A stretch of DNA of 64,000 nt from Muribaculum sp. (GTDB lineage: Bacteria; Bacteroidota; Bacteroidia; Bacteroidales; Muribaculaceae): contig JAMPAV010000001.1 in NCBI GenBank assembly GCA_023667055.1, positions 250,716 through 314,715 on the forward strand, in the 5' to 3' direction. Below the pieces are notes generated by a model, which did no database searches, was not told the DNA's origin, and worked only from the letters and a program-made list of their open reading frames with translations. A program made the position numbers and the translations under genes. Of the stretch, positions 1 through 64,000 are shown one piece after another. How positions within the stretch are numbered: the stretch's first letter is position 1; each line of letters starts with the position of its first letter.

Positions 1-163
1 CCGAAACTTTTTTGAAATGTTACATGGATATGGGGCATAAGCGTTTTGTTATCAGACGAATCAACAAATGTTAAATTTTCTTTCGTTTTGTTAATTCACC
101 GATTGAGAAATGAACCTTTTCGGGAACCGGTGCGTTTTTTCTTAGATGCGACCTCAGGAAATG

Positions 164-226
164 AAAGCCTCTTCGCGCTCCGGCCACCTCTCAAGTATAG
201 AGGCGATCGGAGCGCGAAGAGGCTTT
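164..226 (-). terminator. Long hairpin, probable terminator of the beta-barrel gene
   Basis: A perfect 19-bp inverted repeat (164-182 against 208-226) flanks a 25-nt loop that itself contains a small CCTCT/AGAGG stem. It lies directly downstream of the minus-strand beta-barrel gene and would leave a short T run on that strand. The stem contains CTTCGCGCTCCGG, close to the tail of the dispersed RAYT-type repeats (CTTCGCGCTTCGG), so it may be two such tails in inverted orientation. Bases 1-163 show no gene. Confidence 0.6.
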
Positions 227-242
227 TAGAGTCGGGCCTTAA

Positions 243-1013
243 TCAGAAATGGTAACCGAAACCGAGGTTGAGATAGATGGGATACATCTTAAAGGTAACG
301 GTCTTGAAGTCGCTATTGAAAATGCTGTTGCACCCCCACATCAAATTGGCATGGACACTGAAATGAGATATAACGCTCCAGTCAACACCTGCCTGCAATC
401 CCCAGTGGAAATCGCGCAAGTCCGATCCAAAATCATACGTGGCACGCGAATCGGAATCAAACACCACTTTATCTCCTGTTGGATTACCTTCGCGGAGGTA
501 TCCATCAGTGACATAACCCTCAAACTCATTTTTAAAGGCGTATGCAAGATACGGGCCGAAGTTGAGCTTCACCTTTTTACTACACGACCAAACGGCCAGT
601 ATAGGAATTGCAAGCTGCTGGGAATGATATTTTGTGCTCACCTTCCCGGTCCACCTTCCTGACAGCGACTTTCCATCCTGGATTATCTCCATGCCATAAT
701 TCTTCACCCTTGCCTTGGTCTGCATACCTTTCGTCTGCAAATTAAGTCCGACGAGGACACCCCATTTATGGTCAGGTCTGAACCACTTTGTGAAATTGAC
801 ACCAAGCTGCAGATTGAGGTTGGGGCTATAGGATTCGATGCCACGGATTTCTTCCGGCAAAGGAATGGGGGCTGCCCCACCGATATTGACACCGGCCACG
901 GCCTCGACATCGATTAATTCCTTACTGAAGAATTTAGATTTGCCATCATCAGCTTTGACCGACACACTTAGACAGGCAATTAATATAAGTGCTAAATATA
1001 TATGCTTTTTCAT
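243..1013 (-). CDS. Outer membrane beta-barrel protein (porin-family-like)
   Basis: A protein of about 256 aa with an N-terminal signal peptide (MKKHIYLALIL..., probable cleavage after SVKA). Alternating polar/hydrophobic beta strands follow and it ends in an aromatic residue (GFGYHF), the usual last strand of an outer-membrane barrel. It resembles the small 'outer membrane protein beta-barrel domain' family of Bacteroidetes, whose members have no single known function. Two further in-frame ATGs lie 2 and 3 codons upstream (to 1022); the chosen start gives the cleaner signal peptide. The PCMD lipoprotein gene lies 17 nt upstream on the same strand, so the two are probably cotranscribed. Confidence 0.75.
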   Translation of the reverse strand: MKKHIYLALILIACLSVSVKADDGKSKFFSKELIDVEAVAGVNIGGAAPIPLPEEIRGIESYSPNLNLQLGVNFTKWFRPDHKWGVLVGLNLQTKGMQTKARVKNYGMEIIQDGKSLSGRWTGKVSTKYHSQQLAIPILAVWSCSKKVKLNFGPYLAYAFKNEFEGYVTDGYLREGNPTGDKVVFDSDSRATYDFGSDLRDFHWGLQAGVDWSVISHFSVHANLMWGCNSIFNSDFKTVTFKMYPIYLNLGFGYHF

Positions 1014-1030
1014 ACTCATCATTTTTGGAA

Positions 1031-2158
1031 TTATTCGCAGAGGAGAACCAAATCATCCACAAACAGAGAGCTCCCTATAGCCCCCTCGAAATAGTCGCCC
1101 TCCCTACTCGATGTCATCACAATTGATATGCTACACCGTCCGGCGGCAAGCAACTCCGGATCCACTTCCTTGCCATCCCTAAAGATAAAAGGAATGTTGA
1201 ATTCCGTCCATACAGTTGCCGGATCCGCATTTTCAATCTCAGCCACAGCGATGATATTTGGATTGTCGGCAGCAAGAACGTTAGTGCCGTCAAGCCATTG
1301 CATGTCGGCGGTGACCTCAAAGAACACAGCATATATATTGAACTTGTCGGTGACGCCATCCACGGGAGTAAGTTTTCCATCACTACCCATCTTGCAGTAC
1401 TCCTCACCGGGGAAATATTTATATAAGCCGCTTATGGCGAGAGGCACAGAAAGGAAGGTGGTCCCGAAATGAGTTGCCTCAAGAGGTTTCGCCAGAGCAT
1501 TTGCCATTGCAAACTCGCCAAGGAAAAGATTACCGGCGGCAAGAGGTTTTTTGACAGTCTGACCGAAAGTGCCGGTAGAGCGCGTGGTAAGAGCGAGACA
1601 CTTACCGCGTTCGCTGTCGATGGCCTGATATGTAGGGAACGTGTTGGGAGTCGAGCCCTGCAGCGTCAGGGCAAAAGCGGCATTGGCGCTCGCCCATGTC
1701 AGAGACTCCTTGCCATCACTGCCGACTTCATAGAACACATCGTAGGAAGCGGCACCCGAAAGGGCTGAAACCTGCCGCACATGCTCAAAGTCATATTTCA
1801 GATTGATGGAACCCGGGCGTTGCACATCCACTACGTAAGTTTTGTGCCACTCGCCATCTTCGGAAGTCACCACATATTCCTGAGGAGTCGTAAAATTTCG
1901 CACAGTGCCATTCTCGGGTTGAATCGTGGCACCCGGCGTCAGTGTAAAGATCGGAGCAAGAGCCGTGACGTTGACATTGGCATTGACCATTATCAGCACC
2001 CGGTCGTTTGAGATGACCGGAGCACGGTTAAGGATATCGGGACTGCCAAAAGAGACACCGGTGATATCACATTCGGCATTCGGAGCCTCATCCTTGATGC
2101 AAGATGCCAGAGAGACAACCAGCATCAAATTAACCAGGAGATAAAAAATCTTCTTCAT
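1031..2158 (-). CDS. PCMD-domain surface lipoprotein
   Basis: A 375-aa lipoprotein: the signal peptide ends in the lipobox SLASC, with Cys20 as the lipidated residue. Residues about 28-110 look like an Ig-like DUF5018-type domain. Residues about 113-375 match the PCMD ('putative carbohydrate metabolism domain') layout, with a jelly-roll-like pattern and the closing FVDDLVLL motif. Family members are surface or periplasmic proteins of unknown ligand; glycan binding is only inferred from the family name and fold. It lies between another PCMD protein and a beta-barrel on the same strand, probably one operon running leftward. Confidence 0.75.
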   Translation of the reverse strand: MKKIFYLLVNLMLVVSLASCIKDEAPNAECDITGVSFGSPDILNRAPVISNDRVLIMVNANVNVTALAPIFTLTPGATIQPENGTVRNFTTPQEYVVTSEDGEWHKTYVVDVQRPGSINLKYDFEHVRQVSALSGAASYDVFYEVGSDGKESLTWASANAAFALTLQGSTPNTFPTYQAIDSERGKCLALTTRSTGTFGQTVKKPLAAGNLFLGEFAMANALAKPLEATHFGTTFLSVPLAISGLYKYFPGEEYCKMGSDGKLTPVDGVTDKFNIYAVFFEVTADMQWLDGTNVLAADNPNIIAVAEIENADPATVWTEFNIPFIFRDGKEVDPELLAAGRCSISIVMTSSREGDYFEGAIGSSLFVDDLVLLCE

Positions 2159-2174
2159 ATTTCATAATAAATTA

Positions 2175-2200
2175 GCGCCCCTCCCGTGAGGGAAGAGCGC
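2175..2200 (-). terminator. Short hairpin between the two PCMD genes
   Basis: GCGC...CTCCC-GTGA-GGGA...GCGC forms an interrupted stem in the 67-nt gap after the 2226-3662 gene. It has no good T run, so partial termination or processing is as likely as full termination. Confidence 0.35.
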
Positions 2201-2225
2201 GAAAAATATCGGAATATCCCTTAGA

Positions 2226-3662
2226 TTATTTAACAAATACCTTTGACACTTTGTTGCCTTGGCGCCTGATGAAAATTCCGTTGGAGGGATTTATGACACG
2301 CATTCCGTTAAGATTGAAGTACTCTGTAGCTGAATCGCCTGCCACGTTGACGGAAACAGCCGAAGTACCCTGACCGGGCTTTCCATTGCCGGAGAAATTA
2401 ACCACGATGGGAATACCTTCCCACAACACATTAATAATAAAGGAAGCCTCGCCAATAGAATTGATGGAGCCGATTACATTGACATCAGCCACAATGGCAC
2501 CGCCCATGAGCTGCATACCGGAAACCTCACCCTCATAAACAGTGACGTTGTCGGCTACTGTATAACTCACATTCGGCACCACAATATCGCCGAGTGGCAT
2601 AGCGCCGGCTCCTAAGTCGAGCGAAAAGTTGGGGAGAGTAAGAGTGCAGGTCCAGTTGTCGAAATACTCAAAGTTGATTTCGGCATCAACCGGGACCGGA
2701 GTCAGCGGAGCGCCGCCCATCTCAATTGTAAGTTGACCGGGATAAGTATCCACAGTGGGTTGGTCATCATAAATGAGTTTCACATTATCCACAGTCAGGG
2801 AACTATTCTCCACCACCTTATCGGAAGAGGCAAAATAGTCGCCGGCAGAAAGGATGATGTTTAGATATTCGGGGGTTGCGTCGCTCTTATAGTCGAACTT
2901 GCCCGTAAACTTCATCCATTCATCCGAAACCTCGCTGATCTGAGCGTTGAGTAGGGCAATGAGTTCGGCATCATCGGTCTTTGTCACCTCACCGCCTTGA
3001 AGTCCGGTCATATCCATGCCGAGCACACATCGGTCGCGGTCGGTCATGTCGGTGGTGTAAGGTTCACCGCCCATATATATGATGGCAGGCACATCCTTCT
3101 GAGTCCAATGGCCCTTCCAGAGATATGCCACCACGGTTGACTTGTCATCGGGATTGCTTTCACCCGGAGTGCGTTTGTACATGAATTCGATTCCGGAAGG
3201 ACGTCCGCTGAATTCCACGCCGCCAAAAGTGCCGCCGTCGGCATTGTTTATGGCGAAGTTCCAGGATGAATCCAAACCGGGATTGGCGGTGGACCATGTG
3301 GTGCCGAGTGTGAGATAAGCCGGCACAATCTGTGTAGCCATAAATGGATTGGGGGTATTGGAAAGTTTGACCGCATTGTCAGACTCAAAGCCATTGGCGG
3401 GTTCACCCACTATGGTTGCACCGAGTCCTGTGGCCTGTCCCTCATAAAGGGAAGCCATACCACTGACATTTGAGATCACCCAACCAGATGGATTGGTACC
3501 GGTCACTATAGTGGATTGCTGACCAAAACTGCCTTCCGACTGAAAGAAAGTCCAGGGGATGCAATCGGTCCAGCCGGTTTCGAAATCGCCATTGGCGGGT
3601 TGCTGGGCCAAGGCAGACATAGTCATGGCAGAGGCAGCTGCCAAAAAGTAGAATCTTCTCAT
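2226..3662 (-). CDS. Secreted PCMD plus calycin-like protein with short T9SS-type C-terminus
   Basis: A 478-aa secreted protein with a signal peptide ending around ALAQQ. Residues about 22-300 are PCMD-like: it opens NGDFETGW and closes LTVDNVKLIYDD. Residues about 305-425 resemble the Bacteroidetes calycin/lipocalin-like domain. The last ~35 residues (EYFNLNGMRV... IFIRRQGNKVSKVFVK) have the form of the short C-terminal segment seen in Bacteroidales exported proteins related to type IX sorting signals. It has no lipobox, so it is secreted rather than lipid-anchored. It heads the leftward PCMD/barrel group. Substrate unknown. Confidence 0.7.
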   Translation of the reverse strand: MRRFYFLAAASAMTMSALAQQPANGDFETGWTDCIPWTFFQSEGSFGQQSTIVTGTNPSGWVISNVSGMASLYEGQATGLGATIVGEPANGFESDNAVKLSNTPNPFMATQIVPAYLTLGTTWSTANPGLDSSWNFAINNADGGTFGGVEFSGRPSGIEFMYKRTPGESNPDDKSTVVAYLWKGHWTQKDVPAIIYMGGEPYTTDMTDRDRCVLGMDMTGLQGGEVTKTDDAELIALLNAQISEVSDEWMKFTGKFDYKSDATPEYLNIILSAGDYFASSDKVVENSSLTVDNVKLIYDDQPTVDTYPGQLTIEMGGAPLTPVPVDAEINFEYFDNWTCTLTLPNFSLDLGAGAMPLGDIVVPNVSYTVADNVTVYEGEVSGMQLMGGAIVADVNVIGSINSIGEASFIINVLWEGIPIVVNFSGNGKPGQGTSAVSVNVAGDSATEYFNLNGMRVINPSNGIFIRRQGNKVSKVFVK

Positions 3663-3723
3663 GATTAAAGTCTATTTAAGAATTGGGCATATACATTAGC
3701 GCATATCCTTCGTTTAACTGCCG

Positions 3724-3755
3724 CAAAATTACAAATTAGACCAATATAATGCAAG
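3724..3755 (-). promoter_or_regulatory. Bacteroidetes-type promoter for the leftward PCMD group
   Basis: Read on minus, the -7 box TAATTTTG (3724-3731) lies 20 nt from CTTG (3752-3755), a one-mismatch -33 box. It is about 60 nt upstream of the 3662 start. Confidence 0.5.
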
Positions 3756-3822
3756 AATCATTCTTATTTTCACCAAACAATATCCCAATCTGACCAATAA
3801 ACACACTGAAGAGAATTATTTG

Positions 3823-4152
3823 CTTCGATGACCAAGGGCGAGCCCTTGGTGACGGGACGGTTTCTCGCTTCGGCAAGGATAGACTGCAATGCTTCGATGA
3901 CCAAGGGCGAGCCCTTGGTAACAGAACGGCTTCGCGCTTCGGAAGGATAGACTGCAATGCTTCGATGACCAAGGGCGAGCCCTTGGTAACGGAACAGCTT
4001 CGCGCTTCGGAAGGATAGACTGCAATGCTTCGATGACCAAGGGCGAGCCCTTGGTAACGGAACAGCTTCGCGCTTCAGAAAGAGGAGGATAAAGAGAAAG
4101 ATCCGAAGCGCGAAGCTGTTCTGTTACCGAGAGCTTGCTCTCGGTCATCGAA
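3823..4152. repeat. RAYT-associated hairpin (REP-like) array, four direct copies plus one inverted
   Basis: Four direct copies begin at 3823, 3892, 3960 and 4028 (spacing 69, 68, 68 nt). Each unit holds GATG, then the hairpin ACCAAGGG-CGAG-CCCTTGGT, then a conserved tail GGTAACGGAACAGCTTCGCG and a filler ending in GCAATG. A fifth copy (4103-4152) is inverted and has a different but still perfectly paired stem, ACCGAGAG/CTCTCGGT. The fourth and fifth copies can fold into one large cruciform. The array lies 17 nt past the stop of the transposase gene. Apparent reading frames through it are repeat artefacts. Confidence 0.9.
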
Positions 4153-4169
4153 AAATTTTGAAGGCGTTG

Positions 4170-5141
4170 CTATTTTATCCTCAACATACGCTTTGACACG
4201 TCCATAGCAAGCCGATTCAATTGCTCACAAAAATCCTTGCTTAATCCCACCTTAGCCTTGGAATGTTCCAATGGAGCGATAAGCAGCAATCTGCCCTGAC
4301 AGCACATATCATGCCAGCGCCCCTTGGGAGAATACCTTTCTCCGAAGCCATCCTTCTCAATTAAAATAATCCTGCCTCCCTCATCAGCACACCAATCCCT
4401 AACCTTCTTTTCTGCAGCAGATATAAATGGGGATACCAACACACCACAGTTTTCAACAGTTCTCTTCCATGTCATCTTCTTTTCCCTCAATTCCCTATCA
4501 GTATAAGAACGGCTAATTTTAACTGCCTCCAGATCCATATCCATCAATAAATGTATATTGCCATACGCTTCGTATTCTTTTCCATTCTCGTGTATAATCC
4601 TGTATCTTGAATGAAAACCACGGTTAAGGATTCTTTGCAGTCTGCGGCGAGGATTGTCACCGACATAATCAAGCATTTTCTTAAGTTGTCCCTCCTTCAT
4701 AAGGATTCGGTCGTGATACCCCTCTTCGAATATCGATATTCCAGGTGGTATCAATTTGAGTTCAACACATCTTTTCCCTATAGATATTTTTAATTTGCCA
4801 ATAATCTCACCAAGATTACATCTACCACCTTCTTCCACAAAAATGACAAAATGAATATGCTCAGGCATGATAGACCTCCTTAATATGCTTACAAATGGAT
4901 AATCTTTCTTTATCGCGGAAATTCCGGAATTGATTACCTCTCCAATTTCTGACCTGACTGCCACCGGCGGGAAATCATGCGAATACGGAGAACCGGACAA
5001 CACCGAAAATATCGGAATATGCGGAGCCGCATTTATTGTGATCATATAAATGCACCTACTTGTATAATCATGCCAAGGGGCACGACGACAACCGTATGGA
5101 ATAAGAGGACGAAACAATTCAATCGGGAAATCTTTGGTCAT
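4170..5141 (-). CDS. REP-associated tyrosine transposase (RAYT, Y1/HUH) with C-terminal extension
   Basis: A 323-aa protein. Residues about 27-170 match the Y1 transposase (IS200-like / TnpA_REP) domain: HUH motif His95-Ile-His97 in MPEHIHFVIF, and the probable catalytic Tyr159 in YVGDNPRRR. This family nicks single-stranded DNA at hairpins and is tied to REP repeats. Residues about 205-323 form an extra domain (VLVSPFIS, GERYSPKGR, LLLIAP) that looks Rossmann/DprA-like; that assignment is tentative. The gene is flanked by hairpin repeats in opposite orientations (4103-4152 and 5182-5235), the usual layout of a RAYT unit. Domesticated or mobilising activity cannot be told from sequence. Confidence 0.85.
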   Translation of the reverse strand: MTKDFPIELFRPLIPYGCRRAPWHDYTSRCIYMITINAAPHIPIFSVLSGSPYSHDFPPVAVRSEIGEVINSGISAIKKDYPFVSILRRSIMPEHIHFVIFVEEGGRCNLGEIIGKLKISIGKRCVELKLIPPGISIFEEGYHDRILMKEGQLKKMLDYVGDNPRRRLQRILNRGFHSRYRIIHENGKEYEAYGNIHLLMDMDLEAVKISRSYTDRELREKKMTWKRTVENCGVLVSPFISAAEKKVRDWCADEGGRIILIEKDGFGERYSPKGRWHDMCCQGRLLLIAPLEHSKAKVGLSKDFCEQLNRLAMDVSKRMLRIK

Positions 5142-5181
5142 AACTTTTCGTATATTTATGGTGCTTTAAGGGGATGGCATT

Positions 5182-5235
5182 CTTCGATGACCAAGGGCGA
5201 GCCCTTGGTAACGGAACAGCTTCGCGCTTCGGCAA
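5182..5235 (+). repeat. Single RAYT-type hairpin repeat upstream of the transposase
   Basis: One direct-orientation copy: CTTCGATG, hairpin ACCAAGGG-CGAG-CCCTTGGT, tail GTAACGGAACAGCTTCGCGC. With the inverted copy at 4103-4152 it brackets the transposase gene. Confidence 0.85.
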
Positions 5236-5399
5236 GAGATTGAGGCTTTTGAAAGGCTGCTACTAAAATAATAACAACTGGGATGTTAAGAATTTCCTTG
5301 TAGGTTTTATTAATACCAAAAGACATATCTAAATTTAAGATTGGAATCTGACGCTAATTTTTGGTCAGATTGGGATATGAAAGAAATAAAAGACACCCT

Positions 5400-5435
5400 T
5401 TTGTGTCAAAAATTTGGAATAATTTATTAATTTTG
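5400..5435 (+). promoter_or_regulatory. Possible promoter of the lipoprotein module operon
   Basis: A perfect -7 box TAATTTTG (5428-5435) lies 37 nt before the A1 start. The nearest upstream TTTG (5400-5403) is 24 nt away, longer than the usual 19-20, so the -33 assignment is weak. Apart from the repeat at 5182, the 5142-5472 gap shows nothing else. Confidence 0.4.
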
Positions 5436-5472
5436 CATAAAATTTTGCAAAATCAGACAACAATAACCCGAA

Positions 5473-8139
5473 ATGAACAAACTTAGATTTGGAACATACC
5501 TATTGGGGGCTGTCGCAGTTGTGGCAGGGCTGGCGAGTTGCGCCGACGAATCCCCATGGGGCTCAAGCTCCGGAGAGAAAGGGAGCATATCACTTACGCT
5601 TACGACAGACCTTTCATTCGACACAGCCAAACCGCTATTCCGCAGCGGAGAAGAAACAAACACCAATAATCTTGGCAATTTCATTACAGTGCCAACCCAA
5701 GACAAATTCACCTTCACCCTTCAGAAATCGGGAAGCGAAGAAGACCCTATAACTTGGACCGACAAAGAGCAAAAAGTTGCTGCAGGCGCTTACGACTTAA
5801 CCGCTCATTATGGCACAAAAGGCAAACAAGGATTTAATGTACCATATTTTGAAGCCAAAACCTCCGTAACAATCCTGCCGGGACGCACTTCAAATGTGGA
5901 TCTATCAGCAGAACTCAAAAATTCGATGGTGCAGATAATCTATACCAAGGAATTTCAGAATTACATGTCGGACTATGCTGTATCTCTCCGCACGGAAGGA
6001 CTTACCGACATGATTGAATTCCCGTCAAAAACATCATCTTCCGGGACAACGAATGCAGATGCAACCGAAAATAAGATAAGTGAAATTGCCTTTATCGAGC
6101 CAAATGAAGCAGAAATCTTCATAGGATTCACCACAAAAAACACAGGCATCACAGTACCCTCCTATTCATTAGGAAAATTTCCACCAGTAGCAAAGACCTT
6201 ATATCGCATCACACTTGATGTCACAGAACGAGAGACCGGAACCGCTCAACTTGTAGTCAGCTTCGATGAAAGCATGACCGAAGAAGACCGATATATCGAC
6301 CTGACAGAGGAATTACTAACCTCTGCAGCACCTGAAATCACCCCTGAGGGCTTCACGGATGGAGAATCCATTAATGTGCTTGACTATACCGAAGCGTCAA
6401 ACATGACATTAAAAATGACCGTCTTCGCACAAGGAGGATTGGAATCAGCCAGTCTTACCATAACGGGACCAGAGTCACCTCTCTCGACATGGAGTAATGA
6501 GATCAATCTTGTTGGTGCATCTGATACACAGAAGACTGCCCTTTCCTATGCCGGCATAGACGCCACCACGTTCTTCGGAATCCTTGAATCCACAAACACC
6601 ATTGCGGAACTCGACTTGACCTCTTTCTGCCAGAAACTGGCCAGCGGAAGTTTTGCGAAAGGAATATATAAGGTGTTATTAACAGTCAAAGACAACACCG
6701 GGAAATCCGATGAAATCTCGCTCTCATTAGATTCGAATGACATTCAGCTTAGTCCGGCAGCCGGGACTGAGCAGCAGACAATTGATTACGAATCAGACGA
6801 AGTAGTTCTTATGCTGGACTACAATGGAGAGAGTAATGATGATATAAATTTCAAGTATGTAGATGGGAATAATGAGGTATCCATCAACAACGTTAAAATC
6901 GAAGAAGTTATAGTAGCCGGGAAACCTGCCACAAGAGCTTACAGCAACCATCGCTATCGCTGCACCCTGACACTCCCCGAAGCGGCAAAAAAATCCTCAA
7001 TCACAATCAAAGCGTACTACCCCGGCGGATCCAAAACTTTTGACTTCAATGTCAAAGTTCCGGGATACAAACTTGAATATGATGCATTTGCGCACTATGC
7101 TTATATAAAAATAGTTCCAGACTCAAATGATGACCTAAACACAATATTAAAAAACATTACATACACATTAAACAATAATCCTATCACTCCTCAAACAGTA
7201 TCCGGGTATAACAATGTTTTCTTAATTACCGGACTTTCTTCATCTCCAGAAAACGGAACAGACTATACATTGCAATCCGCCATCACTACAGATACCAAGA
7301 CAACTATTACCTTTACCACCGAAAAAGAGGAAGCAATTCCGAATGGTGATTTTTCTGCTGTGACTCAAACAATAAACATGACCGGTGTACAAGTTGGTGG
7401 GACATATACCGGCACTGCACTTAGTAGGCCCGCATATCATTGGTCTTCAAGTATTGTGAGGGATACGCCTGATGGATGGGCTACAATTAACGCTAAAACA
7501 TGTTATACTGGAGCCTCAAACATAAACACATGGTTTTGTGTGCCTTCTACTTATGCTGAAAACGGAAAAGTCATTATCAGAAGTGTAGGATATGACCATA
7601 ATGGCACTACACCTGACAATTACAATAAGACACTTGTTTACTATAACAACAAAGCTCCATCTTTTGGCGAGGGCAAGCAAATTGCAGGTGAATTATTTCT
7701 TGGGTCCTACAAATTTGATGGCTCCGAGCATCGGACTGAAGGGATTGAATTCAACAGCCGCCCGGTATCCGTCACGTTCAGTTATAAATACGAACCTCTG
7801 AATAATGAAAATGCAAGTGCTGAATTCATTGTATGCGACGCTTCAGGGAATGAAATTGCAAAAGCTACAGATAAACTTGATGCAGCTTCTGAAGAAACGT
7901 CCAAGACTCTACAATTCAACGGTTATTCAAAATTCGGTGTTAAGGCAGCAATAATCAAAGCAAAATTCAAATCCTCTACAGCCACTTTGCCTTACATAAA
8001 CATTCCTACCGGCAGTGCATTAAAAGAAAAAGATGGTGTCCATGAAAAAAACGAAACTCTTGATGCCAATACCTATAATGCCGTTGCAGTAGGTTCTGTA
8101 TTAACTATTGATGACGTATCTTTAGGATATAATAAATAG
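5473..8139 (+). CDS. Module gene A1: large DUF4493/PCMD surface lipoprotein
   Basis: An 888-aa lipoprotein: lipobox GLASC with Cys23, followed by acidic residues (ADESPWG) fitting surface export in Bacteroidetes. Residues about 30-280 resemble DUF4493 (fimbrial-anchor-like beta sandwich). Two or three Ig-like beta domains follow to about 600, and residues about 620-888 form a PCMD domain (opens PNGDFS, closes LTIDDVSLGY). It is homologous along its length to A2 (10496-13207). B1 lies 46 nt downstream and C1 follows, so A1-B1-C1 are probably cotranscribed. Function unknown; a surface adhesin or glycan-binding role is inferred from domains only. Confidence 0.75.
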   Translation: MNKLRFGTYLLGAVAVVAGLASCADESPWGSSSGEKGSISLTLTTDLSFDTAKPLFRSGEETNTNNLGNFITVPTQDKFTFTLQKSGSEEDPITWTDKEQKVAAGAYDLTAHYGTKGKQGFNVPYFEAKTSVTILPGRTSNVDLSAELKNSMVQIIYTKEFQNYMSDYAVSLRTEGLTDMIEFPSKTSSSGTTNADATENKISEIAFIEPNEAEIFIGFTTKNTGITVPSYSLGKFPPVAKTLYRITLDVTERETGTAQLVVSFDESMTEEDRYIDLTEELLTSAAPEITPEGFTDGESINVLDYTEASNMTLKMTVFAQGGLESASLTITGPESPLSTWSNEINLVGASDTQKTALSYAGIDATTFFGILESTNTIAELDLTSFCQKLASGSFAKGIYKVLLTVKDNTGKSDEISLSLDSNDIQLSPAAGTEQQTIDYESDEVVLMLDYNGESNDDINFKYVDGNNEVSINNVKIEEVIVAGKPATRAYSNHRYRCTLTLPEAAKKSSITIKAYYPGGSKTFDFNVKVPGYKLEYDAFAHYAYIKIVPDSNDDLNTILKNITYTLNNNPITPQTVSGYNNVFLITGLSSSPENGTDYTLQSAITTDTKTTITFTTEKEEAIPNGDFSAVTQTINMTGVQVGGTYTGTALSRPAYHWSSSIVRDTPDGWATINAKTCYTGASNINTWFCVPSTYAENGKVIIRSVGYDHNGTTPDNYNKTLVYYNNKAPSFGEGKQIAGELFLGSYKFDGSEHRTEGIEFNSRPVSVTFSYKYEPLNNENASAEFIVCDASGNEIAKATDKLDAASEETSKTLQFNGYSKFGVKAAIIKAKFKSSTATLPYINIPTGSALKEKDGVHEKNETLDANTYNAVAVGSVLTIDDVSLGYNK

Positions 8140-8185
8140 TATCCGGTAAATCAATACCTAAAAGGAATACCAATAAGAAAAAAAT

Positions 8186-9097
8186 ATGAAACACAATATA
8201 TATACAATTATAATATCGGCGGCTATCGTCATGACAGGGCTGGCAAGCTGCGAAAAGGAATCGGCATTCGCACTGAATGAGGGCGAGGGAATGCTCGATT
8301 GCGAATCCATGACAGTGGAATACATCAACGGAGGACGCCAAGTGCGTAGTGCCGAAGATAATGTCACCGTAGATAAATTTATGATCAAATTTGTGAATTC
8401 AAGCAACGATACCATATCCAAATACGGATATACGAAACTGCCAACAGTAGTTTCACTTCCCGTAGGAGAATACACGATTCATGCCGAGTATGGAAACGAT
8501 GTGATAGCCGAATGGGATTCACCCTTCTTCCATGGAAAATCCGAGAAGATTACAATCGAGTCACAAAAAATAAAAAAACACGCTCAAATCATTTCCTGCA
8601 AACTCAGCAACATACGAGTTGCTGTGAATTTCGACAATCTAACCGATGTGAAAAATCCACAAGTAAAGGTGGTTGCAGGAGAAGCAAAAGACAATGCAAG
8701 TCTTAACTATACACCGGAAACTCAAGCCGAAGGCAAAATCGGATATTTCAAGGTTGGCAACAGTTCGACGATATCCGCCACATTCAGCGGAACAGTAACC
8801 GGTGCAGATGGAATGGAAAAGCAATTAACCGCCACACAAACATTTGATAAGGTACAAGCCGGGAATGCTTATACTATAAACTTCAAAGTCAACAATCCCG
8901 TCATCAACAATGACGGCAACATCACAATCGGCAATGATGATGGCAATAATGGGTTTACAGTCGATGCCACCATCACCATCTCAGACCAGACTGAGGTGGT
9001 TGATCCTGACAAACCAGTGGAAGATATCATTAAAGACATGTATCCGCAACCGACAGGAGAAACCGAAGAGCAAGACAACACAACCGATAATCAATAA
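8186..9097 (+). CDS. Module gene B1: DUF4493 lipoprotein
   Basis: A 303-aa lipoprotein, lipobox GLASC with Cys22 and then EKES. A DUF4493-like domain occupies about residues 30-260; the shared core reads LPVGEYTIHAEYGN then WDSPFFHG. The C-terminus is a short acidic tail ending DNTTDNQ. Its paralogue B2 (13211-14557) begins almost identically (MKHNI...) but carries an extra C-terminal beta domain that B1 lacks, so B1 is either the ancestral short form or truncated. It is followed 24 nt later by C1. Confidence 0.72.
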   Translation: MKHNIYTIIISAAIVMTGLASCEKESAFALNEGEGMLDCESMTVEYINGGRQVRSAEDNVTVDKFMIKFVNSSNDTISKYGYTKLPTVVSLPVGEYTIHAEYGNDVIAEWDSPFFHGKSEKITIESQKIKKHAQIISCKLSNIRVAVNFDNLTDVKNPQVKVVAGEAKDNASLNYTPETQAEGKIGYFKVGNSSTISATFSGTVTGADGMEKQLTATQTFDKVQAGNAYTINFKVNNPVINNDGNITIGNDDGNNGFTVDATITISDQTEVVDPDKPVEDIIKDMYPQPTGETEEQDNTTDNQ

Positions 9098-9121
9098 ACA
9101 CAACTCAAAGAATTTTAAATC

Positions 9122-10375
9122 ATGAAAACAAATATTTCTTATTTGCTGACAGGAGTTGTGGGTATAGCATCGGTTTGCGGTTTGGCAGCTTGCACTTCTG
9201 AGACTCCCTACGATGGCGAGGAAATGGGCACAGTATATCTACGCACTACAATCAACAGCATCATCACAAGGGCAGATGAATCCACAGTCCAAGACAATCT
9301 TGCAGAGAACTGCGTAGTAAGTCTTTACCGCACCGACGGAGGAGAAGAGAAGGAAGGACTCATCTATCAGGTGAAGGGTCTCAATAACTTGGCTGAATCC
9401 TTAAGATTAGCCAAAGGGAACTATCGCGCAGAGGCCTGGACCGGAATCTATAAATATGCAACGTTTGCAAGCTCCGACCTTAATGATGAATATCGTTATT
9501 TCCTCGCAACTGAGAATTTTCAAATAACTCGTCAAGGAGACAACCAGACAGTGACATTAGATTGTAAGATTCAGAATGTGGCAGTCTCCATCGACACCAA
9601 AAGCATCTGGACGCAATCCGGAGAAACCGAAACAGCGGCAAACCTACTTGACTACATGAAGGATGACTATGAAATAACAATAGGCACTACAAAAAAAACA
9701 CTGACATTCAACAAGGAAAATGCCGAATATGCCATCGCTTATTTCATGATGCCTGAAGGAGAGGATTATCTCACTTATACAATAAGGGGACATCGTGCAG
9801 ATGCAAAAGATGATGATGATATGTTTACCAAGACCGGCAAACTTGAGAATGTAGTCCCCTCCTATCATTACAAACTGAAATTCAGTTATAACCCCGGATC
9901 AAACGACAGCAATGAAGTTGGAGGTGTCTCTTCCATTACAATTAATATTGACAAGGGTACGAACATGGCTGATCCCGTGGATGTGGATGTCAACGCTTCA
10001 TCCAAACCAATAATCACCCTGATTGACTATGACTATACAACATCATTGGATTTCTCAGACGAAAAGAATATTCCCAATCAACTGATTGCGATGATAAACG
10101 CCAATGGCAATAGCTTAAAAACCGTCAACATCAAGATTGATGGCCATGGAGAATCATCTTACAACTTGCCAAATGACAAATCAGTAGCAAAAAATACCGG
10201 CATCATTTGGGAAGAACCCATATATGATGAAACCACAAAGATATGCACCGCCTTTGTGTTCTTCGACAAGGAATTAATCAAAGGGCTATCAATGGGATCT
10301 GTCCACAAAATAGATATAACCGCCATTGACAATAACAGCGAGTCATCTACAGCCACCATCTCTATCCAGCGGTGA
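9122..10375 (+). CDS. Module gene C1: DUF4493 lipoprotein, short form
   Basis: A 417-aa lipoprotein, lipobox GLAAC with Cys24. It has a DUF4493-like domain (core LAKGNYRAEAWTG) and an Ig-like domain about 300-417. It matches C2 (14590-16878) through the Ig-like domain but stops where C2 continues into a fibronectin-III and a PCMD domain. A degenerate hairpin repeat lies 12 nt past its stop, so the C-terminal part may have been lost when the module was duplicated or the repeat arrived; that is an inference. Confidence 0.72.
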   Translation: MKTNISYLLTGVVGIASVCGLAACTSETPYDGEEMGTVYLRTTINSIITRADESTVQDNLAENCVVSLYRTDGGEEKEGLIYQVKGLNNLAESLRLAKGNYRAEAWTGIYKYATFASSDLNDEYRYFLATENFQITRQGDNQTVTLDCKIQNVAVSIDTKSIWTQSGETETAANLLDYMKDDYEITIGTTKKTLTFNKENAEYAIAYFMMPEGEDYLTYTIRGHRADAKDDDDMFTKTGKLENVVPSYHYKLKFSYNPGSNDSNEVGGVSSITINIDKGTNMADPVDVDVNASSKPIITLIDYDYTTSLDFSDEKNIPNQLIAMINANGNSLKTVNIKIDGHGESSYNLPNDKSVAKNTGIIWEEPIYDETTKICTAFVFFDKELIKGLSMGSVHKIDITAIDNNSESSTATISIQR

Positions 10376-10387
10376 TACATACGATAG

Positions 10388-10434
10388 CGTAAGAACGGCT
10401 TCGCGCTTCGGAAGGAGATAATGCAATGCTTCGA
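10388..10434 (+). repeat. Degenerate RAYT-type repeat at the junction between the two modules
   Basis: It keeps the tail AACGGCTTCGCGCTTCGGAA, the filler ATGCAATG and the start of a next unit (CTTCGAC), but has lost the hairpin head. It lies exactly between C1 and A2, the boundary of the duplicated modules. Confidence 0.7.
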
Positions 10435-10495
10435 CTGGAAGGATGAAAGGGAAATTATACAGAGAATAAACAACAATACAACTTATATGCCCAAC

Positions 10496-13207
10496 ATGAG
10501 TAAACTTAGATTTGGACTGCCCTTAATGGGAGCCGCTGCCGTGGCAGCGGGTCTTGTCGGCTGCGCCGACGAATCGCCCTGGGGCAACTCCTCAAACGAG
10601 AAAGGCACAATCGACCTGTCACTGATCACCAACAGCGACATCAAATCCGCCACGCCGGTTTTTGTAGGCGATGACGAGACACGTGCCACCGGCGACCCCA
10701 ATGACCTCAGCACATACGTGAGTGTGCCGACAGCCGATGATTTCAAAATAAAGCTTGAGAAAAACGACGGTTCGTTTAACCAGACTTGGAACTCGCTCGC
10801 AGCATTCAAACGTGATGCCGAAAACCAGTTTGTAGCCGGCACCTACACACTCACGGCTTTTTATGGCGAGAAGAATCAAATAGCTTTCAACAACCCTTAT
10901 TTCGAGACAAGCGAGACCTTCACCGTACTCGCCAACGAGACCCACAAACTCGACCTTAACGCCGGGCTCTCAAACTCGATGGTGAAGATAAACTTCACCG
11001 ACGACTTCAAGAACTATATGTCGGACTATTATGTCGGAATCCGCAGCGAAGGACAGACCGATGAGTTCAAATATCAGAAAAATGAACCGCGTCCGGTATT
11101 TGTTCAGCCCGAAAGCACAAATCTCACCGTGCATTTCACCACAAGAGACACGGGAGTGACCAACGCAAAAAACATTGGTCAATTCGTGGCACTTGCCAAG
11201 ACACTCCACAACCTTACGCTCGATGTGAGGACTGTGGATGGCAAAACAAGTCTCGGCGTACTTTTCAATGATACACTGGAGACAGAAAATGTCTTCATCG
11301 ACCTTTCCGATTGCTTCAAGGATATGGTGCAGGCACCGGTAGTGACTTGCAACGGTTTTGACAACGGTGCTACAATCAACCTTCTCGAAGGGACTGAAAG
11401 CCAGAGCACCATCAGTATGGATGTAGTGGCAGAAGCCGGTATCAAGTCGGCTATCATGACCATCAGCACCAACGGCACAGCACCTGAATGGGGAAGAGAG
11501 ATAGACCTGATAAAGGCAACACCAGAGCAACAGGAACAGATAGAAAACGCCGGTATAAAGGCCACCAGTTTCTTCAAGAATCCTGAAAACGCCGCTTCTC
11601 TCGACCTGACCCAATATGGCAAGAGCCTGAGCCACGGCACATACACCGTATCACTCCAGATTACCGACAAGAACGACAACATCAGTGAGCCTGCGAAGGT
11701 GATCTTCGACTTCGAGCAGATGAGGTTTGCGAATGCCGCCGGAACAGCAAATTATGCATCCACATCAGCCACCCTCAATCTTGACTACAATGGTTTGAAT
11801 CCGGCCGACATCAGGTTTACTGCCCCCGACAAGAACGGCAACGATGCAGAAGTGAGAGTGGAAAGCTACAGCGAAGCAAACTCCACAAGAGCATTTGAAG
11901 CCAAGACATATACATATCATCTTACACTTCCCACACCAATGACCGGCAAGGAAGTGACAGTGAAAGCTTACAACAAGAACAACGACAAGCAACTTGGCAC
12001 CGGCAAGATTTCACTGACTTCGACACCGAACTACAGCATCACGCAAGTGGATGCCTTCAGCAAGTTTGCCTACATGAAAGTGGATGCCGAAGTTTCAATT
12101 CTTCCAATCATCACTGAGAATATACGCCTTGACAACAACAATCTCTTCATCTACTCACGCGACACAGCCAACGGCATATTGACCGTAACCGGACCATTAG
12201 GCAACGACGGCAAGCCCACAGAACTTCAGCCGGGAAGAGAATACTCACCGCAGTATTCAATATTTGCAGGCGACTTCTCATACGGCAAAAGGACCACATT
12301 CAAGACAGAAACAATGTTGGATGTACCGAATGGAGAATTCTCCACACCGGGAGAGACCATAGAAAGTGGCAAAATAGATACCGGTGGAGAATATCGAGTC
12401 TCAGTGTTAGGAATAACAGATGACTATCAAAACTGGTCATCTTATTCATATACTTTACCATCCGGATGGGCAACCGTCAATGCCTTGACCACTTATTATA
12501 CAAATAGCAATAACCGAAATACTTGGTTTGAGGTTCCATCGTCATGGGTAGATAGTAACGGACAAGCCGTAATGCGTAACGTTGGATACAACCACAATGG
12601 GACAGCTCCGGCAAGGACAGGAGGGAATATGAATAGAGAATATTATTGTGAAAATTCTCCATCTGACAGCCAGTTGGAAAAAGCTGCCGGTGAGATATTC
12701 TTAGGATCATATTCTTTCAATGGCTCAGCAACGCGCACAGACGGAATTGGCTTTGCAAGCAGACCATCAAGCATTTCATTCGAATACACATACGAATTAA
12801 AGGCTGGCAAAAGCGACAATGGTTATGCTTACGTTGAAGTATGCGATGCTTCCGGCAACAAGATTGGCTCAGCAGAACCATTCGCCATACCGGAAACGAG
12901 CAGCATTACACAAAAAACAATAAACATAACCTACAATAAATTTGGTGGCAGCGCAGCATTCCTGAAGATTGGATTCAAGAGTTCGAATCAGACCACTCCC
13001 CCAATTTATATTCCTACAGGAAGCGAGCTGGACGAAGATGTTAAAAATATACGAAGTGATAGTAGCAAGACTATTGCTACGAACACGTACAAGGCGGTTG
13101 CGACCGGGTCTGTGCTGACCATTGACAATGTGAAGGCCAACTATACGCTGCCAATTGCTAACACAGCCAAAGCACCAAAACGTAAAGCCACCACTAAGAG
13201 AAAATAA
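10496..13207 (+). CDS. Module gene A2: large DUF4493/PCMD surface lipoprotein
   Basis: A 903-aa paralogue of A1 with the same order: lipobox GLVGC (Cys23), DUF4493, Ig-like domains, PCMD from about residue 608. The start at 10496 (MSKLRFG) aligns with A1's MNKLRFG and gives a normal signal peptide; a longer reading from 10421 would run through the degenerate repeat and is not credible. It ends in a basic tail (KAPKRKATTKRK) absent from A1. The first two thirds look GC-richer than the PCMD part (37 of 60 G+C in 10681-10740, 24 of 60 in 12421-12480). B2 starts 3 nt after its stop. Confidence 0.75.
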   Translation: MSKLRFGLPLMGAAAVAAGLVGCADESPWGNSSNEKGTIDLSLITNSDIKSATPVFVGDDETRATGDPNDLSTYVSVPTADDFKIKLEKNDGSFNQTWNSLAAFKRDAENQFVAGTYTLTAFYGEKNQIAFNNPYFETSETFTVLANETHKLDLNAGLSNSMVKINFTDDFKNYMSDYYVGIRSEGQTDEFKYQKNEPRPVFVQPESTNLTVHFTTRDTGVTNAKNIGQFVALAKTLHNLTLDVRTVDGKTSLGVLFNDTLETENVFIDLSDCFKDMVQAPVVTCNGFDNGATINLLEGTESQSTISMDVVAEAGIKSAIMTISTNGTAPEWGREIDLIKATPEQQEQIENAGIKATSFFKNPENAASLDLTQYGKSLSHGTYTVSLQITDKNDNISEPAKVIFDFEQMRFANAAGTANYASTSATLNLDYNGLNPADIRFTAPDKNGNDAEVRVESYSEANSTRAFEAKTYTYHLTLPTPMTGKEVTVKAYNKNNDKQLGTGKISLTSTPNYSITQVDAFSKFAYMKVDAEVSILPIITENIRLDNNNLFIYSRDTANGILTVTGPLGNDGKPTELQPGREYSPQYSIFAGDFSYGKRTTFKTETMLDVPNGEFSTPGETIESGKIDTGGEYRVSVLGITDDYQNWSSYSYTLPSGWATVNALTTYYTNSNNRNTWFEVPSSWVDSNGQAVMRNVGYNHNGTAPARTGGNMNREYYCENSPSDSQLEKAAGEIFLGSYSFNGSATRTDGIGFASRPSSISFEYTYELKAGKSDNGYAYVEVCDASGNKIGSAEPFAIPETSSITQKTINITYNKFGGSAAFLKIGFKSSNQTTPPIYIPTGSELDEDVKNIRSDSSKTIATNTYKAVATGSVLTIDNVKANYTLPIANTAKAPKRKATTKRK

Positions 13208-13210
13208 ACC

Positions 13211-14557
13211 ATGAAACACAATATATTCTATTCAATATTGGCAGCCACATCGGCAATCATCGGTTTGTCGGGCTGCGAGAAAGAGAGTATCTTCAACCCT
13301 TCGCAGGAAGAAGGTCAACTCGACTGCCGTTCGCTGAACGTTGACTATATCAACAGCGGCCGACAGACACGTGCCGACAACGTCAACTTGGGAGACTTCG
13401 ATGTATATTTCATCAAGACAGAGACCGGCGACACTGTAAAGACATATAAATATGCCGACATGCCGGAGATGGTGACTCTCCCGAAGGGCGACTACCGGGC
13501 AGAGGCCGTATATGGCGACAATCCTATTGCCCAATGGGATTCGCCCTACTACAAGGGCAACTCCACATTCAGTATCACACCGGGCAAAATCACCGAAAAC
13601 ATAGACCCTGTGGAATGTGAACTCAGCAATATCCGTATCCGTGTCAATATTGATGACCTCGGACTCGGAATTGTCGGCGATGATGCCAAGGTAGTGGTAA
13701 AAGTCGGTAATCAGGGAAGCCTGACCTACGACAAAAGCACCAACAACAGGTCAGGATTCTTTAGATACATCACCGACAGCCATTCCATAACCGCGACATT
13801 CTCCGGCACTGTGGATGGAGTGTATGTGGATGGTATCACGCGTGCATACGACAATGCCGCCGGAGGTAATTCCTACGTAATCAACTTCACCATCACCAAA
13901 CCGGATGAGATAGAACCGGGCGGCATACAGATTGGCGATGACAACAACAGCGGTATTTTTGTGGATGCCACAATCTCCATCAAGGATGAGAATATTGTCA
14001 TAGATCCCGACGACAGCAACAATGACGGAGAAATAAAAGATGACATGCGCCCTGTGGAAGAGCCGCTTCCGAACAATCCCGGAAACGACAATCCGAATCA
14101 GGGAGGCACAACAGAACCCGGTAACACAGAGAATCCCGGAGGCGATGATCCCGCACCCGCAGTCAAGGGACCACAGATTATACTTCCAGAAGGTCAAGAT
14201 TTAGGTAAGCCATGGCATGTAGATGCTACAAGCGTAGTTGCATTTACCGTGACAAGTGAAACAGGAATAACCGAATTCCTAATTAACATCGATTCAACAA
14301 CTTTGACACCCGATGAACTTGAAGGAGCAAATTTGTCAGCCAACCTTAATCTGATTGAGCCGGGTGAATTTGAAGAAGGACTTATAGATCTTCAATTTCC
14401 TGTGAAAGATGATGTCAAGGGTCAAACTTCTGTATCTTTTGATATAAGCGGGTTCATTCCATTGCTCAATATTTTAGGATCCGGTTCGCACAAATTCAAT
14501 CTAACAATATCTGATCAAAGTGGGACAACCCATGGAACTATCTGGCTTGAAAATTGA
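13211..14557 (+). CDS. Module gene B2: DUF4493 lipoprotein, long form
   Basis: A 448-aa lipoprotein, lipobox GLSGC with Cys22. It is a paralogue of B1 over about residues 1-275 (core LPKGDYRAEAVYGD then WDSPYYKG). It then has a Pro/Asn/Gly-rich linker (about 280-325) and an added beta-rich domain (about 326-448) that B1 lacks. The added domain is visibly AT-richer than the rest, suggesting separate acquisition. Third from last in the A-B-C series; C2 begins 32 nt downstream. Confidence 0.72.
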   Translation: MKHNIFYSILAATSAIIGLSGCEKESIFNPSQEEGQLDCRSLNVDYINSGRQTRADNVNLGDFDVYFIKTETGDTVKTYKYADMPEMVTLPKGDYRAEAVYGDNPIAQWDSPYYKGNSTFSITPGKITENIDPVECELSNIRIRVNIDDLGLGIVGDDAKVVVKVGNQGSLTYDKSTNNRSGFFRYITDSHSITATFSGTVDGVYVDGITRAYDNAAGGNSYVINFTITKPDEIEPGGIQIGDDNNSGIFVDATISIKDENIVIDPDDSNNDGEIKDDMRPVEEPLPNNPGNDNPNQGGTTEPGNTENPGGDDPAPAVKGPQIILPEGQDLGKPWHVDATSVVAFTVTSETGITEFLINIDSTTLTPDELEGANLSANLNLIEPGEFEEGLIDLQFPVKDDVKGQTSVSFDISGFIPLLNILGSGSHKFNLTISDQSGTTHGTIWLEN

Positions 14558-14589
14558 TACTATCACAACTCTAAAAACGTAAAATTAAA

Positions 14590-16878
14590 ATGAAAAGACA
14601 AATTTCAAATATACTGACAGGAGTTGTGGGAGTCACGTTGACAGCGGGACTTTGGAGCTGCTCCGCCGAAACTCCCTTCGACAACGATGGAGTCGGGACT
14701 GTGCATCTTCGCACAGTGGTAAACACTATCACTACACGTGCCGAAGATGAAACCAACACCAACGACCGCGAGCAATACCTCCGCGACAAATGCGTTGTGT
14801 ATATATCCGATGAGAACGGTCTTGTATATAAAGAAGTGGGGCTTGACAATGTGAAACCCGCCATATCTCTCAAAACAGGCCATTACGTGGCCGAGGCATG
14901 GTCGGGCGACTCCGTGACAGCTTCTTTCGACAAGATGTTCTTCAGAGGTTACCAACCGTTTGATGTGACAAAGGGAAGCGAAAGCAACGTGGTGGTGGAT
15001 TGCAAAATCAGAAATGTGGTGGTTTCCATAAATACAGAGACCATCAACAGCGAACTTATCAAAGACTACAAAGTGATTGTTAAGAACACGCGTGGCAGTC
15101 TTGAGTTCACCCCTGCAAATGCAGTCACCGACCGAGGATATTTCATGATGCCCAACAAGGATAACAAACTTGACTACACCATAGAAGTGACACGCAAGGA
15201 TGGAGAGACAGTACCCGTGAGCGGCAGCATCGAAAATGTGGAAAGTGCCCACCAATATATCCTCAACTTCACCTACGACAACATCACCGCAGGTGGTGGC
15301 GGCTCAGGATATGTGATGTTTGAAATAAAAATCAAGGATGAAGACCTGACCACCGGCAACGTATCCGTGCCATCAGCACCCACAGTGACCGGAGTTGAGT
15401 ATGACATCGAGAAACAGCTTGTATATACCGGAGAGGAAGAAATCCCCAATGAACTTGCAGTGAAAGTGTGCGGATTCGGCAACGGCCTCAATGAACTGAA
15501 GATAGACAGCAATTCCGATTTTGCCTTCGGGGAGTCGGCATCCTACTATCAGAAGAACCTTGAGCTGAACATCAACATGCTTCAGACCGGAGGAGAGAAT
15601 ATCGACAACTACAACCATGCAGGCATCTCTTGGGTGGCAGCAAAATACAACAGCACCACCGACATCACCACCGCCTATCTGAAATTCTCCCAGGATTTCA
15701 TTCGCAATCTGTCGGCAAGAGACGATGAGCATGTGATAAACATCAGGGTTACAGATGCCGCCAACCGTACCACCATCAAACCCATCCGCATAGCCCGCAG
15801 CGGGAATGCTATCCATTATGATGACCCAATCGTGGTGCAACCGGTTGACACGGAGTCCAACCCGATGAGTGTGACAGGCACCACAGCCACCCTTACCTTC
15901 ACACTTGGAGATGACTATGAAGGGACACCCGGAGTGGAATACCGCAAGGAAGGAGACACTGATACATCATGGACTTTTGTGGCGGCCAATTCCAGCTCAA
16001 ACGCACCCCGACGGACACTACGAAAAGCACCATCAGTTAACAGCGTAACAATTACAGGACTTGAAACCGGCACCACATATCAGTATCGCGCATGTTGCGG
16101 CGATTTCCACAGCGAGGATATCATGACACTCACTACCGAGGATAAATTCATCATACCCTATGCGAATATGGAAACCTGGAATTCATTTAAAATTGCAGGT
16201 ACAAATGATTGCACATTGCCCGGAACATCGGCAGATGAATTCTGGGGAAACGGGAATCCGGGGTCAATGACTATGAATGTAACATTGACTCAGGCAAGTT
16301 CGGATATGTTCACATCCGGTCAGCAAAGTGCCAAGCTTAGATCCCAATTTGTCGGATTAGGCGGATCTGTAGGCAAGTTTGCTGCGGGAAACCTTTTTGC
16401 CGGAACATACTTAGAGACTCAAGGGACAGACGGACATCTTACGTTCGGTCGTCCATACAATGGAAGTCATCCTCAGGCACTTAGGGTTATGGCCAACTAT
16501 CGTCCGGGTACAGTGAACAAAACTGCCTCAGAAGCTCCATTAATTGTAAAAGGAGATCTTGACATTGGCCAGATATATATAGCACTGACAACTGATCCAA
16601 TAGAAATATTCACAAAAAAAGCAACAAGAAAATTGTTTAATCCTGATGATCCGGAAGTATTGGCATACGGCGAATATACATTCAATAAGGAAAGCTATGG
16701 CCCTGACGGACAATTGAAAGAACTTGTGATTCCGTTTAATTACTATGACAAAGCTAAGGAAAAAGGCAATAAGCCAGCTTACATAGTAATAGTATGTTCA
16801 GCCTCAAAGTTTGGTGACTACTTCTGTGGAGGAGAAGGATCAACGCTATATCTTGATGACTTCGAACTTGTATATTGA
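14590..16878 (+). CDS. Module gene C2: DUF4493, fibronectin-III, PCMD lipoprotein
   Basis: A 762-aa lipoprotein, lipobox GLWSC with Cys24. Its DUF4493-like and Ig-like regions (to about 410) match C1. It then has a fibronectin-III-like segment (about 430-515, LETGTTYQYRACCG) and a PCMD domain (about 520-762, ending LYLDDFELVY). The PCMD closely resembles that of the 20242 lipoprotein: both contain GKxAAGxxxxGxYxxTxGTxGxLxFGRP. Probable last gene of the operon; a structured intergenic block and a strong terminator follow. Confidence 0.74.
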   Translation: MKRQISNILTGVVGVTLTAGLWSCSAETPFDNDGVGTVHLRTVVNTITTRAEDETNTNDREQYLRDKCVVYISDENGLVYKEVGLDNVKPAISLKTGHYVAEAWSGDSVTASFDKMFFRGYQPFDVTKGSESNVVVDCKIRNVVVSINTETINSELIKDYKVIVKNTRGSLEFTPANAVTDRGYFMMPNKDNKLDYTIEVTRKDGETVPVSGSIENVESAHQYILNFTYDNITAGGGGSGYVMFEIKIKDEDLTTGNVSVPSAPTVTGVEYDIEKQLVYTGEEEIPNELAVKVCGFGNGLNELKIDSNSDFAFGESASYYQKNLELNINMLQTGGENIDNYNHAGISWVAAKYNSTTDITTAYLKFSQDFIRNLSARDDEHVINIRVTDAANRTTIKPIRIARSGNAIHYDDPIVVQPVDTESNPMSVTGTTATLTFTLGDDYEGTPGVEYRKEGDTDTSWTFVAANSSSNAPRRTLRKAPSVNSVTITGLETGTTYQYRACCGDFHSEDIMTLTTEDKFIIPYANMETWNSFKIAGTNDCTLPGTSADEFWGNGNPGSMTMNVTLTQASSDMFTSGQQSAKLRSQFVGLGGSVGKFAAGNLFAGTYLETQGTDGHLTFGRPYNGSHPQALRVMANYRPGTVNKTASEAPLIVKGDLDIGQIYIALTTDPIEIFTKKATRKLFNPDDPEVLAYGEYTFNKESYGPDGQLKELVIPFNYYDKAKEKGNKPAYIVIVCSASKFGDYFCGGEGSTLYLDDFELVY

Positions 16879-16899
16879 TATAGGTAACGCAAGAAATAT

Positions 16900-17020
16900 T
16901 TGTGCATTTTTCACAAGGCGTCCCTCCGGGACTACGGTGCTTCTGTATGGCATTCCCCGGACTTGAAGTCCGGGGTTTTCACACAAACCAGCCCTCCGGG
17001 CTGCAATGACAAATGCACAA
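16900..17020 (+). other. Structured intergenic block of three hairpins inside an outer stem
   Basis: The outer arms TTGTGCATTT (16900-16909) and AAATGCACAA (17011-17020) are exact reverse complements. Between them are GTCCC-TCC-GGGAC (16920-16932), a nine-pair stem CCCCGGACT-TGA-AGTCCGGGG (16955-16975) and GCCC-TCC-GGGC (16991-17001). This may be a 3'-UTR structure, a small RNA or a composite repeat. The longest reading frame here (16846-17268, minus) has no protein character. Confidence 0.55.
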
Positions 17021-17050
17021 TCACATTGTGAAAACACTACAGAATAGTAC

Positions 17051-17086
17051 AAAGGGGACGCACCGCGACCACGGCGCGTCCCCTTT
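17051..17086 (+). terminator. Strong hairpin terminator of the A2-B2-C2 operon
   Basis: AAAGGGGACGC (17051-17061) pairs with GCGTCCCCTTT (17076-17086). The A and T flanks make it usable in both directions. Confidence 0.75.
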
Positions 17087-17186
17087 CCACGGAAAGACAC
17101 ATTACTCAAAGTAAAATTCTTTCGATTCCACTTATTTTCCAGCCTATTTTCCTGATGTAAAATTTTATCATTTCTTAAAATTTTGC

Positions 17187-17194
17187 TATCTTTG
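17187..17194 (+). promoter_or_regulatory. -7 box before the toxin-antitoxin pair
   Basis: TATCTTTG fits the Bacteroidetes -7 consensus 69 nt before the antitoxin start. No clear TTTG lies 19-20 nt upstream (that position reads TTTT), so confidence is moderate. Confidence 0.4.
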
Positions 17195-17262
17195 CATTCT
17201 AACCACAAATACGGTACAAACCAATACATAGTAAAATTTGTATTAATATTAAAATAATTAAT

Positions 17263-17496
17263 ATGCAAACAGTGTCAGCACGTGAATTCCGGAGCAACCA
17301 GGGTAAATACCTTACCGCTGCAAAAAATGGACATCCGGTCATGCTAAGATCCAAATATGGCAATTTCCAGTTAGTTCCCATACAAAATGAGGACTCGCTA
17401 ACTTCACGTATATGTAAAGGATTGAAAGAAGTAAAAATGATAGAAGAAGGCAACTTGCCACGAAAAACTTTGCAAGAACTCATAGATGAACTTTGA
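17263..17496 (+). CDS. Type II antitoxin, Phd/YefM-like
   Basis: A 77-aa protein starting MQTVSAREFRSNQGKYL, the typical Phd/YefM opening, with the central GHPVMLRSKYGNFQLVPI strand pair of this fold. The acidic C-terminus (about 55-77) would wrap the toxin. In this family the antitoxin neutralises its partner and represses their shared promoter. Its last codons overlap the toxin start by 11 nt, the classic coupled arrangement. Confidence 0.8.
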   Translation: MQTVSAREFRSNQGKYLTAAKNGHPVMLRSKYGNFQLVPIQNEDSLTSRICKGLKEVKMIEEGNLPRKTLQELIDEL

Positions 17497-17824
17497 AACG
17501 CTTACCATACCTCACTTCGACAAAGAGATCAAGGCACTATCAAAAAAATATCGTTCAATAAAAGATGATCTAATATCCCTTAGAGAATCGCTGCAGGAAA
17601 ATCCTTTTCAAGGCACAGAACTAAGTCCGGGCATTAGAAAAATCAGAATGGCGATAACATCAAAAGGAAAAGGGAAATCTGGAGGGGCGAGAATTATAAC
17701 ATATACAGTATTTGTATCTGAATTGAATGGCAGAGTATATCTTCTTGATATTTATGATAAATCCGATTATTCTACAATTGAAGTAAATGTGATTAAATCA
17801 TTGATTTCAGAATTGGGATTATAA
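17486..17824 (+). CDS. Type II toxin, RelE/ParE superfamily
   Basis: A 112-aa protein of RelE/ParE size and layout: helical N-terminus (FDKEIKALSKKYRSIKDDL), then basic strands with IRKIRMAITSKGKGKSGGAR and the terminal YLLDIYDKSDYSTI. Members are ribosome-dependent mRNA endonucleases (RelE) or gyrase poisons (ParE). The Lys/Arg-rich middle favours the mRNA-cutting type, but this is inference. It is translationally coupled to the antitoxin and ends only 7 nt before the beta-barrel gene, so readthrough into that gene is likely. Confidence 0.78.
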   Translation: MNFETLTIPHFDKEIKALSKKYRSIKDDLISLRESLQENPFQGTELSPGIRKIRMAITSKGKGKSGGARIITYTVFVSELNGRVYLLDIYDKSDYSTIEVNVIKSLISELGL

Positions 17825-17831
17825 GATAAGA

Positions 17832-18566
17832 ATGAAGAAACTAACCATATTGCTAACAACGCTTTTCACGCTGGTGGGAATACTAACAGTCCGGGCCGAG
17901 GAGTTTGAGCCGGACTTCGAGTCGGTATGCTTTGTGCCCAAGGGGCAATGGATCACCGGAGTGAGCGTATCCTACAGCCAATCGACACAAAACAACTACC
18001 AGTTTTTAGTGCTGGAAGATATAACCGGTGACACTTATAGCCTGAAGGTATCGCCCATGCTGCTTTTCACATTCAAGAACGACCTTGCGGCAGGCGGCAA
18101 ATTTGGCTACAACCGCAGTCTTACAAAACTGGAGAACGCCGACATAGTATTTGATCCTGAGACAAACTACAATGTGGACCATCTCTACCGTCTTGCCCAC
18201 AACTACTATGGCATGGCAGTGATGCGCAACTATTTCTCGCTCGGGAAATCGAAACGATTTGGCATCTTCACCGAAACCCAGTTTGAGGTAGGCGGAGGCC
18301 AGGCAAAAATAATGACAGGTCTCGGAGAAGACCTTTCAGGCAGCTATGAGAAAAGTTTCAATGTAGGGATTGGTCTTGCCCCGGGCATGGCAGTGTTTCT
18401 CAACAATTTCACCGCCCTTGAGGTAAACGTGGGAGTGTTAGGGTTTGAATACAATCACATCACGACACTCACCGACCAGATATATGATGCGCATATAAAG
18501 ACAAAAAGCGCCATCTTCCGCATCAATCTGTTTTCAATAAATTTCGGCGTAGCATTCTATCTATAA
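17832..18566 (+). CDS. Outer membrane beta-barrel protein
   Basis: A 244-aa protein with a signal peptide (MKKLTILLTTLFTLVG... VRAEE) and alternating strands ending in FGVAFYL, a terminal barrel strand. Its body aligns with the C-terminal half of the next gene (both have PKGQW, LGKSKRFGIFTE / LSRRGRFSVYNE, and a closing FSINFGV / FNINFGV). The spacing to that gene is 3 nt, so they are paralogues in one operon. No known function. Confidence 0.72.
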   Translation: MKKLTILLTTLFTLVGILTVRAEEFEPDFESVCFVPKGQWITGVSVSYSQSTQNNYQFLVLEDITGDTYSLKVSPMLLFTFKNDLAAGGKFGYNRSLTKLENADIVFDPETNYNVDHLYRLAHNYYGMAVMRNYFSLGKSKRFGIFTETQFEVGGGQAKIMTGLGEDLSGSYEKSFNVGIGLAPGMAVFLNNFTALEVNVGVLGFEYNHITTLTDQIYDAHIKTKSAIFRINLFSINFGVAFYL

Positions 18567-18569
18567 GTC

Positions 18570-20036
18570 ATGAAAATAAGGAGCATAATATCAACATGTA
18601 TAGCAGTGGCATTATCCACACTGCCAGTGGCTTCCGACATTCATGCCTCAGAGATGCCGAAGCCGGAACCTCTCCCCCACCCCACCGAAGAACCAAACGA
18701 CACGGTGATAAGCGGAGCCACTAAAAGCGTGATAGAGACATTCGGAGAACTCAGCCGCACGGCTTCAAAGCTTTCCGAGACAGCATTGAAACTCCTGCAG
18801 GCACAGGAGGAAATAGACAACCGCAGAGAGGAATCCACCCAACAAAGGAGGAGGAAGCAAACAAAGCAACCGGATGACCCATACGGAAGGAGAAACAAAC
18901 AAAACACCGGACGACCAGACAGAATAAAGAATGAGACTATAAGAAAGGTTTATATAGAAAACGATCCGGAGGAGGAGGTTTACTCTGATGAAATTGAAGA
19001 AGAGGTTTACACCGGCCCACGTGTATTCATAAGTGATGAAACAGAACCTTATATCGAAGAGACACCGCAGACAACCATCTTCGAAGGTGACCACACAACG
19101 ACCCCACACGTATTCATAAGCGAGAGTGAGGACACCTTCACTGAGGAAAACCACGCAGAGGATACCGCCACATCAAAGGCCGACCGAATGAAATCTCTTT
19201 GGGATCTCCAGCCAGAGGGTGCAGAGGGGGGACATTATGTATGGGTGCCCGATGGCCAGACCTACATCCCCATGACAAAAGAAAACAGCGGTGAGCCGGA
19301 TCTCAAGGAACTGACATATTGGCATGGCGACTCCATTCCGCTTGCAATTCCCTCAAAACGATTCGGCAGGTATGACCGCAAACTCTACAACTGGCTCATC
19401 TATCCCAAAGGCCAATGGCACATAAGCCTATCAGCCAACTACGGGGAACTAACCACCGATGACTCCGAAATACTATCTCTGCTTAAAGACATAGACATAG
19501 GAGGAAAGATCTATAGCATCAAGCCTTCGGTGAGCTACTTCTTCAAGCATAATATATGCGCCGGCATACGCCTTGCCTTTACAAGAGGTGAACTTGGCAT
19601 CGACAACTTCAAGGTGGATGTGGATGAAGACATCAACTTCAATCTCCACGATGTGAAGTATAGCAGCGACAGCTATGCCGCCGCCATATTCCTTCAGCAG
19701 CATTTCGGGCTGAGCCGACGCGGCAGATTCTCAGTATATAATGAAGTTGAACTTGCCTACGGCATGGGAAGCAAGCATTTCATACGTCCTTTCGACGGGG
19801 AGATGAGAGACACTCGCACAAAGACCAACAGTTTCAACATAAACTACTCTCCCGGTGTGAGCATCATGGTGATGAAAAATGCTGCATTCAACCTGTCGTT
19901 TGGCATATTCGGTTTCCACCTCCAGAATGAGAAGCAGTGGGAGAACGGAGAGGAAAGCGGCAACCGCTTCACGAGTGGCATCAATTTCCGCTTCAACATC
20001 TTCAACATCAACTTTGGAGTGTCGATCATAATATAG
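18570..20036 (+). CDS. Beta-barrel protein with helical and acidic N-terminal half
   Basis: A 488-aa protein. The signal peptide is followed by a helical segment (about 50-90, SRTASKLSETALKLLQAQEE) and a basic stretch. Next comes an acidic disordered part with two copies of the phrase PRVFISDETE / PHVFISESED (about 110-200). The C-terminal ~240 residues are a beta-barrel homologous to the preceding 244-aa protein, ending NINFGVSIII. The N-terminal half could act as a periplasmic or surface arm. Function unknown. Confidence 0.7.
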   Translation: MKIRSIISTCIAVALSTLPVASDIHASEMPKPEPLPHPTEEPNDTVISGATKSVIETFGELSRTASKLSETALKLLQAQEEIDNRREESTQQRRRKQTKQPDDPYGRRNKQNTGRPDRIKNETIRKVYIENDPEEEVYSDEIEEEVYTGPRVFISDETEPYIEETPQTTIFEGDHTTTPHVFISESEDTFTEENHAEDTATSKADRMKSLWDLQPEGAEGGHYVWVPDGQTYIPMTKENSGEPDLKELTYWHGDSIPLAIPSKRFGRYDRKLYNWLIYPKGQWHISLSANYGELTTDDSEILSLLKDIDIGGKIYSIKPSVSYFFKHNICAGIRLAFTRGELGIDNFKVDVDEDINFNLHDVKYSSDSYAAAIFLQQHFGLSRRGRFSVYNEVELAYGMGSKHFIRPFDGEMRDTRTKTNSFNINYSPGVSIMVMKNAAFNLSFGIFGFHLQNEKQWENGEESGNRFTSGINFRFNIFNINFGVSIII

Positions 20037-20037
20037 T

Positions 20038-20066
20038 GTTTAAGGTTTAGGGTTTAGGGTTTAATT
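20038..20066. repeat. Heptamer tandem repeat (GGTTTAG)
   Basis: About four units of TTTAGGG/TTTAAGG start 2 nt after the preceding stop codon. The resemblance to plant telomere repeats is chance: this is one of several different 7-9 nt repeats at gene ends in this window. Confidence 0.7.
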
Positions 20067-20121
20067 TATCGGTATCTGACATATAAAGTTTAGGAGGAAT
20101 AAAGATAAATTAACATCGGGA

Positions 20122-20140
20122 AAGGGGCTGGAAGCCCCTT
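20122..20140 (+). terminator. Short hairpin AAGGGGCT-GGA-AGCCCCTT
   Basis: Eight-pair stem with a 3-nt loop in the gap after the barrel operon. There is no T run, so it may be a repeat-family palindrome rather than a terminator. Nothing else was seen in 20067-20241. Confidence 0.4.
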
Positions 20141-20241
20141 ACACAGGAGGAAAACCGATGATTTCGGTGATTAATTTAGTGAAATTAAGTTTAATTTATC
20201 GACAAGGTTTAATTTGCAGAGATTGATATAGGACATAAGAC

Positions 20242-21837
20242 ATGGCAAGGCATATATCATACATAATAAATATACAGTATTATCTACTTTTGGCGAGCCT
20301 GATGATGGGCCTGGGAGGATGCATTGAGAATGACATTCCGTATCCGCATCTGCAGCAAAACATACTTGTGCTTGAGGCAGGCGGGGAATTGCGTCCTGCC
20401 CGGATAGACTCCACCAACCTGACCGCCACCATTTTCCTGGATGAGCAAACGGATATCCAAGCCGTGCAATTCACCGAATTCAAATATTCAACCGATGCGA
20501 TATGCGACAAGGATCTGCTTGACGGCACCTGGGATCTTTCCGTCCCAATCACAGTGGAACTGTCGCGATTCCAAAGTTACCAGTGGATGATATCTGCAGA
20601 ACAGGAAATCGACAGGTATTTCACCATAGCCGGACAAATCGGCGAAACGATATTGGATGCCGTGGGCCGGCGCATCATTGTCAACGTGCCGGAAAGTGCC
20701 AATCTGTCATCGCTTGAGATAACCTCCATCAAACTTGGTCCGGCAGGTATAACCACACTCGACCCTTACTACCGTGCAGGCAGTGTCATCAACCTGTCGT
20801 CGCCCAAACGCATTGAGGTGACGGCATGGGGGCGCACGGAAGACTGGACCATTTATGCCCAACGCACAGCACAGGTGGTATCCACCACGGCTGTTGACCC
20901 ATGGAGCATGGTGGTGTGGGCATACGGACAGGGACCGGCTGAGGCTGACAATTATTTTGAATACAAAGAGAGCGGAGCCGCAGGCTGGACAGAAGTATCG
21001 AGAGCCGACATCACAAAAAAAGAAGGAGCTTTCAGCTGCTGCATAAAGCATCTGAAACCACTCACCACATACGTGGTGCGCAGCCGAAGCGGAGAAAACA
21101 TAGGCAATGAGATGACCGTGACGACTCAGGCCACAGAGGTCCTTCCTGACGGAGACTTCGAACAGTGGTGGAAAGATGGAAAGATGTGGTGCCCCTGGGA
21201 TGAAAACGGCACACAATTCTGGGATACCGGCAACAAGGGAGCCACCACACTCGGAGAAGCCAATGTGTCGCCATCAGATTATGTCCCTGCCGGACTAAGT
21301 GGGAAATCGGCTGAACTAAAGACAGAGTTCAAGGGTATCGGCAGCATCGGAAAACTTGCAGCCGGGTCTATATATACAGGCAAATACGTGAAAACCGACG
21401 GCACCAACGGAATACTTGATTTCGGACGGCCATGGACAGTGCGCCCAACAAAGTTGCGCGGATATTATCAATACACCACAGGCGACATCAACTACAGCAA
21501 CAAGGAGATGGAATATCTCAAGGGACGACCCGACACTTGCTCCATCTACATTGCTGTGACTGACTGGACAGCACCATACGAGATCCGCACGAATCCCAAC
21601 AACCGCCAGCTCTTCGACAAGAACGCAAGTTATGTAATTGGCTACGGGCAACTTGAGCGTGGTTCTTCAATGAGCGGATACGAGGATTTTGAGATAACGC
21701 TCGAATACCGGAGCACATCCATACAGCCAAGCTATATAATGATTACCTGTGCGTCGTCGAAATATGGTGACTATTTCACCGGATCAAATTCTTCGGTGCT
21801 GTATGTGGACCAGCTATCGTTGGATTACGACTATTAA
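20242..21837 (+). CDS. PCMD-domain surface lipoprotein
   Basis: A 531-aa lipoprotein: lipobox LGGC with Cys27. Two Ig-like beta domains (about 40-290) precede a PCMD domain (about 300-531; PDGDFEQWW at its start, VLYVDQLSLDY at its end). The PCMD is the closest match in this window to that of C2. It lies downstream of the two barrels on the same strand and closes the accessory surface island. Ligand unknown. Confidence 0.75.
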   Translation: MARHISYIINIQYYLLLASLMMGLGGCIENDIPYPHLQQNILVLEAGGELRPARIDSTNLTATIFLDEQTDIQAVQFTEFKYSTDAICDKDLLDGTWDLSVPITVELSRFQSYQWMISAEQEIDRYFTIAGQIGETILDAVGRRIIVNVPESANLSSLEITSIKLGPAGITTLDPYYRAGSVINLSSPKRIEVTAWGRTEDWTIYAQRTAQVVSTTAVDPWSMVVWAYGQGPAEADNYFEYKESGAAGWTEVSRADITKKEGAFSCCIKHLKPLTTYVVRSRSGENIGNEMTVTTQATEVLPDGDFEQWWKDGKMWCPWDENGTQFWDTGNKGATTLGEANVSPSDYVPAGLSGKSAELKTEFKGIGSIGKLAAGSIYTGKYVKTDGTNGILDFGRPWTVRPTKLRGYYQYTTGDINYSNKEMEYLKGRPDTCSIYIAVTDWTAPYEIRTNPNNRQLFDKNASYVIGYGQLERGSSMSGYEDFEITLEYRSTSIQPSYIMITCASSKYGDYFTGSNSSVLYVDQLSLDYDY

Positions 21838-21848
21838 GGTGAAAAAAA

Positions 21849-21880
21849 TTTGGCGGTGTGAGGATTTTTCATTAACTTTG
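21849..21880 (+). promoter_or_regulatory. Bacteroidetes promoter for the DUF4923 gene
   Basis: TTTG (21849-21852), 20 nt, then TAACTTTG (21873-21880); both boxes are perfect. It lies 37 nt before the start codon. Confidence 0.75.
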
Positions 21881-21917
21881 GGTGTTAAAGTAGAAGTAAC
21901 TATAAAAACTCACAAAA

Positions 21918-22643
21918 ATGAAAAGAATGAACTTATTGAAAATATTCGCACTTGCAGCCATACTCAGCACATCGTGCAGTTCCTACGCGAGCCAATCGTC
22001 CTCACCAGACCTTAAAAGCATCCTCGGAGGCGCCGGAGGCGCGATAGGCAACATCGTGGAAGGCATTTTTGCAAAAAGCGACCTCACGGTGGCTGATATA
22101 GCCGGACAATGGACAGCCAACGGGAGCGCCGTGACATTCAAGTCGGACAACATGCTGAAAAAGGCAGGCGGCATTGCAGCAGCCGGAGCCGTGGAGTCGA
22201 AACTTGACGAATACTATAAGAAATATGGGCTCAACAATTTGGTGTTCACGGTCAACAACGACAGCACTTTCAGCCTTGCATTTAAGAAAATCTCACTCAA
22301 GGGTACCATCTCAGTCAAGGAGAAGGGTGTGTTCACACTGAAGTTTACAGCTTTCGGCACAATGAGCCTCGGAAGCATGGACGCATACGTGGAGAAAACC
22401 GGCAACAACCTTAATCTTATGTTTGATGCAGATAAAATAAAGAGCATCATATCATTTGCGGCCACCCTCAGTGGGAGTAAGCTTGCATCTACAGCCGACA
22501 AACTGCTGCAGCAATATGATGGTATCTGCATGGGCTTCAAGATGACCAAAACCGGCAATGCCTCAGGCACAACCGACACCAAGAGCGAAACCGACGCACA
22601 AAGCACCGGTCTTGACGCACTGAAAGGACTTTTCAAAAAATAA
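21918..22643 (+). CDS. DUF4923-family lipocalin-like lipoprotein
   Basis: A 241-aa protein with signal peptide and lipobox-like LSTSC. A Gly-rich segment (SILGGAGGAIGNIVEGIF) leads to the DUF4923 core: GQWTANGSAVTFKSDN, then an eight-strand lipocalin-like pattern to about residue 215, then a Ser/Thr-rich tail. Family members are Bacteroidales envelope proteins of unknown role. It has its own promoter, and an array of three hairpin repeats begins 3 nt past its stop. Confidence 0.75.
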   Translation: MKRMNLLKIFALAAILSTSCSSYASQSSSPDLKSILGGAGGAIGNIVEGIFAKSDLTVADIAGQWTANGSAVTFKSDNMLKKAGGIAAAGAVESKLDEYYKKYGLNNLVFTVNNDSTFSLAFKKISLKGTISVKEKGVFTLKFTAFGTMSLGSMDAYVEKTGNNLNLMFDADKIKSIISFAATLSGSKLASTADKLLQQYDGICMGFKMTKTGNASGTTDTKSETDAQSTGLDALKGLFKK

Positions 22644-22646
22644 GAA

Positions 22647-22815
22647 CCGATTACCAAGGGAGAGCCCTTGGTAACGGAACGGCTTCGCTCTACCGGAATG
22701 AGGCACCGATGACCAAGGGCAAGCCCTTGGTAACGGAACAGCTTCGCGCTACCGGAATGAGACTCCGATGACCAAAGGTGAGCCCTTGGTAACAGAACAG
22801 CTTCGCGCTTTGGCA
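22647..22815 (+). repeat. RAYT-type hairpin array, three direct copies
   Basis: Copies begin at 22647, 22706 and 22765, exactly 59 nt apart, shorter than the 68-nt period near the transposase. Loops differ (AGAG, CAAG, TGAG) and the third stem (ACCAAAGG/CCCTTGGT) keeps pairing through G-T pairs. The array fills the gap between the DUF4923 gene and ribE. Confidence 0.88.
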
Positions 22816-22853
22816 GGAAAAACAATTATATAAAATAAATTTCAGAGATAGAT

Positions 22854-23462
22854 ATGTTTTCAGGTATTGTAGAAGAGGCGGCGGAAGTGGTCCGCATCGA
22901 GAGAGAAGGCACAAATGTGCATCTGACAATTAAGTGCTCATTCGTGGATGAACTGAAAATAGACCAGTCTGTAGCCCACAATGGAGTTTGCCTCACTGTG
23001 GTGAAAATAAGCGATGACGGCACTTATACCGTGACCGCAGTGCAGGAAACCCTTGACCGCTCTAATCTCGGAGACTTGAAACCCGGTTCGCTGGTGAACC
23101 TTGAACGCTCCATGAAAATGGACGGCAGGCTTGACGGACATATTGTGCAGGGACATGTGGATACCACCGCGGTATGCACCGGAGTGGAGCCACTCGAAGG
23201 AAGCTGGTATTATTCATTCAAATATGACTTCAAGCCGGAACTCGCAGAGAAAGGATATGTCACTGTGGAAAAGGGTTCAATCACGGTCAATGGAGTATCA
23301 CTCACAGTGTGCGATTCGGAGGCAGACAATTTCCGCGTGGCCATCATACCCTATACCCACGACCACACCAATTTCTGCCGGATAGAAAAGGGGACCAAAG
23401 TCAATCTTGAATTTGACATCATAGGCAAATACATAGCAAGGATAAGCAATCTTTCAAAATAA
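22854..23462 (+). CDS. ribE: Riboflavin synthase, alpha chain
   Basis: A 202-aa protein with the invariant start MFSGIVEE and two lumazine-binding barrels: about 1-90 with HNGVCLTV and about 98-187 with VNGVSLTV. It catalyses the dismutation of 6,7-dimethyl-8-ribityllumazine to riboflavin. The length is normal. No FMN riboswitch was recognised upstream; the leader consists of the hairpin array. Other riboflavin genes are not in the window. Confidence 0.95.
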   Translation: MFSGIVEEAAEVVRIEREGTNVHLTIKCSFVDELKIDQSVAHNGVCLTVVKISDDGTYTVTAVQETLDRSNLGDLKPGSLVNLERSMKMDGRLDGHIVQGHVDTTAVCTGVEPLEGSWYYSFKYDFKPELAEKGYVTVEKGSITVNGVSLTVCDSEADNFRVAIIPYTHDHTNFCRIEKGTKVNLEFDIIGKYIARISNLSK

Positions 23463-23496
23463 TTTTGAATGGGGAATTTTGAATTTTGAATAATTT
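23463..23496. repeat. Heptamer tandem repeat (GAATTTT)
   Basis: AT-rich 7-nt units of GAATTTT begin at the ribE stop; no gene in the 83-nt gap. Confidence 0.65.
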
Positions 23497-23545
23497 GCCG
23501 ATTGCATCATACTCACCAAAATGACAACTGCGATAACGAAAGTTA

Positions 23546-24973
23546 ATGAAAGCGATAACATTACCAGAATGTGTGACCAGTAATTTGCCGACGGCGAGAA
23601 GCCGGCGGCAAGGCAGACTATTCGTGCTTCTTGGAGGCAACGGTAGTGGCAAATCATTATTCATGAACGAAATACGCCTACTCAACAATGACAATGTGCA
23701 TGCCATTTCCGCAGTGACAGGTGGTATTCCGGGTCGCGTCACGGCCTCGCTCAGACATCTGATGACCGAGATTGCCACCGATGAAGAGCAATCCCCATTT
23801 GAAACCCTCAAGACCATCTGGGAAGAGACATTTCCCGGCAACCGAATCAAAGTGACCGACGGAAAGATTCGGATCACCAACCGCTCTGGCAAAGACTCAA
23901 TATCACTTATGACATTGAGCCGAGGGGAAAAATCCGCCTTATACTATATAGCCGCCTCCCTATTGGCGCCAAAGGATGCCCTGATTTTAGTGGATTCGCC
24001 AAGTCTGTTTCTGCATCCCACGGCTGTGGGACCACTCTGGGACCGCATCGAGCGTGTAAGACGCGACTGCCGCTTTGTATATGACACTAACGACACCAAC
24101 TTCGTGGCCCGCCAAAACCGAAGTACCGCCATCTGGATAAAAGATTATGACGCTGCAAGCCACTCATGGCAGTATCAGGTGATTACCAACGGAGACCTTC
24201 CCGACGAGATTTTCCTTGAGATGATGGGAAGCCGGCGACCGGTGCTCTTCACGGAAGGTGACACAGCCCACAGCATAGACATCCGGCTCTACAGCATGGT
24301 GTTTCCGGAATTTACCGTCAAGCCACTCGGGAGTTGTGACAAAGTGATTGAGTCAACCCGCACCATGCTCTCACTCCGCACCATGCACCACATAGAAAGC
24401 TACGGACTTGTGGATAGAGACCGACGAAGCGATGAGGAGGTGGGATATCTCAGGGCCAAGCACATTCTGGTGCCAGAAGTGGCAGAAGTGGAAAACATTT
24501 TCCTGTCTCCGGGCGTTGTGGAGACAATGGCAGAGATACGCGGAAAAAACAGTAAGAAAGTGCTCAAGGCTGTGCGTCAGGAAGTGATGCACAAGTTTGA
24601 GCAGATGCTCGATGACCAGGCTCTTCAGCACACACGTCACCGGATGAAGCGTGATGTCGAGAGGAAAATAGACGCCCGTTTCACATGTATCACAGCACTT
24701 GAGCTCCACATCAAAAGTCTGATCAAGAAACTACGGCCACGCGATGTATTCGACCATTTGCGTGCAGAATTCCGAAAGATGGTGAAGGGAGGAGACTACG
24801 AAGGAGTGCTGAGAGTATTCAACCACAAACCGATATTAACCGGGAGCTGCGCTCCGAAGTTACTTGGATTCTCGAACTCAGACGACTACATCAACGGGGT
24901 GGTATCGGCGCTTAAACATGGCGATGAAAAATCCGAAAGACTTAGAGAAGAGATAAGGAAACTCTTTGCCTGA
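23546..24973 (+). CDS. ABC-type ATPase fused to a DUF4435/TOPRIM-like domain (OLD/PARIS-like)
   Basis: A 475-aa protein. ATPase part: Walker A GGNGSGKS (30-37), signature LSRGEKSAL (124-132), Walker B ILVD (147-150) followed by Ser instead of the usual Glu, then SLFLHP. C-terminal part: a TOPRIM-like core with LFTEGD (Glu237, Asp239) and LVDRD (Asp290, Asp292), as in DUF4435. ATPase plus TOPRIM is the layout of OLD nucleases and, split or fused, of the PARIS anti-phage system (AriA/AriB). A defence role is therefore plausible but unproven: the gene sits alone among housekeeping genes, and the missing catalytic Glu may change ATP turnover. Confidence 0.65.
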   Translation: MKAITLPECVTSNLPTARSRRQGRLFVLLGGNGSGKSLFMNEIRLLNNDNVHAISAVTGGIPGRVTASLRHLMTEIATDEEQSPFETLKTIWEETFPGNRIKVTDGKIRITNRSGKDSISLMTLSRGEKSALYYIAASLLAPKDALILVDSPSLFLHPTAVGPLWDRIERVRRDCRFVYDTNDTNFVARQNRSTAIWIKDYDAASHSWQYQVITNGDLPDEIFLEMMGSRRPVLFTEGDTAHSIDIRLYSMVFPEFTVKPLGSCDKVIESTRTMLSLRTMHHIESYGLVDRDRRSDEEVGYLRAKHILVPEVAEVENIFLSPGVVETMAEIRGKNSKKVLKAVRQEVMHKFEQMLDDQALQHTRHRMKRDVERKIDARFTCITALELHIKSLIKKLRPRDVFDHLRAEFRKMVKGGDYEGVLRVFNHKPILTGSCAPKLLGFSNSDDYINGVVSALKHGDEKSERLREEIRKLFA

Positions 24974-24980
24974 AAAAATA

Positions 24981-24998
24981 CGGTGGCTAAAGCCACCG
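24981..24998 (+). terminator. Hairpin CGGTGGCT-AA-AGCCACCG
   Basis: Eight-pair stem 8 nt past the ATPase stop; no T run follows. It may equally belong to the second family of short palindromes. Confidence 0.4.
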
Positions 24999-25074
24999 AT
25001 TCCATGCTAAGACTCGGAAGCAGACTCGTTGGAATTTTTAATTTTTGATATTTAATTTTAAATACTAATGTATA

Positions 25075-27111
25075 ATGGCTCGCAAGAAAAAACTTGAAAT
25101 TCTCCGCAACGACCCATGGCTTGAACCCTTTGAGGCAGCCATAGTCGGAAGGCACGAAGATGTGAAAAAGAAACTTGAGGACATCACATCAGGCACCAAC
25201 GGCAGCCTTACAGATTTTGCCAACGCTTACAAATATTTTGGCTTGCACAAAGAAAAAAAGGGATGGGTATTCCGTGAATATGCCCCAAATGCGACCGGCA
25301 TCACACTAATCGGCACATTCAACGGTTGGACACCCAGCCCCGAATACGACCTAAAGAAAATAGACAACGGCACATGGGAGATACACCTTGAGGCCGACCA
25401 GCTCCATGACGGGGACCTATTTAAGATGCTCGTGAGATGGGAAGGAGGAGAAGGAGAACGCATTCCGGCCTACGCCACAAGGGTGGTGCAGGATGACAAG
25501 ACAAAGATATTCAGCGCACAGGTGTATGCGCCGAAAAGACCATATAAGTTTAAGGTGAAGGATTTTGTGCCCGACACCAAACCGCTGCTCATATATGAAT
25601 GCCATATCGGAATGGCACAACAGGAAGAGAAGGTGGGCACATACGATGAATTCCGTACAAAAGTGCTTCCGCGCATAGCAGCCGACGGCTACAATGCCAT
25701 ACAGATAATGGCAATACAGGAACATCCCTATTATGGTTCTTTCGGATACCATGTAAGCAGTTTCTATGCAGCTTCGAGCCGCTTCGGCACTCCCGATGAC
25801 CTTAAACGCCTCATTGACGACGCCCATGAGATGGGTATCGCGGTGATAATGGATATAGTCCACAGCCACGCTGTCAAGAATGAAGTGGAAGGTCTTGGAA
25901 GACTCGACGGCAGTTATGACCTTTATTTCAACAAAGGAGACCGCCGCGAACATCCCGCTTGGGACTCACTGCTGTTCGACTATGGCAAGAATGAAGTGCT
26001 TCACTTCCTGCTGAGCAACTGCAAATTCTGGCAGGAGGAATATCAATTTGACGGATTCCGATTTGATGGAGTGACCTCCATGCTCTACTATGACCATGGC
26101 TTGGGCAAGGCATTCGGCAGTTATCAGGATTACTACGACGGTGGTCAGGACAAAGATGCAATAGTATATCTCACGCTTGCCAATCTCCTGATACATGAGG
26201 TCAACAAACATGCCATCACTATTGCCGAAGAAATGAGCGGCATGCCGGGACTGGCAGTGAAATTTGAGTCGGGCGGCATAGGCTTCGACTACCGTATGGC
26301 CATGGGTATTCCAGACTATTGGATAAAGATGATAAAGGAAAAGAAAGACGAGGACTGGCACCCGACATCAATATTCTGGGAACTCACCAACCGCAGGGCC
26401 GACGAAAAGACAATCTCTTACTGCGAGAGCCACGACCAGGCACTCGTAGGCGACAAGACCATCATCTTCCGCCTTATCGACAAGGAGATGTACTGGCACA
26501 TGATGGTGGGGGATGACAACTATACGGTGGAACGCGGTATGGCACTCCACAAGATGATACGCCTTGTGACACTTGCCACAATCAATGGCGGGTACCTCAA
26601 CTTCATGGGTAATGAGTTTGGACATCCAGAATGGATAGATTTCCCAAGAGAGGGCAACGGATGGAGTCATAAATATGCCCGTCGCCAATGGGATCTTGTT
26701 GACAGAGAGGATCTGAAATATAAATTCCTGAATGCCTTCGACAACGGCATGATTGGCATTGTCGATAAGCAATACAATTTCCAGGCAAAACCGGTGGAGA
26801 AACTTTGGGAGAAAGATGATGACCAGGTGCTTGCATTCAAGCGCGGCGACCTTATATTTGTATTCAACTGGAGTCCGAACAAATCGTTTGACGGATACGG
26901 ATTCCTTGCACCGGCCGGAGAATATGAGGTGGTGCTTGATTCCGATTCAAAGGAATTCGGCGGCTTCGGACTTGTTGACGACAGCGTGCATCACTTCACG
27001 ACACCCGATCCCCTCTACACCCCTGCCGGCAAGGGCTGGCTTAAGATGTATCTGCCGGCAAGGACAGCACAGGTGCTGAAAATGGTTAGGACGAGGAAGA
27101 AGAGCAAGTAA
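25075..27111 (+). CDS. glgB: 1,4-alpha-glucan branching enzyme, eukaryotic-type GH13
   Basis: A 678-aa enzyme that makes alpha-1,6 branches in glycogen. N-terminal CBM48 (about 50-150, YAPNATGITLIGTFNGW), GH13 barrel with nucleophile Asp331 (GFRFDGVTSM), acid/base Glu385 (IAEEMSG) and Asp454 (ESHDQALVGDKT), and a C-terminal all-beta domain. The sequence is of the GH13_8 (eukaryote-like) type usual in Bacteroidetes. Glycogen synthase and phosphorylase are not nearby. A hairpin repeat abuts the stop codon. Confidence 0.93.
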   Translation: MARKKKLEILRNDPWLEPFEAAIVGRHEDVKKKLEDITSGTNGSLTDFANAYKYFGLHKEKKGWVFREYAPNATGITLIGTFNGWTPSPEYDLKKIDNGTWEIHLEADQLHDGDLFKMLVRWEGGEGERIPAYATRVVQDDKTKIFSAQVYAPKRPYKFKVKDFVPDTKPLLIYECHIGMAQQEEKVGTYDEFRTKVLPRIAADGYNAIQIMAIQEHPYYGSFGYHVSSFYAASSRFGTPDDLKRLIDDAHEMGIAVIMDIVHSHAVKNEVEGLGRLDGSYDLYFNKGDRREHPAWDSLLFDYGKNEVLHFLLSNCKFWQEEYQFDGFRFDGVTSMLYYDHGLGKAFGSYQDYYDGGQDKDAIVYLTLANLLIHEVNKHAITIAEEMSGMPGLAVKFESGGIGFDYRMAMGIPDYWIKMIKEKKDEDWHPTSIFWELTNRRADEKTISYCESHDQALVGDKTIIFRLIDKEMYWHMMVGDDNYTVERGMALHKMIRLVTLATINGGYLNFMGNEFGHPEWIDFPREGNGWSHKYARRQWDLVDREDLKYKFLNAFDNGMIGIVDKQYNFQAKPVEKLWEKDDDQVLAFKRGDLIFVFNWSPNKSFDGYGFLAPAGEYEVVLDSDSKEFGGFGLVDDSVHHFTTPDPLYTPAGKGWLKMYLPARTAQVLKMVRTRKKSK

Positions 27112-27152
27112 TGACCCGGAGCAAGCTCCGGGTAACGGAACAGCTTCGCGCC
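27111..27152 (+). repeat. RAYT-type hairpin repeat with a re-paired stem
   Basis: Same tail (GGTAACGGAACAGCTTCGCG) as the other copies, but the stem is ACCCGGAG-CAAG-CTCCGGGT (27114-27133). Several positions differ from the common stem on both arms in a compensating way. It overlaps the end of glgB by one base. Confidence 0.85.
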
Positions 27153-27178
27153 AAAGGAATCATTTCGAATATTAAGAC

Positions 27179-27877
27179 ATGGGAAAGATAACGATAGCGA
27201 TTGATGGATACAGTTCGAGCGGCAAAAGCACAATGGCCAAGCAGCTCGCCAAAGAAATCGGATATGTGTATGTGGATAGTGGCGCGATGTATCGCGCCAC
27301 TACCCTATTTGCCATCAGACATGGCATGACCGACAGCGATACAAAAAAAGTGAATGAGGAGGCCTTGGTCAAGTCACTCCCCGAGATTCACATTTCATTC
27401 AATCTTCAACCTGACGGCACACAACATACAATGCTCAATGGAGAGGATGTGGAAAAGGAAATTCGTGGCATGGAAGTCAGCGGATGGGTCAGTCCGGTGG
27501 CTGTCATACCTGAAGTGCGCCATTATCTTGTGGAATTGCAACAGCAATATGGCAAAGACAAGGGTATAGTGATGGATGGACGTGATATCGGGACCACAGT
27601 CTTTCCGGATGCGGAGATGAAGGTGTTTGTCAACGCGAGTCCCGAAGTCAGAGCGCAACGCCGATATGAAGAACTGAAAGAAAAAGGGACTCCGGCCGAC
27701 TATGAAGAAGTGCTCGCCAATATAAAAGAACGGGACCATATCGACACCACACGCAAAGAATCACCTCTGCGCAAAGCTGACGATGCTTTTGTGCTGGACA
27801 ACGACAATCTGACGCGCGAGCAACAGATGGAGGTTTTGAAAAATCTTTTCTTTGAAAAGATTTTTCTAAACAAGTAA
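27179..27877 (+). CDS. cmk: Cytidylate kinase
   Basis: A 232-aa protein that phosphorylates CMP/dCMP with ATP. P-loop GYSSSGKST (10-18), substrate-binding VDSGAMYRA, and MDGRDIGTTVFPDA with the Arg-Asp pair typical of CMP kinases. Length is normal. Followed 45 nt later by ispH; in other Bacteroidetes these two are often neighbours. Confidence 0.95.
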   Translation: MGKITIAIDGYSSSGKSTMAKQLAKEIGYVYVDSGAMYRATTLFAIRHGMTDSDTKKVNEEALVKSLPEIHISFNLQPDGTQHTMLNGEDVEKEIRGMEVSGWVSPVAVIPEVRHYLVELQQQYGKDKGIVMDGRDIGTTVFPDAEMKVFVNASPEVRAQRRYEELKEKGTPADYEEVLANIKERDHIDTTRKESPLRKADDAFVLDNDNLTREQQMEVLKNLFFEKIFLNK

Positions 27878-27911
27878 TAAGTAAGAAGTAATAAACAGTA
27901 AGTAATAAGTG
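27874..27911. repeat. Heptamer tandem repeat (GTAATAA) containing the cmk stop
   Basis: Units GTAATAA/GTAAGAA repeat across the cmk-ispH gap, and the cmk stop codon TAA is within the first unit. Confidence 0.7.
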
Positions 27912-27922
27912 GATGAAATCAG

Positions 27923-28804
27923 ATGGCGAAGATTGAGATAGACAGCGGAAGCGGATTTTGCTTTGGCGTCACCACAGCTATCAGCAAGGCAGAAGAGGAA
28001 CTTGAACGCTCAGGTGTGTTGTATTGCTTGGGCGACATTGTGCACAATGCGGGAGAAGTGGAGAGACTACGAAAGAAGGGTCTCATCACTGTGGATCATG
28101 ATGAATTTGCCAAACTTCATAATGTCAAGGTTCTTCTGAGAGCCCACGGGGAGCCTCCTTCCACTTACGAGACAGCCAAGCGCAACAACATAGAGATAAT
28201 AGATGCCACTTGTCCGGTAGTGCTTCAACTACAGAAGAGAATCAAGGATGCCCACTCCAAATCGCTTGATTCAAAGAGTGATAATGACAAGAAACCACTT
28301 ATCATCATCTACGGCAAGCCAGGCCATGCCGAAGTCAATGGACTTGTAGGCCAGACGGAAGGAAGTGCTGTAGTGATACAGGACAAGTCCGATCTCGACA
28401 ATCTCGACCTATCAAGAGACATCTGGCTATATTCACAGACCACCAAATCCATTGAGGGATTTCAGGAGATCGTGGCTGAAATAAAAAGGAGGAAGACAGG
28501 AGGCAGTTTCCAGTGGTTTGACACTATATGCCGTCAGGTCGCCAATAGAATGCCTAAGATGCGTGAGTTTGCAGCGAGTCATGACGTGATACTCTTCGTG
28601 AGCGGAGCCAAAAGCAGCAATGGCAAGGTGCTTTATGCACAATGCCGCGAAGTGAATCGCAAGACCTACCTGATAACCGATGAGACAGAACTCAATCCCC
28701 AATGGATAGAAGGAGCAGAGAGCATCGGAATCTGCGGAGCCACATCCACCCCGCGATGGCTGATGCAGAGAGTGGCGGAGGCGTGTGAAATAATTGAGAA
28801 TTGA
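27923..28804 (+). CDS. ispH: 4-hydroxy-3-methylbut-2-enyl diphosphate reductase
   Basis: A 293-aa protein, last step of the MEP isoprenoid pathway (HMBPP to IPP/DMAPP). The three [4Fe-4S]-binding cysteines are visible: Cys13 (GFCFGV), Cys97 (DATCPVV), Cys203 (DTICRQVANR). AHGEPP and GKPGHAEVNGLVGQT are family motifs. The C-terminal codons and the stop are formed by an ATTGAGA tandem repeat, so the protein's last residues (IIEN) are repeat-encoded. Confidence 0.95.
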   Translation: MAKIEIDSGSGFCFGVTTAISKAEEELERSGVLYCLGDIVHNAGEVERLRKKGLITVDHDEFAKLHNVKVLLRAHGEPPSTYETAKRNNIEIIDATCPVVLQLQKRIKDAHSKSLDSKSDNDKKPLIIIYGKPGHAEVNGLVGQTEGSAVVIQDKSDLDNLDLSRDIWLYSQTTKSIEGFQEIVAEIKRRKTGGSFQWFDTICRQVANRMPKMREFAASHDVILFVSGAKSSNGKVLYAQCREVNRKTYLITDETELNPQWIEGAESIGICGATSTPRWLMQRVAEACEIIEN

Positions 28805-28824
28805 GAATTGAGAATTGAGAATTA
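28793..28824. repeat. Heptamer tandem repeat (ATTGAGA x4) containing the ispH stop
   Basis: Four perfect ATTGAGA units; the ispH stop TGA is in the second. Expansion by one unit would shift where the protein ends. Confidence 0.8.
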
Positions 28825-28859
28825 ATGCTTTGTGGTAATCTTTAATTTGGTGGCAACAG

Positions 28860-29312
28860 ATGGTGTATAATGATGAGTATTGGATGCGGGAGGCACTGAA
28901 AGAGGCCGAACTGGCATTTTGCGAAGATGAGATTCCGGTCGGGGCTGTAGTGGTATGCAACAATAGGATAATCGGACGGGGACACAACCAGACCGAGCGT
29001 CTGGTGGATATGACAGCACACGCCGAGATGCTTGCCATCACAGCGGCCCAATCGAATCTTGGTGGCAGGGTATTACCGGAATGCACACTGTATGTCACCG
29101 TGGAACCATGCTACATGTGTGCCGGAGCAATCGGTTGGGCTCGCCTTGGGAAAGTGGTGTGGGGCGCTGATGACCACAAGAAAGGATTCCATTCCTTCTA
29201 TGCCGGCAAAAGTCCGCTTCACCCTAAGACACAGGTTAGTACAGGGGTTCTTGCCGATGAGTGCTCAGAAATTATGACATCTTTCTTCAAGAAGAAACGG
29301 CAAGGTTTGTAA
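28860..29312 (+). CDS. tadA: tRNA adenosine(34) deaminase
   Basis: A 150-aa cytidine-deaminase-fold enzyme. Zinc site: His54-Ala-Glu56 (HAEM) and Cys84/Cys87 (PCYMC). It converts A34 to inosine in tRNA-Arg(ACG). Length and motifs are those of TadA; other nucleoside deaminases are less likely. A hairpin with a T tract follows the stop at once. Confidence 0.9.
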   Translation: MVYNDEYWMREALKEAELAFCEDEIPVGAVVVCNNRIIGRGHNQTERLVDMTAHAEMLAITAAQSNLGGRVLPECTLYVTVEPCYMCAGAIGWARLGKVVWGADDHKKGFHSFYAGKSPLHPKTQVSTGVLADECSEIMTSFFKKKRQGL

Positions 29313-29316
29313 ATCG

Positions 29317-29337
29317 GTGTCCTACGGACACCTTTTG
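29317..29337 (+). terminator. Terminator of tadA
   Basis: GGTGTCC-TAC-GGACACC followed by TTTT, 4 nt after the stop. It is also a member of the second palindrome family. Confidence 0.7.
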
Positions 29338-29471
29338 TCTTTATTGATTCTCCGGGCACACATCCACTACGTTCCGGTGTACCCGGTTAATACTAAATCG
29401 GCCTCCTGCGGAGGCGCAACGCGATAGACTTCACTGAAATTTTACTACTGAATCAGCCTCCTGCGGAGGCT
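29317..29471. repeat. Cluster of second-family short palindromes
   Basis: Three short-loop palindromes: GGTGTCC-TAC-GGACACC (29317), GCCTCC-TGC-GGAGGC (29402-29416) and the same again at 29457-29471. Each is preceded by AATCGG or AATCAG, and between them lies a longer imperfect stem CCGGG...CCCGG (29353-29386). Similar elements, including the TACCCGGTTA phrase, recur at 45118-45370. Confidence 0.6.
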
Positions 29472-29528
29472 CAACGGACATAATATTTTGTGATATTTCA
29501 AAAATATTACAAAATTTTTACAAATTAA

Positions 29529-29560
29529 TTTCATATATCCGAAATGTTTTGTTAAATTTG
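29529..29560 (+). promoter_or_regulatory. Promoter of menA
   Basis: TTTC (29529-29532, one mismatch to TTTG), 20 nt, TAAATTTG (29553-29560); 29 nt before the start codon. Confidence 0.55.
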
Positions 29561-29589
29561 CACCCTAAGAAAACAAACAAGTAAAGAAT

Positions 29590-30567
29590 ATGCATATAAA
29601 ACCGTGGATAGAGGCATTACGACTGAGGACACTTCCGGTGAGTATAGCCGGAGTTCTTGCCGGATGTGCCGTGGCTATGGCCTACGGCAATCTTGAATGG
29701 CTACCGGCACTCATCTGCCTTGTATTCGCCGTTTTGGCCCAGATTGTCAGCAATCTTGCCAACGAATACTATGATTACAAAAACGGCATTGACAAGAAAG
29801 GGCGCGAAGGATTTCGCCGAGGAGTGACAGAGGGCGACATAAAGCCGGCGTCGATGAAGCGGTTTATGTATATCCTCATGGCACTTGACTGTCTGCTTGG
29901 CTGCACTCTTATACATTGGGGAGGATTTTGGCTGATAGCAGTGGGGATTTTCATAGTGATTGCCGCCTTTGCCTATAGTGCCGGACCATGGCCCCTTTCC
30001 CATCATGGGCTTGGAGACGAACTTGTGGTGATTTTCTATGGAGTCATACCCGTCACACTTACCGCATACGTCCAATGCGGCGACTGGACCGGCGGCACCA
30101 TGGCAAGTGTCACGGGCGAAATGTGGAAGATGGCCCTCATCGCATCTGTAGGCGTCGGACTTCTCGGCGACAATGTATTAACGGTCAACAATATCCGCGA
30201 TGTCAAGGATGACCGCAAGGTGGGAAAACGAACCAAAGCCGTAATATTCGGTACAGGATTCATGAGAATTGCATATATCCTATGCTGCGTGGCAGGGTTA
30301 ACACTTATCTGGTATGCCTTCCACGAAGCACTTCCCTGGTGGAACATAATAGGATACATCGGCATAGCGATATGGTATATTCCGCTTATATTGGCCCTTT
30401 ACAAACATGAGGGTAAGAAGCTCAACAAGATTTTGAAATACACATCGCAGCAGTTGCTCACCGCAGTGATATGGACCATAGTGTGCGTAGCGGCCAATCA
30501 TAACCAGATGATAGCGGAACACAATCCCAACTGTGTGCTACACAATCTATATCAGATGCTATTCTGA
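29590..30567 (+). CDS. menA: 1,4-dihydroxy-2-naphthoate polyprenyltransferase
   Basis: A 325-aa UbiA-family membrane enzyme that attaches the prenyl chain to DHNA in menaquinone synthesis. About eight membrane segments. First Asp-rich motif NEYYDYKNGIDKKGREGFRR (about 58-77), second NNIRDVKDDRKVGKRT (about 203-218). The length is normal. The gene has its own promoter and ends at a perfect palindrome. Confidence 0.92.
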   Translation: MHIKPWIEALRLRTLPVSIAGVLAGCAVAMAYGNLEWLPALICLVFAVLAQIVSNLANEYYDYKNGIDKKGREGFRRGVTEGDIKPASMKRFMYILMALDCLLGCTLIHWGGFWLIAVGIFIVIAAFAYSAGPWPLSHHGLGDELVVIFYGVIPVTLTAYVQCGDWTGGTMASVTGEMWKMALIASVGVGLLGDNVLTVNNIRDVKDDRKVGKRTKAVIFGTGFMRIAYILCCVAGLTLIWYAFHEALPWWNIIGYIGIAIWYIPLILALYKHEGKKLNKILKYTSQQLLTAVIWTIVCVAANHNQMIAEHNPNCVLHNLYQMLF

Positions 30568-30583
30568 CAGCAGTATCGCGCTA

Positions 30584-30639
30584 AAAAAAGACATAAAAAA
30601 GGATAAGACCATGGTCTTATCCTTTTTTATGTCTTTTTT
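30584..30639. terminator. 56-nt perfect palindrome, bidirectional terminator
   Basis: Every base of 30584-30639 pairs symmetrically about 30611/30612 (centre ACCATGGT), with six A at one end and six T at the other. It lies between convergent menA and rpmH and would stop transcription from both. Confidence 0.85.
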
Positions 30640-30661
30640 GCGGCAATATATCAACAGTGAT

Positions 30662-30817
30662 TTATTTGCTTGCAATGTGGTCGGATACAGTCAGAGAGTA
30701 GCGACCTTTGGCACGGCGACGAGCCAAAACCTTGCGGCCGTCGGCAGTAGCCATTCTTTCACGGAAGCCGTGCTTGTTGATTCTTCTGCGGTTGGAAGGC
30801 TGGAATGTTCTTTTCAT
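30662..30817 (-). CDS. rpmH: 50S ribosomal protein L34
   Basis: A 51-aa protein read on minus: [18 protein letters not shown] at the start, then [19 protein letters not shown] and a short tail to the stop at 30662. This is the typical L34, a very basic large-subunit protein. In this genome it is separated from rnpA, which is not in view. It has a well-formed promoter upstream, and efp is divergent. Confidence 0.97.
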
Positions 30818-30899
30818 ATCTTTTTTGCTGTTTAAATTATTTCACGTAATTTTAGCAGCCGATAGAATTTGCCAGCCGCTAATATTCCCTTTCAGAGTG

Positions 30900-30931
30900 C
30901 AAAATTATAAAATCTATTTGAAATAGGCAAA
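30900..30931 (-). promoter_or_regulatory. Promoter of rpmH
   Basis: On minus: TTTG (30928-30931), 20 nt, TAATTTTG (30900-30907). About 80 nt before the start codon. Confidence 0.7.
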
Positions 30932-31012
30932 AAAATCCAAGATTTTTCACAAATTCATCATTAAAAAATATCTTTTACCGCTTTATATACCTTAAAAATA
31001 GGTTTTTTTTTG

Positions 31013-31020
31013 TAATTTTG
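31013..31020 (+). promoter_or_regulatory. -7 box of efp
   Basis: TAATTTTG 35 nt before the efp start; no clear -33 TTTG. Confidence 0.4.
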
Positions 31021-31055
31021 TAGTCTCAAAGCAAAAATATAAAACTTCAAAAGAT

Positions 31056-31622
31056 ATGATGAACGCTCAAGACATCAAGAACGGCACATGCATCCGCATG
31101 GATGGCCAGCTCTACTTCGTGATTGAATTCCTTCATGTGAAACCCGGCAAGGGCAACACCTTCATGCGCACAAAGCTGAAGAATGTGGTTGACGGCCGCG
31201 TACTCGAACGCCGCTTCAACATCGGTGAGAAACTTGAGGACGTACGTGTGGAACGCCGCCCCTACCAATATCTCTATCAGGATGGAGCCGACGACATCTT
31301 CATGGACAACGAGACCTACGACCAGGTGCCCATCAAGAAAGACCTCGTGACAGGAGCCGACTTCATGAAAGAAGGCGACACAGTGGAAGTGGTACGTGAC
31401 GCATCCACCGACACAGTGCTTTTCGCAGAAATGCCAATCAAGACAAAACTCAAGATCACATATACCGAGCCGGGTCTTAAGGGCGACACTGCAACCAATA
31501 CACTGAAACCCGCCACTGTGGAAACTGGAGCAGAAATCCGCGTGCCCCTTTTCATCAATGAAGGAGAAATCGTGGAAATCGACACCCGCGACGGCAGCTA
31601 TGTGGGCCGAGTGAAAGCGTAA
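31056..31622 (+). CDS. efp: Translation elongation factor P
   Basis: A 188-aa three-domain EF-P (KOW-like, OB, C-terminal OB). It rescues ribosomes stalled at polyproline. The tip loop reads KPGKGNTF with Lys32, the position modified in many bacteria; the modifying enzyme is not in the window. A second ATG one codon downstream (31059) is an equally good start. The gene ends in its own terminator. Confidence 0.95.
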
Positions 31623-31628
31623 ATTCAA

Positions 31629-31651
31629 AAATCCGGCGATGCCGGATTTTG
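31629..31651 (+). terminator. Terminator of efp
   Basis: AAAATCCGGC-GAT-GCCGGATTTT, ten-pair stem 6 nt after the stop. Confidence 0.85.
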
Positions 31652-31653
31652 AG

Positions 31654-31688
31654 GGTTATAAGGTTATAAGATTAAAGGGTTATAATCC
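31654..31688. repeat. Octamer tandem repeat (GGTTATAA)
   Basis: About four imperfect GGTTATAA units between the efp terminator and the glycosyltransferase start; a near-identical unit recurs at 55901-55941. Confidence 0.65.
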
Positions 31689-31696
31689 GAAACATA

Positions 31697-32704
31697 ATGA
31701 AATACGAGGGTCTTTTTTCAATCATAGTCCCGGTCTATAACAGGCCGGATGAAGTCAGCGAGCTTATGGCGAGCCTTGCCCGCCAGACCGACCATGGCTT
31801 CGAGGTGGTGATTGTGGAAGACGGAAGTACGATAAACTGCAAGGCGGAAGCGGAGCAATATTCTCCACAAGTCGCCTTGCAGTATTTTTATAAAGACAAT
31901 GAAGGAAGGTCGCCAGCACGCAACTATGGAATGGATCATGCCCGGGGCGACTACTTCATATTTGTGGATTCCGACTGCATTCTACCTGAAAACTACATAG
32001 AGAGTCTCCGCAAAGCACTGTCGGCACATTGGGCAGATTGCTTCGGCGGTCCCGACGATGCCCATTCCAGTTTCACCGATACCCAAAAGGCAATAAATTT
32101 CGCCATGACCTCTTTCCTTACCACCGGAGGAATACGCGGAGGCAAGGTGCAGATGGAAAAATTTGTGCCGAGAACTTTCAACATGGGTTTTTCGCGAGAA
32201 GTGTATGAGAGAGTGGGGGGCTTCAGGGAAATGTTCAGCGAGGACATTGATATGTCAACACGCATCCGGCTTGCAGGATACTCGCCTCAGCTGATCAGAG
32301 ATGTCAAGGTGTTTCACAAACGCCGTGGCAGTCTTGCCAAGTTCTGGCGCCAGGTGCACGTGTTCGGCATGTCGCGCATAACCTTACAACTGCTTTACCC
32401 GGGCAGCATGAAACTTGTGCACTGGGCACCTGCGGTTTTCGTGATGGGAGTGATTGCCATGATACTTGGAGCAATCTTCATATCTCCATGGTGTCTTCTC
32501 CCATTAGGAGTATATATTATTGCCTTATGGATTTCCGCAATAGCATCCACCAAAAGCCTTAAGGTAGGCACCATGGCTTTGGGAGCATCAATGGTTCAGT
32601 TGTTTGGATATGGCACCGGATTTATCCGTGCATACGTATGGAAAATACTACTGCGCCATGGCAGAGACGAGGAGCAGGAAATTAAAATGCGCAAGGGGAA
32701 ATGA
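31697..32704 (+). CDS. Family 2 glycosyltransferase, membrane-attached
   Basis: A 335-aa protein with a GT-A fold: SIIVPVYNRPDEV (8-20), VVIVEDGS, metal-binding DSD in FVDSDC (about 93-98), and ED(I)D in FSEDIDMS (about 180-187). Two to three hydrophobic segments at about 245-310 anchor it to the membrane. It transfers a sugar from a nucleotide donor; donor and acceptor are unknown. It overlaps radC by 4 nt (ATGA), so the two are translationally coupled. Confidence 0.85.
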   Translation: MKYEGLFSIIVPVYNRPDEVSELMASLARQTDHGFEVVIVEDGSTINCKAEAEQYSPQVALQYFYKDNEGRSPARNYGMDHARGDYFIFVDSDCILPENYIESLRKALSAHWADCFGGPDDAHSSFTDTQKAINFAMTSFLTTGGIRGGKVQMEKFVPRTFNMGFSREVYERVGGFREMFSEDIDMSTRIRLAGYSPQLIRDVKVFHKRRGSLAKFWRQVHVFGMSRITLQLLYPGSMKLVHWAPAVFVMGVIAMILGAIFISPWCLLPLGVYIIALWISAIASTKSLKVGTMALGASMVQLFGYGTGFIRAYVWKILLRHGRDEEQEIKMRKGK

Positions 32705-33456
32705 CACGAGAAGATTTTGGCCTTGAGGCTCATGAACCTGAAGGAACAGCCACTTCAGGCAAGACTCTCACCATCAAAGATATGAGTGAAGAGGAACGTC
32801 CGCAAGAACGCGCTCTCACATACGGAATACATTCTCTTACCACAGCTGAACTTCTTGCGCTGATTCTAAGAGTAGGACAACCGGGAATGCCCATCACCGA
32901 CCTATGCCGACAATTGATGAAAGACAACGAGAATTCTCTTCTGAGATTGGAAAGGCGTACGCGCGAGGAACTGATGCTCACAAAAGGTATAGGAAAGACA
33001 AAGGCACTGCAGGTGGAGGCCATTATGGAAATAATGCGCCGCTACCAGAGGGAAACGGTGGATTATGCATCAAGGAAAACCAAACGAATCACTTCATCAA
33101 AAGACATACATGAAAGGATGCGCAACCGCATCGCCAACCTTGACCACGAGGAGATTTGGGTGATTCTCCTCAACAACAAGAATGATATCATCAAGGAGTT
33201 CAAGGTGACAAGCGGCAGTGCAGTTGCGTCAATTTTCGACAGCAAGATGATCATCAAGCGGGCACTCCTGGAAAATGCCACGGCATTGGCAATGTGTCAC
33301 AACCACCCCTCGGGCAACCTCATTTCATCGCCGCAGGATGACCAGATCACCCGAAAACTTCAGGAAGCCTGCCGCTCGATGGAGATCCGGATGGTAGATC
33401 ATGTCATTGTCACCGTAGGCGGCTACTACTCCTACTCCGACGAAGGCCGTCTCTGA
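32701..33456 (+). CDS. radC: RadC-family JAB-domain protein
   Basis: A 251-aa protein with an N-terminal helix-hairpin-helix region (about 85-105, LTKGIGKTKALQ) and a C-terminal JAMM/MPN+ metalloprotease-like domain with HNHPSGNLISSPQDD. The DNA-repair role in the name is historical and doubtful; the biochemical function of the family is not settled. It is complete, and coupled to the upstream glycosyltransferase. Confidence 0.9.
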   Translation: MTREDFGLEAHEPEGTATSGKTLTIKDMSEEERPQERALTYGIHSLTTAELLALILRVGQPGMPITDLCRQLMKDNENSLLRLERRTREELMLTKGIGKTKALQVEAIMEIMRRYQRETVDYASRKTKRITSSKDIHERMRNRIANLDHEEIWVILLNNKNDIIKEFKVTSGSAVASIFDSKMIIKRALLENATALAMCHNHPSGNLISSPQDDQITRKLQEACRSMEIRMVDHVIVTVGGYYSYSDEGRL

Positions 33457-33514
33457 CTCCACAACAGTCCGGACAAAAAAATCACTTTCTGACCAGCTTT
33501 TTTCATCTTAATAA

Positions 33515-33545
33515 TTTGCAATATAGAATATATTTATTAAATTTG
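33515..33545 (+). promoter_or_regulatory. Promoter of the 33580 lipoprotein
   Basis: TTTG (33515-33518), 19 nt, TAAATTTG (33538-33545); 34 nt before the start codon. Confidence 0.75.
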
Positions 33546-33579
33546 CGGCAGAGTTATCAACGTATTAACAGATTCCATT

Positions 33580-34677
33580 ATGAATGCAATTTTAAATAGC
33601 ACCCGCCGGAATAACAAAATGGCAAAGATGATGGCATGGATATTGTGTGCTTTTGCCCTGAGTAGCTGTCAGAACTCTGATGAGATTTCGATGCCTCAGT
33701 TGGCTGATGCGAATTGGGATGAGGTTCAGGGATCGATTACGCTCAACAAAGAATATCTGGAAGGAGCCACAGCCGAGTTTGCCGCTGTCCCTGGCAGTGA
33801 CTCCGTATGTTTGAAATTGTCAGGAGTACACCCGACCGAAATCATAGAGATGAAAGTAGCCACAACCGAAAATGACAAGGGCGACATAGTATTCGAGGGT
33901 AAACAACTTACGAAATATACACGCGATTTGAAAGTCAACGGTATCTACAAACCGGCCAGTCACGATATTACAGCCACTGCAAAATCATCCGTGAAAATCG
34001 ACATTGAATATAATGTACCCATTCAAAATATACATAGGACTTACTACATTGATTTCAATGGAGACAGTGGTTTCAGATATATCCGCGAAGCTGGCACATA
34101 TCCCATGGCGAAAGTTGACATAGAAGGCCAACGAGACAGCTGCGAATTCATAAGCAGAATCATCAATACTGAATTAGCCAAGAATCTAACTTCGTTTAAG
34201 ATAGAAATCGGATACAACGGGCAAATGGCTTTGACATATACCACATCGGACTCGGAAAAACATGAGCAGGATTTTCGCTACTGGATAAGGACTGAGAAAA
34301 TATCCGGCAATTATATTTTTGAGGTAGAAAATCCGGAGTTATTTTATGAATGTATCTTCAAAGCCTTCAACCTTAAAGACACACCGCTATATCAAACACA
34401 ACCATACGTTGCGGAAAATGACATCGCCAGCCTGCTTCTTTTGGCAGATGATGACTATCGCGACAGAAAAATAATCTTCATAGACGATATTCATCACAAT
34501 ATCTTCAAGTATATCAACAACTCTTTCCAAGAAAAGGGTCTGTGGTCACTCTACGACAAACGATATATCGACCTGCTGTATAGCGGCGCGCACCATGCAG
34601 AAGACACACCTGACGACATGGCTGCCTTTCAAATGGCCAGATGGATGCTAAGCAACAGAGGAGTCAGTGAGCAATAA
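33580..34677 (+). CDS. Uncharacterised lipoprotein
   Basis: A 365-aa protein with signal peptide and lipobox FALSSC (Cys at about residue 30). Residues about 45-180 form a beta-rich domain (SITLNKEYLEGA..., TARGETs of the DUF48xx/49xx Bacteroidales type cannot be assigned with certainty). The second half is mixed and ends in a helical segment. An internal ATG at codon 14 would give a shorter, more usual signal peptide. It is a single-gene unit with a good promoter and terminator. Function not recognised. Confidence 0.7.
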   Translation: MNAILNSTRRNNKMAKMMAWILCAFALSSCQNSDEISMPQLADANWDEVQGSITLNKEYLEGATAEFAAVPGSDSVCLKLSGVHPTEIIEMKVATTENDKGDIVFEGKQLTKYTRDLKVNGIYKPASHDITATAKSSVKIDIEYNVPIQNIHRTYYIDFNGDSGFRYIREAGTYPMAKVDIEGQRDSCEFISRIINTELAKNLTSFKIEIGYNGQMALTYTTSDSEKHEQDFRYWIRTEKISGNYIFEVENPELFYECIFKAFNLKDTPLYQTQPYVAENDIASLLLLADDDYRDRKIIFIDDIHHNIFKYINNSFQEKGLWSLYDKRYIDLLYSGAHHAEDTPDDMAAFQMARWMLSNRGVSEQ

Positions 34678-34696
34678 GGAGATATGGGAAATTATA

Positions 34697-34726
34697 AAAG
34701 GCACGCGGAGACGTGCCTTTTTTTAT
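34697..34726. terminator. Bidirectional terminator
   Basis: AAAGGCACG-CGGAGA-CGTGCCTTT followed by a T run; it lies between convergent genes. Confidence 0.85.
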
Positions 34727-34743
34727 AGAGAAGTAGAGTTATG

Positions 34744-34968
34744 TCATCCATTAAACCAGTTTTGGAGGTCACCGAATGTTCCAATCGCGAAGAGCCAATA
34801 GATGATGATGAAAATCAGCACTAATGCTCCGAGCCAAATCCAGAGGCGGTTGCTGTTTCTGCTCCCCTCTTCCTTGCGGATACGGCCTTCTTCACGGAGT
34901 TTGCCTTCTTCACGCATCTCCTCGAAAGCCTTATCTTCTATTTTCTGTTTGTTTTCATTAGTATCCAT
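34744..34968 (-). CDS. Small single-pass membrane protein
   Basis: A 74-aa protein. Residues 1-40 are charged and helical (KIEDKAFEEMREEGKLREEG); residues about 43-63 are a clear transmembrane helix (LWIWLGALVLIFIIIYWLFA); a short tail follows. No known domain. The charge pattern and separate terminators on each side support a real gene. It might assemble as an amphipathic helix on a membrane protein complex, but no partner is visible. Confidence 0.65.
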   Translation of the reverse strand: MDTNENKQKIEDKAFEEMREEGKLREEGRIRKEEGSRNSNRLWIWLGALVLIFIIIYWLFAIGTFGDLQNWFNG

Positions 34969-35006
34969 AATTCACGCTTTTTAAGGTTTCTTTATTTTTA
35001 TAAAAG

Positions 35007-35027
35007 AAACGCCCCGAAGGGGCGTTT
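35007..35027 (-). terminator. Terminator of the pepP-dnaB operon
   Basis: AAACGCCCC-GAA-GGGGCGTTT; read on minus it is followed by TCTTTTAT. Confidence 0.75.
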
Positions 35028-35045
35028 GGTTCAAATTTTATTGAA

Positions 35046-35100
35046 AGAATCAGAGGTATCAGAGATATTGGAGATATCAGAGATATTGGAGATATTGGAG
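35046..35100. repeat. 9-nt tandem repeat downstream of dnaB
   Basis: About six imperfect units of GAGATATT(G/C) between the dnaB stop and its terminator. Confidence 0.7.
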
Positions 35101-35121
35101 GACACCGATGACACCAAGCAA

Positions 35122-36744
35122 TCAAAACGGAACTGAGTCGCCGGGAGAGTCCGGAAGCAAATCGATATCGGGATTTCCGCCGGGGAGCGGATCAGCAGCA
35201 AAACTGAAATTAGTGCCACCACCCTGCGAGAACTTCGAGGCCACAGATTCCGAACTGCCACCTCCACCATTCATCTTGGACTGGAACTCCATCTTCTTTC
35301 CTTCACCGGGTGCACCACCAATGGCCGCCTGCACCGCATTATATCCTTCCTGCCAGTTTTCAAACTTGGCATATTTTGAAACAAACCTCAACTTAACGTC
35401 ACCCACGGCACCACTACGGTGCTTTGCCACTATCAATTCGGCAAGTCCACGGATATCGTTGCCCTGGGCATCCTCCCCACTCTTGGTGTAGTATTCCGGA
35501 CGATGAATGAAACAAACGATATCCGCATCCTGTTCGATTGCTCCAGACTCGCGAAGGTCGGAAAGCACCGGCCGTTTGTCTTCACGTGTTTCAGTACTAC
35601 GGTTTAGCTGGGACAGAGCAATAATCGGGATGTTGAGTTCCTTTGCCAAAGCCTTCAGCGACCGGGATATAGTGGAGACCTCCTGCTCGCGGCTTCCGAG
35701 CTTAAGACCTCCGGCGTTCATAAGCTGAAGATAGTCGATCATGATCATCTTCACACCATGTTCTCTAACAAGACGACGCGCCTTGGTGCGGAGTTCCGTT
35801 ATACTAAGCCCCGGAGTCTCGTCAAGATAAAGGGGAGCCGAATAAAGATTCTTAAGGGAAGCATTCAGTCGATCCCATTCTTCATTGGAAAGTTGTCCAC
35901 TCTTGATTTTCTCACCCTCCAGACTTGCCACGTTTGAAAGCAAACGTTTCACGAGCTGCACATTAGCCATCTCAAGGGTGAAAATCGCCACCGGAGTTGA
36001 GTGATTGACCGTCATGTTTTTCGCCATAGACAACACGAATGCAGTCTTACCCATGGCAGGACGCGCGGCAATAATGATGAGGTCGGAATTCTGCCATCCG
36101 GAAGTCATGCGGTCAAGTTCGGTATATCCAGTGGCAAGACCTGAAAGACCGGATGATGAGTTGGCGGCATTCTGAATTTGCTCAATCGCGAGGTTTATGA
36201 CAGGGTCAATCTGCGTCACCTCACGTTTTATCTGATTTTGTGATATGTCGAAGAGAAGAGCCTCAGCCTCCTGAAGGAGATCATCGATGTCATTGCCCTC
36301 ATCAAAAGCCTTGGTCTCGATATTGGTGGCATACGAAATAAGGCGACGTGCCAAAAATTTCTGCGCTACAATCTTTGCATGATACTCCACATTGGCAGCA
36401 GAATAGACATTGGAAGTGAGCCGAGTTATTTTTATCGGACCGCCAATCTCCTCCAAATCGCCATTGACACGGAGCTGCTCCACCACAGTGAGCATGTCGA
36501 TAGGTCGCTGGGAGAGACCAAGCTGGGATATGGCATTGAAAATTTTCTGGTGAGCCGGGTCATAAAATGAATCAGGGGTAAGGATGTCGCATACATTCAT
36601 GTAGGCATCCTTCTCAATCATGATAGCACCGAGCACGGCCTCCTCGAGATCTGTGTCGCGCGGTGGTAGTTTGCCGGCGGCATCTGTCATTGGAGCCGCC
36701 GGTCTTCTGTTTCTGTTCTGATATCTGTTGTCCTCTTGCGCCAT
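35122..36744 (-). CDS. dnaB: Replicative DNA helicase
   Basis: A 540-aa hexameric helicase. N-terminal primase-binding domain (about 28-130, DLEEAVLGAIMIEKDA), RecA-like motor from about 180: Walker A AARPAMGKTAF, Walker B MIMIDYLQLM, arginine finger region LSQLNRSTETREDKRP, and DIVCFIHRPEYY. No intein. The C-terminal ~60 residues are a Gly/Ser/Asn-rich tail of low complexity. The gene starts 1 nt after the pepP stop. Confidence 0.95.
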   Translation of the reverse strand: MAQEDNRYQNRNRRPAAPMTDAAGKLPPRDTDLEEAVLGAIMIEKDAYMNVCDILTPDSFYDPAHQKIFNAISQLGLSQRPIDMLTVVEQLRVNGDLEEIGGPIKITRLTSNVYSAANVEYHAKIVAQKFLARRLISYATNIETKAFDEGNDIDDLLQEAEALLFDISQNQIKREVTQIDPVINLAIEQIQNAANSSSGLSGLATGYTELDRMTSGWQNSDLIIIAARPAMGKTAFVLSMAKNMTVNHSTPVAIFTLEMANVQLVKRLLSNVASLEGEKIKSGQLSNEEWDRLNASLKNLYSAPLYLDETPGLSITELRTKARRLVREHGVKMIMIDYLQLMNAGGLKLGSREQEVSTISRSLKALAKELNIPIIALSQLNRSTETREDKRPVLSDLRESGAIEQDADIVCFIHRPEYYTKSGEDAQGNDIRGLAELIVAKHRSGAVGDVKLRFVSKYAKFENWQEGYNAVQAAIGGAPGEGKKMEFQSKMNGGGGSSESVASKFSQGGGTNFSFAADPLPGGNPDIDLLPDSPGDSVPF

Positions 36745-36745
36745 A

Positions 36746-38134
36746 TCAGTTTACTCCGTTTGCTTTCAAATTCTCCACTGCATCGGTAGTCATAGGAAAA
36801 CCCGGGCCAAGCAATCGGTGTCCGTCAGCAGTAACCAGATAGTCCTGTTCATTTCGGACACCTCCAAAACCGAGCCATTTTTCAGCTTCGGAATAATTGA
36901 TGAAGTCCTTATGGCGCCCCTCGCTTTTCCAAAGAGCAGTAAGTTCCGGCATAAAATATATGCCGGGTTCTATAGTGAACACATATCCTTCTTCAAGAGG
37001 GCGTGCAAGGCGCAGTGACTTGAATCCGAAGACGGTTGACTTGGGTTTGCCATCATAACCGACCCAAACCTCACCGAGATTTTCCATATCGTGCACATCG
37101 AGTCCCATCATGTGCCCAAGACCCGTGGGGAAGAACATGGCATGAGCACCGGCATGGACTGCTTCCTCAACGTCTCCCTTCATTATGCCGAGATCTTTCA
37201 ATCCGGCAGCTATGACACGAGAAGCCTGAAGATGCACATCATAGAACGGAACACCGGGACGAAGCATCTTTATTGCGGCATTGGAGGCAGCTTGCTGAAG
37301 ATCATATATCACTTTCTGACGCGGAGTATATTTCATGTCAACCGGACTTGTAGATGAATTGTCACCCGCGTAACCCATCGGTGTCTCCGCACCGGCATCA
37401 AGGAGGAACAACTGTCCGGATTCGAGTGTATTGTTGTAGCTGTGATTGTGCAAAATCTCACCATGCACAGTGGCAATTGTCGGGAAAGAGACGCGCATAT
37501 TGTGCATGGCAGCCACATTTTCCACTATGGCCTTCATCTCAAACTCCTTCATGCCGGGACGAGCAGAAGCCATGGCAGTCTTGTGCATAAGGGCCGTCAC
37601 TTCACATGCCCGTTCAATCTCAGCGATTTCCTCAGCCGACTTATGATTGCGCATATCCACAACCGCCCTTATAAGGGGGATGGAGGGCTGGGCATTGCCG
37701 GGCACAATATCAAGGAATCGCATGAGCTTCAGGTCATGTTCGGCCCTGTAATATGGGATATAATGTATGGGCGAGGCCATACATCTTGCCTTATCGAGAT
37801 ATGGCTTCAGTTCGGCTGTGGGGCGAACATCGGCAACCCCAGCAGCGGCAGCCTGCTCGTGAAGCGTCGGAATATTGCCGGTCCACACTATATCATCGAT
37901 AGTCAATTCATCACCGAATATTATGTCACGGTCATTGCCGATGTCGATAATTGCATTCAGGCCGTCATGATTCAAGCCAAAGTAGTAAAGGAATGTGGAA
38001 TCCTGACGGAATTCGTATTCATTATCGCGGTAGTTGTATCCTACGAGGTCATTGCCCAATAGAAGTATCACGCCTTTACCGACTTTTTTCTTAAGTTCGG
38101 CACGGCGGCTTTTGTAGGTTTCGGGAGAAAACAT
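36746..38134 (-). CDS. pepP: Xaa-Pro aminopeptidase (M24 family)
   Basis: A 462-aa metallo-aminopeptidase that removes an N-terminal residue before proline. N-terminal creatinase-like domain (about 1-170) and pita-bread domain. Ligands include the Asp pair in LLDAGAE and DNSST, the His in GLGHMMGLDVHD and the Glu in FTIEPGIYF. In this PepP type the family normally binds two Mn. Cytosolic; no signal peptide. Probably cotranscribed with dnaB. Confidence 0.92.
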   Translation of the reverse strand: MFSPETYKSRRAELKKKVGKGVILLLGNDLVGYNYRDNEYEFRQDSTFLYYFGLNHDGLNAIIDIGNDRDIIFGDELTIDDIVWTGNIPTLHEQAAAAGVADVRPTAELKPYLDKARCMASPIHYIPYYRAEHDLKLMRFLDIVPGNAQPSIPLIRAVVDMRNHKSAEEIAEIERACEVTALMHKTAMASARPGMKEFEMKAIVENVAAMHNMRVSFPTIATVHGEILHNHSYNNTLESGQLFLLDAGAETPMGYAGDNSSTSPVDMKYTPRQKVIYDLQQAASNAAIKMLRPGVPFYDVHLQASRVIAAGLKDLGIMKGDVEEAVHAGAHAMFFPTGLGHMMGLDVHDMENLGEVWVGYDGKPKSTVFGFKSLRLARPLEEGYVFTIEPGIYFMPELTALWKSEGRHKDFINYSEAEKWLGFGGVRNEQDYLVTADGHRLLGPGFPMTTDAVENLKANGVN

Positions 38135-38143
38135 TATTTATAA

Positions 38144-38165
38144 TTTTGAATTTTGAATTTTGAAT
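38144..38165. repeat. Heptamer tandem repeat (TTTTGAA x3)
   Basis: Lies in the pepP leader between its start codon and a TATCTTTG box (38172-38179 on minus). Confidence 0.65.
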
Positions 38166-38183
38166 CAAATGCAAAGATAACGA

Positions 38184-38221
38184 AAAAAGTCGGGAAATGC
38201 AGTGCATTTCCCGACTTTTTT
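38184..38221. terminator. Long hairpin terminator upstream of pepP
   Basis: AAAAAAGTCGGGAAATGCA pairs with TGCATTTCCCGACTTTTTT as one near-perfect palindrome. It ends the minus-strand winged-helix gene at 38239. Confidence 0.85.
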
Positions 38222-38238
38222 GTGAGTGACGACTGAAA

Positions 38239-38445
38239 TCAGATGAGTTTCAATACGATTTCTTCATCATTCATGGAGATATCGAGTTTTCCCTCACGAC
38301 CCAACCAGCCAAAGGCTGCCATGAGTTCGTCTTTTTTCAGTTTTGTGGCTTTTTTCAATGCTTTGAGACCGAGGGTGCAACCTTCGGCTCCTTCGAGGGC
38401 CTTATAAACTTCGCCGGCCCATGTTCCGATTGACTCTATGTTCAT
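38239..38445 (-). CDS. Winged-helix DUF2582-type protein
   Basis: A 68-aa protein matching the small winged-helix family DUF2582: MNIESIGTWAGEVYKALE, LKALKKATKLKKDEL (recognition helix region), FGWLGREGKLDI. Family members are single-domain putative DNA-binding proteins widespread in Bacteroidetes and archaea; no target is known. It stands alone with its own terminator. Confidence 0.8.
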   Translation of the reverse strand: MNIESIGTWAGEVYKALEGAEGCTLGLKALKKATKLKKDELMAAFGWLGREGKLDISMNDEEIVLKLI

Positions 38446-38583
38446 CTTTTGTTAATGTTCTGCTGATTTAGTCTTCGGAAAGACTTGTCAGCCGTTATTT
38501 TTGTTATTAAGTTATCGAAAAAAGTGTTAAAAAAACATCCATCCGATACTTAAACAACAAATCTTGTTGCAAAAAGTTCATTT

Positions 38584-39789
38584 TTATTTCAAAAGAGCTC
38601 TCTGAATATGCTTTGAATTGTCTTCCGACTTCATTCGCGGCTCTGCCCGAAACCTATATTTATAAATTAAAACACGCCTCACCCTATCGCGTAAATCCTC
38701 GATAGCAAACGACCCGGCCTTGACCGCCGACACAATCAATTGCACCTCCTTGCGGGTGTCGGAGGGAGCCAGCACTATATCCGCCCCAGCCATTATGGCC
38801 TCAGCACCGGCATTACCTTCAGCACCGGTCATGTTCATGGCATCAGTAATAATCAATCCCTCAAATTCCATCTCACCTCGCATCATATCCCTCAAAATAG
38901 TATTGGAGACAGATATTGGTCGGCGTATGCTATCCAGAGCCGGAACATAAAGATGGCCGACCATGATTCCACTCAAGCCTCTTCGCACATACTCATCAAA
39001 CGGCAACAAATCACACTTTCTCAACTCATCGACATTCTTAGCCACATAAGGAAGGTGCTTATGAGAATCACCATCGGCAGATCCATGTCCGGGGAAATGT
39101 TTAGCCACACTCATCACTCCACCCTCTTCGAGTCCCTGTGAATAAGCCACTCCGAGGAGAGCCACCCTTATGGGATCGGAGCCAAAAGACCTGCTGCCGA
39201 TAAAAGACTTATTAAGTGTGCCACCCGGCACAACATCCAGAACGGGTCCGAGAACCATATTTATGCCAACCTCGCGGCATTCGCGGGCCACTTCCAAGCC
39301 ATATTCATAAAGAATAGAATCTTCAGCAGCCGGAGATATATTTCCATTGCGAGGGAAACGGGGCGTATCACTCAACCGCATTGCAAGCCCCCACTCCGCA
39401 TCTATAGCCACAAAGGGAGGAGCACACGAAAGGGCACCGAGAGTATCCGCAATGGCTCGAGCCGCCTTGGGAGTACCCTTCAAAAGCACCACTCCCCCGA
39501 CGTGTGAATCCGCCACGTATGACACCACCGAACGGAGAGCCAAATCGCTGTCATCGGAATATACCGCCGGAAATATCAGCTGTCCGGCCATCTGCTCAAG
39601 GGTCATTGCCGACATTACAGAGTCAGCCCAATGCAACGCCTTGACATCTTCGGGATGCAATGAATATATGGATTCAGCGTAATCCACCAATGAAGAATCG
39701 GCATCCTGATTCCGGGATGCCGCTTTATGGCAACCCGACACCAGAATGCCGAATATCATAATGAAAAATACCAATCTTATCCCCCTCAT
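38584..39789 (-). CDS. Glycoside hydrolase family 3 lipoprotein (NagZ-like)
   Basis: A 401-aa lipoprotein: lipobox LVSGC (Cys20). The GH3 N-terminal barrel carries KHFPGHGSADGDSH, the loop with the catalytic His of NagZ-type beta-N-acetylglucosaminidases, and nucleophile Asp in IITDAMNM. It probably releases GlcNAc from peptidoglycan or glycan fragments in the periplasm or at the surface. Only the first GH3 domain is present, as in NagZ. The gene lies 8 nt after the nucleotidase and is probably cotranscribed with it. Confidence 0.87.
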   Translation of the reverse strand: MRGIRLVFFIMIFGILVSGCHKAASRNQDADSSLVDYAESIYSLHPEDVKALHWADSVMSAMTLEQMAGQLIFPAVYSDDSDLALRSVVSYVADSHVGGVVLLKGTPKAARAIADTLGALSCAPPFVAIDAEWGLAMRLSDTPRFPRNGNISPAAEDSILYEYGLEVARECREVGINMVLGPVLDVVPGGTLNKSFIGSRSFGSDPIRVALLGVAYSQGLEEGGVMSVAKHFPGHGSADGDSHKHLPYVAKNVDELRKCDLLPFDEYVRRGLSGIMVGHLYVPALDSIRRPISVSNTILRDMMRGEMEFEGLIITDAMNMTGAEGNAGAEAIMAGADIVLAPSDTRKEVQLIVSAVKAGSFAIEDLRDRVRRVLIYKYRFRAEPRMKSEDNSKHIQRALLK

Positions 39790-39797
39790 TATAACGG

Positions 39798-41360
39798 TTA
39801 TTTCAGCTCAGCCACCACATCCACCACAAACCTCGGATTGGGACTTGCATCCATGGGTAGGCCAAGACCGGTCAGCATCTTCAGGTATCTTACCAACGGT
39901 GCGCATACCTCTACATCATCAGAGAAAATCCATTTGCCATTTGCAAGAGGTGTGAGATAATCATTTCCCCAGGCAAGATAGTCGATAGTGCCTACGGTGT
40001 AAGTTTTGTCCGGATCTATTTCCTTCAAATCCACGAGCGCATGGAGCATATTGCGGTTTTCATCCATTACAACCCTTACATCCTTGCTGACAGGCTGACC
40101 GCCCTGACGGGATGCAATCTTGAAAGTCTCAATAAGGTCTTTGCCTGAGATCTCCATCACGACAAATTTATTGTTGAACGGGAAAGCACTTAGAATCTGC
40201 CCTCTCGAGACCTTTCCTTTTGGAATTGAATTTCGGATTCCGCCGGCATTCATAATCGAGAAATCAAGTCTTGGCACAGAAGGATTGGAGGCTCTGAGAG
40301 AATCAAGTTTCAGATTGCCATACCACCTGCCAAAATCCGCAATCCAGTTTTGGAACGCACCCTGCGACTGACTATTGAGCATGTCACAAGCGGCATAACC
40401 CAATATATCGTTGCTCACAGAATCGAGCGACGCAGTGTAGGGAGCAAGAAATTCTCGAATCTTTGGGTCGAGTTTATCCTCAGGAAATCTGTCGCTTACC
40501 GAAATAAGACTGTAGTCAAAACCAGCCGGAGTCTGCTCCTTCAGTTTATCAAGATCCACACGAATCTGACCGATGTATTTACCACTTTTGCCACACTGAG
40601 CCACCAATACAGGACGTCCTTCAGCATTCTCAAATATATGAGGATTCACATCAGGAGCCTTCGGATCTACAAGAGTGTGGCTATGACCACCAATTATTAT
40701 GTCGATATCCTTTGATTGCCTGGCAAGTTTCTTATCTTCAGTGTATCCGATATGAGTCACCGCCACCACAAGGTCACATTTCTTCTTATCTTTAAGGAAA
40801 GCGGCCCATCTGTTGGCCTGCTCTATGGCATCGCTATATTTCACTCCCTCGCGCGTGGATTCGGCTATAAGCGACTCAGGATTGACATTCACACCAATGA
40901 AACCTATTTTCTTACCATCAATCTTTTTTATAGTGTATGGTTTGAACAATCCCTCGGCGGGAGTCCCCGTGAAATCATAGTTGGCGGAAAGGAGTTCCGC
41001 TTTTTGTGTCGCCTCATTTTTAGCCAGCAACTCCATGCCATTGTCAAACTCATGGTTGCCAAGAATACTGATATCCACGCCTAAAAGGTTTTGCAAAGGA
41101 TAATCCACATCGCCTTTGAAAAACTTGAAGTAGAGAGTGCCTTGCACCTTGTCGCCGGCATCTATAAGCAACACATTTTTCTCAGCTTTTCTCACCGAGT
41201 CAATCACGGCCTTACGCTGGAGTACACCACCGGCACCATCGCGGTCAGGGTCTATCAGCGAATGAGTGTCGTTGGTGTGTAAAATCACTAAATCGCGTGC
41301 GGCAAGCCCGAAGGCTGCCGACGCGATTATGGATGAAATCAATAATATGATTTTCTTCAT
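39798..41360 (-). CDS. Periplasmic 5'-nucleotidase / metallophosphatase
   Basis: A 520-aa protein with a signal peptide (ends about GLAARD). Metallophosphoesterase domain: LVILHTNDTHS (24-34), IDAGDKVQG, ILGNHEFDNG, GGHSHTLVDP; C-terminal 5'-nucleotidase domain with IMNAGGIRNSIPKG and AFPFNNKFVVMEISG. It hydrolyses nucleotides or UDP-sugars outside the cytoplasm. In many Bacteroides the two domains are separate genes; here they are one polypeptide. It lies between gpmI and the GH3 gene on the same strand. Confidence 0.9.
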   Translation of the reverse strand: MKKIILLISSIIASAAFGLAARDLVILHTNDTHSLIDPDRDGAGGVLQRKAVIDSVRKAEKNVLLIDAGDKVQGTLYFKFFKGDVDYPLQNLLGVDISILGNHEFDNGMELLAKNEATQKAELLSANYDFTGTPAEGLFKPYTIKKIDGKKIGFIGVNVNPESLIAESTREGVKYSDAIEQANRWAAFLKDKKKCDLVVAVTHIGYTEDKKLARQSKDIDIIIGGHSHTLVDPKAPDVNPHIFENAEGRPVLVAQCGKSGKYIGQIRVDLDKLKEQTPAGFDYSLISVSDRFPEDKLDPKIREFLAPYTASLDSVSNDILGYAACDMLNSQSQGAFQNWIADFGRWYGNLKLDSLRASNPSVPRLDFSIMNAGGIRNSIPKGKVSRGQILSAFPFNNKFVVMEISGKDLIETFKIASRQGGQPVSKDVRVVMDENRNMLHALVDLKEIDPDKTYTVGTIDYLAWGNDYLTPLANGKWIFSDDVEVCAPLVRYLKMLTGLGLPMDASPNPRFVVDVVAELK

Positions 41361-41398
41361 TTCCGTTCAAATTTCCATCATAATTCCAATCTTTTTGA

Positions 41399-41431
41399 TT
41401 ATGAATTATGAATTATGGATTATGAATTAAT
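41399..41431. repeat. Heptamer tandem repeat (ATTATGA x4) containing the gpmI stop
   Basis: The gpmI stop (41420-41422, minus) lies inside the repeat, and the last residues of the enzyme (LINS) are partly repeat-encoded. Confidence 0.75.
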
Positions 41432-42928
41432 CAGGTCCTCACCTGTCATCTCCTTTGGCTGCGGAAGTCCGAGGATATGCAGCAAAGATGGAGCGACATC
41501 AGCCAGACGACCGTCCTTAACTTTTGCAGACTTGTCGCCTACATAGATGAATGGCACCGGATTGAGCGAGTGGGCTGTGTTGGGTGTACCATCCTCATTG
41601 AGGGCATGGTCAGCATTGCCGTGGTCGGCAATTATTATGCTCTCATAGCCATGAGCAAGAGCTGCGGTGATGACCTTCTTCACACATTCATCAAGAGTCT
41701 CAACAGCCTTCTGGATAGCCGGATACACACCGGTGTGCCCCACCATGTCGCCGTTTGCATAATTCACCACAATAAACTGATATTTCTCGCTGTCGATAGC
41801 GGCCACGAGTTTATCGGTCACTTCCGGAGCCGACATTTCAGGCTGCAAATCATAGGTTGCCACTTTAGGAGACGGAACCAATGTGCGGTCTTCACCATCA
41901 AACGGAGCCTCACGGCCACCGTTGAAGAAGAATGTCACGTGAGCATATTTCTCTGTCTCAGCAATATGAAGTTGGTTCAAGCCCTTGCTTGAAAGATATT
42001 CGGCAAGAGTGTTTGCAACATCCTCTTTCGGGAAAAGGATATGCACACCGGTGAAGCTGCTGTCGTAGGGAGTCATGCAGTAGTACTGAAGGTCGGGGAT
42101 TGTGTTCATTCCGCTTTCAGCGTGCTGTGTCAGCACAGTGGTAAGTTCCTTGGCACGGTCATTGCGGTAGTTGAAGAAAATCACCACATGTCCGGCACCG
42201 ATACGACCATCGACAGTGTCGTTTACAATCGGTTTCATGAACTCATCGGTGATACCCTCAGCATAATATTCCTCCACAGTCTTTACAACATCGGAAGATT
42301 CCTTACCCGTGCCATAAATAAGAAGATTATATGCTTCTTTCACGCGGTCCCAGTTTTTATCGCGGTCCATGGCATAGTAGCGGCCGATCACCGTGGCAAT
42401 CTTACCGGCACTCTGAGCGCAATGCTGTTCCACTTCCCTGAGATAGCCGGCACCGGATTTCGGGTCGGTGTCACGACCATCCATAAAGGCATGGATAAAA
42501 ACTTTTTCAAGACCGTAAGCCTTGGCTGTGTCGCAAAGTGCATAAAGATGACCAAGGCTTGAATGAACGCCTCCGGCAGAAGTGAGTCCCATGAAATGGA
42601 TTGGCACTCCATGCTGCTTTGCATAATCAAAAGCGCTCTTTATCTCGGGATTCTGCATGAAACTGCCGTCGGCAATTGCGCGGTTGATTTTCACGAGATC
42701 CTGATATACCACACGGCCGGCGCCGATATTGAGGTGACCCACTTCGGAATTGCCCATCTGGCCATCGGGCAGACCAACGTTTTCGCCCGAAGCCTGAAGC
42801 TGCGAATGAGGATATTCAGCTATAAGGCTGTCGATGAAAGGAGTCGGGGTGTTGTAGATGGCGTCATCTTTCTGATGATCGCCGATGCCATATCCGTCAA
42901 GGATAATCAATAATGCTTTTTTGTCCAT
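41420..42928 (-). CDS. gpmI: 2,3-bisphosphoglycerate-independent phosphoglycerate mutase
   Basis: A 502-aa glycolytic enzyme interconverting 3- and 2-phosphoglycerate. Start [14 protein letters not shown]; phosphoserine nucleophile in [23 protein letters not shown]; Mn ligands in [10 protein letters not shown] and GHTGVYPA. Start at 42928 (ATG) chosen: a longer reading to 42949 would need TTG and gives no homologous residues. The promoter is 70-100 nt upstream. Confidence 0.95.
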
Positions 42929-42994
42929 ATCTATATATTGGTTTCGCAATGCGAAACGCCGGGTTATAATTTTACGTTGCTATTTTTTAGAATG

Positions 42995-43026
42995 CAAATT
43001 TACAAAAAAATCCTCAATTCCCCAAA
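42995..43026 (-). promoter_or_regulatory. Promoter of gpmI
   Basis: On minus: TTTG (43023-43026), 20 nt, TAAATTTG (42995-43002). Confidence 0.75.
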
Positions 43027-43085
43027 TGATTGGCATGCATCCACCTCTCATCACTTTACACCCATTACTTATTTTCACGTAAACC

Positions 43086-43121
43086 AATCCCCTTAAGAAA
43101 AGTCACTTTCTAAAGGGGATT
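43086..43121 (-). terminator. Terminator overlapping the stop codon of the TonB-like gene
   Basis: AATCCCCTT...AGAAAAGT pairs with ACTTTCTAAAGGGGATT. The stop-proximal arm (43105-43121) lies inside the coding region, so the last codons (IPFRK) form one arm of the hairpin. Confidence 0.65.
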
Positions 43122-43564
43122 GAATGTATCACTCTCACAGGGACACATTTGTCGCCATGCCGCCCCGGAATCCAATTGGGCATCTCCGCCAATATCCTCA
43201 TGGCCTCAATGTTCAGGGATTTATGCGACCCTTTTATAACCTTCAGATGAGATATGTTTCCATCAGGATTTACCACGAAACTGCACGTCACCCTTCCTTC
43301 TATACCCTTTTCATAAGCCTCTGCAGGATATTGCCTCGTCTTGTTGATAAAGGACATCAGCGCTTCGTTGCCTCCGGGATATTGTGGCTTCACATCCACG
43401 AAATCATATTCGAACACCTCTTTGAATGTACGGCTTCCGTCGGCTGAGAATCCCTCGCTGACACGGCAGGTCTGCGCCCGGGAAATAGACGGGATTAATA
43501 GAAAAGCAAGCATCATAAGCATCAACATGCCCGACGATGACTGGAGACTGTTTCTGACGTTCAT
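43103..43564 (-). CDS. Secreted TonB C-terminal-domain protein
   Basis: A 153-aa protein with signal peptide (ends SISRAQ). The rest is a TonB C-terminal fold: PQYPGGNEALMSFINKTRQYP, EKGIEGRVTCSFVVNPDGNI, then MPNWIPGRHGDKCVPVRV. It lacks the proline-rich spanner, so it cannot by itself couple ExbB/D to receptors; such stand-alone domains are common in Bacteroidetes. Divergent from porQ. The role may be periplasmic adaptor, unproven. Confidence 0.8.
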   Translation of the reverse strand: MNVRNSLQSSSGMLMLMMLAFLLIPSISRAQTCRVSEGFSADGSRTFKEVFEYDFVDVKPQYPGGNEALMSFINKTRQYPAEAYEKGIEGRVTCSFVVNPDGNISHLKVIKGSHKSLNIEAMRILAEMPNWIPGRHGDKCVPVRVIHSIPFRK

Positions 43565-43642
43565 TTATAAAACCTCTCTTAAGGCACTTTTTATAATTAC
43601 GATATTTGTTGACAATAATTATGAATCGATAAATTCAGTACG

Positions 43643-43674
43643 CAAATTTAAACCGAATAATTCAATCTTGCAAC
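43643..43674 (-). promoter_or_regulatory. Promoter of the TonB-like gene
   Basis: On minus: GTTG (43671-43674, one mismatch), 20 nt, TAAATTTG (43643-43650). Confidence 0.6.
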
Positions 43675-43788
43675 ACCCACAGCCCCAAATTAAACATATT
43701 TAACGAATTTAAACAATAGCAAAACATTTTCATACGTGGAGAGCATAATGTCACAATAAAATGACAACAACGACGTTTTAAACATAGT

Positions 43789-44796
43789 ATGATAAATCTT
43801 CGAAGACTAACCGTTGCCTTTTCGGCTACCGTTGCACTTTCGGTTTCAGCCCAGTTAGGCACCAACGCATATTCATTTCTTGACGTAGCCACCTCCACTC
43901 ATGCTCTTGCTCTTGGTGGCTACGGAATAGCCATATCCACGCCCGACGTGATGCTTGCAGAGCAGAATCCGGGTCTTTTAGGCTCAGAAATAGGAAGAGT
44001 GGCAGCCTTGAGCTACATGAGATATTTCGGAAGCAGCAACTTCGCTTCAGCACGATATGCACAATCGGCAGGAGAACGCGGAGCCTGGGCTGTCGGCATC
44101 AAATATGTTGACTACGGATCTCTTGACGGCTATACCCCGGATGGAACTTGGACCGGCACATTCAAGCCTCAGGACATGTCTATAGAAGGCACATACGCAC
44201 ATGACTTTACAGATCGGCTTCGGGGTGGAATCAACGTAAAGATACTATACAGCAATTACGAGGAATATTCAGCCGTAGCCCTTGCGGCGGACCTCGGAAT
44301 CAATTACTTTGACCCGGAACACAATCTATCGCTTTCAGCTGTAATCAAAAATGCCGGTGGGCAAGTGAAACGTTTCAATGAATCTTACGATCATCTCCCT
44401 TTCGACATACAACTCGGATACATGCAGGGGCTTGGCGACGGACCTTTTTCACTTGCAATAACAGCACACAATCTGACGCATTGGAAAATACCATACTACA
44501 GACATGACAGCACCGACCAGGAGACCAACATAAATCAAGCTGACAGCAAATTCTTTTCCAACTTTTTCCGCCATCTCACGTTCGGATTGCAATACTCTCC
44601 CTCCGATGCATTCTACATAGCAGCCGGATACAACTATAAGACAAGGACTGACATGTCAACATATCAGCGTAATTTCTTTTCAGGAATTTCTCTTGGTGCC
44701 GGGGTCAATGTCAAGGATTTCTCTATCGGGGTAAGCTACTCCCAACCTCATAAGTCAGCTTCATCGCTGGGACTCAACCTCTCTTACTTTATGTAA
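43789..44796 (+). CDS. porQ: Type IX secretion system protein PorQ
   Basis: A 335-aa outer-membrane beta-barrel with signal peptide (ends SVSAQ). The PorQ opening is clear: YSFLDVATSTHALALGG then ISTPDVMLAEQNPGLL, followed by SYMRYFGSSNFASARYA. PorQ, with PorU/V/Z, belongs to the attachment complex that processes T9SS cargo at the cell surface. Its presence means the host has a T9SS, relevant to proteins here with short C-terminal sorting-like segments. Confidence 0.88.
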   Translation: MINLRRLTVAFSATVALSVSAQLGTNAYSFLDVATSTHALALGGYGIAISTPDVMLAEQNPGLLGSEIGRVAALSYMRYFGSSNFASARYAQSAGERGAWAVGIKYVDYGSLDGYTPDGTWTGTFKPQDMSIEGTYAHDFTDRLRGGINVKILYSNYEEYSAVALAADLGINYFDPEHNLSLSAVIKNAGGQVKRFNESYDHLPFDIQLGYMQGLGDGPFSLAITAHNLTHWKIPYYRHDSTDQETNINQADSKFFSNFFRHLTFGLQYSPSDAFYIAAGYNYKTRTDMSTYQRNFFSGISLGAGVNVKDFSIGVSYSQPHKSASSLGLNLSYFM

Positions 44797-44842
44797 GTGT
44801 CCGTTTCATCAAAGACACATTTCTCCAACGTGATATTTTTTT

Positions 44843-44874
44843 CTTGCAGAAATGCAAAAAAAGTATTAACTTTG
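44843..44874 (+). promoter_or_regulatory. Promoter of tRNA-Arg
   Basis: CTTG (44843-44846), 20 nt, TAACTTTG (44867-44874); 12 nt before the tRNA. Confidence 0.65.
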
Positions 44875-44886
44875 CATTCGCAACAG

Positions 44887-44961
44887 GCACCCATAGTTCA
44901 ATGGATAGAATAATGGATTCCGGTTCCATCGATTGGGGTTCGACTCCCCATGGGTGTACCA
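44887..44961 (+). tRNA. tRNA-Arg (anticodon CCG)
   Basis: A 75-nt cloverleaf. Acceptor GCACCCA/TGGGTGT, D arm GTTC/GAAT, anticodon stem ATGGA/TCCAT around the loop TTCCGGT (anticodon CCG, codon CGG), T stem TGGGG/CCCCA with loop TTCGACT, and an encoded CCA end at 44959-44961. No intron. Confidence 0.95.
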
Positions 44962-44963
44962 GA

Positions 44964-44989
44964 AAGGCTCCGGCAGGAGCCTTTTTCAT
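44964..44989 (+). terminator. Terminator of tRNA-Arg
   Basis: AAGGCTCC-GGCA-GGAGCCTTTTT starting 2-3 nt after the CCA end. Confidence 0.85.
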
Positions 44990-45117
44990 AAAAAACAATT
45001 TCAACTGAAATCATACCCCATTCATAACACTATTTTTTCATTCAAACCATTCTCTTTTCCAAATCATGATTAAGACGGAAGCAAACCGAAACGGCCTGCT
45101 CCTTCCTTTGAATGAGT

Positions 45118-45370
45118 GCAGCCCTTCCGGGGCTGCTGGTGCTATGGTAGGAGGAGCCCGGGTGTAGGGGCACACCGGGCTTAACAAAATGTAAGGCCTC
45201 CGGCCTTCAATGCTTCGGCATTCAAAATCCAAAATTGCTTTCAAGAGTATTATATCACTTGTTGGGAGGAGAGGATTCAAATAGGAATTCGTTATACCGA
45301 TGTGTGTAAATAGATGTCCTGCGGACACTTGTTTGTCGTGTGAGTTTGAAAGTACCCGGTTAGTTTAGTC
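45118..45370. repeat. Second-family palindromes in a 760-nt gene-free gap
   Basis: Between tRNA-Arg and the C10 protease (44990-45750) no convincing gene is seen. Present are GCAGCCC-TTCC-GGGGCTGC (45118-45136), an imperfect GCCCGG...CCGGGC stem (about 45156-45180), AAGGCC-TCC-GGCCTT (45193-45207) and TGTCC-TGC-GGACA (about 45313) followed by TACCCGGTTA. The last two parts repeat the layout at 29317-29390. Confidence 0.6.
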
Positions 45371-45481
45371 ATCGTGGGTCTTGCAATCATTTGGAATTAT
45401 AACAATTGTAGAAAGATTGAAGGCATCAAGAGTGACAAAAATTAAGAGATTTGACATTTTTGTGTTAAAAAGTTTATTTTT

Positions 45482-45513
45482 ATTGCACAAATTAATAAGA
45501 TTTGTTAATTTTG
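45482..45513 (+). promoter_or_regulatory. Promoter of the C10 protease with a long leader
   Basis: ATTG (45482-45485, one mismatch), 20 nt, TAATTTTG (45506-45513). It implies a leader of about 230 nt before the 45751 start. Confidence 0.55.
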
Positions 45514-45529
45514 CATCGTAAATCAAGCG

Positions 45530-45592
45530 ATGACCACCATCCGGTCCTCCTTGACATTTACGACAGTCTGCGTGTCTGCCTTGAATAAATAA
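45530..45592 (+). CDS. Possible 20-codon leader peptide in the protease 5' region
   Basis: ATG at 45530 opens MTTIRSSLTFTTVCVSALNK and stops at 45590-45592, starting about 10-15 nt after the predicted transcription start. Past its stop are a weak ATCAG/CTGAT stem (about 45604) and GTCCG/CGGAC (about 45632). A real upstream ORF is possible, but no ribosome-binding evidence exists. Confidence 0.25.
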   Translation: MTTIRSSLTFTTVCVSALNK

Positions 45593-45750
45593 AATAAGCG
45601 TTATCAGTTTTCTTCTGATTGCTTTACGCAAGTCCGCGCAAACCGGACAACGCATACAATCTCAGACAAAACAAAAGATGATACGACTCTTACGCTTTTT
45701 CCATAATTCCAACGCCAATGAGGAGAGTCCAACGGCCATAAACTGAATAG

Positions 45751-48102
45751 ATGAAGAAAGTTTTACTTTTTGCATTAGCAGCGATTAGTTCAGCACATGG
45801 AATCAACGCTGCACGACTTACAGCCGAACAAGCCTTAAAAAATGCAATGGCCACTTCAAATGCTGCCCAACGCATAAAGGCTACCGCAAATGCTTTCGAG
45901 CTGAAATGGGAAAGCAGCAACAAAGCCCTTTACGTCTTCAGCAAAGATTCAGGAGGATTCTTGATTGCTTCCGGTGATGACTCAATGCCGCCATTGCTCG
46001 GATATAGCGACACCTCCACCTTCGATCCAAATTCATTGCCACCGGCTCTGGAAGCAATGCTTTTGCAAATCGATCTCCAGTTGAGCAACGAGAAACCAAT
46101 GGTCATGGCCAGAACTGCTTCTTCAAGAAAGGATATCGAGCCCATGATCAAATCAAAATGGACTCAAAACGCACCTTACAACAATCTTTGCCCCGACACG
46201 AAGGAAGGCAGGACACTGACAGGTTGCGTCGCCACTTCCTCGGCAATGCTACTCAAATACTGGGAATATCCCACGGCAGGAACCGGAGAAGTATCCTACA
46301 GGTGGGAAGAAGGCCGAAGCACTATAACCTACGATTTCGAATCACACCCTTTTGACTATGCCAACATGACCGACACTTACGGCGATGACTCCACCGAAAC
46401 AGAGCAGAACGCAGTGGCTGAACTCATGTATGCATGTGCCGTGGCCGCCAACATGCAATTCTCGACGGAATTTTCCGGCGCCACGGATTTTGATGCTGCA
46501 AGATCATTTATAGATTATCTTGGATTCGACCGAAGCCTCGAACTCATATATCGTGATTTCTATACTATCGATGACTGGAACGACATGGTATATCAGGAAT
46601 TGATGGAAGGACGTCCGGTGCCATATTATGGTTATAGTCCGGCAGGTGGACACGCATATATATGCGACGGCTACCAGAACCGTGACGGTGAAGATTACTT
46701 CCATATCAACTGGGGCTGGGCCGGCATCAGCGACGGCTTTTTCCTTCTGAATGCCCTTGATCCCGAACAAATCGGTCTCGGGGCAATAAAGTCAGACTCG
46801 GGGTTCAACATCATGCAATCCGCAATAATCGGACTCAAACCGGCTTCGGCGGAGTCAGCCGATACGCCTCTCTACAAGAACGTGTCGTGGTTTGGCTATT
46901 TCGGCATCGGCACGTTCGACTATAAGCGTGGCGACAACATTCTTTACGGATGCACATACGGCGATATGCGCGGAGGATTCAACAATCTTTCTCTTGAAAC
47001 CGTTGAAATTAATTTGGGAGTCAAACTGACGCCGACTAATGGTGATGGCGAATGCCAATGGCTGGAAGTGGCCGGCTATGCACGGATGAACACAGGAGAC
47101 TATATCGACCGCTGGGAGATAAACAGCACTGATTTTCCTATAGGCGAATTCATCGCCACGCCTGCATTCAAATATAAAGACACGGATGAATGGATTGACC
47201 CGCCGATGGAAAGACAACTTCGCACCAAAATGACAATTGTCGCTGACGAAGAAAACATCCACATTGACATAGTCAATGACAGCGAAGAGCTCATACTGAC
47301 AGAACTTGTGGTGTATAGCCCAATCAGCATAAACGGCATGCCTTTCAAAATCGAAGTGAAAGGATATTCCAACGAACTGAACGAACGGGCTACTTTTACA
47401 CCGGTACTCCTCACATCCGACTATATGATTGCGGCCTCCATGAAGCCATGGGTGGTGAATGCAGTGGCAGGAACCGAATACGAATATGTATGGGACGAAC
47501 CATTCGACAACACTTTGAATCCCGGCACTTACTATGTAGGAATCATAAACGGCAAACAGCTTCTGCTATTCGATCCGCTGGAAGTGGCTGTCCTCAATGA
47601 AGACACCGAGACCATACTGAAAGTGGATAATGTACGCATCAACCGCAAATCAGCCTCAAGCAGCGTGGTGAAAGTGGATTCCGACAATGTAAGTTTCAGC
47701 TATCGGGTATATCTTTCTTCCGGATATTACGACGGAGAGGAACAGGCTTGGCTCTTCGATGAAGAAGGGAACCCAATAAGAGAAATCTATTCTTCGAAGG
47801 AACTGACATTATTCCCCGGTCAGTCTAAAAATTACTCCATCAATTTCAGTCTCAATGAAGAACAGGCCGGCAAAATATATGCCATAGGAGTCCGCGCGGC
47901 AGACGATGAAGGAAATATGGAGACAATAAGCAGCCTCTATAAAATAGAGTTGAAAGGGAATGGAGTCAATGCCATCGGCTCCGACATGGACGATCAGACA
48001 ATTTACAATCTTGATGCAACTTCAGCCACAAATGGTATCTGTGGCAAAATTGTGGTTCGCCGCAATGGAACAAACTTTGAGAAAGTAATGACACGAAATT
48101 AA
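45751..48102 (+). CDS. Secreted C10-family cysteine protease (streptopain-like)
   Basis: A 783-aa protein. Signal peptide (ends GINAA), Spi-type inhibitory propeptide (about 25-120), peptidase C10 domain with Cys159 (TGCVATSSAMLLKYW), His301 (PAGGHAYICDGY) and the Asn320-Trp321 pair (FHINWGWAG). A long beta-rich C-terminal region ends in a short segment (KIVVRRNGTNFEKVMTRN) like those of Bacteroidales T9SS-related cargo. It likely digests extracellular protein. It has its own promoter and a long leader. The 48171 gene follows on the same strand. Confidence 0.88.
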   Translation: MKKVLLFALAAISSAHGINAARLTAEQALKNAMATSNAAQRIKATANAFELKWESSNKALYVFSKDSGGFLIASGDDSMPPLLGYSDTSTFDPNSLPPALEAMLLQIDLQLSNEKPMVMARTASSRKDIEPMIKSKWTQNAPYNNLCPDTKEGRTLTGCVATSSAMLLKYWEYPTAGTGEVSYRWEEGRSTITYDFESHPFDYANMTDTYGDDSTETEQNAVAELMYACAVAANMQFSTEFSGATDFDAARSFIDYLGFDRSLELIYRDFYTIDDWNDMVYQELMEGRPVPYYGYSPAGGHAYICDGYQNRDGEDYFHINWGWAGISDGFFLLNALDPEQIGLGAIKSDSGFNIMQSAIIGLKPASAESADTPLYKNVSWFGYFGIGTFDYKRGDNILYGCTYGDMRGGFNNLSLETVEINLGVKLTPTNGDGECQWLEVAGYARMNTGDYIDRWEINSTDFPIGEFIATPAFKYKDTDEWIDPPMERQLRTKMTIVADEENIHIDIVNDSEELILTELVVYSPISINGMPFKIEVKGYSNELNERATFTPVLLTSDYMIAASMKPWVVNAVAGTEYEYVWDEPFDNTLNPGTYYVGIINGKQLLLFDPLEVAVLNEDTETILKVDNVRINRKSASSSVVKVDSDNVSFSYRVYLSSGYYDGEEQAWLFDEEGNPIREIYSSKELTLFPGQSKNYSINFSLNEEQAGKIYAIGVRAADDEGNMETISSLYKIELKGNGVNAIGSDMDDQTIYNLDATSATNGICGKIVVRRNGTNFEKVMTRN

Positions 48103-48112
48103 CAATCATCAT

Positions 48113-48140
48113 TCCCGGGACAAGACTCATTGTCCCGGGA
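48113..48140 (+). terminator. Hairpin between the protease and the 712-aa protein
   Basis: TCCCGGGACAA-GACTCA-TTGTCCCGGGA, an 11-pair stem 10 nt after the stop with no T run. It could be a partial terminator or RNA-processing site. Confidence 0.5.
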
Positions 48141-48170
48141 CAATAACAACAATTTTTAATCAATAAATTT

Positions 48171-50309
48171 ATGAAGGGAATTTTTACTTCTATTCTTGCA
48201 GCCTCCGTAGTTTTAGGCGCAGGCGCAGCGGTCAAGCCGACCCCTCAGGTCTATTTCAGTGAAAAAGACGTGCCTGAAATCAGCATGGGTGAACGTTATG
48301 ACTTTATGGTCTATCCAATGGCTGAAAAGGGGAAAAAGAGCGATGCAAAACTCAAAGCCGCAGAAACAAAATATCAAGTCACTGTGAAATGTGACTATGA
48401 TGCTGAGAAATTCTTCCCAAGTTTTCCTTGCATCATGAACAAGGATTATTACAAGTCGGGATTCATAATGAATGGAAGCGCCACAATACCGGCTCCCGCC
48501 GGAGTTTACACACTTGCGTGTCCTTTCAGAAATATTGAAAGCGGTTCCGCCAACCCAGACAATTACTACATTATTCTTGAAGATATTGAAGTCTCAGGCG
48601 ACATGGAAATTGTAGTTTCTCCTGAAATGGCCGTCAACAGACTAAGCTTTCCAATGGTGTTGGAAAATGGTGTAAAGCCTATGCTTCCCACCATGCCTAC
48701 GGCTGATTACTGGGACTGCGAGGAAGAAGATTGGGACTGGAGCAATGCCAATTGTGTGGAGAAGGGTGCTTACACCATGATTTCTTCAGATGAAGTCGGG
48801 ATATGGGGCGTGGCAAGTTGCAACGAAATGTCTTGCGGTCCCAACGACCCAAATCAGGACCATAAATTTGTGATTGCCATCAACGATGTGAGTGATCGTT
48901 GGCATTTCACTCGTGCAAACTATGCGAAAGACCTTGAGGGCAGAATATATTATGCAGGATCTTCGCTTAATGGCACTGAAGTGCAGGAGGCAGAAGTGAA
49001 TGATTCGGAATTCGTCAAGTTTGACTACAACATTGTGACAAGAACTCCTCTTTACAACACTTTGGGAAACAACGGATGGATGTATCAACTTGCTTCATAC
49101 GTGACAATCAATGGTTTCTCCAACATGGCTCTTCGTTCCAGCGCAAAAGACTGGATTCCGGAAATATATCTGTCTGCTCCAAAGACAAACGATACCGATA
49201 TATATTCATCAAACTATGGAGTACAGCTCACATGGAATGAATATTCAAATGAAAGTGGCAGTTCTTCTACCGGCATCAAGACTCCTCTCGTATATATCGA
49301 CACAGAGACAGGCAAACTGCAGTATAACGCCGCAGGCGGTCTGATGTATGGCATGCCTTATCTTGAGGGTAAAAATCCGGAAGTCGTACCCGGCTTTGCT
49401 CCATTCACATCTGCCATTGAAGATCAGGAATATCCTCTTGGCTCTTCAGCTGCATGGTCGGAAATTTCCATTGAAGGCGATGATTGGGACGGCTACCTCG
49501 ATTATTATGAGTATGATATCTCAATGGTCTATATGGGCAACTATGGTGAATTCCGCGGAGGCGACTGGTCTGTATCGACTTGCTATGTCAACATCGAGGG
49601 AGAAGAAGAGATCAACTGCTCTCTTGGCAAACTTAACAATACCCTCGAACCTTATTGCGAAGAGAACAAACTTCAGAAGCCTTTCTCCATCGAGTTTATC
49701 AACGACCAGAATATAGTGGTTGACAATATCCGTGGTTTCAACAATACGATCATTGATGTTGTCAAAAACAAAGGGCAGATTGAGCTTCCTGTAGTGACAA
49801 TGCTGCAATTCCGCAATGAGGAAGGCAAAATCTCCAATATCTTCAAAAAAGGAGAGAACGCCGAGCTTCTCCTCATGGCCACCACATACCGCTATATAGC
49901 AGCCAACAACTACAGCTGCGACCCTGTAGATATCAAGGTGGAATACGCACCGGCCGACAGTGAAGATTTCATCGAACTTCCGGCTGTGGAGGACGAAGAA
50001 TACTTCCAGACACCGGCAGGCTACTTCTATCGCGTTGACCTTAGCGGAATCGACACAAAGTCAGACAATGATTGGTATCAGGTCAGAATCACCCTGGAGG
50101 AATCAGAAGGCAACTCCAACCAGCAGACATTCTACCCGGCGTTCAAACTCATAGACGGCACTGGAGTTGAGAAAATCGCTGACGTGGACACCAACAGCGG
50201 CACGCAGTATTACAATATGCAAGGCATGCCCGTAGCACAGCCACAGCCCGGCAGCGTGGTAATCCGCCGCCAGAACGGCAAGGTAAGCAAAATCATTGCC
50301 ACACGATAA
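48171..50309 (+). CDS. Large secreted protein with T9SS-like C-terminal segment
   Basis: A 712-aa protein with signal peptide (ends GAGAAVKP), beta-rich throughout, no recognised catalytic domain. It has many Cys (for example DYWDCEEEDWDW, SCNEMSCG) and a C-terminus YYNMQGMPVAQ...VVIRRQNGKVSKII, closely matching the tail of the 2226-3662 protein. It follows the C10 protease by 68 nt with only a hairpin between, so cotranscription is possible. Role unknown. Confidence 0.65.
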   Translation: MKGIFTSILAASVVLGAGAAVKPTPQVYFSEKDVPEISMGERYDFMVYPMAEKGKKSDAKLKAAETKYQVTVKCDYDAEKFFPSFPCIMNKDYYKSGFIMNGSATIPAPAGVYTLACPFRNIESGSANPDNYYIILEDIEVSGDMEIVVSPEMAVNRLSFPMVLENGVKPMLPTMPTADYWDCEEEDWDWSNANCVEKGAYTMISSDEVGIWGVASCNEMSCGPNDPNQDHKFVIAINDVSDRWHFTRANYAKDLEGRIYYAGSSLNGTEVQEAEVNDSEFVKFDYNIVTRTPLYNTLGNNGWMYQLASYVTINGFSNMALRSSAKDWIPEIYLSAPKTNDTDIYSSNYGVQLTWNEYSNESGSSSTGIKTPLVYIDTETGKLQYNAAGGLMYGMPYLEGKNPEVVPGFAPFTSAIEDQEYPLGSSAAWSEISIEGDDWDGYLDYYEYDISMVYMGNYGEFRGGDWSVSTCYVNIEGEEEINCSLGKLNNTLEPYCEENKLQKPFSIEFINDQNIVVDNIRGFNNTIIDVVKNKGQIELPVVTMLQFRNEEGKISNIFKKGENAELLLMATTYRYIAANNYSCDPVDIKVEYAPADSEDFIELPAVEDEEYFQTPAGYFYRVDLSGIDTKSDNDWYQVRITLEESEGNSNQQTFYPAFKLIDGTGVEKIADVDTNSGTQYYNMQGMPVAQPQPGSVVIRRQNGKVSKIIATR

Positions 50310-50360
50310 TCTCAACACTATCGGCTATCTGGCTCTCAGAAGCCACCAAATTGAATAAGA

Positions 50361-50395
50361 GGGAGTATCCAAATCGGATACTCCTTCTTTTTATT
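50361..50395 (+). terminator. Terminator of the 48171 gene
   Basis: GGAGTATCC-AAAT-CGGATACTCC followed by TTCTTTTTATT. Confidence 0.85.
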
Positions 50396-50405
50396 ATCAT
50401 ATTAT

Positions 50406-50436
50406 TTTGTTTTTAAGCAAACTTTTAGTAAATTTG
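50406..50436 (+). promoter_or_regulatory. Promoter of pulA
   Basis: TTTG (50406-50409), 19 nt, TAAATTTG (50429-50436); 29 nt before the start codon. Confidence 0.75.
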
Positions 50437-50465
50437 CGTTGTTAAAAATCTGTACGTAAATCCAG

Positions 50466-52496
50466 ATGCAAATGAACAAGACTATGAGAATGATCACCGC
50501 TGCCGTGCTGATGTCCGGCATGTCGGCTCTTTATACTTCAGCTTGCGCTGAAAGTAAATATGACCAGCAGTTTGCCAATTATCCTACCTACAACGGCAAT
50601 GACCTTGAACTGACAGTGGATAACACCGGCACACACTTCCGTCTGTGGAGTCCAAAGGCCCAGGAGGTAAACCTCAACCTATACAACCAGGGACTCAACG
50701 GATCTCCTTACCAGACTATACCCATGACATTTCATCCGGAAAACGGGACATGGACCGCATCTCTACCGGAACAGCTGTATGGAAAATTCTATACATTCAA
50801 GGTGAAGCAGGATGGCAAATGGCTTGCCGAGACTCCGGGCGTATGGGCAAAGGCCGTGGGAGCCAACGGCAAACGTGCCGCCATAATCGACCTTGACAAG
50901 ACCGACCCGGAGGGGTGGGCAACGGATAAAGGCCCGAAAGTGGATAACTTCACCGATGTCATTCTCTATGAGATGCACCACCGCGACATGTCGATGTCTC
51001 CCACCTCAGGCATAGCCAACAAAGGCAAATTCCTTGCAATGACGGAAAAGGAGACAACATCGCCCGAAGGGGAAAAGACCGGCATTGACCACCTGAAAGA
51101 CTTGGGAGTGACCCATGTCCACATTCTGCCAAGTTATGACTACAATTCTGTGGATGAGACAAACCTACAGCAAAACACCTACAACTGGGGGTATGACCCA
51201 CAGAATTATAACGCTCCGGAAGGAAGTTACTCCACAAATCCATCCGACCCGGAGACCCGAATCAGGGAGATGAAGGAGATGATAAAGGCTCTGCATGATG
51301 CCGGAATCGGCGTAGTGATGGACGTGGTCTATAACCACACTGCTGAAAACGACGGGTCAAACTTCGAGTTGACCGCCCCTGGATATTACCACCGCCATTG
51401 GGACGACGGCACATATTCCGATGCATCGGGATGCGGCAATGAGACAGCGTCTGACCGACAGCAGATGCGCGACTACATTGTGAATTCCGTGAAATATTGG
51501 GCTGACGAATATCACATCGACGGGTTCAGGTTTGACCTCATGGCAATCCATGATACTGAGACAATGAACGAGGTGGCAGCCGAACTGAAAAAGATCAACC
51601 CCTCCATCTTCGTTTATGGCGAGGGATGGACAGCCGGCGACTCACCACTGCCGGTTGACCAGCGTGCACTGAAGGAAAACGTATCAAAGATGGATGGTAT
51701 AGCAGTCTTCTCCGACGACCTCAGAGATGCAGTTAAGGGTCACTATTCAAATGCCGAAGACAGGGGATTTGCGACCGGGAAACCGGGCAATGAAGAGACC
51801 GTGAAAATCGGTATAGTAGCAGCCACCGCTCATCCTCAGGTGGATTACAGCAAGGGCAACAATTCCAAGTTCCCATACGCAAAGTCGCCGGAAATGATAG
51901 TGAACTACGTAAGCTGCCACGACGATCTCATGCTGACCGACAAACTACGCAAATCTATGCCCAATGCCACCGAAGACGAACTTAAAGCGGCGGCGAAACT
52001 TGCACAGACCATAGTCTTCACTTCACAAGGCACTCCGTTCATGTTTGCCGGGGAGGAAATATTCCGCGACAAGAAGGGGGTGCACAACTCCTACAAGAGC
52101 CCCGACTCAATCAACGCCATAGACTGGACACTGAAAGACAAGAACCACGACCAGTTTGAATACTACAAAGGACTGGTGGCCTTGCGCAAGGCACATCCGG
52201 CATTCCGCATGACCACGGCCGAACAGATTGCCAAACATCTTGTGTTTGACAAGATCGACTCAAGCAAGACCCCCAACCTCATCTCCTATACACTAAAGGA
52301 CAACGCCAACGGCGACGAATGGAAGGATATTAAGGTTATCTTCAACGGCAGTGACGAAACCCGAACCGTAAAACTCCCCAAGGGGGAATGGCAGGCCGCA
52401 GTACGTGACGGAAAAATAGATCTCGAAAATGGTCTTGGCTCTTACAGAAGGGCCATAACACTCCTCCCCCACTCTGCAGCGATACTTCACCGCTAA
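50466..52496 (+). CDS. pulA: Type I pullulanase, secreted
   Basis: A 676-aa GH13 enzyme cutting alpha-1,6 bonds of pullulan or branched starch/glycogen. An N-terminal export signal (SALYTSACAES; a lipobox is possible but not textbook), CBM48 (about 45-140) and the GH13 barrel with the type I pullulanase signature YNWGYDP (239-245), nucleophile Asp357 (GFRFDLM) and acid/base Glu386 (YGEGW). No Sus genes adjoin it. It may degrade dietary glucans at the envelope. Confidence 0.92.
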   Translation: MQMNKTMRMITAAVLMSGMSALYTSACAESKYDQQFANYPTYNGNDLELTVDNTGTHFRLWSPKAQEVNLNLYNQGLNGSPYQTIPMTFHPENGTWTASLPEQLYGKFYTFKVKQDGKWLAETPGVWAKAVGANGKRAAIIDLDKTDPEGWATDKGPKVDNFTDVILYEMHHRDMSMSPTSGIANKGKFLAMTEKETTSPEGEKTGIDHLKDLGVTHVHILPSYDYNSVDETNLQQNTYNWGYDPQNYNAPEGSYSTNPSDPETRIREMKEMIKALHDAGIGVVMDVVYNHTAENDGSNFELTAPGYYHRHWDDGTYSDASGCGNETASDRQQMRDYIVNSVKYWADEYHIDGFRFDLMAIHDTETMNEVAAELKKINPSIFVYGEGWTAGDSPLPVDQRALKENVSKMDGIAVFSDDLRDAVKGHYSNAEDRGFATGKPGNEETVKIGIVAATAHPQVDYSKGNNSKFPYAKSPEMIVNYVSCHDDLMLTDKLRKSMPNATEDELKAAAKLAQTIVFTSQGTPFMFAGEEIFRDKKGVHNSYKSPDSINAIDWTLKDKNHDQFEYYKGLVALRKAHPAFRMTTAEQIAKHLVFDKIDSSKTPNLISYTLKDNANGDEWKDIKVIFNGSDETRTVKLPKGEWQAAVRDGKIDLENGLGSYRRAITLLPHSAAILHR

Positions 52497-52499
52497 AAT

Positions 52500-52547
52500 T
52501 CATAAATTTTGGGCTATGCGCGGCGGCGCATAGCCCAAAATTTATGA
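52500..52547 (+). terminator. 22-pair perfect hairpin after pulA
   Basis: A 22-bp perfect stem with loop GGCG from 52500 to 52547; the inner part is GGGCTATGCGC/GCGCATAGCCC and the outer part is AT-rich and can serve either direction. Confidence 0.85.
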
Positions 52548-52573
52548 CAGCAATGAGTTTTTTCTTGCAAAAG

Positions 52574-52604
52574 TTTGTCATTTCAATTAATTTTCATAAC
52601 TTTG
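52574..52604 (+). promoter_or_regulatory. Promoter of the LPP20/transglutaminase module 1
   Basis: TTTG (52574-52577), 19 nt, TAACTTTG (52597-52604). The start codon is 160 nt on, so the leader is long. Confidence 0.7.
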
Positions 52605-52763
52605 CAGAGTATAATCTTTTCACGGATTATAAATTTTGCATTTTTAATCTTTTTTGATGAAAATTTTAAACCATAACAGTTTTCATCAGTCAATATGATA
52701 AAAATTGAACAATTCAATTTGCATAAATTAACATTATAATAACCACTAACAACTTACAGAACT

Positions 52764-53378
52764 ATGAAGAAAATCATCATGATTCTTATGGCACTCTGCC
52801 TGATGGCACCTGTAGCCAACGCCCAGCTCGACAAGAAGGCTCAGAAGAAAGTAGAGAAAATGGCCAAGACCAGAGCAAAGGAACTGCAAAAGGAAGGCTT
52901 CACCATCATGGGAAGCATGCCTCTGCAGGATGCCCTCGTGAAACATTTCTCTTCCACTGAGACTGGTTTTGACGAACAAATCGGAACAGGAAGAGCAAAA
53001 TCAAAAAACAACGGCCGACAGATGTGCATGTCAAACTGCTTGAATGAGTATTCTGCAAAAGTGTCTTCCCAAATCAAAGGACGCAGCGTGACTGACTCAT
53101 ACGGCAATCAAGTTGATACAGAAAACGATCCGGAATTCGACCGCTTCTATGCTGCATACGAACGTCTCACCCAGAATGAGATCAAGGGTGAACTCCAGGA
53201 ATCATTCACAGTGCAAAAGTCACTTCCCGATGGCTCATACGAATTCCGCATGTTCATGCTCATTGACAAAGACAAGGCACGCGAAAAACGCCAGAAGGCA
53301 TTGCGCGACGCAGCACTTGAAAGCAAACTCGCACAGGCATACGCAGACCAGCTTTCAAAATATATAGAGAAAGACTAA
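52764..53378 (+). CDS. LPP20-like secreted protein (module 1)
   Basis: A 204-aa protein with signal peptide (ends VANAQ). Helical segment KKAQKKVEKMAKTRAKELQK, then the LPP20-like core: NEYSAKVSSQIKGRSV, SFTVQKSLPDGSYEFRMFML. LPP20 domains are small envelope domains of uncertain role. A transglutaminase-like gene begins 29 nt downstream; the same pairing recurs at 57934-60941. Confidence 0.55.
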   Translation: MKKIIMILMALCLMAPVANAQLDKKAQKKVEKMAKTRAKELQKEGFTIMGSMPLQDALVKHFSSTETGFDEQIGTGRAKSKNNGRQMCMSNCLNEYSAKVSSQIKGRSVTDSYGNQVDTENDPEFDRFYAAYERLTQNEIKGELQESFTVQKSLPDGSYEFRMFMLIDKDKAREKRQKALRDAALESKLAQAYADQLSKYIEKD

Positions 53379-53407
53379 GTGTTTTCAATCCATAAAACAC
53401 TTATGAT

Positions 53408-55543
53408 ATGCGTAAATGCATCACTTTAATATCAGGATGTATCATTTTAGGGGGGATTGGCGCCATGTCGCAATCCCCTTCTGAAGAATACAACCAGTTC
53501 AGGCAGCAGATTCTATCTGACTATGCCAACTTCAAGTCGAGAATTCTTGAGCACTACGACGATTTTCTCAACGGAGAGTGGCATGAGTTTGAAGCTCTGA
53601 TTGAAGAAAGTCCCCTGACCGAACCAAAGCCCCAGACGCTGCCCGAGGTGGATGTCAACATCGAACCCGAAGAGCAGCCGATGGCTCAGCTTCCTGAGCC
53701 GAAATTAAGTCCGAACAGTCTTCCTGGGTTAAATGCCCCTATACCGGGCGGAGACCTCGCAGAGGGCGGACCGGACTTGTCACGCATAGGACTCGAGAAC
53801 GTCAAGATCGACATTTCCCGCCTGAACGGGCTGACAGGGCCCAACGTATTCGGAGGTTTTGACAACTCACTTGCCATGGGCGGACCTGACCTTTCAGGTC
53901 TCGGCTCAGAGAGGATGAAAATCAATCCCGCCGACATGGGTGGATTGTCAGGACCAAAGACATCAGGAGAAGTAGGCGGTGAACTTGCAATGGGAGGTCC
54001 GGACCTCTCAAAGATCGGTTCCGAACAGATGAAGCTGAAAGGATCTGAGATGGGAGGTCTTTCCGGACCAAAAACCAAGGGGGAAATCGGAGGCGGACTT
54101 GCCATGGGAGGACCCGACTTGTCGAAGATTGGTTCTGAACAGATGAAAATCAATGTGCCCAATATGGGAGGGCCTTCGATAGGAGGCGGATCAATCAGTC
54201 CGACAACTGCAGCCTTCATCAAAAGAGAACTTGAAGGGAAAAGCAACTATGCCAAGTCACTGATGCGTCTGCCCGATCCGGAATTTGCATTCGGCAATCT
54301 GCCCGGTCAGATTGCTGTGCCAAATCCGGGTGAATCAGGTATCATAGCACTCGACATGAGCGGCAAGATAGCCGACGAACATAAGAAACGAATGCTTGCC
54401 GGAAGCGGATATGCCACAGAAGAGACCTTCAAGCAACCTGAAAACGACAACAATTTCCGTTTTGATTTCTACGGTATGGAGGCTTTTGTGCCGGAAATAA
54501 AGTTTGAAATCTCACCATCTGTGAAAGGTCCTTCCGAAACCGGTGCCCACTGGAAGAAGATGGCCGGACAAGAAGGAGGAGTGGAGACAGCACGCCAGCT
54601 CTTCGGACTTGCACAGCAGCTCGGACTCAACGGGTATCTGACTTTCAGACTCACTGAGCATTATCTCAACCAGAGGTTCAAAAACAGTGACAACGGGGCC
54701 AAGATGTCTGCCGCACATTTTCTGATCTCCAACATGGGCTACGATATCCGGTTGGTAGAATATAAGGGAATATTGACCGTGATGATGCCGTTTGACCAGA
54801 CAGAAGTCTATGGACTTCCATCCGGAGTACAGGAAAATGGAAGAAAATATACAATCTTATACCCTGAAGGATTCGATCCGACAAAAAGCAACAGCTTATC
54901 TTACAAGACATGCGCTCTGCCATTGAATGCCTCAGGCAAGACATCCGACCTTCGAGTAACCGGTTTGAGCCTTCCATTCAAGGGGAAGAGTTTCACATTG
55001 ACCAACGGAGACATCACGCTCACCGGGGAAGTGAACGAGAATATCCAGAAGATGTTCTACCACTATCCGCAGATGCCTTACGGAGACTTCGCCTCATCAT
55101 GGATCGACCAGGGACTGAGAGAAAGTCTTGTGGAACAGATAAGGCAGCAAATTGGCGGCAAGAAGCAGAAAGACGCCATCAATTCCCTTATGGCACTTTG
55201 CCACAATGGATTCCAATACAAGACCGACCAAGAATGGCACATTTTTGAGAAACCATACTTTGTGGAGGAAAACTTCCTGTATGAATTCAACGACTGCGAA
55301 GACAGAGCCATATTCATGTCGTATCTCGTATGGAATGCCCTCGGTATTCCCTGTCAGCTCATACAGTATCCGGGGCATGAAAGTGTGACTGTGGCTGTTT
55401 CAGAACCTGTCAAAGGAAGCTACTATGCCACCGACGGAGTGAAATACTTCAGTGCAGATCCGACATATCTTGGAAGCTCTATCGGTATGGTAATGCCTGC
55501 CTATAAGACAGCATCACCAACGATAGACAAACATTACAAGTAG
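53408..55543 (+). CDS. Transglutaminase-like secreted protein with 38-residue repeats (module 1)
   Basis: A 711-aa protein. Signal peptide, then an N-terminal array of 11-residue aromatic repeats (YNQFRQQ..., YANFKSR..., YDDFLNG...). Residues 118-~262 hold three complete 38-residue repeats (AMGGPDLSKIGSEQMK) plus a partial one. The C-terminal transglutaminase-like fold has Cys630 (NDCEDRA), His657 (PGHES) and Asp684 (ADPTYLG), 27 residues apart each. Its paralogue at 57934 keeps the same triad. Cross-linking, peptidase or amidase activity are all possible. Confidence 0.7.
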   Translation: MRKCITLISGCIILGGIGAMSQSPSEEYNQFRQQILSDYANFKSRILEHYDDFLNGEWHEFEALIEESPLTEPKPQTLPEVDVNIEPEEQPMAQLPEPKLSPNSLPGLNAPIPGGDLAEGGPDLSRIGLENVKIDISRLNGLTGPNVFGGFDNSLAMGGPDLSGLGSERMKINPADMGGLSGPKTSGEVGGELAMGGPDLSKIGSEQMKLKGSEMGGLSGPKTKGEIGGGLAMGGPDLSKIGSEQMKINVPNMGGPSIGGGSISPTTAAFIKRELEGKSNYAKSLMRLPDPEFAFGNLPGQIAVPNPGESGIIALDMSGKIADEHKKRMLAGSGYATEETFKQPENDNNFRFDFYGMEAFVPEIKFEISPSVKGPSETGAHWKKMAGQEGGVETARQLFGLAQQLGLNGYLTFRLTEHYLNQRFKNSDNGAKMSAAHFLISNMGYDIRLVEYKGILTVMMPFDQTEVYGLPSGVQENGRKYTILYPEGFDPTKSNSLSYKTCALPLNASGKTSDLRVTGLSLPFKGKSFTLTNGDITLTGEVNENIQKMFYHYPQMPYGDFASSWIDQGLRESLVEQIRQQIGGKKQKDAINSLMALCHNGFQYKTDQEWHIFEKPYFVEENFLYEFNDCEDRAIFMSYLVWNALGIPCQLIQYPGHESVTVAVSEPVKGSYYATDGVKYFSADPTYLGSSIGMVMPAYKTASPTIDKHYK
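53759..54190 (+). repeat. In-frame 114-bp tandem repeats in the transglutaminase-like gene
   Basis: Units begin at 53759, 53873, 53987 and 54101, exactly 114 bp apart, each encoding 38 residues beginning A(M/E)GGPDLS; the last unit is shortened. Confidence 0.85.
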
Positions 55544-55558
55544 AATTATAAGCCACTG

Positions 55559-55873
55559 CTAAATATCACACGGCTGATCGAGAGGGCTGCGAACGGGATA
55601 TTCCTTCGCAGCTTTCTTTTTTGTGGCTTTTTTGCCCGATTTCTTTTTACTCTCTTTAGACTTACGGGGATTTTTCGGGGTATCAGCTTTATCCGGTATG
55701 GTATCGGCATCAATAGACTTTACTGTGTCAACGGCAACCTCAGCAGAACCGGAATGTGATATGTTCAATAGTCCGCAACTGCGGAGTACCGGTCCGGACG
55801 CTATGCATAAGAGGGCTGCCGTAGCAACTGCGACAAGCCCTCTTCTTTCTTTTGATGTGAGCGGATGCTTCAT
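55559..55873 (-). CDS. Small Lys-rich secreted protein
   Basis: A 104-aa protein: N-terminal signal or anchor (about 10-35, LVAVATAALLCIASGPVL), a linker, and a very basic stretch (KSKESKKKSGKKATKKKA, about 70-90). No known domain. Its 3' end lies 15 nt from the end of the convergent transglutaminase gene. The basic stretch could bind nucleic acid or cell-wall anions, but no evidence is visible. It may be a minor or spurious gene, though its start and signal look genuine. Confidence 0.5.
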   Translation of the reverse strand: MKHPLTSKERRGLVAVATAALLCIASGPVLRSCGLLNISHSGSAEVAVDTVKSIDADTIPDKADTPKNPRKSKESKKKSGKKATKKKAAKEYPVRSPLDQPCDI

Positions 55874-55878
55874 GATTT

Positions 55879-55899
55879 AATTTCCGCAAAGCGGAAATT
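55879..55899 (-). terminator. Terminator of typA
   Basis: AATTTCCGC-AAA-GCGGAAATT between typA and the small basic-protein gene, both on minus. Confidence 0.65.
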
Positions 55900-55900
55900 A

Positions 55901-55941
55901 AGGGTTATAAGGTTATAGGGTTATGGGGTCATAGGGTTAGG
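55901..55941. repeat. Octamer tandem repeat (GGTTATAG) containing the typA stop
   Basis: About five units; the typA stop (55937-55939, minus) is inside. Unit close to that at 31654-31688. Confidence 0.75.
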
Positions 55942-57742
55942 ATTCGGAACGGTTGGCACGTTTGCGCTCATTCTCATCAAGGATAATCTTGCGGAGACGG
56001 AGATGATTGGGAGTCACCTCCACGTATTCGTCTTCCTTAATGTATTCGAGTGATTCCTCGAGGGAGAACACAACCGGTGGCACAATCTTTGCCTTGTCGT
56101 CGGCTCCTGATGCCCGCATATTCGTGAGTTTCTTCGACTTTGTGACATTGACCACAATATCCTTGTCTTTGGCGTTCTCTCCAACCACCTGCCCTGCATA
56201 CACCTCTTCCTGCGGGAAGATGAAAAACCGTCCGCGATCCTGCAGTTTGTCGATTGCGTATGCGTAAGCCGTACCGGCCTCCATGGCAATAAGCGAACCG
56301 TTTGTGCGGCGTTCTATTTCGCCTTTCCACGGCTGATACTCAAGGAAGCGATGCGCCATGATGGCCTCACCGGCAGTTGCAGTAAGCACATTGTTGCGCA
56401 GACCGATTATGCCACGTGAGGGGATATGGAATTCGATATTGATACGGTCGTTTTGGGTGTCCATGCTGACAATGTCGCCTTTACGGCGAGTCACCATATC
56501 CACAACCTTGGAACTGTATTCCTCAGGAACATTTATGGTAAGTGCTTCGACAGGTTCACATTTTACTCCGTCGATTTCCTTGATGATGACCTGGGGTTGC
56601 CCCACCTGAAGTTCGTAGCCTTCGCGACGCATGGTCTCTATCAGGATAGACAAGTGGAGGACACCACGTCCATATACAATCCATTTGTCTTCCGAGTCAC
56701 CTTTGCTTACACGAAGTGCAAGGTTGCGGTCAAGTTCCTTCATAAGGCGGTCGTGTATATGGCGAGAGGTCACATACTTGCCGTCTTTTCCGAAGAATGG
56801 AGAGTTGTTGATGGTGAAAGTCATCGACATTGTTGGCTCGTCGATGGCAATACGGGGAAGAGGCTCGGGATTTTCAATGGTGGAAATGGTATCTCCTATT
56901 TCAAAATCCTCAAGACCCACCACAGCACAGATATCGCCGGAACTAACTTCAGAAACCTTTTTGCGGCCCATGCCTTCAAAGGTATGAAGTTCCTTGATGC
57001 GTTGTTTCTTTATGCTTCCGTCTTTCTTGCAGAGGGCGATGTCCATACCCTCACGAAGGGTACCCCGGTGAACGCGCCCCACGGCAATACGTCCGACATA
57101 ACTTGAATAGTCAAGGCTTGTGATAAGCATCTGCGGGTCGCCTTCGATTTGCTTGGGCGCGGGGATATATTTTATTATGGCATCGAGCAGGGCCGTGATG
57201 TCGTCGGTACGGACTTTCCAGTCGATGCTCATCCAGTTTTCCTTTGCGCTGCCGTAGATGGTAGGGAAATCAAGCTGGTCTTCTGTGGCATTCAGATTAA
57301 ACATAAGGTCGAACACCATCTCGTTAACCTCATCGGGGCGACAGTTTGGCTTATCGACTTTGTTTACCACAACCACGGGTTTCAGTCCCATCTGAATTGC
57401 CTTTTGAAGCACAAAGCGGGTCTGGGGCATAGGACCTTCGAATGCATCGACGAGAAGCAGGCAACCGTCGGCCATGTTGAGGACACGCTCCACCTCGCCA
57501 CCGAAGTCAGCGTGTCCCGGAGTATCGATTATGTTGATTTTAGTACCCTTGTAGTTGATGGATACGTTTTTAGACAGGATAGTGATTCCTCTCTCACGTT
57601 CGAGATCATTGTTGTCGAGAATAAGTTCACCTGCATTTTGGTTTTCGCGGAAAAGGTTTCCCGCGAGCAGCATTTTATCGACGAGGGTAGTTTTACCGTG
57701 ATCGACGTGAGCGATAATAGCTATATTGCGAATGTCTTGCAT
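55937..57742 (-). CDS. typA: Ribosome-associated GTPase TypA/BipA
   Basis: A 601-aa translational GTPase. G1 [10 protein letters not shown] (8-17), G2 ERGITI, G3 [13 protein letters not shown]4 NKVDKP; domains II, III and V and the BipA-specific C-terminal domain follow. It binds the 70S ribosome and aids 50S assembly under stress. The start at 57742 ([10 protein letters not shown]) is chosen: a longer reading to 57790 would use TTG and overlap the promoter. Confidence 0.95.
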
Positions 57743-57787
57743 AGTTTGGATATCATGCCCTGAATAGGCATTGGTTATTTCAAACTG

Positions 57788-57819
57788 CAAAATTAATCAT
57801 TTTTCCGCACATACGCAAA
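57788..57819 (-). promoter_or_regulatory. Promoter of typA
   Basis: On minus: TTTG (57816-57819), 20 nt, TAATTTTG (57788-57795). Confidence 0.75.
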
Positions 57820-57839
57820 TCAAAGTTTCATTACAAACA

Positions 57840-57873
57840 GCCGGAGACTCTGACATAAAATCAGGCCTCCGGC
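57840..57873 (-). terminator. Hairpin at the end of the second module
   Basis: GCCGGAG (57840-57846) and CTCCGGC (57867-57873) flank a 20-nt loop downstream of the minus-strand transglutaminase-like gene; weak T run. Confidence 0.45.
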
Positions 57874-57933
57874 ACATTATCATTCAATTAATCAAGGAGT
57901 ATAACCTTACTCAATACAAAAGTATAACCTTAT

Positions 57934-59448
57934 TCAGTCAAGGAGTATGACTTTTGAGGTGGCATTGTCCATGTCCGGCATAGTCAGGCCAACCGGAGCA
58001 CCGATATATGTTGGATCGGCGATATGGTAGCGTTTGCCATTCAGATCAATGTAATCGCCACCGCTGACAGGGTCAGTGAAATTCACAGCACTTGCGAGAT
58101 GACCGGGATAATAGATAAGGATACAATTCAGACCAAGGAGATCACGGACAATTCTCGTGAACAATATAGAACGGTCCTCGCAGTCGCAATAGGGATAATG
58201 AAGAGACTCCTCCGGGAAGAAAGCCCTGTCCTCACCCCACACCTTGTCGTCATACTCATATACGAAACCCGTCTGCACCCAGTTTAGGATTTTATTGACA
58301 GCCGTAAGCTGGTCAAGACCACTTATGGCTTTTTTCAGTTGTGGATAAACCTCATTCCTCACCTCCGCAGGCATTGGAGTATTGGCATACATCGACCACC
58401 GTGTCACAAAATTCTCACCTATCTTGGAGGTCGGATAAGATGAGTAAAAATCAAGGCGGTTTTTGTTGGCCTTTGCCGACACTTTCATGTCGGAATATTT
58501 TGACGACTGATGTTCGGACGCCACTGTCGGAGTCGAGGCAAATTTCTGCTCCTTGTTTATAAGCAAAGACATCGGGGCTTCATTGGGATACTTCAGATCA
58601 CATATTCTGACATTGCCGGTTTTATTGTTGAAAGTGTAATAATTTACTCCATCGAGTTTGTAGTAATGCCAATTGTATATGTCATGCAGAGAAGCAAACA
58701 TCATATATAGATTATTGTCTCCTATGGCCATTCGCATTTTGTAGCCCGACTGACAATAGACGTAAGCCATCAGAAGCACGGCGTCGTTGCTGTTTCTGCC
58801 ATATATTGACTCAGACATGCTTTGAAGCATCATCAGATATGCCCAGTCGCCAAGGTCGTGGCTGTCTCTTATCTCAAGGCAATCATGAATCAGATTTGTA
58901 TATGCCTCTTCCGAAAGTTTCAGCCATGCATCTGCAATGGCGTTTTCATTCAAACCGGCAAGATGCACTGTATTCTTCTTGTCGAAACGAACCTTTGCGG
59001 GAGTACCGAAGAATGAGAACGACACGTATGAAGGAGCCGGAGTAACCGGAGTAACCGGTATCTCTTCAATGGGATCCACAGGTTTTGGTTGTGGAGTTGG
59101 TTTCGGAGCCGGAAGCACTTCATCAAACGGGAGAGGCTTTGGAGCAGGCGGAGCGACCGGTGCCGGTTCGTCCTTTGGAACAACAACGGGAGGCTTGGGG
59201 TCATCTTTTGGCTTTGGAATAACAGGACTTGGCTTTATATTTGTCCAAGACTCTCTCATATACTTAGCAAACTCCTCATTTCGTTTGCGACGATACTCCT
59301 CAAACTCCTTGTTTCTTTTATTTTTGTAATTGTTAAATTGTGTATTCCTATTTTGCTTATACTTTTCAAATGAGTCATTTTTTTGTGCAAGCGAAACTAC
59401 AGACGACAAAACACAAGTTAACAATAAAAGAACCAATTTAGATTTCAT
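57934..59448 (-). CDS. Transglutaminase-like secreted protein (module 2)
   Basis: A 504-aa paralogue of the 53408 protein. Start at 59448 (MKSKLVLLLLTC) gives a signal peptide; upstream extension would enter the previous gene. Four 11-residue repeats (FEKYKQNRNTQ, FNNYKNKRNKE, FEEYRRKRNEE, FAKYMRESW), a Pro-rich spacer (about 65-140), then the catalytic-like domain with Cys423 (CDCEDRS), His450 (YPGHLAS) and Asp478 (ADPTYIG). It begins 7 nt after the DUF5683 gene, so it is in one operon with it. Confidence 0.72.
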   Translation of the reverse strand: MKSKLVLLLLTCVLSSVVSLAQKNDSFEKYKQNRNTQFNNYKNKRNKEFEEYRRKRNEEFAKYMRESWTNIKPSPVIPKPKDDPKPPVVVPKDEPAPVAPPAPKPLPFDEVLPAPKPTPQPKPVDPIEEIPVTPVTPAPSYVSFSFFGTPAKVRFDKKNTVHLAGLNENAIADAWLKLSEEAYTNLIHDCLEIRDSHDLGDWAYLMMLQSMSESIYGRNSNDAVLLMAYVYCQSGYKMRMAIGDNNLYMMFASLHDIYNWHYYKLDGVNYYTFNNKTGNVRICDLKYPNEAPMSLLINKEQKFASTPTVASEHQSSKYSDMKVSAKANKNRLDFYSSYPTSKIGENFVTRWSMYANTPMPAEVRNEVYPQLKKAISGLDQLTAVNKILNWVQTGFVYEYDDKVWGEDRAFFPEESLHYPYCDCEDRSILFTRIVRDLLGLNCILIYYPGHLASAVNFTDPVSGGDYIDLNGKRYHIADPTYIGAPVGLTMPDMDNATSKVILLD

Positions 59449-59455
59449 ATTGCTG

Positions 59456-60337
59456 TCAGAATTTATAGGCAAGCGACAACCCCAAAGCACCATCAAACGT
59501 TGCATAAGGAGCCACAGCTAAACCGCTACCATCAGGTCTTTTTACTACAACCCTTTTTGCTCCCTTTACAAAGGCAGCATCAATTATGTTATAAACCCAA
59601 AGGCCCGCAGCCACACCTATACATATATTGCGTCCGGTATCCCAAGAATCCGCTTTATTGCCATATTGAACAGCAAATTTGGGATGTTCTTTTGACTTTT
59701 TTATATAACTGGCTCTCTGGTTCTCACAAACAATTATACCGGCAACCGCCACTGCCTCGGCAGCGAATATACAACCACCCTTAACCTTACTTCCCTTATA
59801 CCATTGACCGGCACCGGGAATTATAGACATAAAAACTGGCGCGACACCATAATCATTGGTAACGTAAGCTCTATCAAACTTAGGATTATCTGAAATTGCA
59901 ACCATGTATAAGGTATGCAACTGGATTTCGCCATATTTTTCACCTGCAATATATTCGTCAATCTTTGATGCCTGCAATTTGTAGTTTTGACCTTTAAGAT
60001 TTACATTGATGGTCATATTGTCATTTATCTTTTCTTTCGTTTCACCATCAACAATCTCTTGATTGATATTGGTCAATACACCGGTTTCCACACTTGCCTC
60101 CACTGCATGAGCCAACTGTTCATCCTGAGCCAAAACCGACAAGGCGTTTGCTCTTGCAGCAGACACAGAACCTCCACTTGATGTAACCTCCACAAATTTA
60201 TAGGAAGAGTTTCCCTCAACTGGTGGATTACCGACCCACTTTGGTTTCTCGGCATTGGCGTTAGCCATGCCGAGAAAAACACATAAAGAAAGGATTATAA
60301 AGTTTAACTTTGGACTTTTATACAAAATCTTCGACAT
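59456..60337 (-). CDS. LPP20-like plus DUF5683 membrane protein (module 2)
   Basis: About 293 aa. Start at 60337 (MSKILYKSPKLNF) has GGAGAAGGAG just upstream, an unusually clear ribosome-binding site here; it overlaps the upstream gene by 20 nt. After the signal peptide: LPP20-like (about 20-160; KPKWVGNPPVEGNSSY, ARANALSVLAQDEQLA), then DUF5683-like (about 165-260) with SIIPGAGQWYKGSKVKGGCI and two membrane-hugging hydrophobic segments. It links the periplasm to a membrane. Confidence 0.65.
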   Translation of the reverse strand: MSKILYKSPKLNFIILSLCVFLGMANANAEKPKWVGNPPVEGNSSYKFVEVTSSGGSVSAARANALSVLAQDEQLAHAVEASVETGVLTNINQEIVDGETKEKINDNMTINVNLKGQNYKLQASKIDEYIAGEKYGEIQLHTLYMVAISDNPKFDRAYVTNDYGVAPVFMSIIPGAGQWYKGSKVKGGCIFAAEAVAVAGIIVCENQRASYIKKSKEHPKFAVQYGNKADSWDTGRNICIGVAAGLWVYNIIDAAFVKGAKRVVVKRPDGSGLAVAPYATFDGALGLSLAYKF

Positions 60338-60941
60338 CTTCTCCTTCTCCATTAAGTTGTTTCTCAATTTCCTTCTCAAATTTATCCAGATTGTACTCTA
60401 TTTTCAATCTATCCTCGTCTGAAACCTTTTGTTTAAGACCTTGAACAACTTCCTTTGCAAGCTTCGACACATCTCCGTTGTATTCAAGACATACAAATAT
60501 TGTGAAATTTCTCGTCTTTTTATCATAATACTTATTAGTCTTAACGACTGGAGAACCTTCAATAACCTGTTGAGCTACAGATTTAATAAGATTATTTTGT
60601 TTTTCACCGCCATCAACACTTTCGTGTCCCTCGTTTTCATCACCTGCAGTTTGCAATATATCAATACCTCCTGCTTTAATTGCAGATAACACAGATGCAC
60701 TTATAGCTTCTGCAAAGGCAGCCCTTGCCTCAGCGCGAGCCCTTGACATGGCAGCATTTTCCCTTTGACTAACACCTTTTCCGGAAGCTCTTTTGCCAGG
60801 TTCCTTTAAGGCATATTTCTCTGCCTCAGTGAGTTTAACTTCGTCACCATACACATCCTCTTGAGCGTATAATGAGTGTGAGCCGAATATAAAAACCATT
60901 GAAATAAGGCTCAACATCAATTTAAAGATTTTCTTTGTCAT
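60318..60941 (-). CDS. LPP20-like secreted protein (module 2)
   Basis: A 207-aa protein with signal peptide (ends SLYAQE). LPP20-like core: GKGVSQRENAAMSRARAEARA then AFAEAISASVLSAIK, and the later strand set SPVVKTNKYYDKKTRNFTIFVCLEY. The C-terminus is acidic and helical. It overlaps the next gene by 20 nt and lies 25 nt after the giant repeat protein. Function unknown. Confidence 0.6.
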   Translation of the reverse strand: MTKKIFKLMLSLISMVFIFGSHSLYAQEDVYGDEVKLTEAEKYALKEPGKRASGKGVSQRENAAMSRARAEARAAFAEAISASVLSAIKAGGIDILQTAGDENEGHESVDGGEKQNNLIKSVAQQVIEGSPVVKTNKYYDKKTRNFTIFVCLEYNGDVSKLAKEVVQGLKQKVSDEDRLKIEYNLDKFEKEIEKQLNGEGEDVEDFV

Positions 60942-60966
60942 GATAGTTATCGTTTAAATTATTGGT

Positions 60967-63900
60967 TTATAATACAAATTTAATTCTGTGGATACATTCA
61001 CCGTTGCGATGCACAGTGATGATGACCGGACCGAGAACCGGTTTGTCGATTCGTAGGACACTGTCTGTTGCTGTTTCATGACAGACATGGATTCCATCAA
61101 TCGAAACAATATCCAAAATGTCACCACTTCTGAGACCGGACACTTTTAAAACGCCACCTTCTGAACCAACCGATATCTTGGAATCATCAGTCTGCATCAG
61201 TACATCCGAACTGTCGAAACTGATTCTGAAAATCCCTGAAGCTGACATTGCTGTCGGGTTGGTGACGTATGCCTCAAACGGACGCGCATTGCGAAGTCCA
61301 AGTGCAAACAGGCTTCCCTCGGCATGTCCGTTGTAAATCTCCCCTACGTTCAATGCCATACATTTTTCCTTGGGAGTCACTGTGAAGTTTGGTACAAATA
61401 TATTGCCGCCCTTGCTTGATGTGTTGAGTTCATCCGAAGCCTCGACCCTGACATTTATTCCCCCAAATGTGACATTACCACTGAGAATATATTCATCGGA
61501 ATAATTGTCATTGTTGGGCATTGCAATGATGTAGGGCGTGTTCGCTTCAATTGATTCAGCACTGACAAAACCGGTTGATGTAAGTTCACACAACCAGAAC
61601 GGTTTTTTGACCGGATCATTGGCTGCAAACGGAGCCATCGCGCCACGACTTTCGTGAGTTATGGATGTGGGGGCAAACGGCAATGCTATGCTTTCCCAAC
61701 CGGTACACCTGTCATATCCACTCTTCTGAGAATAGTTGTGAGTATATGAGATTTGACGGGCGGTGAACTGAATGGGGGCATAGAAGTTGCTACTCTCACT
61801 GTCGGTAAGCTTGATTCTGTCGGCAACATTGTCAACAATGATATTGCCAAACTGAGCGTTGGCCACCGCAGCATACTTCACATATAGAAGCATGTTGGGC
61901 AGACTCATGCCATCGAGAATGTCGAGAGGTATTGACGTGTTGGAATCCCATACTATAGCTGCAAGATTCTTACATCCGCTCATAAGTTTACCCCCAGAAT
62001 TGAAATGCACCTCCGGCATCCTTATTGTCAGCAGATTCATGTTTTCAAACGCCTTTTCCGGAATCGACGGCAATGAAACGCTACAGAGATCAAGGTGACG
62101 GGTGGATTTGAATCCCCTTATACAACCAAAATCTGAATCATTCAAGTTGCCATTAATCTTGACAGATTCATCGTTGGGTGAGCCACCACACCACTCAAAA
62201 GCCTTCGACAAAGCGCCGGGGTCCTGAACATACACCTCGTCACCATTATAATATGAAGGCACGATGTAGGTTAAGACAGGACTGTTGTTCATGTTGTCAC
62301 CAATAGCCACTGCCTTCACCGTGCAAAGTCCCGGAAGCACCACTTTTTTAGCATAGACATTGCTTCCAACACCGGGATTGCTTCCATCTATAGTATAATA
62401 GATGACGGCATTCTCAGTGGCAGATGTCAATGTGATTGCATGACCATCGAAAGTTATCGTCGGTTGGGCGCAGGTGAATGAAGACGGCGAGTAGGACACC
62501 ACTTCAGAATCGTTGAAACCATCGGCCACGGCAAATGCCTTGACAATACGGTTGTCGCTCAACGAGACCGGAGCTGTGTATCTCTGTGAATTCACACTCG
62601 GCTCAGCACCACCAATCTCATAGTAGATGACACTTCCGGGGGTCTTGCATGTCATTGTCAATTTTCCATCAGCAAACGAAAATTCCGGAACATCAGCATT
62701 AAACCAATCCACTGTGACCTCCGCAATGTCGGAGTCAATCTCACCGTCTTTTGAAGCCACAGCCCTATAGCGGGCGTTGCGATCAAGAAGAATCGGCGAA
62801 CGATAGAGTGTGCTTCGGCTTGTTGGTGCAGAACCATCAGTGGTGTAATATATCGACGCCCCGCTGGTGATGGTTGACATTGTGAGGAGATTACCGTTGA
62901 TGGTAAGCGTTGGAGTGCCACACTTCACATTCGAGATGTCGAGATAGAACTCGGCAATGTCGGAGTTGTTGTAGTTATCGCGTTTGGCCACGGCCTTGAC
63001 CGTACAATTGGACTGCATCGGAACAGCATCATTGTAGAGTTGTCCGTTGGTTTCGGGATTGGAACCGTCGATTGTGTAGTAGATCCGGCTTTCGGGAGTG
63101 GCACAGGTGATGTAGATTTTCAGATTTGCAAACTGAATCACGGGAGTATCGACCTTGTAAGAGTCTATCTTCAGAGTGGCGATATATGAGTCGGCATAAT
63201 CAGGAGCCTTTGCCACTGCCTTTATCTCAGCATTATGCTTCAACTCAAATGGGGCTGTGTAGCGGGTGCTTGTCTCATCTGGCATTGAGCCATCGAGAGT
63301 GTAATAGATTGCAGCATCGTCCTGAAGACAGGTCATGGTCACAACCTCGTTTTCATACTTGATTTCCGGTGTTGGGACTGCATTATTGGTAGTCATAAGT
63401 CGCAATCCGACTTGCTTTTCTGTATTTTCAGAATCAGTAACTGTATTGAAGATTATGCCATAGTATGTGCCGGCAGTAAGACTTTGAGATGCCGTTTTCT
63501 GCAAATTGTCAGATTTCAGAGTGGATTTCAGTTTGCCGTCCTTATCAAGTATCATCAAATCGAAAGATTGTGTCGAACGAAGGTAATATGTTCCATTTGC
63601 AGGAATCTCGAATTTTACTGCTTGGAAATCACCTTTAGACACCTTGCCGAGCAACACTGATTTCTGCAACCCAAGATATACCGGATCTCTTGTAACAGTA
63701 TATTCCTCCTGATAATCCTTGAATATCGGCATACTGAATTCGCCTGAGCTACTAATAAATTTCATCAAGAATTTAACATTAGTAGTTTGTGTCATACTCA
63801 CTTCCGATTCCGAAACAACGAAATTATTATTGAATACGATGCTTGACACATCTTTTATATCAGGAAGACTGATAGCAGTCGCATTCATTTCGTATTCCTT

Positions 63901-64000
63901 ACATGGTTCTATAGTGACATACTCTACAATGTCATTGAATGAATATTCATACCCAATAATAACATTGTCAGTTTCAGCATTACCGTTAGGGACTACAAAT
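60967..64000 (-). CDS. Giant chitobiase-C-terminal-repeat surface protein, 5' end outside the window
   Basis: The frame stays open to base 64000, so the N-terminus is missing; the first ATG inside the window (63888) is internal, as open codons continue beyond it. From the 63888 ATG, about residues 170-545 are five repeats of ~75 residues, each with IYYTxDGSxP, matching the CHB_HEX_C_1 type. An LRR-like stretch (about 580-680) and a T9SS-like tail (about 915-973) follow. It probably is a surface adhesin or glycan-binding protein and leads the operon of module 2. Confidence 0.75.
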   Translation of the reverse strand, partial: FVVPNGNAETDNVIIGYEYSFNDIVEYVTIEPCKEYEMNATAISLPDIKDVSSIVFNNNFVVSESEVSMTQTTNVKFLMKFISSSGEFSMPIFKDYQEEYTVTRDPVYLGLQKSVLLGKVSKGDFQAVKFEIPANGTYYLRSTQSFDLMILDKDGKLKSTLKSDNLQKTASQSLTAGTYYGIIFNTVTDSENTEKQVGLRLMTTNNAVPTPEIKYENEVVTMTCLQDDAAIYYTLDGSMPDETSTRYTAPFELKHNAEIKAVAKAPDYADSYIATLKIDSYKVDTPVIQFANLKIYITCATPESRIYYTIDGSNPETNGQLYNDAVPMQSNCTVKAVAKRDNYNNSDIAEFYLDISNVKCGTPTLTINGNLLTMSTITSGASIYYTTDGSAPTSRSTLYRSPILLDRNARYRAVASKDGEIDSDIAEVTVDWFNADVPEFSFADGKLTMTCKTPGSVIYYEIGGAEPSVNSQRYTAPVSLSDNRIVKAFAVADGFNDSEVVSYSPSSFTCAQPTITFDGHAITLTSATENAVIYYTIDGSNPGVGSNVYAKKVVLPGLCTVKAVAIGDNMNNSPVLTYIVPSYYNGDEVYVQDPGALSKAFEWCGGSPNDESVKINGNLNDSDFGCIRGFKSTRHLDLCSVSLPSIPEKAFENMNLLTIRMPEVHFNSGGKLMSGCKNLAAIVWDSNTSIPLDILDGMSLPNMLLYVKYAAVANAQFGNIIVDNVADRIKLTDSESSNFYAPIQFTARQISYTHNYSQKSGYDRCTGWESIALPFAPTSITHESRGAMAPFAANDPVKKPFWLCELTSTGFVSAESIEANTPYIIAMPNNDNYSDEYILSGNVTFGGINVRVEASDELNTSSKGGNIFVPNFTVTPKEKCMALNVGEIYNGHAEGSLFALGLRNARPFEAYVTNPTAMSASGIFRISFDSSDVLMQTDDSKISVGSEGGVLKVSGLRSGDILDIVSIDGIHVCHETATDSVLRIDKPVLGPVIITVHRNGECIHRIKFVL

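Follow-up and report, generated by a model that had tools for sequence, protein, structure and literature searches.

A widespread Muribaculaceae locus of three DUF4493 lipoproteins with a predicted fimbrillin-like fold, doubled in one genome

Within a 64,000-nucleotide stretch of Muribaculum sp. DNA (the window; contig JAMPAV010000001.1), three lipoprotein genes, here called A, B and C, are followed by a second set in the same order. What the three proteins do, and whether the trio or its doubling is the conserved feature, are the questions that this locus raises. All six open reading frames, A1-B1-C1-A2-B2-C2, were found on the + strand at 5473-16878, as described below, with the domain layout of A1 assigned by analogy with a structural model of A2.

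5473..8139, + strand: A1, lipoprotein with DUF4493 (aa 36-277), Ig-like domains and a divergent C-terminal PCMD; candidate Arg cleavage R57|S58 (codon 5641-5643)
8186..9097, + strand: B1, short B of 303 aa, lipoprotein with DUF4493 only; candidate R54|S55 (8345-8347)
9122..10375, + strand: C1, short C of 417 aa, lipoprotein with DUF4493 and an Ig-like domain; candidate R50|A51 (9269-9271)
10496..13207, + strand: A2, lipoprotein of 903 aa with DUF4493 (~aa 36-271), Ig-like domains and a PCMD-like domain (aa 606-886); candidate R57|A58 (10664-10666)
13211..14557, + strand: B2, lipoprotein of 448 aa with DUF4493 (aa 34-264), an acidic DDxRP linker and a C-terminal Ig-like domain; candidate R54|A55 (13370-13372)
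14590..16878, + strand: C2, lipoprotein of 762 aa with DUF4493 (aa 35-256), Ig-like, Fn3 (429-510) and PCMD (547-762) domains; candidate R50|A51 (14737-14739)

For A2, the ATG at 10496 (MSKLRFG), rather than a start at 10421, fits the signal peptide. Each of the six lipoproteins carries a lipobox and one DUF4493 domain (PF14900), with Pfam E values of 1e-26 (A1), 3e-30 (B1), 7e-24 (C1), 5e-34 (A2), 4e-35 (B2) and 1e-36 (C2); scores of 85-127 bits against a curated cut-off of 27 make all six clear members of a family to which Pfam gives no function, and a literature search on DUF4493 and PF14900 returned no paper naming it. The lipobox Cys is present in 6 of 6 proteins and nearly invariant among orthologues, and the whole genome holds no DUF4493 gene besides these six. 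Best matches ran within pairs (A1-A2, E 2e-156; B1-B2, 5e-64; C1-C2, 2e-56; identities of 38%, 41% and 32%, respectively), cross-type matches being weak (E 3e-12 or worse), and the gene starts of the B and C pairs are near-identical in DNA (B, 16/16 nt; C, 34/41 nt). Thus, the pairwise homology, the shared lipoboxes and DUF4493 domains, and the near-identical signal peptides reported in the first-pass annotation of this DNA all held up. Ig-like domains occur in A, B and C, as judged from the models and the B alignment, and Fn3 in C. In B2 and the B orthologues, an acidic DDxRP motif is conserved in the otherwise variable proline-rich linker between DUF4493 and the Ig-like domain.

We surveyed the trio among relatives. 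The A-B-C order on one strand was found in 49 of the 49 fetched loci holding all three genes, with median gaps of 15 bp between A and B and 10 bp between B and C; in a second genome collection of 45 loci, the order agreed wherever the contig was long enough. This collection includes a trio in the Prevotellaceae metagenome-assembled genome (MAG) L177, and A plus B in a second Prevotellaceae MAG, L178. Because five surveyed loci carry A alone, A is the core member. In a sample of 59 Muribaculaceae genomes drawn evenly from 26 genera, DUF4493 was found in 53, mostly as exactly three genes with frame sizes of ~800-900, 420-530 and 670-770 aa; B2 and C2 match the lengths standard in relatives (~430 aa for B, ~750 aa for C). 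Within the genus, DUF4493 occurs in 104 of 111 genomes, nearly all with three genes, and six were found only in the window genome. DUF4493 is rare outside Muribaculaceae: among the remaining order-level genomes searched, 4 were positive, and 197 others drawn from the phylum were all negative. Altogether, the A-B-C trio is near-universal in Muribaculaceae; the doubling, which had first drawn attention, is private to the window genome within its genus, and the conserved unit is the single trio. Homologues standing singly or in a different order would have refuted the earlier proposal that the three proteins cooperate; the survey did not refute it, and the trio may assemble together on the cell surface, where interaction, filament and ligand are predictions. 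Conserved neighbors lie downstream of C2.

17832..18566, + strand: OMP 1, conserved flank (cluster c0), 244 aa, weak DUF3575 match
18570..20036, + strand: OMP 2, conserved flank (cluster c0), 488 aa, with an outer-membrane beta-barrel C-terminus (OMP_b-brl_2, below cut-off)
20242..21837, + strand: D, conserved neighbor, lipoprotein with PCMD (E 6e-47)

Many relatives have the OMP genes directly after C, at the place where the window has a toxin-antitoxin pair; this pair, a Phd/YefM-like antitoxin and a RelE-like toxin (17263-17824, +), scores below the Pfam cut-offs.

The fold of DUF4493 was examined with AlphaFold models of C2 (pLDDT 82.5) and A2 (pLDDT 85.4), which were built from different alignments and searched against the PDB. 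Residues ~34-254 of C2 matched the "putative cell adhesion" structures 4k4k (Z 9.3) and 3liu (Z 9.2), as well as the Porphyromonas gingivalis protein Mfa3 (5nf4; Z 9.1 over 185 residues, rmsd 3.4), a tip fimbrial protein according to the title of the structure entry; Foldseek added 4gpv, 3ufi, 3pay and 5cag as matches for this part. In the A2 search, residues 35-262 matched 4h40/BF2867 (Z 9.3, rmsd 6.3), the sole fimbrillin entry that stood out. By established knowledge, the Bacteroides "cell adhesion" matches are type V pilins. Both models, made separately, thus predict that DUF4493 folds like the type V (FimA/Mfa) fimbrillins, with Z scores of ~9 that are moderate for beta-sandwich proteins. 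At the sequence level, hhalign of DUF4493 against ten Mfa_like_1 proteins of the window genome gave a probability of <5% over a small alignment, and PDB profile searches gave nothing significant for the A and B alignments and, for the C alignment, PCMD and Fn3 structures only. Since the profile-profile comparison is not significant, the link to fimbrillins rests on fold and layout; if it is true, the type V pilin fold widens to a family that sequence searches leave unconnected.

Layout contributes a second line of evidence. Both models place a conserved Arg (R50 in C2, R57 in A2) beyond the first strand, which spans 35-44 in C2 and 36-46 in A2. An R[AS] motif lies 11-60 residues past the lipid Cys in 75/87 A, 73/82 B and 68/75 C proteins (216/244 in total), against shuffle means of 37, 25 and 29 and maxima of 50, 37 and 42, respectively; it is absent from the tested stretch in 9-14% of the A, B and C sequences. 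Controls from the same loci were at chance, with the motif in 7 of 33 D proteins and 17 of 51 other lipobox ORFs. Type V pilins are lipoproteins whose N-terminus is cut by a surface clostripain, as reported in Bacteroides (PMC12632263), and the window genome encodes a C11 clostripain-like peptidase. Its 16 Mfa_like_1 (PF13149) matches have in common with the trio a lipobox, one strand, TR|A and a beta-rich fimbrillin domain, the lipobox-strand-TR|A layout being shared by most of them; unlike the trio, they lie at other loci and do not follow the A-B-C order. Judged from sequence, most A, B and C proteins bear, past the first strand, a candidate R|A/S site at the position of the cut in type V pilins, and cleavage there is our prediction.

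At the other end, the PCMD (PF13201) of C2 scores 119.6 bits against a curated cut-off of 28, whereas that of A1 falls under it (21.1 bits) and that of A2 is recognized by fold only. The C-termini of A2 (606-886, Z 16.5) and C2 (517-762, Z 22.7) share the fold of the PCMD proteins 3hbz, 4jrl, 4het and 3s30, Bacteroides "putative glycoside hydrolases"; in contrast to these, the PCMD of A2 and C2 is joined to a fimbrillin-like domain, and no enzyme activity is implied. The next structural neighbors of the C2 domain include glycosidase beta-sandwich domains (Z ~11), and the PCMD common to D and C2 is 33% identical over 317 aa. PCMD, whose fold is carbohydrate-binding-like, thus closes both A and C and may bind sugar; the earlier suggestion of glycan binding gains support from this domain. 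Tips of type V pili often bear a C-terminal ligand domain (PMC12632263), and the C-terminal domains suggest a tip rather than a stalk type.

We consider it somewhat probable, at about 0.55, that A, B and C are Arg-processed, fimbrillin-fold surface adhesins, three accessory or tip-like proteins that may polymerize, bind sugar and form a complex. In this scheme, the lipobox would direct the three proteins through export as lipoproteins to the outer surface, where an Arg-specific protease, probably the C11 clostripain-like one, would cut at R|A/S after the first strand. By analogy with type V pilins, this cut would detach the strand that bears the lipid, and the groove so exposed would allow strand exchange with a partner. 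A and C would then present their C-terminal Ig/Fn3 domains, ending in PCMD, as the ligand-binding end, and B, bearing an Ig-like domain, may serve as adaptor. The trio would work like the tip trios FimC-FimD-FimE and Mfa3-Mfa4-Mfa5 of P. gingivalis (PMC7616799; PMC5954841), with which it shares three accessory proteins, their lipoprotein nature, an Arg after the first strand and a fimbrillin-like N-terminal fold (compared with Mfa3). It differs from them in that its locus lacks genes for a stalk (FimA/Mfa1) and an anchor (FimB/Mfa2), sequence similarity is not detectable, the C-termini are PCMD and Ig/Fn3 domains, and a single family, DUF4493, supplies all three proteins. Mfa_like_1 matches, even the nearest, fall outside the module; a search of the window genome gave no Mfa2-family anchor despite the 16 Mfa_like_1 matches, and we recognized no C-terminal donor strand. 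Because the locus has no stalk or anchor, the sequence link is not significant and no donor strand is known, we do not claim full type V pilus membership; the "filament or adhesin" first proposed gains support from the fimbrillin-like fold and the conserved Arg site, the filament being a prediction. Muribaculaceae are abundant gut bacteria whose surfaces are poorly understood, and the adhesin reading, if true, would turn a "domain of unknown function" locus, its gene order kept across most of the family, into an adhesin system open to testing, for which both a protease site and a carbohydrate-binding end are predicted.

The neighborhood allows a different and rather doubtful interpretation, in which A, B and C form a stationary outer-membrane glycan-binding lipoprotein complex with the OMPs and D, the fimbrillin-like domain being a mere mount and the role comparable to that of surface glycan-binding proteins of polysaccharide loci. 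PCMD is present in A, C and D; the two OMP-type genes of cluster c0 and D adjoin A or A-B-C in many loci (D in 30 of the 49 A-B-C loci), and A alone occurs with OMP-OMP-D. The trio is, however, also found without OMPs and D, no SusC/SusD pair recurs among the partly annotated neighbor clusters, and permanent lipid anchoring offers no explanation for the lineage-wide R|A/S past the first strand.

As to the doubling, the tandem duplication proposed at first is real, but the copies are neither equal nor recent. B1 is without the C-terminal Ig-like domain of B2 and C1 without the Fn3 and PCMD of C2, copy 1 being trimmed at domain borders, and the candidate Arg, read from the sequence, stands at an identical residue number in both copies (A 57, B 54, C 50). 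Between the copies, fourfold-degenerate third positions are identical at 23-39% of sites, which is near-random, while codon positions 1 and 2 stand at 0.56-0.67; this contrast indicates an old duplication with constraint, measured on both copies jointly. An assembly artifact is ruled out by copies that are 32-41% identical and of unequal lengths on a 921-kb contig. The A, B and C trees are alike in placing copy 1 as sister to a group made up of copy 2 and its closest relatives, with longer branches for copy 1 (0.64-0.87 versus 0.35-0.57). A1 and A2 as sisters were rejected in the A tree (AU p 0.0015), and the corresponding B and C tests did not reject (p 0.09 and 0.41). A recent species-specific duplication is thus ruled out for A only, B and C not deciding, and the A tree indicates a duplication of A before the split of close relatives.

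The A rejection would also suit an arrival of copy 1 from another Muribaculaceae by horizontal transfer rather than by local duplication, as would the lack of a copy 1 orthologue above 46% identity in any genome of the genus. We regard transfer as unlikely, since the common placement in the three trees is the pattern of an ancestral duplication with later loss and the B and C trees leave copy 1 and copy 2 free to be sisters. In our preferred reading, an old tandem duplication took in the whole trio; one set, the second, stayed canonical, whereas in the first B and C were shortened at their C-terminal domains and the lipobox, DUF4493 and Arg site were retained. This pattern is as expected for subunits retained for assembly, not binding. 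The missing domains, the longer branches and a REP fragment 17 bp past the C1 stop could mark copy 1 as a decaying relic without a function of its own; this, too, seems improbable to us, given three open frames that end at domain borders, the kept lipobox, the Arg at the same position as in copy 2, the codon constraint (both copies taken together) and the recurrence of short members elsewhere in the family. The last is seen in locus L103 (genome G023, 1-13609), which reads A-B-C-A-B-A-B-C and whose short A (412 and 399 aa) and short B (261 aa) keep DUF4493; its expansion is independent of, and larger than, the doubling in the window. Least probable of the readings considered here is a self-contained heteropolymer, in which protease-triggered strand exchange would join A, B and C in that order, with no stalk pilin as repeat unit, and the short duplicates would lengthen the fiber as spacers.

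Several elements surround and divide the two sets.

5400..5435, + strand: promoter-like site, Bacteroides-type (TTTG-N-TAnnTTTG), consensus match only
4170-5141, - strand: REP-associated tyrosine transposase (NCBIfam REP_Tyr_transpos, E 1e-8, below its cut-off)
3806-4157, 5165-5237, 10392-10434 and 22628-22818: REP-like repeats
10392..10434, + strand: partial REP element (family D2, 93% to reference) between the C1 stop and the A2 start, which are 120 bp apart

The promoter-like match is the only one on the + strand from 5400 to 21849; the window holds 10 such matches, with 1.8 expected. About ten REP-like repeats cluster near the transposase gene, with few elsewhere in the genome, and we infer that REP recombination may have trimmed C1. 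At one other locus (L116), a gene related to the REP-associated transposase (c28) lies between C and D. Upstream of these elements, the window encodes two more PCMD proteins (1031-3662, -), one with a Calycin_like domain, and an OMP_b-brl_2 gene at 243-1022.
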